From contig JANQMN010000099.1 in assembly GCA_028280065.1 (NCBI GenBank), positions 31,541 to 95,540 on the forward strand: 64,000 nucleotides of DNA, given 5' to 3'. A model generated the notes under the pieces. The model worked only from the letters and a program-made list of their open reading frames with translations. It was not told the DNA's origin and did not search any database. Both the position numbers and the translations under genes were made by a program. Source of the stretch: Hahella sp. GTDB taxonomy: Bacteria > Pseudomonadota > Gammaproteobacteria > Pseudomonadales > Oleiphilaceae. Of the stretch, positions 1-64,000 are shown piece by piece (within the stretch, counting starts at the first letter, position 1; each line of letters begins with the position of its first letter).

Positions 1-172
1 TCGTTATTATTCCTGATTCAGTCAGACCAAATATTCTAAGAACTGACCAAGAATTACTCCTTAAATGCGTAACTATGCCTGGTTCTACTTTTTGGGCGAA
101 TTTGTAATTTCTTAATTTTCGTATTCATTACAAGTGCTACTGTCAAAATAGCAGTTGAAAGGACGATGCCAA

Positions 173-3100
173 ATGCATAAAGTTAATTTTCGGTGTAATC
201 AGAAATCTAAATTACCTGTATTCAAAAAAACCATTATTAGTGCTGCAATAAGCACAATTCTTATAGGTACAGCTTCTGCCAATGGCACCTTTGTCAACCG
301 CATCGGAAGTAACAATCCCTTTAATGGCATTACAGGACCGATGGGGACGGGCACCACGCTTGGTGATGTAGATAATGATGGCGACCTCGATTTATTAGTG
401 GGTTTTTTTGGTAACCCGCGTTTACTTCAATATCACGAAAATACTGGGAGCGCTTCGTCCCCAACGTTTTCATCCACACCAAGTACGATCCTGACGGGCT
501 TGTCATCTTCCTCAGCAAAACCAAGTGGTTCAAGTGATACGGGTTTTATCGTTCCTAACTTTGCGGATTTGGATAATGATGGTGATTTAGATTTGATATT
601 TACCGATTCAAGCGGTTCTGGTACCAGTCCTATTACATATTATCGAAATGATTTAATTGACGGAGGTACCACTAACAGCGCTCCAAGTTTCTCTTCATTC
701 ACTCCATCAGGATTGCCGACAACAACAGGTCAATCTTGGGGCGTTGTGAGATCTACAGATATTGATTTGGATGGTGATGATGATGTTATCGTGGTAGATG
801 GAAAACCAGGAAACGCAACGCTGTTTCTCAATAATGGCAGTGGATCATTTTCTAGCTCTACATTTCCTGATTTTAAAAAGAGTGACGGGACTACAGATGC
901 CACATTTGAATATCCTGTGTATGCGTTTTCAGATATCGATGGCGATTCTGACCTTGACGCTATAGTTGGTGAGTTTATTCTTGATAGAAGTGGCTGCTCA
1001 ACACTTTGCTACTTTGAAAACAATGGGACAAATTTTATAGAACGGGCGGTTGGTGAGACAGCATTAGAAGCTTTTTTTAACTCTCCGAGTTCGTCGGATT
1101 TTCCCAACGATTTAGAGTGGCCATTTGTTAGTATTGTCGATTTAGATGACGATGGTGATCTTGATTTAGTCGTAGGTGATTATCAGAGTTCGGGCAATGA
1201 AACTATTAGATACCTACGCAACGAATCGGTATCTGTATCTTCTTTGAGTCCGGTTGATGATGCTACTGGTGTATCTACTTCGGCGTCTTTTTCAATCACT
1301 TTTACCAGCGCGGTTACACCTCAGACTGGCAAAAGTCTCACCATAAAACAAGTTAATGACAACTCTACAGTAGCCACACTTAGCTCTTCAGATTTGTCTG
1401 GTGGAGGTACAACGACTATTAGTTTTACTCCGTCAGGTTTAAGCGCTGGGGTGGCGTACTATATTCAGTGGGATTTGGGGTTATTTCAGGACAGTTCAAC
1501 CGCTGATGTAATAGGAATATCAGACCTGGATTTCTGGAATTTTACAACATTAGTAGGCGACATTACGCCGCCTGCTTTCGATAGCGCTCCCGCGGCATCC
1601 AGTGTTGCGGCGACCTCATTTAACATAGATTTCAGCTTGGATGAACAGGGAACGGTATTTGCTGTTGCGGTGCCAGATGGTGAAAGCCAACCTTCTGTAG
1701 CTCAGGTGTTTGCAGGGCAAAAAAATGATGGATCAGCGGCTGCGTCAAACAGTGGTGCAAGTAACAGTGCCGTTTCCGGCACGTCCCCATTTACTTCGTC
1801 CGTTTCGCTCACTGGGCTGAGTGCGGGGTTAACCTATGATGTTTATGTTGTTGCGCAAGATGACGAAGATACGCCTAATCAACAGGCCACTGTGACAGCT
1901 GTAGCGAACGTCACTACTACCACAGATACCGACTCTACCATCTCTGCAGGCCCGGGCTCTGAGGCTTCTGCTTTAGCCACAATAATCGATACTGTAGGTG
2001 AAGAGACGCAATTATTTGATTTTAGTTTAAACGATGCTGGTACTTCAGACGGCATTGCCACAACGGTGACAGCATTATCTATACCGGTATCAGGTACCAG
2101 CACCGATTCTGAGCGAGCGCTGGTTGTATGGACACTCGATGGTCCTGATGCAAGCAGTGTGGCAGGCTCATACGATGCGGGCAGCGATGTAATTAACTTT
2201 GCATCACTAAGTATTTCTGTAGCCGATAATACCAGTGAAACGTATTCAATCAGCGGTTACTTTAATGATAATTTCAGTAGCGCCGATCTGGTGGATGGCA
2301 GCACATACATATTGTCAATTGGGGATACCGGTATTACCGAGGGTCCTGGCTCCACTTTCACTACCAGCTCGACTAACAGCGGTTCAGGTTTTGCCACTAA
2401 CGTAACAGCAACAGCCCTAAGCTTTACCACTGAACCAGATAGTACAATTGCTAGTGGCAGTAATTTTTCTATGCAGCCCAAGGTAAGTGCCATAGACGCC
2501 AGAGGAAACGTCGATGTAGACTACAACCAAACGGTAACGCTGTCGGGGGGGGACGGAACCCTAACAGGTATACTCAGCGTGGGAACCTCAGGCGACGGGG
2601 TTGCAGATTACAGTGGTATAGGCTATAGCTCTGCCAGCGATGCAGATGCCAATTTCGCAATTACTGCGACGGGCTCAGGTTTGACGGCTGGCACGTCCAA
2701 TACCATCAACCCCGATGTAGTGGCGACTAAATTTATTTACGATACGGAGCCTGCGCCTACATCTATTTCCTCAGGTGTACCCACGGCGTTCACCCAAGTA
2801 CCCGTCGTACATGCACTAGACGCTGATAATATCCTGGATACCGGATTTACTGGCGATATTACCCTGTCAATAGTTGATACTGGTGGAACCTCCTTGACAG
2901 GGGGGCATACTGTAAACAGCTTCTCCTCAACTGCCGACCCTGATGGTGGTGGTCAAACTGAAGTGACTCAGGCTGCATCTGGTGGTATCGCTACTTTTGA
3001 CGGGCTTACGCTGCAATACACTGTGAGCGGTGCCAACGACGTCTTTGATATTCGTGCCACCGGCAGTGTAACGGCGGTTAACAGTACAGCAATAACCGCT

Positions 3101-6100
3101 ATTATCAATAACGCGCCTGCTTTCGCAGGCTTAAATGGCAATCCATCTCACACAGAAGGCGGTTCAGCCGTTGTATTGGATGCCGATGTTACGATCTCTG
3201 ATGTGGAACTGGATGCACTGAATGCTACTGCGGGAAATTACTCTGGCGCGACACTCGCCATAAGTCGTAATGGTGGAGCAAATACCAATGATGTTTTCGC
3301 GGGAAGCGGCCTGCTTTCCAACCTAACCCAGGCTGGGGCGCTCACTTATAACAGTTTAAATGTTGGCACGGTGACGACAAACAGCGGTGGTACCCTGTTA
3401 CTCACTTTAAGTGATGGCAGTAATACTCCCACTACGTCAATCGTAAATAGCATAATGCAGGCCATTACCTACAGTTTTGCCGGTGATGATCCACCTGCGA
3501 GCGTCACTTTAGATTGGGTATTTAATGACGGGACTTCTAACAGTTCTGGCACCAATCAAACGGTGGTAGATATTACTGCGGTTAACGATCCGCCAACAGA
3601 TATTTCAGTCTCCAGCACCACGATCAATGAGAGTTCGACGGGCACCACCACTAACATTGCGACACTCTCGGCGACGGACGCGGATGATACGCCGACAGCA
3701 TTTAGTTTGGTAACGGCTGATACGGCGGGCAATGGTGATTGCGGAACAACCAGCGTAAACGATGCCGATAACGCAGATTTTGCGATTAGTGGTACCGATC
3801 TGCAAAGCGCTACAGCTTTATCTGCTGGTGCTTATGAAATTTGTATTCAGGTCTCCGATGAAGATGCTGGTGGCGCTGAGACTTTCGAGAAGACCTTCAC
3901 CATTACTATTGCGGACGATGTTGCGCCTGTACTTGCAGAAGTCACAGCGGTTCCCGATCCAACTACGGACTCCACCCCAAGTGTGACCTTTAGTTCAACT
4001 GAAGCGGGCACAATTATCGTGGGGGGGGATTGTAACTCCGCAGCTACATCCGCTGTGGTTGGTAATAATACAATTACGCTGGACTCCGATGGCGCTGGTG
4101 GAGCATTATTGGATGGAAATAGCCCATTCAACTGTACGATTACGGTTGAAGATACCGATACGAATCAAAGTACACCGCTATCATTAACCGCCTTCTCGGT
4201 TGATACAACAGCGCCAACCCTTGACACAGGCAATTCGTTGCCTGCAGATAATACGACAAATGTTGCGGTAACTGACACCATTCTGTTGAGTTACGACGAA
4301 AATGTCTTATTAGGGAACGGCGAAACGATCACCCTATTTAATGTATCTAATAATGCCACACTGGAAATCTTCACGGCTTCCTCAACCACAGCGGCCACAG
4401 GGTCTGATGGCGGTAATATTTCCGTAAATGCGGTAGAAATCACCATTACCCCAGGTTCAAACTTGCCAGCGGGCACTAATCTGGCTGTACAGTATGGCGC
4501 GTCGAGTGTGACGGATACAGCGGGTAACACGGCAAACGCTGTCAGTTCAAACACCGCCTATGACATCACGACATTACCGCAGCTGAGTATTGCAGTGTCA
4601 CCCACTACCATTACGGAAACTGCCGTTGTGGCGACATATACCGTCACGCTGGAAGATGACGACGGTGACCCATTCCCGGCTGACGGTAACGTGACCATGA
4701 CTACCACCATTGATGGTGGCTCAAGTGCCACTGGTGGCGGTGTCGATTACAACCTGGCGGGCACAACAAGCGGTGGCAGCTTCCAGATTGACAGTGGTCA
4801 AAGTACCAATACCTTTACTGTTACTTCTGTGGACGATGGTCAGACCGGCGAATCTCCTGAAACGGTTATTGTGAACATATCTGGGCCAGGTGGTAATGCC
4901 TTTATATCCAGCACCTCTAGTGCGACGTTGACCATATCTGAGAACCAATTACCGGATCTGGCTGGTAGTGTTCCTGCAGCGGATACCATCAACGAAGATG
5001 AAACCACCAGTATTGATCTGTCTGCGGTGACGCTAACTGATGGCGACGATACGTCGGGTACGCTAACCTTCGCCGTTGACTCGGGTACCGTATCTTCGGG
5101 TGTTGGGAACTCTGGCGGTGTCACGGTTACTGGCTCAGGTTCTGCATCAATGGAACTGGCTGGTGACTTTACCGACATTGTGACTTATCTGGATAATGCC
5201 AATGCTGTACAAGTCACGTCGGCTAAAGACTCCACCGCAGCGATTACCCTTACGGTGACCCCTAACGATGGTACTTCAGATGGTGCTGCTGAAAACATGA
5301 CCATCACCGTGACACCGGTTAACGATAATCCGACCTTAGTTTCCACCTTTGATGCCGAATTTGATTTTGACAACACCACAGGCACATTAAGTAATACAGA
5401 TACTCGCTACTCTCAAACGGTTAGTGGCGTCACCATGACGGTAGATATTGACAGTGGCACCTGGACGAACGACAACAGCGGTGGTGGTGGCTCAACTGAT
5501 GACTCCATTTACACTGGAGCCGCTGGGCCTACGTCTGTGACATTCGGTTTTGATTCATCCATAACAGTGAACTCATTCTATCAATTCGTTGTTGGTGCCG
5601 CCGATGGTGGAACTTTCACCTATGCGGCGGGCGGTAGCACGACGGACGCAACTGAAACGGGTGCTAACATCGCCAGCGGGGTGACTATATCACCCTCCGA
5701 TTGGACAAATGTGACAGGCTTTACGGTGACGAATAATGGCGGCGCGTTCAATCCTGCATTTGATACCTTGTCTTACTCTGCCGCACTCAACTTGCCCACA
5801 TTCTTGACGTTCGTTGAAGAAACTCAGGGCAATGTGGATTTGTCCGCATTCATTTTCGAAGATGTGGATAACGCTACAATTACCGTCACCCTGAATGTGA
5901 CTGGCGGCACTTTTGGTGCTCCTGCTAGCGGCGCAGGCCAGACTGTGACCGAGACGCAGGTGTCTCCAACCAGTATTACATTGCAAGGTTCACCTGCTAA
6001 CATTGGTACCTATCTGGATACCGCGTCCAACATCACCTTTACGGGCGATACGGATGTGCAGGGCACTGGTGCTGGCTCATTGACGATATTGGCGAATGAT

Positions 6101-9100
6101 GGCACCAGTGGGGATGTGACGTTAACAACGCTGAGTCTCAACATCACTAACGTGAATGAAACGCCAATAGCCAATGACGATACCGGTGTCACGACCGATG
6201 AAGATGTCCCTCTTGCCATTGGTGTGTTGGATAACGATTCCGATTCCGATGGAACGATTGATGCGACCACCGTCGCCGTGGCCAGTGGGCCGACCAATGG
6301 TAGTACCTCAGTGAACCCAACCAATGGTCAGATTACCTATACACCTGACGCGAATTTTAACGGCAATGACAGTTTTACCTATACTGTCGAGGATAATGAA
6401 GGCAGTACATCAAATGCGGCGACGGTTTCAGTCACCATCAACCCGGTGAATGACCCACCGACCGCGGTTAGTGACAGCCAGACCATCGTTGAAGACAGTG
6501 GACTTAATATTATTAACGTCTTGGACAACGATGTTGATATAGACAGCACCATAAATACCGGAAGCCTGGCCATTGCAACACAGGCGAGTAATGGAACAGC
6601 GGCGCTAAACGGAACAACCCTTCGCTATCAGCCCAATTCGAACTTTACAGGGAGCGATACTTTCACCTATACCGTGGCAGATAATGAAGGTGCTGTGTCC
6701 GATCCGGGCTCCGTCACCATCACAGTCACAGCGTTGAATGATAACCCGGTGGCTCGAGATGACTCAGACGCATTGCCAGAAGGAACCAGCAAGGACCTCA
6801 TCATTTTGGCCAATGATTCGGATGTGGATGGCACGATTGACCCCGCGACTGTAGAAATTGTTACTCAGCCTGAATCAGGTAGCGTGGTTGTCAGTGATTC
6901 TGGCTTAGCGACCTATACGCCAAATGCAGGATACACCGGACTCGATAGCTTCACTTACACCGTTAAAAATACGGAAGGTGTGACGACGAACGTTGCTACG
7001 GTTAATTTAGCCATTGATTCAACCAACGTTGCACCAGAGGTCGCTGACGATACGGCTACGGTAGACGAAGATAGCGCCATCACCATCTCCGTGTTAGATA
7101 ATGATACTGATACTGATGGCACGTTGGATGTCGCCAGTCTGACGATTATCAGTCAACCGGCCTCCGGTGATGTGACCATCGATGAAGATAAAGTGACCTA
7201 TACACCGGCAGAGAATTTCAACGGTTTCGATGAGTTCAGTTATCGCATTGCGGATAATGACAGCGCCACGTCTATCGCGACGGTTAGTATGACCATCACA
7301 CCTGTGAATGATCCCCCTGTAGCGAATGACCCACTGACACTGGCTAGCGTTGGTGAACTATACAGCTTTACCTATAACCCCTCGGATATAGATGGGGATA
7401 CATTGACTTTGTCTTCGAAAACACTGCCGGCATGGCTGACCTTTGCGGCGGAAACGGGCTTACTGTCAGGCACGCCCAGTGCGGAAAACCTGGGTGATAA
7501 CAGTGTCATTCTTTCAGTAACGGATGGTACCGAGAGCATTGATACTGAGTTTATCCTCGTGGTGTCAGAGGCTGATGGTAATGGGGATAACACGGCCCCG
7601 GAAATCAGCGGTGTGCCCCAGACCACAGTGGAAGAGGGCAGCACTTACAGTTTTGTGCCAACCGCGACGGATGCAGACGGTGATACGCTGACGTTCTCAA
7701 TCGAGAATCAACCGAGTTGGGCAGGCTTTAATACGGCGACTGGCGCCTTAACGGGTACGCCGACCAGTGCTGATGTGGGTTTAACCACGGGCATAGTGAT
7801 CAGCGTCAGTGACGCCGAGGCAACCAGCAGTCTGGCTGCTTTCAGCATTGAAGTACTGGCCCCTAATGCAATACCGGTGGCGAACAGTCCATTAACGCTG
7901 ACGGCCAGTGTCGGTGCCATCTATAGCTTTACCTATGTGGCAACGGATGCCGATGCGGACGATATACTGACCCTGTCTGCCCCGACACTACCAGACTGGC
8001 TGGAGTTTAATGATCAAACCGGTGAACTTTTTGGAACACCCGAACAGTCAGACGTTGGCACTCATCCAGTGGTATTGGAAGTCACAGATGGAGAGGCAAC
8101 CGTATCAACCACCTTCACTCTCCAGGTGGTCGATCCCAATGTGGATCCGAATAACAATGCCCCAGTGCCTAACCGACCGGAAACACTGACCGTCAATGTG
8201 GGTGAAGTCTATAGTTTTACCTATAGTGCGACTGATGTTGATGTTGAGGATACGCTGACCTACTCAGCCCTTGTGCTCCCTGACTGGCTGGATTTTAATA
8301 CGCAAACCGGAGTGCTTTCCGGCACGCCAGCGGAGTCCGATATCGCCAGCCATCAGGTGAGTCTACAGGTAACTGATGACACGGAAACGGTCACCACATC
8401 ATTCACCATACAAGTATTCCCAAGTGTAGATCCGGGCAATAATGCACCAACAGGTCAGGTCCAGATTAACGGCACTGCGGAGCAAAACCAAACGCTCACT
8501 GTCAATACCGACAGCATCGCTGACCCGGATGGTCTGGGTGACTTCAGCATCTCCTGGATGCGCAACGGTGTAATCACTGGAGCCACGGGTACCTCTTACG
8601 TGCTCACTCAGGCAGATGTTGGCTCGACGATAAGCGTGGTAGTGAGCTATGTTGATGGTGCAGGAACCACCGAGAGCTTGACCAGTGCAGCGACGTTGAC
8701 AGTCACCAATGTCAATGACGCTCCTAGTGGATCGGTCACCATTAGTGGAGACAATGTAGAAGGCAGTATATTGACCTTGAATGCCGTGCTCAGTGATCTG
8801 GATGGATTGGGCAATTTCCTTTATCAGTGGCAACGTAATGGCAAGTCGATTCCTGGTGCGACAGGTGACACCTACACCTTGTCCAGCGAGGATGTTGGCA
8901 AAAGTATCAAGGTTGTATTGAGTTATACGGATCAGCAGGGAACGATTGAGTCAATCACCAGCAACCAAACAGAGCAAATTATTCCTGCTGAGTCTCAAAA
9001 TGAACCGCCGACGATCACGCCTCCGGAAGAAGTGACGGTGAATGCGACGGGTTTGTTTACGCCCGTGGATTTGGGCGTGGCCAACGCTGTTGATGCCAAC

Positions 9101-10894
9101 GGAGATCCATTACCGGTCTCCCTGTCGGATTCGTCGAGTAACCGTTTACCTCCAGGAAAGCACATTGTTTACTGGGAAGCAGAAGATGCCAATGGTGAAA
9201 CCGCGACGGTATCGCAAATCGTTAATGTGAATCCCATCGTCAGTTTCAGCAAAGACCAGTCAGCAGTAGAAGGTACCACGGTATCCTTTAGAGTGATCCT
9301 GAATGGTGAGGCAGCGACCTATCCGGTGACCGTCCCCTATAGCGTTGAAAGTGCTGCTAGCACTGCCAGCTCTGGCTCGGATCATAACCTTGTTTCTGGT
9401 GTCGCCACTATTCAGTCTGGCACAGAAGCAACCATTTCGTTCGATGTTCTGACTGACGATGAATTCGAGCAAACCGAAACCATCGTTGCCAGGCTGGATT
9501 CAGCGACCAATGCGGTTGTGAGTAGCAGTAGCAAACGTCAGATAGTGTTTTCTATCGTCCAAGGGAATGTTGCACCGGAGATCGTGCTCGAAGTGAGTCA
9601 GAGAGGTGAGTCCCGTCTTACAGTGGCGCAGGATGAGGGGGCTGTGATCGTCAATGCTCAAGTCTCCGATCTGAATACCAATGATGTTGTTTCGGTGGAA
9701 TGGACAGCTGATGGACTGGTCGATACGTCCAGTAGCGACCAAACCTTCGTTTTTGATCCCGCTTCGGTCACAACAGGTATTTATCAGGTGACGTTGTTCG
9801 CTGCTGATGATGCCAATCCTATCGCCACTAATATCAGTGATGTGTTTATTGAGGTTATCGATACCTTTGCTGTGTTGAGCGATGTGATTGACACGGACGG
9901 TGACCTGATTCCGGATGACCAGGAAGGTTATGCCGATGCGGATGGGGATGGAATTCCCGATTATCTGGATGCCATTAACGAATGTAATGTGATGCCATAT
10001 CAGGCGCAAACTCAGGATGAATTCCTGGTGGAAGCGGACCCTGGGGTATGCATGCGAAGAGGGTCGATTTCGGCGCTAAACTCATCGGATGGACTAGAAG
10101 TGTTGCCAGTGACCGACGCTGCAGCCAGCTCTCTAGAAGCACAAAGTGGGCTTAAACATCTGCCATTTGAATATGCAAGTGCCTTGGAGCAGGTGACTAC
10201 GGATGAATACAAATTTAGCAGTAATCTTGTGGATTTCAGAGGGACAGTCTCCACCTTTGGCCAGTCCATGAGTGTGGTATTACCGCAACGCGTTCAAATT
10301 CCTCAAGAGGCGGTGTACCGGAAGCGCATTGACGGACTTTGGCAGAACTTTGTGGTTGACGACAACAATGCACTGGCGTCAGCCCCTGGTGAAAAAGGCA
10401 TCTGTCCACCTCCAGGAGATGAGGCATTCACCGAGGGGCTCACTGAAGGCCACTGGTGTGTGCAGTTAACCATTGAAGACGGTGGCGTGAATGATGCTGA
10501 TGGCAATATCAATCAGTCCATCGATGATACGGGCGGGGTAGCAACACTTGTTGTCGCACCAGAGCCTAAGTTAACACCTATTCCCTTAAGTCAAACCGAG
10601 TACGAATTTGGCACTGGAGAACAGACGGTGTTGGCGTTCTTGGTCACTACCCAGGCAGCAGGCGCGGAGCTGCGAGAACTGGTCTTCAGAGTTAGTGGTG
10701 ACGTCGATCCGATGGCAGATATTGGCATCATCGGATTGTATTCAGATAGCAATGGAGATGGCATAGCCACCGATGAAACGCTGCTGGCAGTGGGCGTTCC
10801 GGATGTCGATACCGGCCAGGTAACCTTTACCCTGGAAACGCCATTAACCTTGCCTGCTGGCGAAACTCGCTTGTTAGTTACCTATGAATTCTGA
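173..10894 (+). CDS. Giant secreted repeat protein: N-terminal VCBS/FG-GAP repeats, Ig/cadherin-like, tandem-95 and He_PIG-type repeats, Ca-binding D-rich segment and choice-of-anchor-like C-terminus
   Basis: Continuous ORF 155-10894; likely start at the internal Met MHKVNF (173) preceding a signal-like segment; repeated DxDNDGDxD motifs, (A)NDD...DED...VLDND...YTPxxxFxGxDSFTYTV repeats, and DTDGDLIPDDQEGYADADGDGIPDYLD near the C-terminus. Confidence 0.85.
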   Translation: MHKVNFRCNQKSKLPVFKKTIISAAISTILIGTASANGTFVNRIGSNNPFNGITGPMGTGTTLGDVDNDGDLDLLVGFFGNPRLLQYHENTGSASSPTFSSTPSTILTGLSSSSAKPSGSSDTGFIVPNFADLDNDGDLDLIFTDSSGSGTSPITYYRNDLIDGGTTNSAPSFSSFTPSGLPTTTGQSWGVVRSTDIDLDGDDDVIVVDGKPGNATLFLNNGSGSFSSSTFPDFKKSDGTTDATFEYPVYAFSDIDGDSDLDAIVGEFILDRSGCSTLCYFENNGTNFIERAVGETALEAFFNSPSSSDFPNDLEWPFVSIVDLDDDGDLDLVVGDYQSSGNETIRYLRNESVSVSSLSPVDDATGVSTSASFSITFTSAVTPQTGKSLTIKQVNDNSTVATLSSSDLSGGGTTTISFTPSGLSAGVAYYIQWDLGLFQDSSTADVIGISDLDFWNFTTLVGDITPPAFDSAPAASSVAATSFNIDFSLDEQGTVFAVAVPDGESQPSVAQVFAGQKNDGSAAASNSGASNSAVSGTSPFTSSVSLTGLSAGLTYDVYVVAQDDEDTPNQQATVTAVANVTTTTDTDSTISAGPGSEASALATIIDTVGEETQLFDFSLNDAGTSDGIATTVTALSIPVSGTSTDSERALVVWTLDGPDASSVAGSYDAGSDVINFASLSISVADNTSETYSISGYFNDNFSSADLVDGSTYILSIGDTGITEGPGSTFTTSSTNSGSGFATNVTATALSFTTEPDSTIASGSNFSMQPKVSAIDARGNVDVDYNQTVTLSGGDGTLTGILSVGTSGDGVADYSGIGYSSASDADANFAITATGSGLTAGTSNTINPDVVATKFIYDTEPAPTSISSGVPTAFTQVPVVHALDADNILDTGFTGDITLSIVDTGGTSLTGGHTVNSFSSTADPDGGGQTEVTQAASGGIATFDGLTLQYTVSGANDVFDIRATGSVTAVNSTAITAIINNAPAFAGLNGNPSHTEGGSAVVLDADVTISDVELDALNATAGNYSGATLAISRNGGANTNDVFAGSGLLSNLTQAGALTYNSLNVGTVTTNSGGTLLLTLSDGSNTPTTSIVNSIMQAITYSFAGDDPPASVTLDWVFNDGTSNSSGTNQTVVDITAVNDPPTDISVSSTTINESSTGTTTNIATLSATDADDTPTAFSLVTADTAGNGDCGTTSVNDADNADFAISGTDLQSATALSAGAYEICIQVSDEDAGGAETFEKTFTITIADDVAPVLAEVTAVPDPTTDSTPSVTFSSTEAGTIIVGGDCNSAATSAVVGNNTITLDSDGAGGALLDGNSPFNCTITVEDTDTNQSTPLSLTAFSVDTTAPTLDTGNSLPADNTTNVAVTDTILLSYDENVLLGNGETITLFNVSNNATLEIFTASSTTAATGSDGGNISVNAVEITITPGSNLPAGTNLAVQYGASSVTDTAGNTANAVSSNTAYDITTLPQLSIAVSPTTITETAVVATYTVTLEDDDGDPFPADGNVTMTTTIDGGSSATGGGVDYNLAGTTSGGSFQIDSGQSTNTFTVTSVDDGQTGESPETVIVNISGPGGNAFISSTSSATLTISENQLPDLAGSVPAADTINEDETTSIDLSAVTLTDGDDTSGTLTFAVDSGTVSSGVGNSGGVTVTGSGSASMELAGDFTDIVTYLDNANAVQVTSAKDSTAAITLTVTPNDGTSDGAAENMTITVTPVNDNPTLVSTFDAEFDFDNTTGTLSNTDTRYSQTVSGVTMTVDIDSGTWTNDNSGGGGSTDDSIYTGAAGPTSVTFGFDSSITVNSFYQFVVGAADGGTFTYAAGGSTTDATETGANIASGVTISPSDWTNVTGFTVTNNGGAFNPAFDTLSYSAALNLPTFLTFVEETQGNVDLSAFIFEDVDNATITVTLNVTGGTFGAPASGAGQTVTETQVSPTSITLQGSPANIGTYLDTASNITFTGDTDVQGTGAGSLTILANDGTSGDVTLTTLSLNITNVNETPIANDDTGVTTDEDVPLAIGVLDNDSDSDGTIDATTVAVASGPTNGSTSVNPTNGQITYTPDANFNGNDSFTYTVEDNEGSTSNAATVSVTINPVNDPPTAVSDSQTIVEDSGLNIINVLDNDVDIDSTINTGSLAIATQASNGTAALNGTTLRYQPNSNFTGSDTFTYTVADNEGAVSDPGSVTITVTALNDNPVARDDSDALPEGTSKDLIILANDSDVDGTIDPATVEIVTQPESGSVVVSDSGLATYTPNAGYTGLDSFTYTVKNTEGVTTNVATVNLAIDSTNVAPEVADDTATVDEDSAITISVLDNDTDTDGTLDVASLTIISQPASGDVTIDEDKVTYTPAENFNGFDEFSYRIADNDSATSIATVSMTITPVNDPPVANDPLTLASVGELYSFTYNPSDIDGDTLTLSSKTLPAWLTFAAETGLLSGTPSAENLGDNSVILSVTDGTESIDTEFILVVSEADGNGDNTAPEISGVPQTTVEEGSTYSFVPTATDADGDTLTFSIENQPSWAGFNTATGALTGTPTSADVGLTTGIVISVSDAEATSSLAAFSIEVLAPNAIPVANSPLTLTASVGAIYSFTYVATDADADDILTLSAPTLPDWLEFNDQTGELFGTPEQSDVGTHPVVLEVTDGEATVSTTFTLQVVDPNVDPNNNAPVPNRPETLTVNVGEVYSFTYSATDVDVEDTLTYSALVLPDWLDFNTQTGVLSGTPAESDIASHQVSLQVTDDTETVTTSFTIQVFPSVDPGNNAPTGQVQINGTAEQNQTLTVNTDSIADPDGLGDFSISWMRNGVITGATGTSYVLTQADVGSTISVVVSYVDGAGTTESLTSAATLTVTNVNDAPSGSVTISGDNVEGSILTLNAVLSDLDGLGNFLYQWQRNGKSIPGATGDTYTLSSEDVGKSIKVVLSYTDQQGTIESITSNQTEQIIPAESQNEPPTITPPEEVTVNATGLFTPVDLGVANAVDANGDPLPVSLSDSSSNRLPPGKHIVYWEAEDANGETATVSQIVNVNPIVSFSKDQSAVEGTTVSFRVILNGEAATYPVTVPYSVESAASTASSGSDHNLVSGVATIQSGTEATISFDVLTDDEFEQTETIVARLDSATNAVVSSSSKRQIVFSIVQGNVAPEIVLEVSQRGESRLTVAQDEGAVIVNAQVSDLNTNDVVSVEWTADGLVDTSSSDQTFVFDPASVTTGIYQVTLFAADDANPIATNISDVFIEVIDTFAVLSDVIDTDGDLIPDDQEGYADADGDGIPDYLDAINECNVMPYQAQTQDEFLVEADPGVCMRRGSISALNSSDGLEVLPVTDAAASSLEAQSGLKHLPFEYASALEQVTTDEYKFSSNLVDFRGTVSTFGQSMSVVLPQRVQIPQEAVYRKRIDGLWQNFVVDDNNALASAPGEKGICPPPGDEAFTEGLTEGHWCVQLTIEDGGVNDADGNINQSIDDTGGVATLVVAPEPKLTPIPLSQTEYEFGTGEQTVLAFLVTTQAAGAELRELVFRVSGDVDPMADIGIIGLYSDSNGDGIATDETLLAVGVPDVDTGQVTFTLETPLTLPAGETRLLVTYEF
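350..1190 (+). repeat. Five VCBS/FG-GAP-like Ca-binding repeats within the giant protein
   Basis: DVDNDGDLDLL, DLDNDGDLDLI, DIDLDGDDDVI, DIDGDSDLDAI, DLDDDGDLDLV in order. Confidence 0.8.
6165..7325 (+). repeat. Four tandem-95-type repeats, about 290 nt each, within the giant protein
   Basis: Recurring NDD..DED..VLDNDxDxDGTIDxxTVxI..YTPNxxFxGxDSFTYTVxDNEG units. Confidence 0.8.
7310..8440 (+). repeat. He_PIG/cadherin-like repeats (about four) within the giant protein
   Basis: Recurring VGxxYSFTYxATDxDxxDxLTLSAPxLPDWLxFNxQTGxLxGTPxxSDVGxHxVxLxVTD. Confidence 0.75.
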
Positions 10895-10904
10895 GGAGAG
10901 AAAA

Positions 10905-11126
10905 ATGAAAATTTTGTTCAAAGGAATCCTGCTCAGTTTTGGTTTTTTGCTTCTGGTATCCTGTGGTGGCGGTAGTAGTTCTAATAACGATGATGAACCG
11001 GAACCACCAATCGAAAAAACCTTTAGTCTGCAATTAAAGTCCGCTGATATTCGGCTTAGTAGTAATGGCGAGGCGCTATCAGTGGATACCGACGAGGTGA
11101 AAAGCGGACAGTTAACTGTACGCTAA
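10905..11126 (+). CDS. Small lipoprotein, hypothetical
   Basis: MKILFKGILLSFGFLLLVSCGGGSSS signal peptide with lipobox; ORF overlaps or abuts the giant gene; short, may be a truncated gene. Confidence 0.55.
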   Translation: MKILFKGILLSFGFLLLVSCGGGSSSNNDDEPEPPIEKTFSLQLKSADIRLSSNGEALSVDTDEVKSGQLTVR

Positions 11127-11155
11127 TCGAAGAAGAAGTGGCGACCTATCCATTT

Positions 11156-11174
11156 GGTGCCCTAACAGGGCACC
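11156..11174. terminator. Hairpin downstream of the lipoprotein gene, possible terminator
   Basis: GGTGCCCTAACAGGGCACC, 8-bp stem; no strong T tract. Confidence 0.3.
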
Positions 11175-11265
11175 GTACTTCATTTCCACCTACCTATTCC
11201 CGACTATAATTAAATGATTCTCTATCCAGGATAACACCCCAGTTCTGTGAAAAGGGAGGAATACT

Positions 11266-13620
11266 ATGGCCAATATCCTCACCAGAACACTATTAATCTT
11301 TTTACTCGTGAGTAACTTCAGCACCAACGCTGCCGAGCTATCTACTTCCAAGCAAATCCAGCAACTATATATCGCGTATCTTGGCCGTGCCGCCGATCCC
11401 GCAGGTCTGGAATATTGGACCGGCGAGGTCGATGCCGGGCTAATCACCTTAGACCAGATCCGCGTTAACCTGGTGAATGAACAGCCGGAATATTTGGAGA
11501 ACTACGGCCAGCTCTCCAATTTTGATTTGACCAATAAGGTCTATGAAAATCTTTTCAACCGCGAAGCGGATGTCGCGGGTCGGGATTATTGGGTCGGTCA
11601 GTTAGATGCCGGGTTGGTATTGCCCGACCAACTGATCATTGCCTTTATCAATGGTGCTTCGGAAGCAGATAAGGTCGTCGTCGCCAATAAACTTTTTGTT
11701 GCCGAATGCTATACCAATAATACTTCTGCCTATTCTGATGAATGGGTGGAGCAACTGTTAACCCAACAAGGCCCGGATGCTGCACTCGATACCTGTCCGG
11801 CTGGAGATTCCGGGGCTGCCGCCAAACGATTTGGCATGGAAGTCGATTCAGAGGAAGTCGCGCTCGATCCCGACGCTTTCTTCAGCAATGCCGCTGCCAA
11901 TGGTATCAACTGGGTGAGCTTGGAAATTTTTACCTTAGACGGCTTAACCCTGCTCGATACGCCTTTACTGACAGACGCCGGGTTTAGCCTCGATACGGAT
12001 TATGGCAATGTTTTCCCGGTAATGCTGAACGCGGCTAAAGCCCACGATATTGAAATTGTGGTGATGCTGGAGGGCATTGGCCATATCGTCGATAACCAAA
12101 AACCTTATGACCCGGTTATTGAACCGGACAAGCTGACGCCAGAAATGGTTAGCGACTTGATTGTTGAAATTGCTTTCCAGGCGCAGCAGGTTGGCGCATC
12201 GGTAGGTGTATCCGAAGAAGCCTTTTCCGAAACCTATATCGACGCGATTGACCAGGCAACAGCCGCGAATATGGTGGAGTATACGCATTTTTTCGATGAT
12301 CCTGCCTGTCGCCCCGACGTACAGTTGTCGGAGGATTACGCCTACTATCCGCGAGATGCGACAAATAACCAGGAGGATAAAGATTATCTTCGGGAGATTA
12401 ATGAACTCGCCAGTTATCTGGGCCAACTAGGACATCTTGATATCATGTTTGGTACGGCTGAATCCTGTGGCGCTGAAAGCGGCGTGGCGACAGCGGGTGG
12501 TTGGGGCTTTGGGGCAAAGACCCACCAAAACATCGCCTTGCTCCGCGCTATTCAATTTGATCCGAAGCTTTATGTATACATCCTGGCGGAAGGTGATGAA
12601 GGGGCAATTTTCCCGGAAGAGATTGATTACATAGACAATTATGATTTCGGCCAATCACTAGTCCCGCTTATTGATGAATTTGGGCAAAAACCCGGTGACA
12701 TCGATAAACCGCTTGCCAATCTGGTTTTGGAAACTCCTTCGGCGGATGCGCCTGAAGATGTGCAGGACTTTTTCAATATTGCCCGACTATCCGGTTCGGT
12801 AATCACCTCTTCCATGCTGGCGGCTGGATTCGATCTCGTGGTGACGGATACTCCCGTTGAAAGTGCGGATCTTTACTATGTGTTGACGGCAGGCGACGTA
12901 TTTGGCGAGAGTGTCGATATGGGCATTGTAGCAGCGAATCTTGTCGATGGTGACACACCGGTCTTTTATCAGATTGTTGGCGCTGCACCTGAAACGGCTA
13001 ATTTTGCCAAAGTTTTTACTGCCCTTGGCTTCGATTCCATTCCTTTCGCAATTGGCAATGAAAATGACTTGTCGACGTTTGAACCGATCCCGGAGTTCGT
13101 TAGCGTTGATTTTGCCAATGGCACAGAACTGATCCGATATGCGGGCTATAGTTTGGAACTCTGGGACATTAACCAGTCGGGTGAATTCACCTTGGGTCAT
13201 TATGTGCACTTGATATCCCCGAACGATGTTGCCGAGGGAACGGAAGTTCTGTATTCCGCTAACACTTCTGCAGATGATGATGGCCTGTTTGATGATGAAA
13301 TCGCTTTGCTGCTCCGCAATGGCCAGGTGCATTTAATCAATGGCGGCTATATTCATCACGCCATGACGGGTCCGCTTGCCAATCTTATGGCTTCACAACC
13401 GATTTATAACAGCGAGAGTTTTGGCTATCTGACTTCCGGACCTGACCGAACCGCATTTTTTACCCCCTATGAAACCGCAATTGATATCAATCTGTTGGGA
13501 GGTAGTCAGGTAACGCAGTTTGATGCGGACGGTAGTCGGCTGACGACGCCGACGGTAGCCATTCAGGGTAATCGGCTAATCGGCACGGTGGGTAAGTTCC
13601 ACTTGGTGGTCGTGAATTAA
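11266..13620 (+). CDS. Secreted protein with N-terminal DUF4214 repeats and a large uncharacterised C-terminal region
   Basis: Signal peptide; IQQLYIAYLGRAADPAGLEYWTGEVDAG and NKVYENLFNREADVAGRDYWVGQLDAG are DUF4214-like; the remaining approx. 600 aa not recognised. Confidence 0.75.
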   Translation: MANILTRTLLIFLLVSNFSTNAAELSTSKQIQQLYIAYLGRAADPAGLEYWTGEVDAGLITLDQIRVNLVNEQPEYLENYGQLSNFDLTNKVYENLFNREADVAGRDYWVGQLDAGLVLPDQLIIAFINGASEADKVVVANKLFVAECYTNNTSAYSDEWVEQLLTQQGPDAALDTCPAGDSGAAAKRFGMEVDSEEVALDPDAFFSNAAANGINWVSLEIFTLDGLTLLDTPLLTDAGFSLDTDYGNVFPVMLNAAKAHDIEIVVMLEGIGHIVDNQKPYDPVIEPDKLTPEMVSDLIVEIAFQAQQVGASVGVSEEAFSETYIDAIDQATAANMVEYTHFFDDPACRPDVQLSEDYAYYPRDATNNQEDKDYLREINELASYLGQLGHLDIMFGTAESCGAESGVATAGGWGFGAKTHQNIALLRAIQFDPKLYVYILAEGDEGAIFPEEIDYIDNYDFGQSLVPLIDEFGQKPGDIDKPLANLVLETPSADAPEDVQDFFNIARLSGSVITSSMLAAGFDLVVTDTPVESADLYYVLTAGDVFGESVDMGIVAANLVDGDTPVFYQIVGAAPETANFAKVFTALGFDSIPFAIGNENDLSTFEPIPEFVSVDFANGTELIRYAGYSLELWDINQSGEFTLGHYVHLISPNDVAEGTEVLYSANTSADDDGLFDDEIALLLRNGQVHLINGGYIHHAMTGPLANLMASQPIYNSESFGYLTSGPDRTAFFTPYETAIDINLLGGSQVTQFDADGSRLTTPTVAIQGNRLIGTVGKFHLVVVN

Positions 13621-13745
13621 GAAATGGTTTTTATTGCCTTTGAGTTAGTGGTCTATCGGAAATACTCTGCGTTAGGCAAATATTGGGTTCCTCTTGAAAG
13701 GGAAATCAGTCGCGCCCCTGCTTTGCTGCAGGAGCGCAAAAGTTT

Positions 13746-14813
13746 TCAACCCTCCAGTTTTAGTTTTTTGTACTGGCGAATATGCCGGCTGATATCCTTG
13801 CCCCATTTTTCCCTGGCCTTTTTCCGCTCAAACTTCGTTTGACTGGCTTGATCGGCTTCCGCTTGCAGTTTTCGATAGCTCTGCCAACGGCGCAGTTCCA
13901 GATTCCCGGATTCAATAGCGGCCTCGACGGCACAGCCTCTATCTCCGGAGTGCCGGCAGTTGTTGAATTTACAGCCCGTCATCAGTTCCTCGATATCGCT
14001 GAATAGCGCTGAGACACCTGCCGCATCGTCGTTTAGCCGGAGTTCCCGCATGCCTGGGGTATCCAGTACCCAGCCGCCGTCGGGAATACGAAACATACAG
14101 CGGTCGGTGGTGGTATGGCGTCCCTTGGCATCATCTTCGCGAATTCCCTGTGTTGCCTGGCGCTGCTGTCCGAGCAGTGCATTGGTCAATGTGGACTTCC
14201 CGACGCCGGATGAACCCAGGAATGCAATAGTTTGCCCAGTCCCTGTCCAAGGTGATAACAGTTTTGGAATATCCCCCTGTAACGCATCCACTTTTAGGAC
14301 CGGAACATCTCTATGCAGGCGTTGCGCCTGCTCGATGTATTGATCCGCATTGTCGGTTAAATCGGCTTTGGTCAGTAAGATGACGGAGGTTATGTCGGCG
14401 GCCATGACAAGGCTTAAATAGCGTTCCAACCGTGAAAGATTAAAGTCCTTGTTACAGGAAGAAACGATAAATAGCGTATCAATATTGGCCGCGATTAACT
14501 GGGTATAGGCATTGGTGCCGGCGGCAGTTCTCTGCAGCAGATTAATGCGGTCCAATAGCCGTAAAGGCCTGTCAGTACCCTGCTCCATCCATAGCCAGTC
14601 GCCTGTGGTCGGCCGGAATTCCGTGTCCTTTGCGGCCATCGTGCCGGAAAGACCAATCTGTCTTCCACCCGTTGTAGTGGAGATATGCAGCTGGTCGCGG
14701 TAGACAGCATCGACTCGTGCGGCAAAGCCTGTTTCCAGCTCTTCCAGCGTAACTTGCTGTTGTAAAAATGGGCGCCATCCCAGTTCGGGCAGCGTAAATT
14801 TTTGATTACTCAA
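13746..14813 (-). CDS. rsgA: Ribosome small subunit-dependent GTPase A
   Basis: 355 aa; GSSGVGKSTLTNAL P-loop in circularly permuted GTPase order, RHTTTDR, DTPGMREL, C-terminal Cys/His zinc segment CKFNNCRHSGDRGC. Confidence 0.9.
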   Translation of the reverse strand: MSNQKFTLPELGWRPFLQQQVTLEELETGFAARVDAVYRDQLHISTTTGGRQIGLSGTMAAKDTEFRPTTGDWLWMEQGTDRPLRLLDRINLLQRTAAGTNAYTQLIAANIDTLFIVSSCNKDFNLSRLERYLSLVMAADITSVILLTKADLTDNADQYIEQAQRLHRDVPVLKVDALQGDIPKLLSPWTGTGQTIAFLGSSGVGKSTLTNALLGQQRQATQGIREDDAKGRHTTTDRCMFRIPDGGWVLDTPGMRELRLNDDAAGVSALFSDIEELMTGCKFNNCRHSGDRGCAVEAAIESGNLELRRWQSYRKLQAEADQASQTKFERKKAREKWGKDISRHIRQYKKLKLEG

Positions 14814-15149
14814 TGGTTTAACCCTTCAGTAAAGTAGTACTTCGGGTTATGTAAGGCATAACCCAGTGAATTAGACTGATCTAATTACCGGGGAAAGAAA
14901 GGAGAGAATTGGTTGAGGTTAGGAAGTAATTTAGTGAATCGACCTATGAATTCTTACCGTTCTTTCACCGGTGTGAACACATCATCTACAAACGTCATAG
15001 TTGGTCTCCTCTGAGATATGATAGAGCCCTAAGTCTGCGCCTAGTGCGTTTAAAATTCAAGCCCCTGGATTCTGTCCAATAACAATCGGCTATTCTTCTA
15101 TAAGAATGTGAAGTAGTCTTTTACGCGAAATGTTTTGTCTTGGGAACCG

Positions 15150-15443
15150 ATGAATACCGTTAGAGAATTTTTCAGCGTCATTCTTTTTGCCGCTGGCGTT
15201 TTTTTACTCTTGCAAATTCTGACCGATGGATTTAGCTGGGTTTATGTTTCGGGCAGCGCTGTCTGTTTTGTCTTGGCATACCTTATATGGCCAAGTAAAA
15301 AACGTGGTCAACGTCAGGAGTCTAACTGGTTTCTGGATATACTGGAGTTTGTTATTGAGTTACCGATTGAAATTATCGTGAACTCCTTTCGATTGTTGGC
15401 AAGACTGGTTAAGAGTAAAGACGGTTTTGACATTGATCTCTAA
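15150..15443 (+). CDS. Small membrane protein, hypothetical
   Basis: ORF with two hydrophobic segments (FFSVILFAAGVFLLLQIL; VYVSGSAVCFVLAYLIW). Confidence 0.5.
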   Translation: MNTVREFFSVILFAAGVFLLLQILTDGFSWVYVSGSAVCFVLAYLIWPSKKRGQRQESNWFLDILEFVIELPIEIIVNSFRLLARLVKSKDGFDIDL

Positions 15444-16082
15444 GCCCAATTGATCCACCAACGGCGGTAAGGATTATTCCTTCCTACTAAAACTCGTCTG
15501 CCCCTGGATTGGCGTTATCATAATCGTCTGCTTGAAATGTTTTCTGAGTATTCTTTCGGAACCAGAACCTGATAATTCAGCTCTAGCTGTAATAGCTTCC
15601 CCCATTTATTGTTTTCCTCTTCTAGAAACTGAGAAGGTTTTGCAGCGGAAAGACACCATTTAGCATAAACAGTATGGTTCCCGCGATCAGCACTCTGGAA
15701 GAAATATACGCACATAACTCAATAAACTTTATCGTAACTTTTTTCATAACTGGCTCCGGAAAAATATCTTATATGCCAACTCTTGCAAGGGTTAATCCGG
15801 AATTTCGTGTCGAGTGAACGGTGTCACTCAATTTACGAGAGCGGGTTCACTAAAATTCTAGCTCAAGACTCGTGGGGAGAAGCTTATCTTATTGAAAAAT
15901 ATGAAATATTTACGAATGTAAAATGTTTGTTAAATGCAGGTTTTGCCTGGTTAAGAAATTATCTGGCGTTGTGATCTAGTTAAAAAACTACCACTTTTTG
16001 TCTCTCAGGTGACCCAGATGGTCCATTGCCATGGCGTAGCGCCATGTTAATCAAAGAATGTTACAGCAGCGCCAGATGCCGT

Positions 16083-16751
16083 TTACTCGTCGCTCGATTG
16101 GGAATCTTGCTCGCGTTTATCCAGTTGGAGTCGCGATGCCAATATAACTGCCTGGGTGCGATTGGTAACATTGAGGCGGCGAAAAATATTGGTCATGTGG
16201 GCTTTCACCGTAGCTTCCGTTATTCCAAGCTCATAGGCAATTTGCTTATTTAACCAGCCTTCGGCCACATGGCATAAGACTTTGTATTGCTGAGGCGTTA
16301 ATGAAGCAACCCGGTTGGCAAGTTCCAATTCTTCGGCATCCAGCCGGCGCAGCCGATTGCGAAATGAATCCGGCAGCCACTGATCGCCCTCCAGAACTGC
16401 ATTAATTGCCGTTGTGAGTTGTTCTGAGGTTGCTGATTTGGGGATGAAGGCTGCTGCTCCATAACCCATTGCTTTACTCACCACTTCCAGTTCTTCCGTG
16501 GCGGAAACGATGGCAATCGGTAGACTGGGAAACTGCTGGCGCAGAGATGCCAAGCCATATAACTCATAGCTTCCCGGCATATTGAGATCCAACAGTAAGA
16601 TATCGGTATCCGAATGATTACCTAGTGCTTCGAGTGTTTCCTCAAAGTTTCCGCTCTCGATGATAACCGCTTGATGAAAGGACTTTTTCAAGCGACCTAC
16701 CAGAGCTTCGCGAAAGAGCGGATGGTCGTCGGCAATGATGAATTTAGTCAT
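16083..16751 (-). CDS. LuxR-family response regulator (CrbR/ErdR-like)
   Basis: Receiver domain (ADDHPLFREAL, LLLDLNMP) and LuxR HTH (LTPQQYKVLCHVAEGWLNKQIAYELGITEATVKAHMTNIFRRL); likely start MTKFIIADD; lies just downstream of acs on the same strand. Confidence 0.85.
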   Translation of the reverse strand: MTKFIIADDHPLFREALVGRLKKSFHQAVIIESGNFEETLEALGNHSDTDILLLDLNMPGSYELYGLASLRQQFPSLPIAIVSATEELEVVSKAMGYGAAAFIPKSATSEQLTTAINAVLEGDQWLPDSFRNRLRRLDAEELELANRVASLTPQQYKVLCHVAEGWLNKQIAYELGITEATVKAHMTNIFRRLNVTNRTQAVILASRLQLDKREQDSQSSDE

Positions 16752-16877
16752 AACGGCCTGAGTTGTTATTTTCCTGAAAGCATATATCAGAGACTGGGTA
16801 TCGTCCATGACACCCGGGCAAATAAATGCTTAACACGACCAGCGGGACTTTAAATACTTTTGGTTGTGCCGCCTTCT

Positions 16878-18818
16878 CTATACGGCCATGCGCTGCTCTA
16901 TCAGGTCATCAACGACGGATGGATCGGCAAGCGTTGAGGTATCGCCAAGTTGATCGGATTCGTTACAGGCAATCTTGCGCAAGATCCTGCGCATGATTTT
17001 ACCGGAGCGGGTTTTCGGTAAACCGCGGGTCCATTGAATTTGATCCGGGGTGGCAATTGGACTCAGCTCCGTGCGGACTTTCTTAATCAGCTCTTTGGTT
17101 AGTTCGTCGTTAACCGGAATGTTCTCCCGAGGGGTGACGTACACATAAATGCCTTGCCCTTTGAGATCATGAGGGAAACCAACGACGGCCGCTTCGGCGA
17201 TACTCGGATGCGCGACCAAACAACTTTCTATTTCAGCAGTGCCCAGACGATGACCGGCGACATTCAGTACATCGTCCATACGGCCGGTGATCCAGAAATA
17301 GCCGTCTTCATCCATCCGTGCGCCATCGCCACTGAAGTACATTTCTTCGAAGGTACTGAAGTAGGTTTGTTCAAAACGCGGATGATCGCCATACACCGTG
17401 CGCATTTGGCCCGGCCAGGAATCGAGAATAACAAGAGCGCCCTCTGCCTGACCCGCCAGGAGTTTACCTTCGGTATCCACAAGAGCAGGACGGATACCGA
17501 AAAACGGACGGGTAGCAGATCCTGGTTTAAGCGGTGTTGCGCCAGGCAGGGGCGTAATCATGACACCGCCGGTTTCCGTTTGCCACCAGGTATCAATTAC
17601 CCGGCAGCGATTATTACCGAACTTGTCATTAAACCAATTCCAAGCCTCCGGATTAATCGGTTCTCCGGCAGTTGCCAATATCTTTAAGCTAATTCTTTCG
17701 CTGCTGGCGATGGCTTCGTCGCCACTGGCCATCAGAGCGCGAATTGCGGTCGGAGCAGTATAGAAAGCGTTGACTTGATACTTGTCGACTATCTCACCGA
17801 AACGACCGATGGTCGGATGGCTGGGAACGCCCTCGAACATCACGTTGGTCGCGCCGTTTAGAAGCGGCGCATAGACCACATAGGTGTGGCCGGTAATCCA
17901 GCCGACATCGGCTCCGCACCAGTACACTTCGCCTGGTTGATAATCGAAAATGTATTGATGGGTGATTGCCGCATATACCAGGTAACCACCGGTAGTGTGC
18001 AGGACACCTTTGGGTTTTCCCGTGGAACCGGAGGTATAAAGAATAAAAAGCGGATCTTCGGCATTCATTACTTCCGGTTCGCAATCTGTACTTTGGGTAC
18101 TGACCAACTCGGAGTAACTCAGGTCGCGATCCGAAGTGGCTACCTCAGCGCCGGTATGCTCTACCACCAGTACTTTTCTGACGGTATCTGTTCCGCGCAT
18201 GTCGAGAGCAAGGTCGACATTGCGTTTCAGAGGTACGGTACGGCCGCCGCGCAACCCTTCATCGGCGGTGATCACCATCGACGCCTCGCTGTCTTTGATC
18301 CGATCGGCGATGGCATTGGGCGAAAATCCGGCAAAAATCACCGAATGAATTGCGCCGATGCGAGCGCAGGCCAACATGCTGAATACCGCTTCCGGAATCA
18401 TTGGTAGATAGATAATTACCCGACCGCCTTTTGAGACGCCTAATGACTTAAGTGCATTGGCCAGCTTGCAGGTTTGCTCGTACAGTTGCCGATAGGTGAT
18501 GGTTCTGCCTTCGCCCGGAGAATCCGGTTCCCAATGAAACGCTACCTGGTCGGCTTTCGCTGGGAGGTGCCGGTCAATACAGTTGTAACAGGCGTTGAGC
18601 GCGCCGTCTTCGAACCATTTGATACTCACCTTACCTCTGGTGAAGGAAGTATTTTTTACTTTGGCGAAAGGTTCATACCAGGATATTCGCTGAGCTTCGC
18701 GGCGCCAGAAAGCATCAGGATCGTTGACGGATTCCTGATATAAGCGCATGTAGGTTTCTTGGTCGAGAGTGGACTTCTCTGCGGCATTGTCTGTTGTTGT
18801 ATTGAGCGCGACGGACAT
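16878..18818 (-). CDS. acs: Acetyl-CoA synthetase
   Basis: 646 aa; [42 protein letters not shown]. Confidence 0.95.
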
Positions 18819-19204
18819 GGTTACTCTCCAATGGTCAAGTTAAACTCACTTTTATTGTTGGAGAGTTACGGGCTTTGCAGTTAGTAGACTATGGTCGATC
18901 CGAGCCTGAATCCATGAGTAAAATCGACTAAAGTTGTACCAAAACTAAGCTGTTGGAAGCACTTTTCATTGCCTTAGCTGCCATAATGAAATCTACTATG
19001 GCTGGTCTGAAATTGTGTTAAATCACAAGTTAATCCAAAGGTTGGCAATACAGAAATAAAGCCAAGTCCAGATGTGTGAAGAAGACAAGTTGTAACCTTA
19101 TGGTTTGAAAGGGCAAATGGTTGACATGCCAGGCTAGAGAAGCTAAGTAATTTAGACGGCAACCAATTCGCCATTTCCCAGCTAAATCTTTGGAGTAGGT
19201 TCTC

Positions 19205-20422
19205 ATGTTTCGATTAATGGCACCGGCCATTTTTCTTCTAGTGATTTCAAGTCTTTCTCATGCAGAGCTGACATTGAATGGCTTATCGACATATCAGCAA
19301 CTGAGTAGAGAATACTATTTGATAGCTTTTGAAACAGAAAAACCTGTTAGTGATGAGCAACAGATTTTTCACTCTACAATGGCTAAACGATTGGAGTTAC
19401 GAATCTCCAGGGAAAGATGGACCCCGAATAGTTTCTCAGCACTATGGATTCGGGATTTCTCGATAGGCAACGACCTTAAGTCTGATCCAGCATTGGCAGA
19501 AAAACTGCTGAAATTTGCATACTATCCTGCAAGAAGTTTAAGGAAGGGCGACACATTTTCAATCGAATACACACCAGGAACCGGGACATCCATTAAGTTA
19601 AACAATGCTGAGATTATCAGTACCAAGGATGATGAAGTCTTTAATGCCTTTGCAAATATTTGGCTGGGTAAATTACCACCGTCCCGAAAACTTAAAGAGG
19701 AACTACTCGCTGCAGGTGGTGTCAGTACAGACCTGGTTTATCGCTTTTATGATTTGGTGATTAGCCCCGAGAGAATAGAAATCGTGAAAAACTGGGAAGC
19801 CGAAGAACAGCAGAAGCTACTCGCCCAGAAACGGCAACGAGAGATTGCTAAAAAGAAAGCTATAGAAGCTGCAGCTTTGGCAAAGCGACAGGAAGAAGAG
19901 AAAAAACGCCTAGTAGCTTTAGAGTCGGCGAAAAAGAAGGAAGAAGAGCTAGCCAAAATGCGTGCAAAGGAGGAAGCCGCAGCCTTGGCTATCGCACAAC
20001 AGATAGAGACCAACAAAGCATCACAGAATTTGGAAACTGCCCAGGAAACGAAACCTGCTAATACCCAAATCAGTGATAGTCAAAAGCTAGAAGAGCAAAA
20101 GGAAATCGTGCTGGCAATGCCAGAGGCAGATGCCTCTGATTTGATTAGTGTTCAAGATGCAGAGGCAATTTACAGAGTAGAGCCAGATTATCCTTACAAA
20201 GCCGCCCGTGAAGGCAAAGAAGGATATGTGCAGCTCGCCTATACTGTGACTGAAACAGGTACTGTGGAAAACATTTTTGTGGTTGATTCCAAGCCAAAAC
20301 GTGTCTTTGAAAAAGAGGCAATCAAGGCTTTAAGTCAGTGGAAATATAAACCAAGAATGGAGGATGGTATTGGTGTAAAACAGTCGGACATGCAGGTTAA
20401 ACTGGTGTTTAGCCTGAACTGA
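19205..20422 (+). CDS. Periplasmic protein: chalcone isomerase-like domain, K/E/A-rich coiled coil, TonB C-terminal domain
   Basis: Signal peptide MFRLMAPAIFLLVISSLSHA; RSLRKGDTFSIEYTPGTGTSIKLNN...IWLGKLPPSRKLKEELL; TonB-C VEPDYPYKAAREGKEGYVQLAYTVTETGTVENIFVVDSKPKRVFEKEAIKALSQWKYKP. Confidence 0.8.
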   Translation: MFRLMAPAIFLLVISSLSHAELTLNGLSTYQQLSREYYLIAFETEKPVSDEQQIFHSTMAKRLELRISRERWTPNSFSALWIRDFSIGNDLKSDPALAEKLLKFAYYPARSLRKGDTFSIEYTPGTGTSIKLNNAEIISTKDDEVFNAFANIWLGKLPPSRKLKEELLAAGGVSTDLVYRFYDLVISPERIEIVKNWEAEEQQKLLAQKRQREIAKKKAIEAAALAKRQEEEKKRLVALESAKKKEEELAKMRAKEEAAALAIAQQIETNKASQNLETAQETKPANTQISDSQKLEEQKEIVLAMPEADASDLISVQDAEAIYRVEPDYPYKAAREGKEGYVQLAYTVTETGTVENIFVVDSKPKRVFEKEAIKALSQWKYKPRMEDGIGVKQSDMQVKLVFSLN

Positions 20423-20591
20423 TACAACAGACAAATAGAGCACAGTATGGATTGTAAGAACAAAGCCTACAAAGGAACTGGAATAAATCACGACAAAGAA
20501 GACTTTGTCGGCGAGCGATTTAAGTATCTACATCGATGGCAATGGGTGCTGAGGTTAGTGATAAGTCTTGGTGTTTGTTGATTCCACAGTA

Positions 20592-20671
20592 ATCGATTCT
20601 GGCAATCAATAGCTCACCAGAGCGAGGAAAAATCCCAGTAAGCGCCCTGATGTTGACCTGGTTGGTAGCAA
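20592..20671 (-). pseudogene. Fragment of a histidine phosphatase-like gene (partial copy of 25795-25874)
   Basis: 74/80 nt identical by eye to 25795-25874; minus-strand translation TNQVNIRALTGIFPRSGELLIARID. Confidence 0.8.
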
Positions 20672-20792
20672 AATTCATCAATTCATTAAGGGTGACGCCA
20701 AAGCGGTTTTGTTGTACGGTTATATGCTGTACAGTTTAAAGTTACTTGATACTCTAAAACGAACCACTAACAATTGTGAAAGAGGGGTGACA

Positions 20793-21059
20793 ATGGCAGC
20801 ATCACGAATAGATATGCGGATTGATGAAGAAATCAAATCAGCCGCAGAAAAGGCCGCAGCTCTTAAAGGCATGAGTAGCCTGACTGAATATGTGGTGCGT
20901 TTGATCGAGCAAGATGCACGGAAAGTTATTAAAGAGCACGAATCCATTAGGGTAAAAGACGATATCTTTGACCGCTTTATGAGCGCGTGTGCTGCCGCCG
21001 AAGCTCCTAATCAGAAACTTCGTGATGCAGCGGAGTTTGCCAAAGGAAAAGGCTTTTAG
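20793..21059 (+). CDS. tacA-like: DUF1778 (TacA-like) antitoxin
   Basis: MAASRIDMRIDEEIKSAAEKAAALKGMSSLTEYVVRLIEQDA; directly followed by a GNAT toxin. Confidence 0.85.
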   Translation: MAASRIDMRIDEEIKSAAEKAAALKGMSSLTEYVVRLIEQDARKVIKEHESIRVKDDIFDRFMSACAAAEAPNQKLRDAAEFAKGKGF

Positions 21060-21590
21060 GTGAAACCCGGTGAAAACTTCGAAGAACTTGATAAGTCCCG
21101 TCATTTGCGCAAGAGGTTTGATTGTGGTCGGAAGGAACTAAATGACTTCATTCGGCAATCTGCTGCCAGACATCGAGACGCTGGCATTAGCAAAACACTG
21201 GTATTGCCAACACTTGCAGGCGAAGACGAAAAAGCAGATATTTGCTGCTTCTATACCCTGTCCCATACCGAGATAGAACGCGAGACGCTTCCCAAACCAT
21301 TAGCCAAGAAACTGCCCCGTTATCCTATTCCCGTCATGTTGATTGCGCAGCTCGCCGTTCATACAGAGGCGCAAAGTCAGGGGCTTGGCAAAATCACACT
21401 GATACAAGCTTTAAAACACTGCCTGGAAATCAATAAGCATTTGCCTTCTCATGCGGTTGTAGTGGATGCACTTGATAAAGGAGTCCAGGCATTTTATGAG
21501 CAATATGGCTTTAAAGCTCTCGATCATCATGGTCAGGGGCGTGTGAGACTATATTTACCCATGAGCACAATAGCAGAACTTTTTTCTTAA
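21060..21590 (+). CDS. tacT-like: GNAT-family (TacT-like) toxin
   Basis: GTG start right after the antitoxin stop; CGRKELNDFIRQSAARH, IAQLAVHTEAQSQGLGKITLIQAL, FYEQYGFKAL. Confidence 0.85.
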   Translation: MKPGENFEELDKSRHLRKRFDCGRKELNDFIRQSAARHRDAGISKTLVLPTLAGEDEKADICCFYTLSHTEIERETLPKPLAKKLPRYPIPVMLIAQLAVHTEAQSQGLGKITLIQALKHCLEINKHLPSHAVVVDALDKGVQAFYEQYGFKALDHHGQGRVRLYLPMSTIAELFS

Positions 21591-21688
21591 TCTCGGTAGT
21601 GAAGACCCTAAATATAATGACCTACAGTACTCTGAAGTGGAGAAAAGCAGGTCAAAGATCTACAGCTAATCATTTCAAGGACTATTAA

Positions 21689-21842
21689 ATGAGGCTAACT
21701 TTTTTAATATTGCTTCCTCTGTTTTCTGGCTGCGAAACTATCAGTTCGCCAAGTAATTCTAGTTATCGTTTTGCGAGAAAAGCTTGATATAGATGTAAAG
21801 GCTGAAAAATTCATAGATGACTATTTCAACCATGAAGAATAA
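21689..21842 (+). pseudogene. Frameshifted short lipoprotein ORF in a cassette
   Basis: MRLTFLILLPLFSGCETISSP...SYRFARKA* then in another frame LDIDVKAEKFIDDYFNHEE* ending just before the attC-like site at 21845. Confidence 0.45.
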
Positions 21843-21844
21843 TG

Positions 21845-21905
21845 GCATAACAAGTGCATCAACTAGGACGCTCCTTACGTCGTGCATGTTACGCAAGCGT
21901 TAAGC
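21845..21905 (+). other. attC-like recombination site A
   Basis: GCATAAC...GTTAAGC ends; arms AACAAGTGCATCAAC / GTTACGCAAGCGTT and inner GACG/CGTC stem; cassette ORF starts 13 nt later. Confidence 0.75.
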
Positions 21906-21917
21906 ACTCAGAGATTT

Positions 21918-22325
21918 ATGAGAACAACCATAATAATATTTACTGCTGTGTTCATTGCTTATTTAATGAAGCAATTGTCCATACCTGGTGGAATAGTTTT
22001 AGTCTTCGGTGTGTTTATAGTTTTTTACGGCATCCCGACTTCAATGTCAGTTCATGGGCAAAAACGATTTTGCGATAGAATTAAATTATGGATGGAGCAA
22101 AATGGAATTGCGTCAGAATATGCATCTTTGCAGACGCACATGCTTACTAAAGGTAAATTGGGGTGGAAAGCATCAGATATTCAGTTGATTTTCAGTCTAA
22201 GACATGAAGGTTTAGAGTATTGGTTTGCTTGCGGTAGTTGGTGGTTCGGTGTTTACAACAAGGAAATTTCTATTTACCAGTATGCCGATAATAAGCTCAA
22301 TTTTGTGCAGAAAATCAGTGCTTAA
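21918..22325 (+). CDS. Cassette-encoded hypothetical membrane protein
   Basis: MRTTIIIFTAVFIAYLMKQLSIPGGIVLVFGVFIVFYG...; lies exactly between two attC-like sites. Confidence 0.6.
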   Translation: MRTTIIIFTAVFIAYLMKQLSIPGGIVLVFGVFIVFYGIPTSMSVHGQKRFCDRIKLWMEQNGIASEYASLQTHMLTKGKLGWKASDIQLIFSLRHEGLEYWFACGSWWFGVYNKEISIYQYADNKLNFVQKISA

Positions 22326-22379
22326 CCAGAATTGGCTGAGCGAAGCTCGTTCCTCGCTCTCCAGCAATTGGCGTTATGC
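22320..22379 (+). other. attC-like recombination site B
   Basis: GCTTAAC...GTTATGC ends; arms AATTGGCTGAGCGA and TCGCTCTCCAGCAATT pair with offset bases. Confidence 0.8.
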
Positions 22380-22440
22380 TACCGAATGTTGCTCAATTTT
22401 CTTGTAATAGATTTTTAACTTTTAAAAGGGAGTTCTGAAA

Positions 22441-22704
22441 GTGCACCGAATTCACAAAGAAAGAATGTATTCTGCTTTACAGAGATTTTTCTTAGCGATG
22501 GCGCTTTTTTTTAATTTTCTACTGATAAAGGCAATAATCAATTTTGACAATTCTCCCGATGACAAAACGCTTACATACACAGTTCTGGCAGTATTAGTTT
22601 TGTTAGGTACATCATTTAGTTACGGGTATTGGCGGATGAGAAGAAGAAGGAAGCATGCCGTTAACGAAAACGATATACCATGGCACCAAATGCACAACGA
22701 TTAA
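22441..22704 (+). CDS. Cassette-encoded small membrane protein
   Basis: GTG start with AGGGAG upstream; two hydrophobic segments; lies after site B. Confidence 0.55.
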   Translation: MHRIHKERMYSALQRFFLAMALFFNFLLIKAIINFDNSPDDKTLTYTVLAVLVLLGTSFSYGYWRMRRRRKHAVNENDIPWHQMHND

Positions 22705-22903
22705 CCGATTTAATTTGGACTTCCAGCTATTCAATTTGCACCGTAACGTGTTTAATTGGGGTCGGAGTAATTTTATACTTTTCCTGACGATAATCAGCGG
22801 GGCTTTTGCTATTCGTTATTTGGAGCATATTAGGGGACAGACCACGTTTTTTGCCATAGACTCACGGAGACTGCGGATTACAAATTTAAATTTACACTGA
22901 CCC

Positions 22904-24410
22904 GAATGGCACTTACTTAAGCTTTTTGGGGTGGCCATTTTTACGGATTTCCTCTCGTGCTTCAGCCCTGGATTTGGTTAATAAGGGATACGCCTTTGGC
23001 CTTCTTTTTATGGACCGAGGTTCTAGTCTTCCAGGCCGATGACCGACAGTTTTCCCTGACATTAATAGCAAGATCTGAGTTAACAATTCATCGTTCATTT
23101 CCACCATCAATTGCAGTGAGTGCTGCCAAAGCTGAAGGCAATGTTTGAAGCTGAGTTGACGAGGTTGAATATCTGCTAACTGGGCCGAATGAGCCATTAC
23201 GTGGCGCAACAGGTTATATGCAAGCAGATAGACCCAGATTTCTTTCAACATCATCCCGGGAGTTTTACAACTCAACACATTCATCCCCAGGGTGTCTTTA
23301 ATATTTCGGATATCCAGCTCGACGTGCCAACGGCTCCTGTAGAGTATTTTTAACTCATCTTTGGGATAAGCTTTCGGACACAGCAAGGTCGTGATGAGTA
23401 CTTTCCCAGCCGCCTTAAACTCTCTTATAGTCAAGGATTCCGGCAACTCTTCAAACTGTTCCCGGCTCATCCAGTCAGGCTGAATTTTAGGTTTGTTGAT
23501 AATGATGAGGTGGTCCTTCTCTCCTAATTTCCTGCCTTTTCTGAAATCGGTGACTCGTTTCCTGGCTCCCTGTTGCTCCATGAGAACATCGACTTGTTTT
23601 GCCTGCATGTCAGCCAGGAATGTATAGGTGGCAAAAAATGCATCTCCCATGACAATATCACCAGACTGAAAGCGTCCCTGAAGGGTTCGTAACAGTGTTT
23701 GCTCATCGCCTCCCTTGCCCTGGAAGCGGCCAATGGCGGCATCGTATAAAGCACCGCTTGAGAGGTTGGTTATACCGACGATTCGACAAATAGGAAAACC
23801 CAGACCTGGCTTTTGACTACCCTGTTGAGGATAGGCAGCCTGATTCTCCGGGGTATCCGGCATCGTGATCGACGTGCCATCCACCAGAAAAACACGGCGA
23901 TCACGCCAGAATCTGTTTTGCGGCTTACCCACCCGGGTTCTTTGGTTCACCCAAGAAGCGGGTCAGGTTTTGTACCATCTCCAGAGGCAACCGTTGTCGT
24001 GCCCGACAATACGCTCCTGTTAATGTACTACCCACCGTCAGGCCCTCTCTTAGCCGTTGCACAGCAATTTGATGACAACGTTTTGACAGGACCGGTCCTC
24101 ACTCATAGCCTGGGCAAGAAACATCGAGAGTGTTTCCGTGGGAGGGTAAAGGCGCTCTCTGTGTTCTGGCAGGCACTTTTCAACTTCATTTAATAGTAGA
24201 TCATCCGTCAACCAGTTGAAGAGTTGATAACTAGAACATTGTCGGCTAATAGAACTGAGACGCTGCTGTTGATGGCGAGCAATGGAAGGGGTAGGATTCA
24301 TGAAGGTCAGGCTCTTTTAGTAGTTGTTATGTTTGGCGATATATATTCTACCAAGTGCCTGGCCTTTTTTGTCTTTATTTCAAATGCTTAGCCTTAAGTA
24401 AGTGCCATTC
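22904..24410. mobile_element. IS4-family insertion sequence, complete ends, transposase frame disrupted
   Basis: Perfect 18-bp IRs GAATGGCACTTACTTAAG (22904-22921) and CTTAAGTAAGTGCCATTC (24393-24410); 11-bp direct duplication TACACTGACCC at 22893-22903 and 24411-24421. Confidence 0.95.
22913..24301 (-). pseudogene. IS4-family transposase broken by two frameshifts
   Basis: N-part 24301-24050 (LYPPTETLSMFLAQAMSEDRSCQ), middle in second frame (QIAVQRLREGLTVGSTLTGAYCRARQRLPLEMVQNLTRFLGE), C-part 23950-22913 (RTRVGKPQNRFWRDRRVFLVDGTSITMPDTPENQAAYPQQ). Confidence 0.85.
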
Positions 24411-24466
24411 TACACTGACCCCATTTATTTCCTGATGGAAGAAAGTTCGAGTTGACAGAGGTGCAG

Positions 24467-24517
24467 CCATAACAAGGTGCGACATTGGTCCTGGGGCCAC
24501 TGCGCAAAGCGTTATAT
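24467..24517 (+). other. attC-like recombination site C
   Basis: CCATAAC...GTTATAT ends; imperfect arms AAGGTGCGACATTGGTCC / GGGGCCACTGCGCAAAGC. Confidence 0.65.
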
Positions 24518-24829
24518 GCCGCTAATGGCGAAGTCCAGCGCATCAATAATGTCTTGTATAAGGTGCGCTACAGAGCCAACTGGCTTTTTAAGTTGTTTTC
24601 TAGAAATGGATGAAATTTGTGGGGTCATTAAAAGTAAGTTTTCGTTGTCAAAACTTAAGCTAATTTGTAGTCTGGTCATAGCCTCGTTGTTAAATAATTC
24701 AGCCTTTCCCAAAGGAATCACTATCCTTGTCTCAAGTTCGGAAATATAGTTGTTTTGAATATCGACTAAATATGGGTAGTAAGCGCTGCTTTTTTTGCTA
24801 GGGTTTTTGTAAACATCAAATTGAGGCAT
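24512..24829 (-). CDS. ccdB: CcdB-like toxin
   Basis: MPQFDVYKNPSKKSSAYYPYLVDIQNNYISELETRIVIPL; overlaps the antitoxin stop region. Confidence 0.9.
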   Translation of the reverse strand: MPQFDVYKNPSKKSSAYYPYLVDIQNNYISELETRIVIPLGKAELFNNEAMTRLQISLSFDNENLLLMTPQISSISRKQLKKPVGSVAHLIQDIIDALDFAISGI

Positions 24830-25074
24830 TAAAAGCTCCTAAACTCATCGCCAAAGCATCCATGCTCTTCTATAAATTCGTTGTATGCTTTAATGGCCTT
24901 TTTATTGTCCTTTGCCCACCTTTCTGCCTCAGCTTTTGATAGTTCATTAATTAATGCTTTTTCTAAAGTCGCTGACAGGTTTATATTCATGTTTCGCGTT
25001 CGTTGCAATAAATCACTATTAACGCTAAGGTTGGTTGGTTTTTTAGGTGCGGTGGTGTCGTATAATTGCTGCAT
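24829..25074 (-). CDS. ccdA: CcdA-like antitoxin
   Basis: KKPTNLSVNSDLLQRTRNMNINLSATLEKALINELSKAEAERWAKDNKKAIKAYNEFIEEHGCFGDEFRSF. Confidence 0.9.
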   Translation of the reverse strand: MQQLYDTTAPKKPTNLSVNSDLLQRTRNMNINLSATLEKALINELSKAEAERWAKDNKKAIKAYNEFIEEHGCFGDEFRSF

Positions 25075-25128
25075 AATTATTCACCAATATATATGAGTAT
25101 ATACGCATTAGTATACGCATAAAAAAGC

Positions 25129-25237
25129 ATATAACAAGGCGCTGCATAGGACAAAAAACACTTGGCACCTTTCTTGTTTCGCTTCGCTCCCAACAAAGTC
25201 GCCAAGTTTTTTTGCCCATGAGCGCAACGTCATGTAC
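25129..25237 (+). other. attC-like recombination site D (long, VCR-like)
   Basis: ATATAACAAGGCGCTGCATAGGACAAAAAACACTTGGC pairs with GCCAAGTTTTTTTGCCCATGAGCGCAACGTCATGT; right core has GTC instead of GTT. Confidence 0.75.
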
Positions 25238-25249
25238 AGGTAGCAATAT

Positions 25250-25582
25250 ATGGCGAAAGCTGGTTTTATACCGCAGAAATTGAAACCTTGGATTGAAGCG
25301 AGAAAGAGGTATCGACTGTCGCATGCCCAGATACAGATGGCTAGAGAGCTAGGGTTGAATCCAAAGAAATTTGGAAGCTTGGCCAATCACATGCAGGAGC
25401 CATGGAAGCTGTCTTTGCCTACTTACATTGAAAAGTTATATTTTAAGCGATTTAATAAAGATCGGCCCGATGTTATTCGATCCATCGAGCAGATGGTAAA
25501 AGACAAGGCAGCGAGAAAGGCGGAACGAAAAGAAGAACAGGTGGCAGAGACGTCGGTGCCACATTCAACCGAACAAATATAG
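25250..25582 (+). CDS. Cassette-encoded hypothetical protein
   Basis: 110 aa ORF starting about 14 nt after site D; basic, no recognised domain. Confidence 0.6.
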   Translation: MAKAGFIPQKLKPWIEARKRYRLSHAQIQMARELGLNPKKFGSLANHMQEPWKLSLPTYIEKLYFKRFNKDRPDVIRSIEQMVKDKAARKAERKEEQVAETSVPHSTEQI

Positions 25583-25616
25583 GCAAGCGGCACCCAAAGG
25601 CACACCTGCTAAAAGC

Positions 25617-25696
25617 GTTACAGCCACTTTCAGGAAGATTGAGTAGAACCTGCTAACTGCCCTAACCATATGCCGAAACTACTTCCCGCCAATCTC
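25617..25696 (+). repeat. Dispersed approx. 80-bp repeat, copy 1
   Basis: GTTACAGCC..TTTCAGGAAGATTGAG..ATGCCGAAACTACTTCCCGCCAATCTC shared with 38361-38441. Confidence 0.85.
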
Positions 25697-25749
25697 AGCA
25701 ATAGCGACAAAGCCCGTACTTATCCCAACTCAATTTTTTTGCATTGAAG

Positions 25750-26307
25750 TCAATATTCCGTTTCCACCCTGCCGACAACAGTGAGTCCATCATTATCGAT
25801 TCTGGCAATCAATAGCTCACCGGAGCGAGGAAAAATCCCTGTAAGCGCCGTGATGTTGACCTGGTGCGTAACAAGTATCGCAGGCTTCTTAAGATCTTTT
25901 TGTATTAACCAGTTCAAAGTAGCGTTAATTTGTGGTTCCCGATTCTGATAGTTTTGAAAGAAAGAGTTTATGAATGGCTGCTCAATAACTTCCCCAAATC
26001 CTAGTAATTTGGCAGTCTCTAAACATCGGCACCATTGGCTGGAGTACACATCCAGCTCAATGATTCCATTCTGTCGTAGTTTATCGCCAATACTGCGTGC
26101 TTGTTCTCGTCCTGCTTCAGATAAATTGCGTTGTGTGTTGCAGTCGCGAAGTGAAAAATTTGCAGGGTCTCCTGTTCCAGGAGCTAATGCATGGCGCAAT
26201 AAAGCAACGTGTCCAGGCGTATTCAATGTTTGCCAGAGGTTAGTTTCTGCTTGCACCCCTAAGGAGCATAAAAGCAATATAAGCAGAACAAGCAGCAAAC
26301 CTTTCAT
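25750..26307 (-). CDS. Histidine phosphatase family protein, secreted
   Basis: Signal peptide; ALLRHALAPGTGDP, SQWCRCLETAKLLG, ILVTHQVNITALTG. Confidence 0.8.
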   Translation of the reverse strand: MKGLLLVLLILLLCSLGVQAETNLWQTLNTPGHVALLRHALAPGTGDPANFSLRDCNTQRNLSEAGREQARSIGDKLRQNGIIELDVYSSQWCRCLETAKLLGFGEVIEQPFINSFFQNYQNREPQINATLNWLIQKDLKKPAILVTHQVNITALTGIFPRSGELLIARIDNDGLTVVGRVETEY

Positions 26308-26524
26308 AAAAGCACCTTCAATGGTCTTTAACCTTTGCCTATTGTCTACGCGGCATTGGATCAGCTAGATTCTTGATTTATCCCAAAGACCAATATTGGC
26401 CTTAGTAGTTGACGCGAGACAGGATAGTTAGCTGATAAATGGATTTTCGGTGAGAAAATTTACAAGGACTAGTGATGAGCAGGTGAACTAGATTCACCAG
26501 GTTGATGCCAAAGGAATTCTTAAG

Positions 26525-27694
26525 TTAGTTCTTCAGCCATTGATGCAGGAGTGCAGTCGCTTCCAAGTGGGATGGATCAAGTGAAACTATCTCTTCCAGC
26601 AAATTACGTGCTTCATAATAGTTTCCTGAGGCAAAAGCTTGTTTTGCAGCCCCTAGTAATTTAGTCACGCAGTTATCCAAGAGGCTGAGAGCTTCAGAGT
26701 TTTCAGGTTGAACCGAAAGTAACAGGCGAAGATAGAATACTGCACTATCTTGAAACGGTTCGATAATTTTGTTTTGTTCGATGCGTTGTTTCGCTTTCTG
26801 CAAACGCCAATCCGGCTTATCTGGCGCCAAATCCTGGTTGGGGGATTCCATTACCGTGGAAAGCTGTCCTATTGGCCGTGACGATTCAATACTGCGTGAT
26901 TCAATGAAAACCTCAGGCTCCGGTTCTCGTTTTGACGCATGTTGGTCGGGACTAGCGATAGTTTTAGCCTGTGCAGTCAAATCCGACTGTTGCACGCTGG
27001 TAGGATTGATTGTTTTACGTTCCATTGTCTTATAGGTCAATGCCCCAATTGCTATCAACCCGCAGAAATACGCAAAGGTGGCAGTTCGACTCAAGCCCAC
27101 CCCAATGCTTGGTTGCTTTTTTGGGACATTGGCGCTGATCGGTATTTCAGCTTCCTGGGCTGCAGCGGTTATCTCTGGTTCATGGTTGTCTAGGATTGCA
27201 TCGGCTTTTATCTCAGCCGTTAGTTTGTCAACAAACGAACCCTTGTTGCCATTCGAATCGGAAAGAAGCGGCACTGGTTCTTCGACCGGCCTGCCCTTAT
27301 CAGAAGGGCAGTTCTTAACAACGACAACAGAACGCGAACTTGGTTGCCAAGTCAGAGGGTGGTCGCTTAACAACAAATCATTGTTGGGTAGTTTTAGTTG
27401 GCAACCGGAAAAGAGACGCCGATGTAACAGATTATTTTGGTTATCCGTTTGTAGTCTGATTTGAGGATCTAACGTTGATACCCAAAGTTCCCCATTAGCA
27501 TTGATATAAAATCTTATCCACTGATGTTTCACTTCGTCCAAAGCAAGTAAACCGTTGTCCATTTCACCAAGGCGCATACCACTTTGAATACGTAGCGAGA
27601 AATCCCCGAGGTTGTCGTAAAGGTACCAATTACAAAACGAATGGGACCGTTTTTCAGGAGGTTTGTTTTGCGTACAACTTGCTACCGGCAACAT
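26525..27694 (-). CDS. Single-TM protein with C-terminal TPR-like segment, hypothetical
   Basis: ORF with TM FAYFCGLIAIGALTYKTM; repeat-like AKQAFASGNYYEARNLLEEIVSLDPSHLEATALL; start uncertain. Confidence 0.55.
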   Translation of the reverse strand: MLPVASCTQNKPPEKRSHSFCNWYLYDNLGDFSLRIQSGMRLGEMDNGLLALDEVKHQWIRFYINANGELWVSTLDPQIRLQTDNQNNLLHRRLFSGCQLKLPNNDLLLSDHPLTWQPSSRSVVVVKNCPSDKGRPVEEPVPLLSDSNGNKGSFVDKLTAEIKADAILDNHEPEITAAAQEAEIPISANVPKKQPSIGVGLSRTATFAYFCGLIAIGALTYKTMERKTINPTSVQQSDLTAQAKTIASPDQHASKREPEPEVFIESRSIESSRPIGQLSTVMESPNQDLAPDKPDWRLQKAKQRIEQNKIIEPFQDSAVFYLRLLLSVQPENSEALSLLDNCVTKLLGAAKQAFASGNYYEARNLLEEIVSLDPSHLEATALLHQWLKN

Positions 27695-28004
27695 AGAATG
27701 CGTTTTTCGGAAAACCTGACATTTTTGGCCGGCTTTCTTAAACAAGGATTAAAATTCGTCACATATTATTACATTCTATCCATATCTGGGCGTATCCACA
27801 CCCCTGATGATTATTTATTTTCACGAATTATGAATTAGGTATCGTTGTTTTTACCTTACGTTCGCAGAAAAATTACCAATGCCCAGCGACTGGTAACCAT
27901 ATATTTAACCGAAATCCAATGAAGAACAGTGCAATAAAATTGCACGTAGGGGAAAGGTGGGGACGGTATTGATCCGTTTTGGATTGGTTGCAACGCACTC
28001 GCTA

Positions 28005-28721
28005 CTATTCTTGCGTAACTTCAGAGCCCGAAATGATCCTGTTTCTTCCCTGGGTTTTTGCCTTGTAAAGTGCATCATCTGCGCGTTTGATCAATGTTTC
28101 CACGGATGATTCGGAGTCAGGGACTTGAGTTGCGATACCTATGCTAAGGGTAACCCTGTCTGCGACATCTGACCCTTCATGTGGGATATTGGCATCTGTC
28201 AGACTGGATTTGATAGAACCAGCAATTTCCGCAGCGAAGTCAGGATGACAATCACCTAGTACAATAATAAATTCTTCTCCTCCATAGCGCGCGACGAAAT
28301 CAGAGGAGCGTTTCACAGAAGCGCTAAGGATGTTAGCGACTTGTACTAGGCAGTTATCTCCTGCCTGGTGCCCATAGGTGTCGTTGTAAACTTTGAAGTA
28401 GTCGATATCAATCATGATGACGGATAGTGGGACTTGGAGGTCTAAAGAACGCTTCCACTCCAGACGCAGAAAGTATTCAAGATGATTTCTATTGTTTACC
28501 CCGGTGAGACCATCCGTTTTGACCATTTCATGCAGCGAAATTTGCTGCTTATCGCTCACTTTGGTCACACGTTCTAACTTCCTTAACAAAGCCTGATAGT
28601 TACTTAACAAGGATTCCAATTCTGGAAGTAAAGGATTGTTCTGATACTGATCTGAACGAAGGAGCTTGGAAAAGTGACGAACTGTTTGGTCTTCTTTGTG
28701 AAACAGCGAGGGGTTTGTCAT
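28005..28721 (-). CDS. siaD-like: GGDEF diguanylate cyclase (SiaD-like)
   Basis: DGLTGVNNRNHLEYFL, MIDIDYFKVYNDTYGHQAGD, RYGGEEFIIVL; gene neighbourhood with siaB/siaC-like genes. Confidence 0.85.
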   Translation of the reverse strand: MTNPSLFHKEDQTVRHFSKLLRSDQYQNNPLLPELESLLSNYQALLRKLERVTKVSDKQQISLHEMVKTDGLTGVNNRNHLEYFLRLEWKRSLDLQVPLSVIMIDIDYFKVYNDTYGHQAGDNCLVQVANILSASVKRSSDFVARYGGEEFIIVLGDCHPDFAAEIAGSIKSSLTDANIPHEGSDVADRVTLSIGIATQVPDSESSVETLIKRADDALYKAKTQGRNRIISGSEVTQE

Positions 28722-28744
28722 AACGAGTTCAATTAAGAGTTAGT

Positions 28745-29128
28745 TCACTTTACTGGTTCCAATACAAATAAGGCTTTTTCCAGATCTTCGCCAAATTCTT
28801 CTCCTATTTCCTGCATATATTCATCATCCTCTGGAAAAACCCACTTAACACAAACATGATTCCCGGCAATCGCACTCGCTTCCATCAATTCAAATAGTTC
28901 CAATAATACTCTGGCTGTACTGCTGTTGAAATAAACAAACTCGAAGCACATTTCAATGGTGGCACCACTCAGTCCCGCTAAGTGTTTCCTCAACTGGCCG
29001 ATTGGCTGCTCATAAAATTCACTGATATTTTCTGGGTAGGATTCACCAGCGACTCGAAACTTGTTAAGGGCAAAGTCGAAATCAATTTCCGGCGTGCGTT
29101 CAGCGCTGCGAATTTTAATGTTTTCCAT
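28745..29128 (-). CDS. siaC-like: DUF1987 / SiaC-like partner-switch protein
   Basis: ERTPEIDFDFALNKFRVAGESYPENISEFYEQPIGQL; FVYFNSSTARVLLELF. Confidence 0.8.
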   Translation of the reverse strand: MENIKIRSAERTPEIDFDFALNKFRVAGESYPENISEFYEQPIGQLRKHLAGLSGATIEMCFEFVYFNSSTARVLLELFELMEASAIAGNHVCVKWVFPEDDEYMQEIGEEFGEDLEKALFVLEPVK

Positions 29129-29172
29129 TGGTTTTAACCTTTTTTACTACCAGAGCCAAACTTATTTTCCTT

Positions 29173-29715
29173 TCAAATCCATACTTTCATTTCAAAAAAC
29201 TGATGCTCTGCGTCAATAGTACTAAAGCCAAAGTCAAAACCCTTTTTTGCCCTAAGCGCTATTTCTATCAAACCAACACCTGCACCGACACTATTTTCGG
29301 GGGAAGGTTCATGGAGTTTGGTTTTAAATAGGCTTTTCAATTCTAGACGGTTAAGGGATTTAATGTGGCACAACATGGCATTGATGGAGTTTGCATCTGC
29401 ATTATTTATTTTGTTCCCGCAGCATATGAAAAAGTCCTGGTTTTCCCGGCCCATCAAAATGGTTCCATAACTCAAGGGATTGCCATCCTCCAAGGATTTG
29501 CGTTCCGCAGAGTAGCGAATAATATTCTGAATTTGCTCCACAAAGGTGGAGAAGGCTGACATTTTGCGGTCTTTTGACACTGAAAATATTAGCGATTGAC
29601 GCAACGCGCTGCCGATGCTCAAAAGCATATCTTCGGTCAAGGCGCCACTGTAGTAAAAATCGATTGCTTTATCCTGCATTTGACAATACATCGGATACAG
29701 CATGTTAGCCGACAT
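29173..29715 (-). CDS. siaB-like: SiaB-family protein kinase (DUF6272-like)
   Basis: 180 aa; FVEQIQNIIRYSAERKSL, ICCGNKINNADANSINAML, VGAGVGLIEIALRAKKGFDFGFSTID; located next to siaC-like gene. Confidence 0.75.
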   Translation of the reverse strand: MSANMLYPMYCQMQDKAIDFYYSGALTEDMLLSIGSALRQSLIFSVSKDRKMSAFSTFVEQIQNIIRYSAERKSLEDGNPLSYGTILMGRENQDFFICCGNKINNADANSINAMLCHIKSLNRLELKSLFKTKLHEPSPENSVGAGVGLIEIALRAKKGFDFGFSTIDAEHQFFEMKVWI

Positions 29716-29961
29716 TTAAGCGGCTCCCTGATATCTAGGTTGACAATTTGGAAGACAAATAGCCAAATTTAAGCACCCCATGGCAAATTACGAACAGGTT
29801 TGTTCAGGCAATAGTATATCGGTATAGATTGATCTACCTTTATTGCTGCTAGCGACATGCTATTTGGATAGTCTAACTTCAAAAGTATAGTACGTTGACA
29901 ACACTACAAATTTTAAACGCTTGGCCTACCTAATGTAGCACAGCCAATAGAGGGAGACGAT

Positions 29962-32900
29962 TTGGAAAGACTACTGGTTTCAAAACATGCTGTTGTCCTA
30001 TTAGCTGCGTTGTCTTTATTGCAAATTTACTCAGTTCATGCATATAGCCAGGTACCTGCACGTTTCAAGCACCTTACGACAGCTGACGGCCTATCAAACA
30101 ATCAGGTCACAGACATTTTACAGGACCATCACGGATTTCTTTGGATAGCCACCAATAACGGACTTAGTCGCTATGATGGTTATGCGTTTCAAGTCTATCG
30201 GCACAGTTTCGGAGATCCACAGGGTCTCAAAAGTAGCGCGATCAATAGCTTATTCCTGGATAGCAAGGATCGGCTTTGGGTGGGTACTGCCAATGGGCTT
30301 CACCAATTCAATTTCCACCGACTTTCATTTCGACATCATGACAGCCCCCAAAACCAAAGTGATTGGAACGTTAGGAGCATCGCCGAAACGGCGGATGGGA
30401 ATCTTATTATTGGTAGTGAGAGCGGTTTGCTCCAACTCGATCCTGAATCAGGTGATTTCAGTGCCTATTTTGCCCCAGAACACCCGAATCAGTGGCTCAA
30501 TGACGCATCTATTAACGCAGTTTTAATGGATCGGAGTAATTCCCTGTGGATAGGCACGGAAACTGGCCTGTACCGGCATAGTAAAAGCAACGGTAGAGTC
30601 ATTGCATATGTGCATGTGGAAGGCAATCCCAATAGCTTGGTTGAAGGCAGTGTACTTTCACTTTTTGAAGACAAGAGTGGCCATATTTGGATTGGTATCG
30701 ATGGAGGATTGAGTCAGCTCGATCCTGTCAATAACCGGGTTTGGAACTACTACCATGAAGATGATGGTGGTGCGGCTGACCAGTTGGTGGGTGATGAAGT
30801 ATTAGATGTCACTCAAGATGACCAGGGGATTATTTGGATTGCAACGACGGAAGGCTTAAACCGTTATGACGCAGTTAAAAAGGTGTTTACCCCCTATTTT
30901 CATCATCCCGACTTTGCGGACTCGTTAGCGCATAGTCAGACAACGAGTTTATACATAGATCGCTCCGGTATCCTGTGGACAGGTACAGCAGGTGGCGGAT
31001 TAAGTCGGCTGAATTTGAAGCGTAAACCATTTCACCATGCTCAACATCAACCGGGTAAGAGTGACTCGCTTGGATACGATTCCGTGCTTTCTTTTAAGGA
31101 AGATGGTCAGGGTCGTCTCTGGGTCGGTTTAGATGATGAAGGATTCAATCGCTTTGATCCGGAAACAGGGGATTTTGAGCGGTTTGAGTATGAAGCCGAG
31201 GATTATCCAACCACTGAAAATCAGGAAGGTATTTTCTATATCGACTCCGGCGGCATCCATAAAGACCGCATTCGATCCATAGAGGTTGATTCCACAGGTA
31301 ACCTGTGGATGGGAACCAGTGAAGGTTTGGAGTATTTTAATCTAGAGTCCATCCAATTCCGCCATTTCAGTCCAAAGGAAGACCGACCTCACAGTCTAAG
31401 CGCAGAAGATATTCTTGTCGTTCGTCTAACGGCGCCGGAAGTTCTCTGGTTGGGTACGGACGGTGGCGGCTTAATTCGTTTTAATCCGAAAACTTATGAG
31501 ACGAAGATTTATCGTCACCAGCCTGGTGACCCGACCAGTCTAAGTGGCGATACCGTGACTGCAATCCTACCCAATGGTGATGGCAAACTTTGGATTGCCA
31601 CCAAAGGAGCGGGTTTAAATCTCTTCGATTCCAATTCGGAGCAGTTTAAGTCATGGCGGAGTACGAAAACTTCTGATCACTCACTGAGCCATGACAATGT
31701 CTGGAGTCTTCATTTAAGTGGGCAGGGCAACTTATGGATTGGGACAGATAACGGCTTAAACAGACTAAATCCCGCAACAGAGAAAATAGAACATTTTGGC
31801 GAAAATGAAGGTATTACTGCACCTATTATATTGGGCATCCTGGAGGATAATTCTGGAAATCTATGGTTAAGCAAAGAAAGGGGCGTTTCAAAGTTTAATC
31901 CAGCATTGCTTACGGTAAGAAACTATTCATCGCGAAATGGCTTGCCGACGGATCAGTTTCTTCATGGCGCTTATTACAAAAGCAGTACCGGCCAATTCTA
32001 TCTGGGAAGTAACCAAGGCATGGTGTTTTTCGATCCGGAAATGATTGAGGACAACTCCCACCAGCCTAAGTTGTTGCTTACGGGACTGCAGATATTTAAC
32101 AAATCAATCATCCCAGGTGACGATTCTCCTCTAGACAGTGCTGTTTCTGAGGCAAAAAAACTGCATCTAACCTGGCGTGATAAGGTGGTTTCTTTTACTT
32201 TTTCAGCGTTGGATTTTACCAACCCTGAAAACAATCTGTATCAATATAAGCTTGAGGGATTTGATCTCGACTGGAGCGAGAGCAACCGGCGACGAGTAGT
32301 CAGCTATACCAACTTACCCGCCGGGACCTACTTGTTTAGAGTTAGGGGCTCCAACAATGATGGTATTTGGAGCGATAATGAAATAGCGCTTGCGGTAGAG
32401 GTGGCCCCACCACCATGGCAAACCTGGTGGGCTTATTCGATTTACCTAATATTAACGGCGGCAACTCTCATTGCAGTCATTTGGTACCGAACGCTGAAAC
32501 TCAGAAAAGCGCTGGCGGCACGAGAGAAGGCCAATCTATTGCTGGAACAGAAAGTCGCAGATCGAACAAACGAACTCAACCTTAAGAATCTGGAACTGGA
32601 AAAGTCCAATCGGAATATTATCAGCAGCATTCAATATGCACAGAAGATTCAACATGCTCTGTTACCGAGTGATAGCTTGGTAAAACAGTTGTTTGATGAT
32701 TGTTTTATAGTCTGGCAGCCTCGGGATATTGTTGGTGGTGATGTTTACTATATTGATCAACTTAATGGCTTCACGGTTGTGGCGGTAATCGACTGCACGG
32801 GGCATGGTGTTCCAGGCGCTTTCATGACGATGCTGGCCTCTTCCGGACTACGCCGCATCACAGTAGATGAAAACTGTTTGAATCCCTCAGAAATTCTTAC

Positions 32901-33372
32901 ACGCCTCAATATGATTGTGAAGAAATCGCTTCAGCAGGACTCAGATCATGTCCGTTCGGATGATGGGATGGATGCTGCAGTTTGTGTGGTGAGTCCGGAG
33001 CAAAAGGAACTTACTTTTGCCGGCGCTAATTTGCCATTGACCTATGCCTACCAGGATCAAATACATGCCATTAAAGGTGATCGACATAGTATCGGCTATA
33101 AAAAATCAGACATGGATTATCAATTCACCAACCATACCGTTGCCGTCGAAAAAGATATGGTTTTCTATCTTTACACTGATGGCATTACTGACCAGCTAGG
33201 CGGCCAAAAACGTCGCATGTTCGGAAACCGCAGGCTTAGAGAAGCGTTGTTAAAACGTCACCAACTTCCTTTTGACAAGCAAAAGGAAGAAGTGGTTGTC
33301 GAGTTCGATAACTATCGATCAGATCACACTGCCCAGGATGACTTTACCCTTATCGGATTTAGGATTAGGTAA
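29962..33372 (+). CDS. Two-component-regulator propeller / Y_Y_Y / TM / SpoIIE-PP2C phosphatase (SiaA-like output)
   Basis: TTG start after GAGGGAGA; many GxLWIGTxxGLxR propeller repeats; Y_Y_Y-like NLYQYKLEGFDLDWSESNRRRVVSYTNLPAGTYLFRVRGSNNDGIWS; TM; WQPRDIVGGDVYY...DCTGHGVPGAFMTML SpoIIE domain. Confidence 0.9.
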   Translation: MERLLVSKHAVVLLAALSLLQIYSVHAYSQVPARFKHLTTADGLSNNQVTDILQDHHGFLWIATNNGLSRYDGYAFQVYRHSFGDPQGLKSSAINSLFLDSKDRLWVGTANGLHQFNFHRLSFRHHDSPQNQSDWNVRSIAETADGNLIIGSESGLLQLDPESGDFSAYFAPEHPNQWLNDASINAVLMDRSNSLWIGTETGLYRHSKSNGRVIAYVHVEGNPNSLVEGSVLSLFEDKSGHIWIGIDGGLSQLDPVNNRVWNYYHEDDGGAADQLVGDEVLDVTQDDQGIIWIATTEGLNRYDAVKKVFTPYFHHPDFADSLAHSQTTSLYIDRSGILWTGTAGGGLSRLNLKRKPFHHAQHQPGKSDSLGYDSVLSFKEDGQGRLWVGLDDEGFNRFDPETGDFERFEYEAEDYPTTENQEGIFYIDSGGIHKDRIRSIEVDSTGNLWMGTSEGLEYFNLESIQFRHFSPKEDRPHSLSAEDILVVRLTAPEVLWLGTDGGGLIRFNPKTYETKIYRHQPGDPTSLSGDTVTAILPNGDGKLWIATKGAGLNLFDSNSEQFKSWRSTKTSDHSLSHDNVWSLHLSGQGNLWIGTDNGLNRLNPATEKIEHFGENEGITAPIILGILEDNSGNLWLSKERGVSKFNPALLTVRNYSSRNGLPTDQFLHGAYYKSSTGQFYLGSNQGMVFFDPEMIEDNSHQPKLLLTGLQIFNKSIIPGDDSPLDSAVSEAKKLHLTWRDKVVSFTFSALDFTNPENNLYQYKLEGFDLDWSESNRRRVVSYTNLPAGTYLFRVRGSNNDGIWSDNEIALAVEVAPPPWQTWWAYSIYLILTAATLIAVIWYRTLKLRKALAAREKANLLLEQKVADRTNELNLKNLELEKSNRNIISSIQYAQKIQHALLPSDSLVKQLFDDCFIVWQPRDIVGGDVYYIDQLNGFTVVAVIDCTGHGVPGAFMTMLASSGLRRITVDENCLNPSEILTRLNMIVKKSLQQDSDHVRSDDGMDAAVCVVSPEQKELTFAGANLPLTYAYQDQIHAIKGDRHSIGYKKSDMDYQFTNHTVAVEKDMVFYLYTDGITDQLGGQKRRMFGNRRLREALLKRHQLPFDKQKEEVVVEFDNYRSDHTAQDDFTLIGFRIR

Positions 33373-33423
33373 CCTGCTACTTATAGGATACAGTTTTAAC
33401 AACAATGGATTGCCCTTAAAGTA

Positions 33424-34293
33424 TCAATGGTGTTTTCTCTGAGTTTGGCTGAAAAAATCAGCAAGCAATTCACCAACCTGCCGAGGATCATCCTCCTGTA
33501 AAAAATGCCCACAGTTGTCCAATTTTGTTAACTCGGCGGATGGAAAATCCTCTTGAAGACGTTGCATGGTTTTCGCTATGTCGGGCAATATTCTATCGTT
33601 TACTCCGTAGATTAGACGCAAGGGAATGTCGAGAGATTTTAGTTGCTTCTCCATTTGCTTAAAGGCTTTAGGACTTAAGCCCTGAGCGGCTTTCAGAAGA
33701 GCCCGCCGTGCTTCATCGGAAGCGAAGGGCCTTTGATAGGGTAAGATCTCCTCCGGACCTAAAGATGTCTTGTTCTTCATACCGAAATGCATGGCAGATT
33801 TGAGACCATGCGCGCTGGAAATCCACTGCTTGACTATTGGCAGATGGGTAGCCGCGATAAAGGCCTTCACCGCCCATGACATTTGGGGATAAACCACGGT
33901 GTTGAGAATACCCAGTGCCGTTGCTCTTTCGGGGTTGTCAACTACCCACTTGATGCCAATCGGGCCACCTAAATCGTGTACAACAATCGCTGTATTTTCA
34001 ATTGCAAGTGCATCCAGAAAGGCGTTGAGAATGGTGTTATAAAACCGAAAGCTATAGTTCACGTCTAAAGGCTTATCCGACAGGCCAAACCCCGGCAGGT
34101 CCAGGGCAATGACACGATTATTTTCGGCAAGCGCAGGCATGACATTACGCCACAGGTATGACGACGTTGGCCATCCATGCAATAACAATATTGGCGCTCC
34201 CTGACCCTGTTCCAGAAAGTGTAGTTTTAGTGATCTATCATCCTTAGTAGCGACCGTCACATAGTTACTTGTAATACCCGGGGCGAGCTTCAT
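33424..34293 (-). CDS. Alpha/beta hydrolase (haloalkane dehalogenase-like)
   Basis: LLLHGWPTSSYLWRNVMPAL, DLPGFGLSDKP, VVHDLGGPIG. Confidence 0.85.
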   Translation of the reverse strand: MKLAPGITSNYVTVATKDDRSLKLHFLEQGQGAPILLLHGWPTSSYLWRNVMPALAENNRVIALDLPGFGLSDKPLDVNYSFRFYNTILNAFLDALAIENTAIVVHDLGGPIGIKWVVDNPERATALGILNTVVYPQMSWAVKAFIAATHLPIVKQWISSAHGLKSAMHFGMKNKTSLGPEEILPYQRPFASDEARRALLKAAQGLSPKAFKQMEKQLKSLDIPLRLIYGVNDRILPDIAKTMQRLQEDFPSAELTKLDNCGHFLQEDDPRQVGELLADFFSQTQRKHH

Positions 34294-34325
34294 AGCTTAA
34301 ACCTCTTAACAGAATGGCCTTTTAT

Positions 34326-34338
34326 TGACGTAACGTCA
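34326..34338. promoter_or_regulatory. Palindrome 1, candidate TetR operator
   Basis: TGACGTAACGTCA. Confidence 0.65.
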
Positions 34339-34347
34339 CCATTATAA

Positions 34348-34360
34348 TGACGATGCGTCA
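34348..34360. promoter_or_regulatory. Palindrome 2, candidate TetR operator
   Basis: TGACGATGCGTCA, same TGACG-N3-CGTCA arms, 22 bp centre to centre from palindrome 1. Confidence 0.65.
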
Positions 34361-34383
34361 TAAATAAATCAAGCAGAATTTTT

Positions 34384-35136
34384 ATGCCGAAGATTATTAC
34401 TTCAGAAGAATTGCAAGCTCGAGAAATCCGAATTATTGAAACGGCATGTGAGCTGATACAGCAACAGGGTTTTGCGGCGATCACAATGGACAAAATCGTC
34501 GCCAAAGTGCCCTATTCGAAAGGCAGCGTTTATAAACACTTCAATTCTATTGAAGAACTGATGTTGGCGATTACCAATAGCGGTGCTTATCACCTGTTGG
34601 CTTTTATGGAAAGAGCAAAGCTATTTTCCGGATCAACCCGGGAAAGATACTTAGCGAGGGCTTTGGCCTATTTTGTTTATGGCCAGCTTTATCCGATTCA
34701 GTTTTTCTGTGAACTCGAAGCGATGACACCTTTGGTTCGGGAAAAAGCCAGCGCCAGGCATACTGAGGAGGGTAAAAGGTTACTACAATCTTTCTACTCC
34801 CTCGCCGCAGAATTTGTTGCGGACGGCGTAAAAGAAGGTGATTTAGTTCTTAGCGCCGATGCTACTCCGCAACGTATCGCTAATATTTCGTGGACATCGG
34901 AATTTGGTTTAGCCAGCTATACTCTTGCGGTAAGTTTTGGAAATGCCGCACACAAAAAGCAACAGGCTAAAAGACTCGAAGAGGAACTGTTCTGGATGGT
35001 AAATGTATTCATGGACGGGCTTGCCTGGCGGCCATTGACAAGCGAGCACAATTACCGGGATACCTGGGCTCGGATCAAAGAGGAAGTTTTTGCGGAAGAA
35101 GTTGGCAAATTATTAGAAGAGGAAGAGAGGCTTTGA
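34384..35136 (+). CDS. TetR family transcriptional regulator
   Basis: IIETACELIQQQGFAAITMDKIVAKVPYSKGSVYKHFNSIEELMLAI. Confidence 0.9.
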   Translation: MPKIITSEELQAREIRIIETACELIQQQGFAAITMDKIVAKVPYSKGSVYKHFNSIEELMLAITNSGAYHLLAFMERAKLFSGSTRERYLARALAYFVYGQLYPIQFFCELEAMTPLVREKASARHTEEGKRLLQSFYSLAAEFVADGVKEGDLVLSADATPQRIANISWTSEFGLASYTLAVSFGNAAHKKQQAKRLEEELFWMVNVFMDGLAWRPLTSEHNYRDTWARIKEEVFAEEVGKLLEEEERL

Positions 35137-35576
35137 GTTCAACTCAGCCAGCTTCGCGGATAGTTCAGATTATTTTTCAAAACGCGGACAAAGTTCTTCT
35201 GGGATATCGGCAAAATGTGCCGGTAGAAAACAATTTATGGGCTTTCCCGGGCGGAAGAATTGAGCCAGGCGAAACGCCAACTGAAGCGGCTTCTCGAGAA
35301 GCGCTGGAAGAAGTTGGCGTACAACCTTTGCAGTTATCTGAACTGTTTGACTTAGCTGATGCATACGGAAATGCTCATTATTTTTTCCTCTGTACCAAAT
35401 GGTCTGGAGATCTTTGCAATATGGAACCAGAATTGTATAGAGAAATAGGCTGGTTTCGGTTAAGTAAACTGCCAGCCGATTGTTCAGCAGTGACCTATGC
35501 GGCTCGAAAGCAACTCCAAAGTGTACTAGAGCAGCACCAAATCGTTTTTGACAGGTCGCTGAGGATTCAGGATTAA
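35133..35576 (+). CDS. NUDIX hydrolase
   Basis: GGRIEPGETPTEAASREALEEVGV Nudix box; TTG start overlapping the tetR stop. Confidence 0.9.
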   Translation: MSSTQPASRIVQIIFQNADKVLLGYRQNVPVENNLWAFPGGRIEPGETPTEAASREALEEVGVQPLQLSELFDLADAYGNAHYFFLCTKWSGDLCNMEPELYREIGWFRLSKLPADCSAVTYAARKQLQSVLEQHQIVFDRSLRIQD

Positions 35577-35631
35577 ATCAGATTGCAGTTTAACTCACCA
35601 ATAACAGAGGCGTTATTTGGAGGAAGATAAT

Positions 35632-36051
35632 ATGAGGCAAATTGTTATAAAGAATATAAAGGACCGTTTTGCTGTGCTTTCTGAGCTTGCCGAATCGTTG
35701 AATGACTTCCAATATTCAAAAAGCTTGGATCTCCCGAGATATAAATCGGCTGAAGACCATTTTTGGTGCTTAATCGGCGCCAGGGAAAGCTATTTCAGAG
35801 CAATAGTTGCCGGGGAGTGGCAAGGATTTAGTTGTTCGCTCCCTGATAATAGCAAGAGATCTGATTACATAAGTGCATTGAAGAAAACTGAGGAAGAGTT
35901 TGAGAATGTTTTGCGGGGAGTTGAGTGGTCTGAACCTTCGGAAAGTCTACTGGCTAGCCTGTATGAACATGAAGTCATGCATGAAGGCCAATTGATTAGG
36001 CTGGTGTATGGCTTGGGGTTGGAAATGCCTAAAAGCAGCAGATGGGCTTAG
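35632..36051 (+). CDS. DinB/YfiT-like superfamily protein
   Basis: RYKSAEDHFWCLIGARESYFRAIVAGEWQGF, LYEHEVMHEGQLIRLVYGLG. Confidence 0.65.
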   Translation: MRQIVIKNIKDRFAVLSELAESLNDFQYSKSLDLPRYKSAEDHFWCLIGARESYFRAIVAGEWQGFSCSLPDNSKRSDYISALKKTEEEFENVLRGVEWSEPSESLLASLYEHEVMHEGQLIRLVYGLGLEMPKSSRWA

Positions 36052-36062
36052 CTTGAATAACT

Positions 36063-36551
36063 ATGCTATTACCCGTTTCGAATAGAAGTGCAGAAATTGA
36101 ATTGAAACCTCTTCCACGAATCCAAGAAGAACACAATTTGGTCCTGATTATTGACGAAGGAAAAGAGTTCTTGCTGCATCCCGATGCGGCCGAAGCCTGG
36201 AAGCAATTGAAAGAATCGGCAGAAAAAGAAGGAATACACTTAGCCCTTGTATCTGCATTTCGCAGTATTAAACGCCAGAGTGAAATCATTGAAAACAAAC
36301 GAAGGAAGGGCATTCCAGAATCTGAAATCTTCAAAACCAACGTCCCAGCAGGGTTCAGTGAACACCATTCTGGACGAGCCATCGATGTTAGCACCGAAGG
36401 TTATGCGCCGCTGGAAGAAGAGTTTGAGCAATCACCTGCATTTCGTTGGCTGCAAAAACATAGTGAAGAGTTTGGTTTTTCATTGAGTTATCCACGAGAC
36501 AACAGCTATGGAATCGCTAATGAACCTTGGCATTGGTTTTACAAAGCTTAG
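36063..36551 (+). CDS. D-alanyl-D-alanine carboxypeptidase, VanY/M15 family
   Basis: LVSAFRSIKRQSEI, AGFSEHHSGRAIDV, RWLQKHSEEFGFSLSYP, EPWHW. Confidence 0.9.
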   Translation: MLLPVSNRSAEIELKPLPRIQEEHNLVLIIDEGKEFLLHPDAAEAWKQLKESAEKEGIHLALVSAFRSIKRQSEIIENKRRKGIPESEIFKTNVPAGFSEHHSGRAIDVSTEGYAPLEEEFEQSPAFRWLQKHSEEFGFSLSYPRDNSYGIANEPWHWFYKA

Positions 36552-36630
36552 AAGTTGATACTTGGCCTATGGCAGCAGGTTAGATATTCGCAGTGGAGAA
36601 AAGTAAACACTTTTCACAGAGGCAACAAAA

Positions 36631-37121
36631 TTGACGCTTGAGTTTAAAAACATAAACATCGAATCAGATTATGATTTATGCGTTCAATCGCGGCGCGATG
36701 CCTATTATTGTAGCTTCAATACATATGATGGTTTTTCTGATTTTATCTCTGGTTATCGAGAGAAACTCTCTCACCGCTTAGGGATGCAAGAGTGGTTTTG
36801 CAAACATGTCTGGTTTAATGACTGTATCGCAGGTCAATTAGGGTTTAGATCTACTTCCCCGGAGAAAATACTGGGTATGTGCATTTGATTTATCTTCTTC
36901 CCGAGTATAGAGGAAAAGGGTTAGCTGCCAACTTGCAAAAGTACATATTCGAAAAGCTAACCCAAGCTGGTTGCGCCCGAGCGGTACTTGTAGCAAGCAG
37001 AAAGAATAGACGTGCGTTAAATCATTATCAAAGATGCGGGTGGAAGTACGTTGAACCCTATCCAAAGCTCGAATTCATGGACTATTACGAGCTCCTACTT
37101 TATGAACCCAGTCATGCTTAG
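36631..37121 (+). pseudogene. GNAT acetyltransferase split by one frameshift
   Basis: Frame 1 ends ...SPEKILGMCI*; overlapping frame continues GYVHLIYLLPEYRGKGLAANLQKYIFEKL...NHYQRCGWKY. Confidence 0.75.
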
Positions 37122-37390
37122 ATTGATTTTGGGTATGCTCGCTTGGGAATAAAGAATTAGCACTTTAAAGCGACAATTTTAAAAAATGGCCGTTTAACAG
37201 CTGTCCTGAAGGCGCGTTTCTGCAAGAAAGCGATGGCCAAGGCGAGAATCATTTACTAGTTTTTACATTGACCCTAATTAATTAATTGCAGACAAGACCC
37301 GACAAGTTGCAATAGCGGTGCTGAAAAATCATGACCTTACTGCTGCAGCGGGGCACATTGCTGATGAAACGCTGACATGATGACCAGCTA

Positions 37391-37437
37391 TTTCCCCGAA
37401 GGGGAAACGTTTTATAGCCGGTGGTTTTAACCACCGG
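37391..37437. repeat. Left hairpin pair flanking the IS200-type gene
   Basis: TTTCCCCGAAGGGGAAA (37391-37407) and CCGGTGGTTTTAACCACCGG (37418-37437). Confidence 0.85.
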
Positions 37438-37491
37438 AACAGGTACCCTCAATCCAAGCCCTGAAAGGGCGACGCAATTCTGCTATAAAGT

Positions 37492-37944
37492 TTAGATCCA
37501 GGTATATCGTTCATCATATTCCACTTGGTGGCGCCTAAGAAACTGAGTGAACTCTTCCTTAAAAGACAAATTTCGGTGGTGGTTTTCCTGGTTATTAATA
37601 TACCGAGCCACTGATGCAATTTGAGATTCACTAACTGTGAAAGCGCCGTATCCTTCCTGCCATGAAAACCGATTCCTTAGGCGCCCTTGCTCATTTATCC
37701 ATTTTGATGAGTTTCCTTTTATTTTTTGAACAATCTCTGACAGAGAGTGCACTGGCCTCAGCTTTAACAGTATATGGACATGGTCAGGCATGCCACCTAT
37801 TTGCAGTATTTTTGCGTTTTCACCTCTGGCTATTCCGGTAATATAGCCATAAAGCTCTTCGCATATTTCCTGATTGATAATGGCCTCACGATTTTTCGTA
37901 CTGAAGATTAGGTGATATACCAAATTGGTTAACGTGCTTCCCAT
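37492..37944 (-). mobile_element. IS200/IS605-type (Y1, REP-associated-like) transposase
   Basis: YHLIFSTKNREAII, GGMPDHVHILLKL (HxH), INNQENHHRNLSFKEEF. Confidence 0.9.
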
Positions 37945-38000
37945 ATATTTTATCCTCCTTAAACGCCGTCCCTTCAGGACTACTCATTAGATCTTTCCTA

Positions 38001-38047
38001 CCGGTGGTTAAAACCACCGGCTATATATAGACAACCCCTTTGGGGTT
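38001..38047. repeat. Right hairpin pair flanking the IS200-type gene
   Basis: CCGGTGGTTAAAACCACCGG (38001-38020) and AACCCCTTTGGGGTT (38033-38047), mirror order of the left side. Confidence 0.85.
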
Positions 38048-38360
38048 AAATCTTAAATCCCCCCTATATTCAGTTTCATTTTAAGGACCGCTGTAGGCCC
38101 ACTATACCAGTTGTAAGGTTTGGTCAAACCTGGATTTCAAAATTGTTAGATAACGTTCCGACATCTACAGTTTAGTTTTCCATCAATAGCAACTAGCAAG
38201 TCGCCGACAATGTAGAACCTCACCGCTCATACACCGAGCAAGGGGCAAAACTCTTTATCGTTGATTGAAACACGTGCCTAACCCGTCGTTCGAGTAGACC
38301 GCCTAAAAGCTGCGCATTTGAATTCCCTCCAGAATCCCGTGACCCCACACTACCTCCGAC

Positions 38361-38441
38361 GTTACAGCCGGTTTCAGGAAGATTGAGCAGAGCTTGCTAT
38401 TAGCCACTAACCAGATGCCGAAACTACTTCCCGCCAATCTC
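38361..38441 (+). repeat. Dispersed approx. 80-bp repeat, copy 2
   Basis: Aligns to 25617-25696. Confidence 0.85.
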
Positions 38442-38799
38442 TATAAAGCAGCCCTTCACAGGCCTCGCTTACACTGCAGTTTTTATGAGATTTGACTCAA
38501 ACTTCCGAAGATTAGCCATTAACTGGAAACTTCAGAACGAACAGGCTCTGATCTTGCGAGAATCAGTTTGCAGATTGAGTGCAGCAGGCAGATTTTCCCA
38601 CTCTCGCCGGTTCCAAGCGTACCCTTTCGAAGGCCATGGCCGGATGGCCCAAGAACATTTTATCGAGATATACGGGTTCGGTTCTGCTACCGGCGAATTC
38701 GCGCGAGTTAGATCTGCAAAATAGGGATTAAATGCTCTGCCAACAAGCTAAAGCCGAGAGCCTAATTTCAGGTTAGAACCGGCTGTTCAAAATCCTGAA

Positions 38800-39432
38800 C
38801 TACTGCTTTCGTTCATCCTCACTAAACAGGAACGCCGGTAAACTCAATCCCAGAAAAATCCCGGTTAATCGCAGAACCAAAATGAGCGCCATTCCCGAGA
38901 TGCTTGCCAGTGTGTCGTCGATATGGAAGTGGATTAGTAAAAGATAGAGAGATCCGCCGGCGATAGCGGCGGTAGCGTAAATTTCCTTGTGAAAAATCAA
39001 CGGGATTTCATTGCAAATCACATCGCGTATGATGCCACCCGCAACGCCGGTCATTAACCCCATTAATAGAGCAATTTCTGGGCTGTGGCCTAGTCCAAGT
39101 GCCTTTTGCATACCGGCGAGAGTAAAGAATGCCAATCCGATAGCGTCACAGATTTCCAACATCCTAAGTGGCATCCATTGCAGCCTCACCAGGATAAAGG
39201 TTGCCAGCGCCGCCAATATACCGACGGCAAGATAATAAGTGTTGGCGATCCAAACTACAGGGTGAGCATTCAAGATAAGGTCGCGTAGGGTGCCTCCGCC
39301 CAGGCAGGTAATCAGGGCGACAACCAGTACGCCGAAGATATCCAGTTTCTTGTGACCGGCAGTAAGCGCACCGGAGATTGCAAATACCGCGATCCCGAAA
39401 AAGTCTAGAAAGATTATCAGAGTTGGATTCAT
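38800..39432 (-). CDS. TRIC-channel/UPF0126 (YicG-like) membrane protein
   Basis: FDFFGIAVFAISGALTAGHKKLDIFGV-like LDFFGIAVFAISGALTAGHKKLDIFGVLVVALITCLGGGTLRDLIL; GVAGGIIRDVICNEIPLIF. Confidence 0.9.
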   Translation of the reverse strand: MNPTLIIFLDFFGIAVFAISGALTAGHKKLDIFGVLVVALITCLGGGTLRDLILNAHPVVWIANTYYLAVGILAALATFILVRLQWMPLRMLEICDAIGLAFFTLAGMQKALGLGHSPEIALLMGLMTGVAGGIIRDVICNEIPLIFHKEIYATAAIAGGSLYLLLIHFHIDDTLASISGMALILVLRLTGIFLGLSLPAFLFSEDERKQ

Positions 39433-39581
39433 TAGACTGATCGTTTGCAAAAATTTTGGCAAGGATAGTGAGGTTCCAGCGAAAAACAAGTGTTTGCGAG
39501 CAGGAGATAGTATCTAAGGGAAAAGTTCGTTTACCGCTTGATCGTGCACGTCTTATACTGCGCTTTCGTTAGAATTGATCA

Positions 39582-41000
39582 ATGCCTATGTTTGGAAATC
39601 TCCTACAAGGGGCAAAAATCGCCCTTTTTTTGAAACTCGATGTATCGAAGTTTCGCTATAGCCCGGCGCTTTTCTGGCTAATCGCATTGCTTACTGCCTC
39701 CGTTGCCTTTGCTTTCGATTATTTCCAAACAGACGAGCCGCGTATGTTTTATTGGGAAGGCTTTACCAGCGAGGCTTTCCATTTATTAATTGTCGTGCTG
39801 CTGGGATATTTACTGTCTCTAGTAGTTAAGCAACCGCTGCTGCAGTTTCGTTTTCCGACGCTCTTCTTAAACGCTGGATTCTGGCCGTGGCTGTTCTATA
39901 AGCTGATACAGCCAGTGTTGTTGGAAGCCTATGCTGAGGGTCTCGATCACTATTTCTGGATCGGCTATGGGGTTCTTGTTGGCTGGACTCTAGCCATAAC
40001 TTGGCGAATTCTGAGTAGCTTCGGCACTGCGATGCTCTGGCTTCGAAATGGCATCGGTGCAGTATTGACTTGCCTATTGATCTTTATGCCAGGATTTTGG
40101 ATTTACTTTTATCCTTATTGGTCGACGGATTACCAAGCAGCCGAGGATTTTGAGCCCCAAGCACCGGAATTGGATGCCGAGAAAATTTTAAGTGAGCAAA
40201 CGCTGATGTTGGACGGTTCCCTGGCGGATATCCAGGCATCTAAACCTGGCAAGGTTGATCTATTTTGGCTTGGCTACGCCGGATGGGGCGAACAGAACGT
40301 TTTTGCCAATGAAGTAAAGCGTTTTCAAGAGCTGTTTGATCGTCAGTTCGGCACCTCGCGGCAAAGTATAAAACTCATCAACAATCCCGAAACAGTAGCA
40401 GAGACGCCCCTGGCGACGGGGACCAATTTACGTCGTGCGCTAAGCCTTCTGGCGGGAAAGATGCAGCCAGAGGAAGATATTCTGTTTTTATTTCTGACCA
40501 GCCATGGAACGGAAGATCATTATCTTGCCACCACGCTATACAATTTGCCGCTGAACGATCTCGGTGCTGACACTCTTGCTGAAATTCTTCATGAACTGCC
40601 GGTGCGGCATAAGGTGATTGTCGTTTCGGCGTGCTATTCCGGTGGCTTCATACCCGTCTTAAAAGATCCAAATCACCTGGTAATTACGGCGGCGCATGCT
40701 AAACGAACATCTTTTGGTTGCAGTGACGATGCAGAGTTTACTTACTTCGGACGTGCCTATTTCCTGGAAGCCTTGCGACAAACTAAAAACTTTGTTGAAG
40801 CTTTTGATTTAGCGAAGTCCACTGTCCAAGTTTGGGAAGAACAACAGGAGTTTGTCCATTCCGATCCGCAAATTGCTATCGGCAGTGAAATAGAGTTGAA
40901 ACTATTGGAATGGCAAAATAGTCTATCGAACCATATTAGAATGGCTCAAGATGCAACGGATATTGAACTACAACAAGGCGGTAGTTGCACGACTTGTTAA
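39582..41000 (+). CDS. Membrane protein with caspase-like C13 (legumain-type) peptidase domain
   Basis: Hydrophobic N-terminus with several TM segments; FLTSHGTEDH and VIVVSACYSGGFIPVL catalytic His/Cys contexts. Confidence 0.8.
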   Translation: MPMFGNLLQGAKIALFLKLDVSKFRYSPALFWLIALLTASVAFAFDYFQTDEPRMFYWEGFTSEAFHLLIVVLLGYLLSLVVKQPLLQFRFPTLFLNAGFWPWLFYKLIQPVLLEAYAEGLDHYFWIGYGVLVGWTLAITWRILSSFGTAMLWLRNGIGAVLTCLLIFMPGFWIYFYPYWSTDYQAAEDFEPQAPELDAEKILSEQTLMLDGSLADIQASKPGKVDLFWLGYAGWGEQNVFANEVKRFQELFDRQFGTSRQSIKLINNPETVAETPLATGTNLRRALSLLAGKMQPEEDILFLFLTSHGTEDHYLATTLYNLPLNDLGADTLAEILHELPVRHKVIVVSACYSGGFIPVLKDPNHLVITAAHAKRTSFGCSDDAEFTYFGRAYFLEALRQTKNFVEAFDLAKSTVQVWEEQQEFVHSDPQIAIGSEIELKLLEWQNSLSNHIRMAQDATDIELQQGGSCTTC

Positions 41001-41036
41001 GATGCTTAAAACAATAATGAGTAAAAAGGGCGACCT

Positions 41037-41498
41037 ATGGACAAGTTTATGCTTGCTGCATATGAAGAAGCACGAAAAGGGGCGGAAGAAGGTGGTGTTC
41101 CGATTGGCTCGGTGATTGTTCACAAGGGCAAAATCATCGGAAGAGGTCATAACCGCCGGGTGCAGAAAAACAGCGCCATTCTGCATGGTGAAATGGATGC
41201 GCTTGAAAATGCCGGTCGCCAGCCTGCCCACGTGTACCAAGAGGCGACTTTGTACACCACGCTTTCACCCTGTGCCATGTGCTCCGGGGCCATACTTCTC
41301 TATTGCATTCCCCGGGTAATTATTGGCGAAAACGAGACATTCATGGGGGAGGAGGAGCTTCTACGCTCAAAAGGTGTTGAAATTTCGGTATTACAAGATC
41401 CTGAATGCATGGCGTTGATGCAGCAGTTCATCGCAGAATCTCCCGAACTATGGTATGAAGATATTGGAGTTGAAGCAGCGTTGACGCCCGAGATTTAG
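41037..41498 (+). CDS. Cytosine/nucleoside deaminase
   Basis: ILHGEMDALEN and TTLSPCAMCSGAILLY zinc motifs. Confidence 0.9.
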   Translation: MDKFMLAAYEEARKGAEEGGVPIGSVIVHKGKIIGRGHNRRVQKNSAILHGEMDALENAGRQPAHVYQEATLYTTLSPCAMCSGAILLYCIPRVIIGENETFMGEEELLRSKGVEISVLQDPECMALMQQFIAESPELWYEDIGVEAALTPEI

Positions 41499-41538
41499 CG
41501 GACAAGGAGTCTGCCGGTAAGGACAGACTTGTCGCCGT

Positions 41539-42036
41539 TTACCTACCGGGTGAGAATATTGCCATATAATCCGAGCCGGATTTCAGAAGGAATTGAAGTT
41601 CTGGCGGCAGGTTTTCCTGTTCCAGAGAGTCTAATAGATTCTTTACCTGCAATCCTAGTTCGGTGTCGCCTTCAATAATCAGATCTCTTTGAAAGAACAA
41701 GGTATCCGGGTCTTCCTCACGGGCAGCCAAAAACAGAAAACTCTTTAGTGAGCCGCGGATGGTCACATCCGCTTGAGGCGATTTAGCGACGCGGATATTG
41801 AGATTCGCGTCTAAGGTGTAATTCCAGGATAAATCGATATCTTCAATGTTTATCCGTAACCAACGGTTTTGCAGAAAGTCGCAATCCCCATCCGTTAATG
41901 CCTCCTTAAGAACCCGTTGCAACAATGCTTGCAAAGCGAGCTTCTGCATGAAAAAAGGACTCTTTGCAACGGGTTTAGCCAGTAGAAAGGGAAGATTTGC
42001 CAATAGTTGGCGTGGTGGAGGTAAGAAATTCTGCAT
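41539..42036 (-). CDS. ubiT: SCP2-domain ubiquinone anaerobic biosynthesis accessory factor
   Basis: SCP2-like; divergent from ubiUV. Confidence 0.85.
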   Translation of the reverse strand: MQNFLPPPRQLLANLPFLLAKPVAKSPFFMQKLALQALLQRVLKEALTDGDCDFLQNRWLRINIEDIDLSWNYTLDANLNIRVAKSPQADVTIRGSLKSFLFLAAREEDPDTLFFQRDLIIEGDTELGLQVKNLLDSLEQENLPPELQFLLKSGSDYMAIFSPGR

Positions 42037-42089
42037 ACAAGTTCCTTGATTCTAATCGGGCCAGTATGGTGAGCGCGCCAAGGTTTACA

Positions 42090-42103
42090 TTGATGCGTAT
42101 CAA
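42090..42103. promoter_or_regulatory. FNR/ANR-type binding site
   Basis: TTGATGCGTATCAA, exact TTGAT-N4-ATCAA, in the ubiT/ubiU divergent intergenic region. Confidence 0.8.
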
Positions 42104-42176
42104 GCAGTGTCCTGTTTCCCTGTGATAGCGTCCCGGCCACACAATTTATTGGCTGGCTGACAGGATAGGAGTCTTT

Positions 42177-43172
42177 GTGGAACTTGTATGCCCAGCGGGT
42201 AGCTATCCTGCCTTGAAGGCAGCGGTGGATCAGGGTGCCGATGCGGTATATATCGGTTTTCGTAACGATACCAATGCCCGGCATTTTGCCGGGTTGAATT
42301 TCAATGATGCGAAAGCAGAAAAGGCAATGGCTTATGCTAAAAGCCATGGGACCAAACTGTTTGTTGCTATCAATACCAATCCTCAGCCCCAGGGATGGTC
42401 GCGCTGGCAAGCGGCGATCGATCATGCCGCGGCGTTAAGTGCCGATGCATTGATTGCGGCGGACTTCAGCGTACTGGCCTATGCCGCCGAAAAGTACCCC
42501 GATTTACCCTTGCATTTATCCGTCCAGGGTTCCGCCACCAACTATGAGGCTCTGCGCTTTTATCACCGGCACTTCGGTATTCGTCGTGCTGTTTTACCCC
42601 GCGTTTTAGACCTTAAACAGGTTGCTCAGGTAGCGGCGCACGCCCCGGTGGACTTAGAGGTGTTTGCCTTTGGTTCGTTGTGTATCATGGCGGAGGGACG
42701 TTGCTATTTATCTTCCTATCTTACCAGCGAAAGCCCTAATACCTGTGGTGCCTGTTCCCCCGCCGCCTATGTGCGATGGCAGGAAACGGAGGAAGGACTT
42801 GAATCCAGGTTGAACAACGTCCTGATTGACCGTTATCAGGATGGCGAAAAAGCCGGTTATCCAACTCTATGCAAGGGGCGTTATCTGGTAAACGGGCAGA
42901 AGTATCATGCCTTGGAAGAGCCGACCAGCCTCAACACTATTGCCATGCTGCCCGAGCTGGATCGGATCGGGATCAAGGCGGTGAAAATTGAAGGTCGGCA
43001 ACGCAGCCCGGCCTATGTCGAACAGGTAGTGGGTGTCTGGCGCAAGGCAATTGACCAGTATCTTGCCAATAAGTCGGACTATCAGGTGCCGGAGCGTTGG
43101 CTGTCCGTGTTGGGGAAAGTTTCCGAAGGCGCTCAAACCACTCTTGGTCCCTATTCCCGCCCTTGGCAATAG
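42177..43172 (+). CDS. ubiU: U32 peptidase-family O2-independent ubiquinone hydroxylation protein
   Basis: GTG start; MELVCPAGSYPALKAAVDQGADAVYIGFRNDTNARHFAGLNF; GRCYLSSYLTSESPNTCGACSP. Confidence 0.92.
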   Translation: MELVCPAGSYPALKAAVDQGADAVYIGFRNDTNARHFAGLNFNDAKAEKAMAYAKSHGTKLFVAINTNPQPQGWSRWQAAIDHAAALSADALIAADFSVLAYAAEKYPDLPLHLSVQGSATNYEALRFYHRHFGIRRAVLPRVLDLKQVAQVAAHAPVDLEVFAFGSLCIMAEGRCYLSSYLTSESPNTCGACSPAAYVRWQETEEGLESRLNNVLIDRYQDGEKAGYPTLCKGRYLVNGQKYHALEEPTSLNTIAMLPELDRIGIKAVKIEGRQRSPAYVEQVVGVWRKAIDQYLANKSDYQVPERWLSVLGKVSEGAQTTLGPYSRPWQ

Positions 43173-43184
43173 CAGGAACTCGCG

Positions 43185-44087
43185 ATGCAAACCGAAGATT
43201 TACAACTCACCTTAGGCCCTAACCTATATTTCTGGTCTCGTCAGGAGACCTTCGATTTCTACCGGAAAATTGCTGAAACGCCTGTGGATAGCGTCTACCT
43301 TGGCGAGACGGTTTGTTCTAAACGGCGTGAGCTGCGGTTGGAAGACTGGATCGAAATTGGCCGGCTTTTGGAGAGCCAGGGTAAGCGCATCATTTTGTCG
43401 ACCCTGACCATGTTATCCGCTGAATCCGACCTGAAACTGATACGCCGGATTTGCGCCGAATCGCCCTGGCAGATTGAGGCAAACGATGTGGCGGCGGTCC
43501 ATTTGTTGGAAAGCCTGGATAAGCCATTTGTCGCCGGACCTGCGCTAAATATTTACAACGGCCGGTCATTGGCGCTGATGCAACGTAGCGGCTGCCAACG
43601 ATGGGTAATGCCGGTAGAGCTGTCTCGCGCAAGTTTGCAGAACATCCTTGAAGAATGTCGGCAATATGCCGACGCTGTTCCGGAAACCGAGATCTTCTCA
43701 TACGGCCTGTTGCCGTTGGCCTATTCTGCGCGTTGCTTCACCGCAAGACACCATAAGTTGCCGAAGGATGACTGCCGGTCCAAGTGTCAACTATACCCGA
43801 AGGGATTACCGGTCCTGTCCCAGGAACAAACGCCGGTGTTTACCTTAAACGGTATTCAGACCCAGTCCGGAGTACCCTACGACCTCAGCGAACATTTAGG
43901 TGACTTGGCTGAAATCGGCGTGCGGCATGTTCGACTCAGCCCGGAACCGCAAGGGATGCCGGAGATAATCATTCGCTTTGATGCCGCCCGCCGCGGCGAA
44001 ACCGTCCAGGCCCATGCGGAAAGCTGCAATGGCTATTGGTTAGGTAAAGCCGGTATGGAGCATATTCCAGCGACTGAGATTTCATGA
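43185..44087 (+). CDS. ubiV: U32 peptidase-family partner protein
   Basis: LGPNLYFWSRQETFDFYRKIAETPVDSVYLGETVCSKRRELRLEDW; downstream of ubiU. Confidence 0.92.
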   Translation: MQTEDLQLTLGPNLYFWSRQETFDFYRKIAETPVDSVYLGETVCSKRRELRLEDWIEIGRLLESQGKRIILSTLTMLSAESDLKLIRRICAESPWQIEANDVAAVHLLESLDKPFVAGPALNIYNGRSLALMQRSGCQRWVMPVELSRASLQNILEECRQYADAVPETEIFSYGLLPLAYSARCFTARHHKLPKDDCRSKCQLYPKGLPVLSQEQTPVFTLNGIQTQSGVPYDLSEHLGDLAEIGVRHVRLSPEPQGMPEIIIRFDAARRGETVQAHAESCNGYWLGKAGMEHIPATEIS

Positions 44088-44118
44088 GCTAACTATCGCA
44101 TCGCAGGGAAGCGACATC

Positions 44119-44736
44119 CTAAATAGGAGAGTTCTGCAATGTTTCCATAGCAACATATCCGGGAAGATTCTTTATCCGTCCGAGCCAATCCCTAATCGCC
44201 GGATAGCGGCTCAGATCAAAGCCGCCTTCCGGAGCCACATGGGTGTAACCATACAGGGAAATATCGGCAATAGTGAATTTGTCACCTATCAGATATGGCG
44301 TTTTTTCCAGTTGTTGTTCCATTACTTTTAGGGCTTTGTGACCTCCGGCCTGTTTTTGTTGAAACTCCACTTGCCTGCTTTTCGGCATGCCCAAATATTT
44401 CGCGATAAACCTGGCAACGGCAATATAGGGTTCATGGGAGTACTGTTCGAAAAACTGCCACTCGAGTACTTTGGCGAGTTGATATGCATCGGTCGGCAGG
44501 TAAGCGCGTCCCGCCGCCAGATAATGCAAAATCGCATTGGATTCCGCCAAACAGCGGCCATCGTCCAATACCAGGACAGGAATCTTCCCATTCGGATTCA
44601 GCGCTAAAAAAGTGTCTTGTTTGGTATCGCCGGCAAGTATGTCAACGGGTTGCCATTGATAGTCGAGTTTTAACATGGCGGCAAGAAGTAGAATCTTATA
44701 GCAGTTACCGGACCGGGCGTCTCCATAGATTTGCAT
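44119..44736 (-). CDS. Glutathione S-transferase family protein
   Basis: MQIYGDARSGNCYKILLLAAML, NPNGKIPVLVLDDGRCLAESNAILHYLA. Confidence 0.9.
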   Translation of the reverse strand: MQIYGDARSGNCYKILLLAAMLKLDYQWQPVDILAGDTKQDTFLALNPNGKIPVLVLDDGRCLAESNAILHYLAAGRAYLPTDAYQLAKVLEWQFFEQYSHEPYIAVARFIAKYLGMPKSRQVEFQQKQAGGHKALKVMEQQLEKTPYLIGDKFTIADISLYGYTHVAPEGGFDLSRYPAIRDWLGRIKNLPGYVAMETLQNSPI

Positions 44737-44923
44737 GATAAATATTCTCTCGGCAGTTTGAGAGATATTGAAAAGCATGTTGGGCATTTTAGCTATCGTA
44801 AAATTGGATAAGGTCGATCAGAATACCGGATGCAGCGTTAAGTGCAGCTACCGGCGATGTTTTCGCAAGTCATTTAAGCAATAAGGCTTTTGCCATTTCG
44901 TTATCATTTTCAGCACATAATTA

Positions 44924-45967
44924 ATGTCCATTTACAGACCACCAGTTTGGCTACGCAATGCTCATGTGCAAACGCTTTGGCCACCATTAGGCCGGCGGCA
45001 TCCCCGGTTGGCGACCAGGCGTGAGCGAATCCGCTTACCGGATTTGGATTTCCTCGATCTAGATTGGTATTTGGAGAAAACGGATCCTACCCTGCCCCTA
45101 GTCGTGCTGTTTCATGGCCTCACGGGCTCCAGTACGAGCCAGTACATTGTCGGAATGCAAAGTGCGTTAGCTAACAGGCGCTGGCAATCTGTCGCCGTGA
45201 ATTTTCGAGGTTGTTCGGGAGTTCCTAACCGGCTCCCCAGGGCCTATCATTCCGGGGAAACGGGGGATATCGATTTTGTTTTAACTCGTATCCGCAAGCA
45301 ATTTCCACAGCGGGTGATTATGGCGATCGGTTACTCTTTGGGTGGCAATGCGCTTTGCAAATGGTTGGGAGAAAAAGGGGACGAATCGGGTATCGACGCG
45401 GCGGTAATCGTTTCGGCGCCATATGAATTAGCCCGCTGTGCGACACGCCTCGATCAAGGATTTTCCCGAGTCTATCGTCAACACTTGATTCAGCAACTGG
45501 TCAATTATATACAGCAGAAGAAGCAGCTGTTTCGACGGTTAAATCTGACTCAGGATCTGCTGGCCTTGGAACGGCTTGGAAATCTCGAAAGGATTCGCAG
45601 TTTTTGGGAATATGACGAAGCAGTGGTGGCGCCGCTTCACGGCTTTGCCTCGGCACTCGATTATTATCAGCAGTCCAGTGCCCGGCAATTCGTGCCGAAG
45701 ATTAGAACGCCGACCTTGCTCGTGCATGCCAAAGACGATCCCTTCATGCCTGACGATGTCGCCCCCACCAAGGAAGAATGTCCCGAGTCGGTGGAACTGA
45801 TAGTGACCCAGCACGGAGGGCATGTAGGATTTGTTTTACCTGGAAACAAACCCTGGCAGTTGGATTATTGGCTTGAACATAAGATTCCCGAGTGGTTTGA
45901 GGCGATTGTCGGGAAGCTTTCAGGTCGCCAAAAACCGAGCCAGGTCGGCACAAGGTGTGGGCTTTGA
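44924..45967 (+). CDS. YheT-like alpha/beta hydrolase
   Basis: RNAHVQTLWPPLGRR, VLFHGLTGSSTSQYIVGM, NFRGCSGVPNRLPRAYHSGETGDI, GYSLGGNALCKWLGE. Confidence 0.9.
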   Translation: MSIYRPPVWLRNAHVQTLWPPLGRRHPRLATRRERIRLPDLDFLDLDWYLEKTDPTLPLVVLFHGLTGSSTSQYIVGMQSALANRRWQSVAVNFRGCSGVPNRLPRAYHSGETGDIDFVLTRIRKQFPQRVIMAIGYSLGGNALCKWLGEKGDESGIDAAVIVSAPYELARCATRLDQGFSRVYRQHLIQQLVNYIQQKKQLFRRLNLTQDLLALERLGNLERIRSFWEYDEAVVAPLHGFASALDYYQQSSARQFVPKIRTPTLLVHAKDDPFMPDDVAPTKEECPESVELIVTQHGGHVGFVLPGNKPWQLDYWLEHKIPEWFEAIVGKLSGRQKPSQVGTRCGL

Positions 45968-46172
45968 CCAGGTTGGCGAGGCGCTGCTCGTCATCTAGTT
46001 GGTATTTTCCGGTTTTTACGAGGCAGGCATCGAAACCTGCATTAATGGCATTGATGTTGACTCCCTTAACGCTAACCTTTGACAGTATCCTATTGCGTTT
46101 CTAGTATGCAGGTAATCAGGTTCCCGGTGATTTACAACAATACCATCACACCAGTCTGGCAGGAGTTAACTT

Positions 46173-47165
46173 ATGACGAGCTATGCGGCACTCTACGTTG
46201 AACAAGTGGCTGATAAACAGTTCCAACAGAATATTATTGAACGTAACATCGATGATTTGCCGAAAGGTGAAGTTCTTATTCGTGTTGAGTATTCGTCACT
46301 CAATTTCAAGGATGCGCTTTCTGCTCATGGCAACAAAGCGGTTACCCGTTCTTATCCGCATCAACCGGGAATCGATGCAGCCGGGAAAGTTGTTGAATCT
46401 CAAGTAGAAGATTTTAGGGAGGGGGATCAGGTAATCGTGACCGGGTATGATCTGGGGATGAATACTGCCGGTGGACTAGGTCAGTTTATCCGGGTTCCGG
46501 CATCCTGGGTAGTTAAAGCGCCACCGACAATTACCGCCAAACAGGCTATGCAGTTCGGCACCGCCGGTCTTACCGCCCAGCTTTGTATCTCGAAGCTCGA
46601 ACACATGGGAGTGCGGAAGGAGCAGGGGCCTGTGCTGGTCACCGGGGCGACCGGGGGTGTAGGATCTATTGCGGTTGCGTTGTTGGCGAATGACGGCTAT
46701 GAAGTCGTCGCCAGTTCCGGTAAACCGGAGCAAGCTGATTACTTGAAGAGTATCGGCGCATCAAAGGTCATCGACCGCAAGGAATTGCAGGAAGAAAACC
46801 CCCGACCTTTGTTAAGAGAGGAATATGCGGGCGCGATTGATGTGGTAGGCGGCAATACCTTGGGTAATGTCTTAAAACGAATTCGGCACAGCGGCAGCGT
46901 AGCCTGTTGTGGACTCGTGGAAAGCACTAATTATGCCGGGAATGTCTTGCCGCACATTCTAAGGAACGTCAATCTCCTCGGTGTGGACTCCGTTGAAATC
47001 CCCTTGGCGGCGAAACGTGCTGCTTGGGAAATCTTGGCTACCGCCGCCTCCATTCCGGCGATGCAGACTATAAACGAAGAGATTGCTCTTGCGGATGTCA
47101 TGCAGGCACTGGCGGGTATTTTAAACGGCAGGGCTAAGCGGCATATTGTGGTAAATTTGGGTTGA
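46173..47165 (+). CDS. YhdH/YhfP (AcuI-like) MDR oxidoreductase
   Basis: SSLNFKDALSAHGNKAVTRSYPHQPGIDAAGKV, VTGATGGVGSIAVALLA. Confidence 0.9.
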   Translation: MTSYAALYVEQVADKQFQQNIIERNIDDLPKGEVLIRVEYSSLNFKDALSAHGNKAVTRSYPHQPGIDAAGKVVESQVEDFREGDQVIVTGYDLGMNTAGGLGQFIRVPASWVVKAPPTITAKQAMQFGTAGLTAQLCISKLEHMGVRKEQGPVLVTGATGGVGSIAVALLANDGYEVVASSGKPEQADYLKSIGASKVIDRKELQEENPRPLLREEYAGAIDVVGGNTLGNVLKRIRHSGSVACCGLVESTNYAGNVLPHILRNVNLLGVDSVEIPLAAKRAAWEILATAASIPAMQTINEEIALADVMQALAGILNGRAKRHIVVNLG

Positions 47166-47275
47166 TTGCGACGCTTAAGTCCAGCCTTTCTCCTCTAAAC
47201 GCCTTCGCATCGGTTATACCGATTTGGCTAAGCTTTTCCTGACTTTTTGGACCGATGCCAGGCAAGTAAGACAGG

Positions 47276-48778
47276 TCATCCGGCATTTCCCAGACCTCCT
47301 AACTCTTGGATTAAACGTCCATAGAACTGAATCATTCGTAGAAAGTCGTCGATTTTGATGCGCTCATTGGGACCGTGCAGGCGCGCCAAATCGTCGCCGT
47401 GCAAAAGGATGGGAAGAAATCGATAAGTATTACGTGCGACCTTGGTAAAGTGTCGGGCATCGGTTGCGCCGATGGTAAGATATGGGGCAATAATGGCCTG
47501 CTGATTCTGAAACAGGGTTTGCGCCGTGCCTGCCAGCTTGCGGAAAAGCAGTGTATCTGTCGCGGAGACTTTGGTGGCCTCACTGGCAAAGGGATAGGCA
47601 TTGACAGTTACCCGGTCGTCGTCAATGGTTGAGGTGATGTGGGTCAGCAGTTCATCTACGCTGTCGTTCGGTAGTAAACGATAATTGATCACGGCGCTAG
47701 CGCTTGCCGGTAACGCATTGTCCTTGTGTCCGGCGTTCAACATGGTGATGGCCTGGGTCGTTCGAACCGTGGCATTGGTGGCCGGTTTCTTGGTGAGTTG
47801 ATTGAGCAACAAGGGTTCGGTCAACCATTGATTGGCAAATGCCAAACGTTGGGCAAAACCCATATGCGGTGCAAGCACTTCAAACAGTTGTACTGTAGCG
47901 CCATCCAACCGGGCTTCGGGTGGTGCGGTATCCAGTTTCGCCACGGCGGATGCAATGATAGCCGCCGCCGTTTGCCGGGGCGGTCTGGAGGAATGGCCGA
48001 CTTCTCCTGTCGCTGACAGTTCGACACTCAAATACCCTTTTTCTGCGATGCCGATTAATCCGATCGGATGCTGAATGCCCGGAATAATGTCCTGCATAAC
48101 GAAGCCGCCTTCATCCAGCAGCAAAGCAGGCGTAATTCCCGCCTGCCGGAAATAGTCTGCAATGGCTGCCGCGCCGGTCCCGCCAACTTCCTCGTCATGG
48201 CCGAAAGCCAGATATACTGACCGGGCCGGCTGCCAGCCGCTTGCAACTAGATTTTCCACGGCCTCCATTATGGCAATGAGCGAACCCTTGTCATCCAGCG
48301 TACCCCTGCCCCAAACATAGCCCTCCGCGACCTCGCCTGAGAAGGGTGGGTAATGCCATAAATGCCGATTCTGTAGTGAATAGGGCACGACATCCTGGTG
48401 GGCTAACAGGACGATGGGTTCTAATTTAGAATCGGTTCCAGGCCAATGAAACAACAGGCTGTGTTCCGCGATGATGCGTAAAGGCAATCGCGTATGAATA
48501 GTGGGATAAGTTTGCTGCAGGAAATCCCTGAACCCGGTAAAAACGTCATTATCGACCAGCGTTTTGGGAAGCTGGTTTTGGCTGCCTGGGATTACCTGGG
48601 CAATGGTTTTAAAACGTAACGCCTGGCTTAGATTCGCTATGGCGGATTCGGCATCCGCCGCTAGTTGAGCGGCGGTATTGTCTGGGTAGGTGATAGGCCG
48701 GAGCGATTGCGTGTTGGTAACTAACATGGCCACCAATGCGGCCAGCGACAGAATCGAACCCATCAGCAACTTTTTCAA
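47276..48778 (-). CDS. M20 family peptidase (PM20D1-like)
   Basis: VLLAHQDVVPY, GRGTLDDKGSLIAIMEAVE, GHDEEVGGTGAAAIADY, IGATDARHF. Confidence 0.9.
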   Translation of the reverse strand: MKKLLMGSILSLAALVAMLVTNTQSLRPITYPDNTAAQLAADAESAIANLSQALRFKTIAQVIPGSQNQLPKTLVDNDVFTGFRDFLQQTYPTIHTRLPLRIIAEHSLLFHWPGTDSKLEPIVLLAHQDVVPYSLQNRHLWHYPPFSGEVAEGYVWGRGTLDDKGSLIAIMEAVENLVASGWQPARSVYLAFGHDEEVGGTGAAAIADYFRQAGITPALLLDEGGFVMQDIIPGIQHPIGLIGIAEKGYLSVELSATGEVGHSSRPPRQTAAAIIASAVAKLDTAPPEARLDGATVQLFEVLAPHMGFAQRLAFANQWLTEPLLLNQLTKKPATNATVRTTQAITMLNAGHKDNALPASASAVINYRLLPNDSVDELLTHITSTIDDDRVTVNAYPFASEATKVSATDTLLFRKLAGTAQTLFQNQQAIIAPYLTIGATDARHFTKVARNTYRFLPILLHGDDLARLHGPNERIKIDDFLRMIQFYGRLIQELGGLGNAG

Positions 48779-48854
48779 TGCACAGCCCTATTTTACTTAG
48801 TCGTACTCTGTACCGATTATTAGCCTTTACCGAACCCGAAGTAAACATATTACG

Positions 48855-49295
48855 CTAACCCAACAGCATCACCAGAAACTGGCTGGCGACTACCACTGCT
48901 GTCAAATGCATTCGCATTCTAAGGTAGGTGGTGGTCCAGCGGTCTTCGAGAACATATCGGTCAATGCCGTAAAGGATGATAAAAGCGACGACAAACGACG
49001 CTGCCCGCAGCATTTCCGGAAACATCAATGCAAACCAGCCCCACAGCGCCAGACTGACGCAGGCAGAGAGAATTCTCACTGGACTTGCCGGTCCTTCTTC
49101 CCGCAGGGCAATTGGCCAATAAATCCCAGCCATGAATGAGAGGATGATAGCGCTGTAGGCATCGAATAAAACCCGCGCAGGCTCGGTCAGTCCCGCACCG
49201 CTGACAATCACCAAGGCGAGTAGAATAAAGGGCATCAAACCGGCATATCCATACCATTGCGCAAGCGTTTCAATTTTTGTCGTTGCTTTAACCAT
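48855..49295 (-). CDS. DUF3429-like membrane protein
   Basis: WYGYAGLMPFILLALVIVSG, AYSAIILSFMAGIYWPIAL. Confidence 0.75.
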   Translation of the reverse strand: MVKATTKIETLAQWYGYAGLMPFILLALVIVSGAGLTEPARVLFDAYSAIILSFMAGIYWPIALREEGPASPVRILSACVSLALWGWFALMFPEMLRAASFVVAFIILYGIDRYVLEDRWTTTYLRMRMHLTAVVVASQFLVMLLG

Positions 49296-49457
49296 AGAAA
49301 GCCGTGGGTTGCCTTTGGGGTTGTGATGACTTGTGTGTTTGCAACATTTGTTGAAAATACGCCGTAAGTTTTTGTTAGGATTACCCCGCAACTAGGCATT
49401 TTGAAAATAGATCCGGTCTCTTTGTGGCAGCCGGCTCTTGTATGGTTAGTATTATCT

Positions 49458-50255
49458 ATGCGGTTTCTTATCATAATTTGCTGTAGTTTTTCTTTGCTTA
49501 ATGCCCATGCGGAAGCGCTGGTTTTGGCGGTCGCGTCAAACTTCAACAGCACGATGAAGAAGCTTGTCGAGGATTTTGAACGGCGCCATGACCAGCAGGT
49601 CGTCGTGAGCTATGGGTCCACCGGCAAACTTTTTGCACAAATTGTGCAAGGGGCACCATATGACCTGTTTCTGGCGGCTGATACGATACGCCCCCAGCGG
49701 CTAATTGACATGGGTAAGGTCGTTTCTGAGACGCCCTATGTCTATGCTATCGGCCGGCTGGTATTGTGGAGTCCGAGTGTCGGCTTGGTGGATCAACAGG
49801 GTCGGGTATTAAGCGGTGATCATTTTCGGCGCTTGGCGATTGCCAACCCTAAAATTGCGCCTTATGGCAGTGCAGCCATTGCTGTCTTGGAAGAGTTGAA
49901 TTTAGCCGACAAGTTGGCCGATAAGCTCGTGCGGGGAGAAAACATCGCTCAGACTTTTCATTTTGTAGCAACCGGCAATGTCGAGCTGGGTTTTGTCGCC
50001 TTAAGCCAGACCCTGGTAATGAACTCACCCGGCTCCAGCTGGCAGGTTCCGGAACATTATTACCCTCCGTTGGAGCAGGGTGCGGTGTTGATAAAAAGCA
50101 ATGCAATGCATCCAGCAGCAAAGCTTTTTATGGCCTATTTGCAGTCGCGTCCGGCGAAGGCGATCATTCGCAACAGCGGTTATCGAGTTAGCGAAGTACC
50201 CATGGAATTAGATTCAAGCCGTCGTGATTTGGCAAATATACAAGAGGGTCCATGA
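49458..50255 (+). CDS. modA: Molybdate ABC transporter substrate-binding protein
   Basis: Signal peptide; LAVASNFNSTMKKLVEDFERRHDQQVVVSYGSTGKLFAQIVQGAPYDLFLAAD; next to modBC. Confidence 0.9.
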   Translation: MRFLIIICCSFSLLNAHAEALVLAVASNFNSTMKKLVEDFERRHDQQVVVSYGSTGKLFAQIVQGAPYDLFLAADTIRPQRLIDMGKVVSETPYVYAIGRLVLWSPSVGLVDQQGRVLSGDHFRRLAIANPKIAPYGSAAIAVLEELNLADKLADKLVRGENIAQTFHFVATGNVELGFVALSQTLVMNSPGSSWQVPEHYYPPLEQGAVLIKSNAMHPAAKLFMAYLQSRPAKAIIRNSGYRVSEVPMELDSSRRDLANIQEGP

Positions 50256-50929
50256 CTGAAGTTGATTGGCAAACCATTTGGGTATCGCTAAAGCTCGCCA
50301 GCGTGACGACCCTCATTCTCCTCGTCGTCGGGACCGCCTTCGCCTGGTGGCTGACGAATACCCAGTCGCGAAGCCGCAGTATCGTCAGTACTATTGTTAC
50401 GTTGCCGCTAATTCTGCCGCCCACGGTATTGGGCTTCTACCTTCTCCTGTTCCTGGGTCCGCAAGGTCCCGTCGGCAAACTGACGATTTGGCTGGGTTTG
50501 GGCACCTTGCCGTTTACGTTTACCGGGCTGGTCGTCGCCAGCGTCATCTACTCGTTGCCATTCGCCGTGCAACCTATGCAAGCGGCATTTGAAGCCCTTG
50601 GCCGGCAACCTCTGGAAGCGGCAGCGACTCTTCGGGCAGGCGGCTGGGACCGGTTTTTTAGCATTGCATTGCCTATCTGCCGGCCCAGTTTAATTACCTC
50701 CGGAATTCTGGTTTTTACCCATACCATCGGCGAGTTTGGCGTGGTGCTGATGATAGGCGGCAATATTCCCGGTCAAACTAAAGTACTTTCGGTGGCCATA
50801 TATGATCATGTCGAAGCACTGGAGTATGCCCAGGCCAATCTGCTGGCCGGTGGCTTGATTGTTTTTTCGGTGATCATGTTGCTGCTGATTCAGGTATTGC
50901 GCCAACCGGTCGGTGTCGGTCGCATATGA
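50252..50929 (+). CDS. modB: Molybdate ABC transporter permease
   Basis: LPLILPPTVLGFYLL, EALGRQPLEAAATLRAGGWDRFFSIALPICRP, GEFGVVLMIGGNIPG. Confidence 0.93.
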   Translation: MTEVDWQTIWVSLKLASVTTLILLVVGTAFAWWLTNTQSRSRSIVSTIVTLPLILPPTVLGFYLLLFLGPQGPVGKLTIWLGLGTLPFTFTGLVVASVIYSLPFAVQPMQAAFEALGRQPLEAAATLRAGGWDRFFSIALPICRPSLITSGILVFTHTIGEFGVVLMIGGNIPGQTKVLSVAIYDHVEALEYAQANLLAGGLIVFSVIMLLLIQVLRQPVGVGRI

Positions 50930-51993
50930 ATCTCAATCTGCAAATAACCAAGGCCGGGTTTCGGCTTGAGGCCGATACGCAATTACCGGATACCGGGGTA
51001 ACGGTCATATTAGGTCCCTCCGGCTCCGGTAAAACTACCCTGTTACGGGTGATTGCCGGATTGGAAAAGCAGATAACCGGGTTGATAGAAGTGGCGGGCC
51101 AGATTTGGCATAAGGACGATGCTGTGCATCTGCCGCCAGAACAGCGGGATATCGGTTATGTGTTCCAGGATGCCGCGTTGTTTCCACACCTCACAGTCAA
51201 TGAAAATCTATTTTATGGATTCAGCCGCATTCCTGCCGCCAAGCGTATTATCAAGCCGGATGAAGTTATCCAGCGGCTTGAATTGGAGGCGCTTTTAGCG
51301 CGCTATCCCCAACAATTATCCGGCGGACAGAAGCAGCGCGTCGCACTTGGGCGCGCACTTCTAACCAGTCCTGCCATCCTGTTAATGGATGAGCCACTGG
51401 CAAGTTTGGATATTTCCGGGCGCCAGCAGATTTTGAACTACCTCGAAAGCCTGTTCGCAGACCTAGCTCTTCCTGTTCTCTATGTCACCCATTCCCATGC
51501 GGAAGCCTTACGGCTGGCATCCACGCTGGTGTACATGGAACAGGGGCGGGTAATCGCTACCGGACCCTTGAATAAGCTGGCCACCGATCCGGATTTACCG
51601 CTGGCGCATCTTGAAGAAGCCAGTGCTGTGCTGGTAGGCAACATTTCCGGCCAGGATAACGAATATCACCTGACGCGGCTGGAAGTGGATGCCGGATGCC
51701 TTTTTGTCTCGCAAAACGAACGGACATTGGGCAAAACGGCGCGGATCAGTATCCGGGCGAGAGATGTGAGTTTGTGTCATCAACCGGCAAGCGATTCGAG
51801 CATTATGAACGTGTTACCGGTAGTTGTGCGGGATATTCACGCCGATAAAGATCCCGCGCATCAATTGGTCAGAGTTGAAGCAGGCAGAGATGTGCTATTG
51901 GCGCGCCTGACACGGAAATCGGCGGACCGGTTGGCCGTGCATTCCGGCCGCAGGATGTATGCGCAGGTCAAAAGCGTGGCGATTGTGGATTAA
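50926..51993 (+). CDS. modC: Molybdate ABC transporter ATP-binding protein
   Basis: GPSGSGKTTLLRVIAGLE, LSGGQKQRVALGRALLTSPAILLMDEPLASLD, C-terminal TOBE/Mop-like. Confidence 0.93.
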   Translation: MNLNLQITKAGFRLEADTQLPDTGVTVILGPSGSGKTTLLRVIAGLEKQITGLIEVAGQIWHKDDAVHLPPEQRDIGYVFQDAALFPHLTVNENLFYGFSRIPAAKRIIKPDEVIQRLELEALLARYPQQLSGGQKQRVALGRALLTSPAILLMDEPLASLDISGRQQILNYLESLFADLALPVLYVTHSHAEALRLASTLVYMEQGRVIATGPLNKLATDPDLPLAHLEEASAVLVGNISGQDNEYHLTRLEVDAGCLFVSQNERTLGKTARISIRARDVSLCHQPASDSSIMNVLPVVVRDIHADKDPAHQLVRVEAGRDVLLARLTRKSADRLAVHSGRRMYAQVKSVAIVD

Positions 51994-52143
51994 GATACTC
52001 TTGGTGAGACTCACACGATCAGCCCTCGGTTTTATTGTCTGCGATGGATCAATATTCAACCTCTTTCCAGTGCCCTGTCATTTTTAAATCAGATTAGCTG
52101 AGCTAGGCTAGAATAAACAATAAGATCATGGGCCTGGATAACA

Positions 52144-53286
52144 ATGACTGCCAAATTCACTCAAGAAGATATTGCCGAATTTGTGTACGCCAGAAACCTG
52201 GAAGCCACCAGTTTGCAGGATGTTATCGGCAAGGTCATCAAAGATGACCGGATTCTTCGCTATGTTCCGGAAGCCTTATGCCAGATCGACCCCAGAGACG
52301 GCGACTTGGTGGTGTACAACTCCTCACGGTCACACCGCACCCATATGAGCGCAGGCGCAATGCCTGAACCGGAGGACGATTCGGATCGATGCCCTATTTG
52401 CAAAAAGCAAATGACACCCATCATCGATATCGCCGATCTGAGTGAAGGCTTTACCTTTATCAATAAGAACCTTTATCCGATTTTTCACCCGCTAAACAGG
52501 TTGATCGACGAAATTCTGGAACAACCGTTGCCACCCGATCCTTTGCACCATGGCCGAAAATCGACAGGTATCCATCTATTGCAGTGGACTTCATCACTCC
52601 ACGACCGGGATTGGCACAATATGCCGCAGGCGGATTGCGAGATTGTCATGGGGCGGTTAGCGGCACTGGAAAGCAAGTTACTGCATGAAGCCCGGGAGTT
52701 TATGCCCGCATCGCAACCGCCAATGGGAGACAAAAAAACCTTTGGCTACGTCTCGATCATTAAAAACTACGGGCATGCCGCAGGCGCATCGCTGACCCAT
52801 GGCCATCAACAAATTGGCTTTAACAACATCATGCCCAGCAAGTTCTTCAATAACTTGTGTTTTTATAATCGAAATCGGCGGGTTTTCTCCCAGTACATGC
52901 TCGATGAAAACCCGAAAGACCTGTTGGTCAAAGACTTTGGAAAGGCGGTGCTAATCGTCCCCTATTTTATGCGTCGCGCCTTCGACATGTTGCTTATCCT
53001 TAAGGACACAACCAAGCAATTCATCCATGAATTGGACGAAGAAGAACTCAACCAGGTCACAGGAGGCATGCGCAAAGCCATTGGCGCTATTCTGCGCTTG
53101 ATGCACCAGCAAGGAAAAGTTCCTTCGTATAACATGACGGTTAACAATGGTCCGGGAGCCGGGCTCTATTTTGAGTTTCTGGCCCATACCCAGGAACTGG
53201 GGGGGTTTGAACATCTCGGACTTTGGGTGTGCCAAGCCAATCAATACGAAGTCGCGCAACAGCTCCGTGAAACGATTGTGCTGTAA
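52144..53286 (+). CDS. GalT-like HIT-superfamily protein
   Basis: CPICKKQ, IIKNYGHAAGASLTHGHQQIGFNNI, NNGPGAGLYFEFLAHTQELGGFEHLG. Confidence 0.65.
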   Translation: MTAKFTQEDIAEFVYARNLEATSLQDVIGKVIKDDRILRYVPEALCQIDPRDGDLVVYNSSRSHRTHMSAGAMPEPEDDSDRCPICKKQMTPIIDIADLSEGFTFINKNLYPIFHPLNRLIDEILEQPLPPDPLHHGRKSTGIHLLQWTSSLHDRDWHNMPQADCEIVMGRLAALESKLLHEAREFMPASQPPMGDKKTFGYVSIIKNYGHAAGASLTHGHQQIGFNNIMPSKFFNNLCFYNRNRRVFSQYMLDENPKDLLVKDFGKAVLIVPYFMRRAFDMLLILKDTTKQFIHELDEEELNQVTGGMRKAIGAILRLMHQQGKVPSYNMTVNNGPGAGLYFEFLAHTQELGGFEHLGLWVCQANQYEVAQQLRETIVL

Positions 53287-53435
53287 TGCAGGCAATCCCG
53301 GATTAAAACACGATTAACTGAGACCTATCGTTTCCTGTTGTTGCAATCATACGATTTTACTCCAAAAATTTGCTCAATAATTATGCTGCATGGCCGATAG
53401 CGAATAAATACCGTTTGCTTCGCGGGAGCGTGCAG

Positions 53436-54491
53436 ATGCAAATTGTCTCCTCAAATATAGCCATGCAGTCAGTCTCCAGCCGCACCGAAAGCCGGCAGGA
53501 CATCCGCTCCGGGCCAGAGCCTCCGGCGGGAGGGAACGCTTCGGCCCAAGAGACTGCGCAGGAGGCTTCTCGTCAAGTCATTGAAGGGCAAAAGATTGAT
53601 GTGGCGTTGGTTGCCGGTTACCAAACCAACAGCAACCAATCCGTTCAGGCTCAGGACCCTATTCTCGATAATTTGTTAAATGAAGGTACGGAAGTTCGCT
53701 TCATTCGTCTGCTGCTGGAAAAAATGACGGGTATGCGTTTGGCCGACGAGGCCTATCAGCCGCTGAAGTTATCTCCTGAACAACTCAATTTTGAGTTCAG
53801 GGCCATATCGGAAAGTGAGTTGATGGTAAATCTGGATATGGCACCCGTTGCGCCTGATCAAACAGTGACACGTCTGCTGGATGTTTCCGAGTCTTACGAA
53901 TTTGAGGTGTCCGGGAATATCTCCCTGGCCGATGGCTCAACGCTTTCCGTGGATCTTTCCAGCTATCGTCAAAGTGAATATACGTTGGATATCACCCAGA
54001 ATTTTCAAGATCCACTGGTCATCCAGCTCACACCAGGGGAAATAGAACTGACCTCCGAGCGTATCGGGTTTGATCTTGATAGCGATGGCGAGACCCAAGA
54101 GAGTATTTTCTTTGTCACTGGCAACTCGCGATTTCTCGCATTGGACCGTGATCAAAACGGTCAAATCGATAGTGGCGCGGAATTGTTCGGTGCGGTTTCC
54201 GGCAATGGTTACCAGGAACTGGCGGTATTTGATGAGGATGGAAACGGTTTTATCGATGCGGGGGACAGCGTTTTCAGCCAACTCCAGCTAATCGCCAAGG
54301 ACAGTCAAGGCAATGACCTGATCACTTCCCTGAAAGATGCGGGAATCGGCGCCATCTATCTTTCGTCGGCCGCAACACCGTTGGGAATAGAGAAGTCGGG
54401 CGTATTGGCGGCGCAGGTGCGGGCATCCAGTTTTTATCTCACGGAAAGCGGCAGGCTTGGTGCCACGCATCAGGTTGATTTATTGGTCTGA
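53436..54491 (+). CDS. EF-hand-like Ca-binding protein, hypothetical
   Basis: DLDSDGETQESIF, LDRDQNGQIDSGAELFG, FDEDGNGFIDAGDSVF; likely start MQIVSSNIAMQ. Confidence 0.65.
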   Translation: MQIVSSNIAMQSVSSRTESRQDIRSGPEPPAGGNASAQETAQEASRQVIEGQKIDVALVAGYQTNSNQSVQAQDPILDNLLNEGTEVRFIRLLLEKMTGMRLADEAYQPLKLSPEQLNFEFRAISESELMVNLDMAPVAPDQTVTRLLDVSESYEFEVSGNISLADGSTLSVDLSSYRQSEYTLDITQNFQDPLVIQLTPGEIELTSERIGFDLDSDGETQESIFFVTGNSRFLALDRDQNGQIDSGAELFGAVSGNGYQELAVFDEDGNGFIDAGDSVFSQLQLIAKDSQGNDLITSLKDAGIGAIYLSSAATPLGIEKSGVLAAQVRASSFYLTESGRLGATHQVDLLV

Positions 54492-54504
54492 GAAGGCACC
54501 GGTA

Positions 54505-54537
54505 CAAAAAAGGCAGGGAAGTCCCTGCCTTATTTAT
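54505..54537. terminator. Bidirectional terminator between convergent genes
   Basis: AAAAAAGGCAGGGAAGTCCCTGCCTTATTTAT hairpin with A/T flanks. Confidence 0.8.
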
Positions 54538-54554
54538 GTACGAAAAACTGCCGA

Positions 54555-56999
54555 TTAGCTGCGAGGGTACTTCTTCAAGTTCCAGATACGCTCTACATAG
54601 TCTTCCATGGAGCGGTCGGAATTGAATTTACCCATGGTTGCCGTGTTGATGATCGCGCTCTTCGCCCAAGCTTTCTTGTCCCGGTACTTAGCATCCACCT
54701 TCAATTGCGCGTCGCTGTAAGCGCGGAAGTCGGCCAATACTTTGTAGCGGTCGCCATCATCCAAAATGCTGCGCTTGATGGAGGATAGTTCTCCCGGATG
54801 TCCAGGGGTAAAGAAGTCTGTGTCAAACCAGTCCAGGACTTCTTTGATTTCTGAATCATTGTGATAGACGGCTCTGGGGTCATAGCCTTTCTCATTCAGG
54901 GCTTTGACTTCATCGACCGTCAAACCGAAGATGAAGCAGTTTTCTTCACCCGCTTCTTCGGCAATCTCTATGTTTGCACCATCAAGCGTGCCTAAAGTCA
55001 GCGCACCGTTAAGGGCTAGCTTCATATTGCCGGTACCGGAAGCTTCTTTACCAGCGGTAGAAATCTGCTCAGAAACATCAGCGGCAGGAATCAGTTTTTC
55101 CGCCAAAGATACTCGATAGTTAGGCAGCATGATAACTTTAATCTTACCGCCAATGCTTGGGTCATTGTTGATCTTGTCGGCTACCTTGTTGATGGCGTAA
55201 ATAATATCTTTCGCCAAAGCGTAACCGGGAGCGGCTTTTGCTCCGAAAATAAACACTCTTGGCGCCATGTCATAGTCGGGATTCGCCAGGAGACGGCGAT
55301 ACAGCGCCATGATGTGGATCAGGTTAAGATGCTGCCGCTTGTACTCATGCAAACGTTTGATTTGAATATCGAAAATCGCATTCGGATCAACATCGACATC
55401 CACCAGCTTTTTGATTACCTTGGCCAGATCAACCTTATTTTGGTACTTGATTTCCATGTAAGCTTTTTGGAATTTGGCATTGGTCGCTAACTTGGCCAAC
55501 TTCTTCAGCTTGTACAGGTCCCTAGGCCATTCCTTATCAACATGCTCATCAATAAGCGCCGATAGTCTTGGGTTACAGGCCTTCAACCACCGACGTGGGG
55601 TTATGCCGTTAGTAACATTGATAAGCTTCTCTGGCCAGAGTTCGTTATATTCCGGGAATAGATCGCTCTTAACCAAATCCGAGTGGATCTGCGCTACACC
55701 GTTGACTTTATGCGAGCCGATGACAGACAGATTACCCATGCGAACCCGGCGTCCATGGCCTTCCTGAATGATAGAAAGCTTAGCTTTAATCTCGTCATTT
55801 CCAGGCCACTTTTTCTCAACTTCTTCGGTCAGGAAGCGATGGTTGATCTCGTATATGATTTCCAGATGACGTGGCAATACTTTTTCGAATAACCCGACAC
55901 TCCAGGTTTCTAGTGCTTCAGGCAGAAGAGTGTGGTTGGTGTAGGCAAAGGTATTGGTACAAACGTCCCAAGCGTCATCCCAGTTGAGGTCATGCAGATC
56001 CATCAGCACCCGCATGAGTTCAGGCACTGCCACCGCGGGGTGGGTGTCATTCAACTGAATGGCGATTAACTTGGTAAATTGACTGAAGTCTTTACCATGG
56101 GCGCGCGTGTAACGACGCATAATGTCAGCGATAGACGCTGCGGTGAAGAAATACTGCTGAATCAAGCGTAATTCTTTACCTGCTTCTGTTTCATCGTTTG
56201 GATAAAGAACCTTGGAAATGGTTTCTGCTTGGGCTTGTTCCAGTTGGGCGTCTACGTAACCGCCAGCGTTAAAAACATCCCAATCAAAGAAGTCGTTGGC
56301 GCGGCTTTCCCAGAGACGCAGTATGTTCACGTTAGAGCCAGCATAACCGACGATGGGAATATCCCAGGGAATTGCCTTAATAGTGCGGCCTGGGTGCCAG
56401 ATTTTCTTGTGTTTACCGTCTTCGTATTTAGTTTCTACATAACCGTAAAGCATGACGGTCTGGTTGGATTCCGGTCTGACAACTTCCCAAGGGTTGCCAT
56501 AATCCCGCCAGGAGTCCGGGCGCTCAATCTGGCGTCCGTCTCGGAAGGTTTGCTCGAACAGGCCATGTTCGTAGTGAATGCCATAGCCGACAGCCGGGTA
56601 GTTCAGGGTCGCCAGGGAATCCAGGAAGCAGGCTGCCAGACGGCCCAGACCGCCATTACCGAGCGCCATGTCGGGTTCTTCTTCCAATAAATCCGTTAAG
56701 TCTTGTCCGCATTCCGCCAACGCTTCTTTGGTGACATCGAACAACTCTAGATTATGCAGGTTGTTTGATAGCAAGCGGCCCATTAAAAATTCTAAAGATA
56801 GGTAATTCACCGCGCGGGTGTCGTGTTTTGAGTGGGTTTTCTGGGTTTCCGTCAATCCCGCCATGACGTATTCATTGACTGCGGCGGCGGTTGCTGTCCA
56901 CCAGGCTTTGGGGGATGCTTTCTCTTCATACGTGCCCAAACTGCCGCGTAGGTGTTGCAGGATCTTGTCTTTCAGTATCTTAGCAGTTACCTGTCCCAT
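54555..56999 (-). CDS. glgP: Glycogen phosphorylase
   Basis: 814 aa; [69 protein letters not shown]. Confidence 0.97.
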
Positions 57000-57331
57000 C
57001 GATACATTACCTTCTAGTGCGTGTTAATTAGTAGTGTTTCTGATTAAAGATCGACACTTTCCAACATTGTTATCCGCTGGTCAACCGTTTAACTAGAAAC
57101 GCGTATTGTAAAAACTACTACATGGGGGTGGTTGAATTCTTGCGCAACATCAAGTCAAGAAAGCATAAAAATTAGTGTTTTTATTCTAATTATTTACATT
57201 TAGTTGGCTTGTTAATTGCCTCAAGGCGTTGATTTACTTATCGTAGCCGGGATAAATCCTTGGCCAATAATAGTAGACTAAATATGTATAATTACGTAAT
57301 TTTTAATCCGAATGCATTCAGTAAAAAACAG

Positions 57332-57676
57332 CTAGTCTACTACTTCGATTGAGGTGAGTTCCACATCCCTCCCGGAAATGATTTGCAGATCAAATTCATT
57401 ACATAAAGGACAGGGAGCATACAGTTCCTCCATTACCGTTTCGTGACCACACCGGCGGCAGCGGCCAATGCTGTCCACCGGCACGATAGTCAAGTCGGCT
57501 TGTTCCGCGCAAGTATTTTTCACTACTGAGTTAAAGCAAAAGCTTAGGGCTTCCGGTTCGACATGGGATAAACGTCCGATGGACACCGTGACTGTTTTGA
57601 CTTTGGCGAATGGAGCTTTGTCCCTTTGCGCCAGAATGATATCGAGAAGGTTTTGCGCAAGACTCAATTCGTGCAT
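57332..57676 (-). CDS. hypA: Hydrogenase nickel-incorporation protein
   Basis: MHELSLAQNLLDII; CRRCGHETVMEELYAPCPLCNEFDLQIISGRDVELTSIEV. Confidence 0.95.
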   Translation of the reverse strand: MHELSLAQNLLDIILAQRDKAPFAKVKTVTVSIGRLSHVEPEALSFCFNSVVKNTCAEQADLTIVPVDSIGRCRRCGHETVMEELYAPCPLCNEFDLQIISGRDVELTSIEVVD

Positions 57677-58194
57677 CGGGTTTTCTGTCGGTTGTCCTGT
57701 GCGTCTCGGGGTGGCGCCGTCCTGCCGCGACCACTATCGATATACCCCCAGTGTGACAACTGCTGCAGAAGAAAATCGCAGCTTGTCTTGAATCCCTCCC
57801 TGGCCTGTGCTGAAAGCCGCTCCTCGAACCGGTCGAATTCATAACCGCGAATGGCAAAAACATAGGCTTCTACATGTACGTCAAATATGCTTTCGGCTAA
57901 ATAGAGCAGCGCGCCCGGAGAGAGAGTGTGGGTACCGAAACTCGCCTGAGGTGCTGCCCTTACGGGAGACAATTGATAAGGTCCGGGTAACTCCAATGCC
58001 GCATCAACAAACAGGACTCTGCCGGCTTGTTGCATTAACAGGGCATCTTCGACGGCAAGCTGATAACCGATATGGACATCAACATTTTTCAGTTCCAATG
58101 CCTCTATATAGTTTGCACAAGCCGGACCCAACCCGTCGTCCTGGCGGCCGGGATTGCCGTAGCCCAAGACCAGAAGTGAACCGTCCTCAGACAT
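57664..58194 (-). CDS. hoxW: Hydrogenase maturation endopeptidase
   Basis: LLVLGYGNPGRQDDGLGPACANYIE; VLFVDAALELPG; adjacent to hoxH; probable start MSEDGSLLV. Confidence 0.9.
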   Translation of the reverse strand: MSEDGSLLVLGYGNPGRQDDGLGPACANYIEALELKNVDVHIGYQLAVEDALLMQQAGRVLFVDAALELPGPYQLSPVRAAPQASFGTHTLSPGALLYLAESIFDVHVEAYVFAIRGYEFDRFEERLSAQAREGFKTSCDFLLQQLSHWGYIDSGRGRTAPPRDAQDNRQKTRCTN

Positions 58195-59668
58195 CAGTCG
58201 GCGTGGAAGCTTGGCCATGGAGGTGCTGGCTGGCTTTGTCCAGCAAACCTCCGTCGGCGTTGTACAACTCTATCTGTAAAGGCATTTGGCCTAAGGCATG
58301 AGTCGCGCAAGAAAGGCACGGGTCGTAGGCCCTTACCGCAACTTCGACATGGTTCAGCAGGCCATCGGTAATCTTTTTCCGGCCGCTTAAAAATTTCTGC
58401 GCGACCTGGGTAATGGCTCTATTCATGCCGGTATTATTATGGGTTGTGGAAACGATTAAATTGCAGTAGGTCACCTGATCATTTTCATTGACTCGGTAGT
58501 GGTGGAATAAAGATCCCCTAGGAGCTTCGATTACGCCGATGCCTTCTTCCCTGCGCTCTCCCTGTAATCTGAGTTCGTGACCTTGCAGATCCGGGTCCTC
58601 TAGAAGTTCATGAATTTTTTCGACACAGTGCAGAACCTCGATCATCCGGGCCCAATGATAAGCGAGTGTCATATGATTGGGGTGGCCGCGATTGAAGGCG
58701 CGAAATTCGGTCAGTTCGTCATTTGCCAACGGCGTATCGATAAAGGCGACATTGTTCAGCCGGGACAGAGGACCCACCCGGTACCAACCGTCCAAGGCCC
58801 CGCGTTGCTTGATGAAGGGAAACTTCATGTACGACCAGGAGCGCACTTCTTCCATGATGTGCTGGTTGAATTGCTGAGTATCCACCTGATCAAAAATGAT
58901 CTGTCCGTTCGCATCCGTGGCACGCAGGTGACCGTGGTACAGGTCCATAGCGCCATCTTCGCGAACCAGCGACAGATGATTGGAACGGAAGTTGGCAAAA
59001 CCTTCCACATCGTCCTGGTGGGCCTGTGTGTAGTTGCGGGCGATTTCTACTGCGCCATGCGCCCATTTGGTCATTTGATCAATATCCTTTAACAGGATAT
59101 CGCGTTCTTCTATGCTAAGATTTTTATTTATTCCCCCCGGTATTGCACCGGTACCGTGAATTTTCTTGCCTGCAGTGTAACGAATCACTTCCTGGCCGAA
59201 TTTACGCATTAACACGCCTTGCCGCGCCAATTCCGGAAAGGCTTTGATCACACTGAAAATGTTACGTTTCCGAGCGTCCGCGCCAAAACCAAAGAGCAGA
59301 TCGGGGGAGGAAAGGTGGAAAAAATGCAACACATTGCTCTGCATGATTTGCCCGTAGTGCATCAATCGGCGCATCTTCTCCGCTGTCGGCGTTAATTGAT
59401 CGACGCCCATGATGATGTCCATTGCTTTTGCCGCCGCCAAATGATGACTCACCGGGCAAATGCCACAGAGCCGTTGCACGATAACCGGCACTTCCCAGAG
59501 CAGGCGGCCCTGAATGAAACGCTCGAAGCCGCGAAACTCGACAATGTGTAAACGCGCCTCGCTGACCTGGTCATTGCTATCCAGATGGATGGTGACTTTG
59601 CCATGGCCTTCCACGCGGGTTATCGGCTCGATTTCAACAATGCGGGTTTTTTGCGATTGCTCAGTCAT
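58187..59668 (-). CDS. hoxH: NAD-reducing [NiFe] hydrogenase large subunit
   Basis: RLCGICPVSHHLAAAKAMD and DPCLSCATHALGQ metal-site motifs. Confidence 0.96.
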   Translation of the reverse strand: MTEQSQKTRIVEIEPITRVEGHGKVTIHLDSNDQVSEARLHIVEFRGFERFIQGRLLWEVPVIVQRLCGICPVSHHLAAAKAMDIIMGVDQLTPTAEKMRRLMHYGQIMQSNVLHFFHLSSPDLLFGFGADARKRNIFSVIKAFPELARQGVLMRKFGQEVIRYTAGKKIHGTGAIPGGINKNLSIEERDILLKDIDQMTKWAHGAVEIARNYTQAHQDDVEGFANFRSNHLSLVREDGAMDLYHGHLRATDANGQIIFDQVDTQQFNQHIMEEVRSWSYMKFPFIKQRGALDGWYRVGPLSRLNNVAFIDTPLANDELTEFRAFNRGHPNHMTLAYHWARMIEVLHCVEKIHELLEDPDLQGHELRLQGERREEGIGVIEAPRGSLFHHYRVNENDQVTYCNLIVSTTHNNTGMNRAITQVAQKFLSGRKKITDGLLNHVEVAVRAYDPCLSCATHALGQMPLQIELYNADGGLLDKASQHLHGQASTPTDV

Positions 59669-59679
59669 CTCCCCTCACC

Positions 59680-60240
59680 TCAGTCATAGTTGATGGTTTC
59701 GTAATTAAGTTCGGGCACTTTCCCTTGCAGCAGGGAAGAAAGCACGGTCCAGAGAATTTCCCCGGAAGGCGGGCATCCGGGAATCTGATAATCGATTTTT
59801 ACCACATCGACACAGGTATAAACCTTGTCCAGAAGCAGTGGCAACGAGGGATCGTTGGGGATCTCCTGTCTCGGGTTATACACCTTGTCGCTGCTGTTAT
59901 AAGCGGTTTCCAGGCATTCTCTGAGGGGGTCGTCGGAATGCATGATGGCATTGCGCATCACCGGTAAGCCGCCCATGATGGCGCATTGTCCGATGGCCAC
60001 CAGTACGTCGCAGTATTTGCGGAAATCCTGGAGCACATGGACATTATCCTCGTTACAGCATCCGCCTTCGATCAGGCCGATATCACAACGCCGGGTAAAT
60101 TTCTTGAAATCTGTGAGCGGCGAGCGGTCGAACTCGACATGCTTCAATAGCTCGATAACCCTTTCGTCCATATCCAACAGCGACATATGGCAGCCGAAGC
60201 AGCCTGCAAGAGAGACAGTCGCAACCCGTTTTTTTCTCAT
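59680..60240 (-). CDS. hoxY: NAD-reducing [NiFe] hydrogenase small subunit
   Basis: LAGCFGCHMSLLDMDE, IEGGCCNEDNV, VAIGQCAIMGGLP, IPGCPPSGE. Confidence 0.95.
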   Translation of the reverse strand: MRKKRVATVSLAGCFGCHMSLLDMDERVIELLKHVEFDRSPLTDFKKFTRRCDIGLIEGGCCNEDNVHVLQDFRKYCDVLVAIGQCAIMGGLPVMRNAIMHSDDPLRECLETAYNSSDKVYNPRQEIPNDPSLPLLLDKVYTCVDVVKIDYQIPGCPPSGEILWTVLSSLLQGKVPELNYETINYD

Positions 60241-61079
60241 GGCTTAACCTCCTGATCCGAACCGGCAGGTCCGCTTATATCGGTCGTCGGAATGCGTTTC
60301 GATTCGATCTCCCAGCCGATGGGATGCCGGTCGAACTGGCGATCTCCCACAGGATTAAAGAAACCTTCTTTTTTTCGAATAATGCAGCCGACCGGGCATA
60401 CGTCCAGAGACATCGCATAATCGTCGATATCGGCGTCTGTCGCCGCTAAATTAGCGCCATTCACGCCAATGTGTTTATCAATTCCGCGACCGATGTATTC
60501 GAAAACATTTTTGCCGTCAACATCTCTGGATGCGCGTATGCAGCGTCCACAGAGAATGCAGCGATTGTTATCCAGTGCGATGTCGGGGTGGGAGGCATCA
60601 ACCGGCCGCACCGGCTGTAAATAGGGGTATTTGGTGGCTTGGGATATGCCCAACCGATAAGCCATGGCTTGAAGTTCGCAGCGTCCGCTGGCTTCGCAGA
60701 TCGGACACAGATGGTTACCCTCATGAAACAGCATACGCACAAGATCTTTCCGGTAGCTGTGAATCTCCCGGGTTTCGTGTTCCACCTGTAGATCCGGTTC
60801 CGCCGGCTGGGTACAGGCGGCAACGGTACGGCCGTTGACTTTCACCGTGCAGATCCGGCAACTTCCTTGCGGGACCAGTCCCTCAACATCACACAAACGC
60901 GGAATGTAACCCCCCGCTTCGTCGCAGGCATCCATAATCGTTTGACCCGGAACAGCCTGGACAGCTTCGCCGTCTACGTAGATCGTAAAGGTTTTGGCTT
61001 TGGTCGTCATTTTGTTAACTCCGCCATTGTTGGCTGAATATTGTTGTGGGTCGGGCCGGTTATTTACCCCCGGTTTCAT
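60237..61079 (-). CDS. hoxU: NAD-reducing hydrogenase diaphorase subunit, Fe-S
   Basis: YIPRLCDVEGLVPQGSCRICTVKVNG; HLCPICEASGRCELQ; NNRCILCGRCIRASRDVDG; probable start MTTKAKTFTIYVDG. Confidence 0.95.
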   Translation of the reverse strand: MKPGVNNRPDPQQYSANNGGVNKMTTKAKTFTIYVDGEAVQAVPGQTIMDACDEAGGYIPRLCDVEGLVPQGSCRICTVKVNGRTVAACTQPAEPDLQVEHETREIHSYRKDLVRMLFHEGNHLCPICEASGRCELQAMAYRLGISQATKYPYLQPVRPVDASHPDIALDNNRCILCGRCIRASRDVDGKNVFEYIGRGIDKHIGVNGANLAATDADIDDYAMSLDVCPVGCIIRKKEGFFNPVGDRQFDRHPIGWEIESKRIPTTDISGPAGSDQEVKP

Positions 61080-62895
61080 AGGCTGGGTCGTAAATCAACG
61101 ACCGCCGCTTCGCGATAATACGGGCTTCATCCAAAGCATCCTGAATATTGAATCCGGCCTGCAAACCAACGCCGTTCGCTTTCACCATCGCGGCGTACAC
61201 CAAGGGAAAGTTTGCCATGGTGGATAACACCGGATTTGGTGAGGTATGTCCGAGACCGCAACGGCTGGTGGCAATGATGGTTTTGCCGAGTTCCTTCAGG
61301 TAATCGAGGTCCGACGGCTCGCCCAAACCATTGCGAATTTTGTCCAGCGCCTGTTGCATAAACACATTCCCGACACGGCAAGGGGTGCAATATCCGCAGC
61401 TTTCTTCGATAAAGAAATCCATGTAGTAAGAGGTGATATCAAGAATGTTGCGATGGCTGGCGAAGGTGATAACAGCCCCGGCCGTGGGGAGGTCTTCGAA
61501 ACAGATGCGTCGCTTAAACTCGTCCCGATTGATCATCTGGCCGCTAGCGCCCCCGATGTTCACGGCCGAAGCCTGTTTACTTCCCGCGTTCTGCAGTACA
61601 TCAACTAACGGTGTGCCGAACTCAACTTCATAGGTACCCGGCTGGGTGCAATCGCCGCAGACGCTGAGGAGTTTGGTGCCGGTGCTTTGCTGGGTGCCGA
61701 ATCCGCAAAACCAGCGGCTGCCTTCCGCCAGGATACGAGGCACGCAACACAGGGTTTCGACATTATTGACCACCGTCGGAAAGCCGAAGTAGCCGGCCTG
61801 CACCGGGAACGGCGGGCGGTTTTTCGGCTCGCCGCGACGGCCCTCGCAAGAACTGATCAGCGAACTTTCCTCACCGCAGATGTATGCCCCGGCGCCCAGT
61901 TGAATCCGAATATCGAAATGGAAATCCTTGCCGAGAATATTGCTTCCCAAAAGACCGCGTTTTCGGCGCCGTTTCAGAATATCTTCCAGGTATCGATGTA
62001 AGTAACGGTATTCGGCACGGAGATACAGGATGCCGTGTTCGGCGCCGACGGCATGCGCGGCAATGGTCATTCCTTCGAATAGCAAATGAGCCCGTTCCGT
62101 CAATAACACCCGATCTTTAAAAGTGCCCGGCTCGCCTTCGTCCGCATTGCAAATGATATAACGCCGGGTGGCGGCTGTTTGGGCGGCAAACTCCCACTTT
62201 TTACCGGTCGGGAAGCCTGCGCCGCCCCGACCGCGTAAACCGGCGTCCCGCAGTATGGCCCGGACGGCAGCCGGGGCCAGGGATAGGGCATTTTCCAATC
62301 CCGCTTCTTTCGGAATCTTGCCCAGCAAAACTTTATCTGTCTGGCGGATATAGTTGTTCACCATACTGCGAATCAGATGATGACTGTTGTTGCCGTCACC
62401 ATAGCGTGTTACTAGTTTGGTAGCGTCTGATTCGGTGCGTAGTTTACGCAGCAATGTTCGAAATTTGCTCGGCGTCAGGCGGGTAAAAACCTGATAGTTG
62501 ATCAGAGCCGCCGGCGCTTGGTCACACATACCGATGCAGGGTGTGGAATCCAGGGAGAAACGGCCGTCTTCGGTGGTTTGGCCAAGTTGGATTCCCAAAA
62601 ATTCCTCGGCTGTTTCCACCAGGTCCTTAAATCCCTCGTGGCGGTCGATGATATCGTCACACAAACGAATGGTAATTGCGCCCTTGGGCTCCTGGGAAAA
62701 GAACGCGTAAAATGTGACAACGCCTTCGACCTCCACGCGATAGCTGCCAATCAACTCTGCGATCAGCTCCATTGCTTCGCTGTCGATGCACTGCAACTGG
62801 TCCTGTACTTCATGCAGAATATCCAGCATGCGCGCCTTGTCATTATTGGCTCGAAGACAGGCTTTGCGGATAATTTTTTCATTGGCCGGTTGCAT
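61060..62895 (-). CDS. hoxF: NAD-reducing hydrogenase diaphorase subunit (NuoE-like + NuoF-like fusion)
   Basis: NuoE-like N-terminus; GLRGRGGAGFPTGKKW; GAGAYICGEESSL; ESCGYCTPCRVGN; ATG at 62895 with GAGGG 8 nt upstream (track ORF begins at GTG 62925). Confidence 0.93.
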   Translation of the reverse strand: MQPANEKIIRKACLRANNDKARMLDILHEVQDQLQCIDSEAMELIAELIGSYRVEVEGVVTFYAFFSQEPKGAITIRLCDDIIDRHEGFKDLVETAEEFLGIQLGQTTEDGRFSLDSTPCIGMCDQAPAALINYQVFTRLTPSKFRTLLRKLRTESDATKLVTRYGDGNNSHHLIRSMVNNYIRQTDKVLLGKIPKEAGLENALSLAPAAVRAILRDAGLRGRGGAGFPTGKKWEFAAQTAATRRYIICNADEGEPGTFKDRVLLTERAHLLFEGMTIAAHAVGAEHGILYLRAEYRYLHRYLEDILKRRRKRGLLGSNILGKDFHFDIRIQLGAGAYICGEESSLISSCEGRRGEPKNRPPFPVQAGYFGFPTVVNNVETLCCVPRILAEGSRWFCGFGTQQSTGTKLLSVCGDCTQPGTYEVEFGTPLVDVLQNAGSKQASAVNIGGASGQMINRDEFKRRICFEDLPTAGAVITFASHRNILDITSYYMDFFIEESCGYCTPCRVGNVFMQQALDKIRNGLGEPSDLDYLKELGKTIIATSRCGLGHTSPNPVLSTMANFPLVYAAMVKANGVGLQAGFNIQDALDEARIIAKRRSLIYDPAYETGGK

Positions 62896-62928
62896 AGGAT
62901 GTACCCTCGCGTATTCGTTTTCCACCCT

Positions 62929-62950
62929 GAAACGCCATTCATGGCGTTTC
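62929..62950. repeat. Palindrome upstream of hoxF
   Basis: GAAACGCCATTCATGGCGTTTC, perfect 10-bp arms. Confidence 0.8.
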
Positions 62951-62961
62951 GCGGAGTCGAG

Positions 62962-62983
62962 ACTAAAAACCGTGATTTTTAGT
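62962..62983. repeat. Second inverted repeat upstream of hoxF
   Basis: ACTAAAAACCGTGATTTTTAGT, 8-bp arms. Confidence 0.8.
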
Positions 62984-62997
62984 TACTCGCACAATCT

Positions 62998-63029
62998 ATG
63001 GCGTAAGCGATCAATGGCGTAGGCGATCG
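62998..63029 (+). repeat. Tandem 16-bp repeat upstream of hoxF
   Basis: ATGGCGTAAGCGATCA then ATGGCGTAGGCGATCG. Confidence 0.75.
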
Positions 63030-63101
63030 ATTTAGATGGCGCTCGCTTGTGCCAAGCTAGAGCAATACAGAATCATCCGTTTCTGAACTGACACTAGGCA
63101 T

Positions 63102-63530
63102 TCATTCTACATAAAGCTTTTCCCGTCCGTAGCGAAGTTCAAGTGCTTGGCGCTCCGCTATGGGCAATCCGTTGACGACTAGGCCGTAGGAATGATCGAT
63201 CATTCGGGCAACTTCTCCGGAAGGAATGCTGTCATCCAGAATCACCGTATTCCAATGCCGCTTGTTCATGTGATAACCGGGTATTACCGCCGGAAAAATG
63301 TCCCGCAAGGCCAGCGCCTGGTCAGGATCGCATTTGAGGTTCATGGTGGCCGTACCGGCCTTTACGCCTAGCGCTTTCAAGGCGTTTTCGTCCGAACCCG
63401 CCACCCCCAAGGTGGCGAACATTTTGTGTCTTACCTTGAAGACCGCGACATCAGGTCCGAAAGGATAGTCTTTTATTGCTTCCGGTTTTTCCAACAAGTG
63501 CTTTTCCGCTGCCTGGTAATCCATCGTCAA
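63102..63530 (-). CDS. MmcQ/YjbR family protein
   Basis: AVFKVRHKMFATLG, NLKCDPDQALALRDIFPAVIPGYHMNKRHWNTVILDDSIP. Confidence 0.9.
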   Translation of the reverse strand: MTMDYQAAEKHLLEKPEAIKDYPFGPDVAVFKVRHKMFATLGVAGSDENALKALGVKAGTATMNLKCDPDQALALRDIFPAVIPGYHMNKRHWNTVILDDSIPSGEVARMIDHSYGLVVNGLPIAERQALELRYGREKLYVE

Positions 63531-64000
63531 CTCTTTTTCTCCGCCTTATCGTTGTCCGTTAAGATAGACCACACCACCCGGTTTCTACCAGCTTGCTTGG
63601 CGGCGTAAAGCGCATTGTCCACTTGCTCCAAAAGACGTTTTGGATCGCGGACCCTGTCGGGTTGCGCGGTCGCTCCGCCGATACTGATGGTGAGGTTGAT
63701 CGGAGTTTGCAGGCTCCAGGTAACCGTTTTCGCTACCTCTGAACGTAACTGTTCCGCCAATACCTCCGCTTCGTTCTGCTCTACTCCGGGAAGAACGATA
63801 CCGAACTCTTCGCCGCCATAGCGGGCGATAATATCGGTGGAGCGTTGCAGATGCTTTTGCATGGCCTTGGCTGTGTTTACCAGGCAATGATCGCCGATCA
63901 GGTGACCGTAAGTATCGTTGATCTGTTTGAAATGATCGATATCCACCAAGAGCAGGCTCAAGGGATACTTAACACGGTTGGCCCGGGACAGTTCCATTGG
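63527..64000 (-). CDS. GGDEF diguanylate cyclase, truncated by the window end
   Basis: LLLVDIDHFKQINDTYGHLIGDHCL, RYGGEEFGIVLPG; ORF open at the right edge. Confidence 0.85.
   Translation of the reverse strand, partial: PMELSRANRVKYPLSLLLVDIDHFKQINDTYGHLIGDHCLVNTAKAMQKHLQRSTDIIARYGGEEFGIVLPGVEQNEAEVLAEQLRSEVAKTVTWSLQTPINLTISIGGATAQPDRVRDPKRLLEQVDNALYAAKQAGRNRVVWSILTDNDKAEKKS

Follow-up and report, generated by a model that had tools for sequence, protein, structure and literature searches.

Five attC sites and a ccdAB cassette without an adjoining integron integrase: a probably stranded and decaying cassette array in Hahella

In IntegronFinder 2.0, two or more clustered attC sites with no integrase nearby are defined as a CALIN, and such clusters hold almost six attC sites on average (PMC9024848). 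CALINs are common (PMC9024848), and so are intI pseudogenes, which make up nearly one third of intI genes (PMC2426708). In the Vibrio superintegron, toxin-antitoxin cassettes carry their own promoters (PMC11023631). No paper on the integrons of Hahella was found in the literature searched. The Hahella cluster described here is an ordinary, typical CALIN and not a new kind: like those already described (PMC9024848), it is small (five sites), with at least two co-oriented attC sites, short cassettes and no adjoining intI, and nothing essential differs, its particulars being two degraded sites and one IS-bearing cassette. Its attC geometry is that of the chromosomal integrons of marine Gammaproteobacteria (Shewanella marina, Psychrosphaera), but those arrays adjoin an intI, whereas this cluster does not. 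A first-pass annotation of the sequence had proposed an integrase-less, CALIN-like cassette cluster at this place, and our analysis agrees, with five attC sites in 3.8 kb and no intI on the 95.5-kb contig.

The window, meaning the whole 64-kb stretch of DNA analysed, corresponds to positions 31541-95540 of contig C14 (95,540 bp) in a genome of 6.68 Mb and 151 contigs (G000). The cluster occupies 53.4-57.2 kb of that contig, with the contig ends 53 and 38 kb away; coordinates below refer to the window unless another contig or locus is named. Because Rfam at gathering thresholds gave no match within the 64-kb window, we made an attC model for this analysis. The reference set consisted of 36 attC sites, all from integrase-linked arrays of other bacteria; a covariance model, R1, was built on 26 of them, none from this genome, and the bit scores given for attC sites come from this model, which is a substitute for IntegronFinder's own attC model. 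A position-specific profile with pairing terms was trained on 27 of the same reference sites and used to score both strands of the window, and 25 dinucleotide-shuffled windows were scored with the profile as a control. Ad hoc core-and-stem scans were discarded, as they produced many chance matches and ranked short sites poorly.

The results revealed five attC sites (S1 to S5) in the same orientation on the plus strand within 3.8 kb (21845-25623), the widest gap being 2.1 kb. S1 (21845-21905; GCATAAC ... GTTAAGC, extrahelical C) scored 29.8 bits with R1 at default settings, 21.1 bits with filters off and 36.1 with the profile. S2 (22320-22379; GCTTAAC ... GTTATGC, extrahelical G) scored 29.1 bits (E = 1.5e-4 in 64 kb) and 28.4 with the profile, and S3 (24467-24517; CCATAAC ... 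GTTATAT, extrahelical A) scored 26.4 bits and 33.7, respectively. These three sites are exactly as first annotated, and the substitute covariance model scores them at 26-30 bits. The fourth site, a long hairpin of 107 nt, is likewise present, but its end had been placed at 25237; position 25235, the last base of the right core GTCATGT, is the better end, so that S4 spans 25129-25235. It obtained the top profile score of the window (45.8) and was not scored by R1, its right core reading GTC rather than GTT. This core is one substitution from GTTATGT, and the site is probably impaired. Where at least four sites had been proposed, a fifth was added: S5 (25568-25623), with a degraded left core CGAAC, a right core GTTACAG and a profile score of 26.4, was matched by R1 at 25572-25619 with 15.8 bits (E = 0.24 over 64 kb, and 0.0023 when 611 bp were searched). 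The top four R1 matches in the 64-kb window were S2, S3, S1 (21.1 bits, filters off) and then S5; over the whole genome, R1 gave at least six matches at E up to 10, with 150 of 1437 candidates scored.

All five sites have a 7-nt core, a 3-nt spacer, a 5-nt L box and one extrahelical base followed by the stem, with one mismatch each in the L boxes of S1 and S3. Arm by arm, this register is the same as in the 36 integrase-linked attC sites, in keeping with the single orientation and the offset bases in the arms that had been pointed out at first. The RYYYAAC and GTTRRRY cores described at the same time are found in part: S1-S3 retain the AAC and GTT triplets and deviate from the consensus at one or two of the outer bases, whereas S4 has GTC in its right core and the left core of S5 is degraded. 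The five best profile scores in the window belong to S4, S1, S3, S2 and S5, in that order, followed by a site at 15.6, and the best score among the 25 shuffled windows was 22.6. With scores of 26-46 against these values, chance is excluded for the five sites. Folding energy, which had been suggested as a check, set S4 apart (single-strand z = -5.3) but was not discriminating for S1-S3 (z = -0.6 to -1.8); compared with shuffles, it separated neither S1-S3 nor two comparison attC sites of the same genome. The unexceptional folding of S1-S3 would suit terminators or repeat elements lying between unrelated small genes. Such a reading is very improbable, since it is contradicted by the layout, the model scores and the shuffles, and since intergenic repeats would resemble each other, whereas these sites have only cores and geometry in common. 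Judged on these features, S1-S5 are genuine attC sites.

The five sites delimit four cassettes, in which stop codons overlap the next attC. The cassette 1 ORF (21918-22325, plus strand, 135 aa) starts 13 nt after S1 and stops within S2; its protein has distant homologues (32-35% identity) on contig C110 of this genome and in one sibling genome, and no attC was found beside either. The cassette 2 ORF (22441-22704, plus strand) lies between S2 and S3 and encodes a hydrophobic protein of 87 aa from a GTG start. The cassette 4 ORF (25250-25582, plus strand, 110 aa) starts 15 nt after S4, and because its stop codon falls in the left arm of S5, S5 closes this cassette. As stated in the first-pass annotation, none of these three proteins belongs to a recognised family, and none of them could be identified by searches with PADLOC (defence), PHROG and PDB. 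The 110-aa protein does have relatives, 57-64% identical, on three plasmids, two from Paraburkholderia and one from Candidatus Megaera; no attC was found nearby at the two Paraburkholderia loci, and this genome aside, the protein was absent from 151 family genomes and 369 class genomes. A plasmid DNA search returned IS and antitoxin matches only, and no cassette of the cluster was found within another attC array.

Cassette 2 is interrupted by an IS4-family element (22904-24410, minus strand, 1507 bp; NF033592, 169 bits) with perfect 18-bp terminal inverted repeats and an intact 11-bp target duplication, TACACTGACCC, at 22893-22903 and 24411-24421. Its transposase frame is split (22913-23950 and 24050-24301), it is the sole full copy found in the genome, and cassette 2 without it measures 620 bp. 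An 18-nt motif before the IS was considered as a multi-copy repeat and dropped, as it occurs once in the genome. The element and its target duplication, S5 and the TacA-TacT pair described below are absent from the first-pass annotation.

Cassette 3, between S3 and S4, consists of ccdBA read against the cassette direction. The ccdB toxin gene (24512-24829, minus strand; PF01845, 107 bits, E = 4.8e-31) has its stop codon inside S3, and the ccdA antitoxin gene (24829-25074, minus strand; PF07362, 108 bits, E = 2.2e-31) overlaps it by 1 nt. Both domains are thus above the Pfam cut-off in one operon, as in a type II ccdAB module, and the pair had been correctly named. Cassettes with a type II module also occur in the Vibrio superintegron (PMC11023631), but here the predicted ccdBA module is opposite to the cassette direction and stands in an array without a platform. 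The ccdAB cassette probably has regulation of its own, and it may act as an addiction module that shields the array from deletion, a stabilising role that we infer from established toxin-antitoxin biology.

Upstream of S1 lies a second toxin-antitoxin pair on the plus strand, a TacA antitoxin gene (20793-21059; PF08681, 74 bits) and a TacT-like GNAT toxin gene (21060-21590; Acetyltransf_10, 30.6 bits). Its membership in the array is uncertain, because no recognisable attC was found on the left side of the pair (20793-21590). Between the pair and S1, a short lipoprotein-like ORF remnant read from the sequence (21689-21843, plus strand), with a broken frame, ends one base before S1; it probably represents the gene belonging to the cassette closed by S1. 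The cluster is also flanked by a 93-nt direct repeat, 88% identical between 20579-20671 and 25782-25874, which represents the 3' end of a histidine-phosphatase gene (25750-26307) and a diverged copy to the left of TacA-TacT; it may mark island edges or an old gene duplication.

To locate integron integrases, we searched the whole genome with TIGR02249 at E up to 10. The absence of a tyrosine integrase from the window, claimed at first, extends to the whole of contig C14 for integron-type integrases. A search elsewhere in the genome had been recommended, and it did yield two intI copies, on contigs C109 and C4, but both are broken. The C109 gene (C109:67294-68124) gave 348 bits over 278 positions; its first 45 codons contain an in-frame stop, TAA, and a change of frame, and the preceding 39 codons lie in another frame. 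This pseudogene (67294-68246) is nearly complete and lies about 0.4 kb from the contig end, and for this reason its array is not assembled. In principle, a complete copy could be hidden in an assembly gap. The C4 gene (about 12.72-13.17 kb) is frame-shifted and truncated after about 140 codons, and adjoins attC sites at C4:11402-11473 and C4:9861-9911. The damage, stop codons together with frameshifts, is the same as in described intI pseudogenes (PMC2426708), with the difference that every intI found in our genus sample is broken or partial. Accordingly, an intact intI with an attI adjoining an array was not found in this genome, all of whose detected intI genes are broken.

Further observations concern these other contigs. 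In the small C4 array (4862-8170 of the extracted locus), the first cassette encodes, by eye, a restriction-endonuclease-like protein of 292 aa, and the first attC is nearly identical to an attC of Shewanella marina. The intI relic of this genome shares 62% identity with the integrase of that species. On contig C146 (946-1017 of the extracted locus), a lone, strong attC (37.9 bits) stands right after a 306-aa ORF that may encode a nuclease; this is one cassette outside any array. The open frames of 317 and 312 aa matched on C96 and C97, respectively, fall far below the TIGR02249 cut-off and have the size of XerC/D.

Taken together, we consider the cluster to be part of an integron cassette array that was left stranded, a decaying CALIN that has neither a platform nor a working resident enzyme, with a probability of roughly 93%. 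Each cassette would once have been a circle with a mostly promoterless gene and an attC, and an integron integrase working on folded attC bottom strands would have linked the cassettes in tandem. The platform (intI and attI) would since have ceased to be next to them, and decay would have followed in place, with one core mutated (S4), one degraded (S5) and one cassette hit by the IS4-family element. Because both recognisable intI genes are on other contigs and broken, the resident enzyme probably cannot move the cassettes. The lack of any attI or intI relic beside the cluster would also be expected had the cassettes been inserted one by one at chromosomal sites other than attI, without ever forming part of a platform-linked array, and off-platform cassette insertion and off-target integrase activity are described (PMC10127599). 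This origin appears unlikely, as five co-oriented sites in strict tandem are more simply obtained if an existing array was broken or transferred.

We also surveyed the seven genomes of the genus. The results showed attC matches in all seven, with clusters in most of them among the loci read, and arrays of up to 20 attC sites in the sibling loci examined (within G001:C1:1481000-1500000). Similar sites with different intervening genes, which the reading of the first-pass annotation would require in related strains, are present in the sibling genomes. An intact intI was found in none of the seven, the TIGR02249 cut-off being exceeded only by the broken C109 gene; in three siblings the chromosome is assembled as a single contig, and no intact intI was found there. 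The intI sequences read in G001, G004 and G006 are relics that are incomplete, carry internal deletions or are interrupted. The 20-site array of G001 (3335-18558 of the locus) belongs to a single-contig genome without an intact intI. Flanking-protein searches in the genus, made to find an empty site, yielded none: no sibling genome has the same locus, and the neighbourhood is not conserved among them.

Segments of the G001 array recur in siblings at 94-98% DNA identity, but with other neighbours and in another order. Because segments this similar have different neighbours among siblings, cassettes seem to have been on the move at an earlier time. Such reordering where no intact intI was found, the intact AAC/GTT triplets and fold layout of S1-S3, and the position of the C109 intI at a contig end would all fit cassettes that are still mobilised in trans, by an outside integrase (plasmid- or phage-borne) or by a resident copy that fell into gaps of the assembly. 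We regard continuing mobilisation as distinctly unlikely for this cluster: two of its five sites have damaged cores, the IS and its split frame remain in the array without having been purged, the known intI copies are broken, and the three single-contig sibling chromosomes lack an intact intI. The stranded array therefore remains our preferred reading, in which the cassettes would now be immobile. For the genus as a whole, it is a doubtful proposition that every intact intI was lost and attC arrays shuffled until recently were kept, with cassettes moved only by visiting integrases.

In summary, the cluster is one more decaying integron array, and the genus survey offers a clean case of attC arrays outliving their integrases (attC matches in 7/7 genomes, intact intI found in 0/7). 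This bears on the persistence of cassette reservoirs and on whether toxin-antitoxin cassettes hold them.
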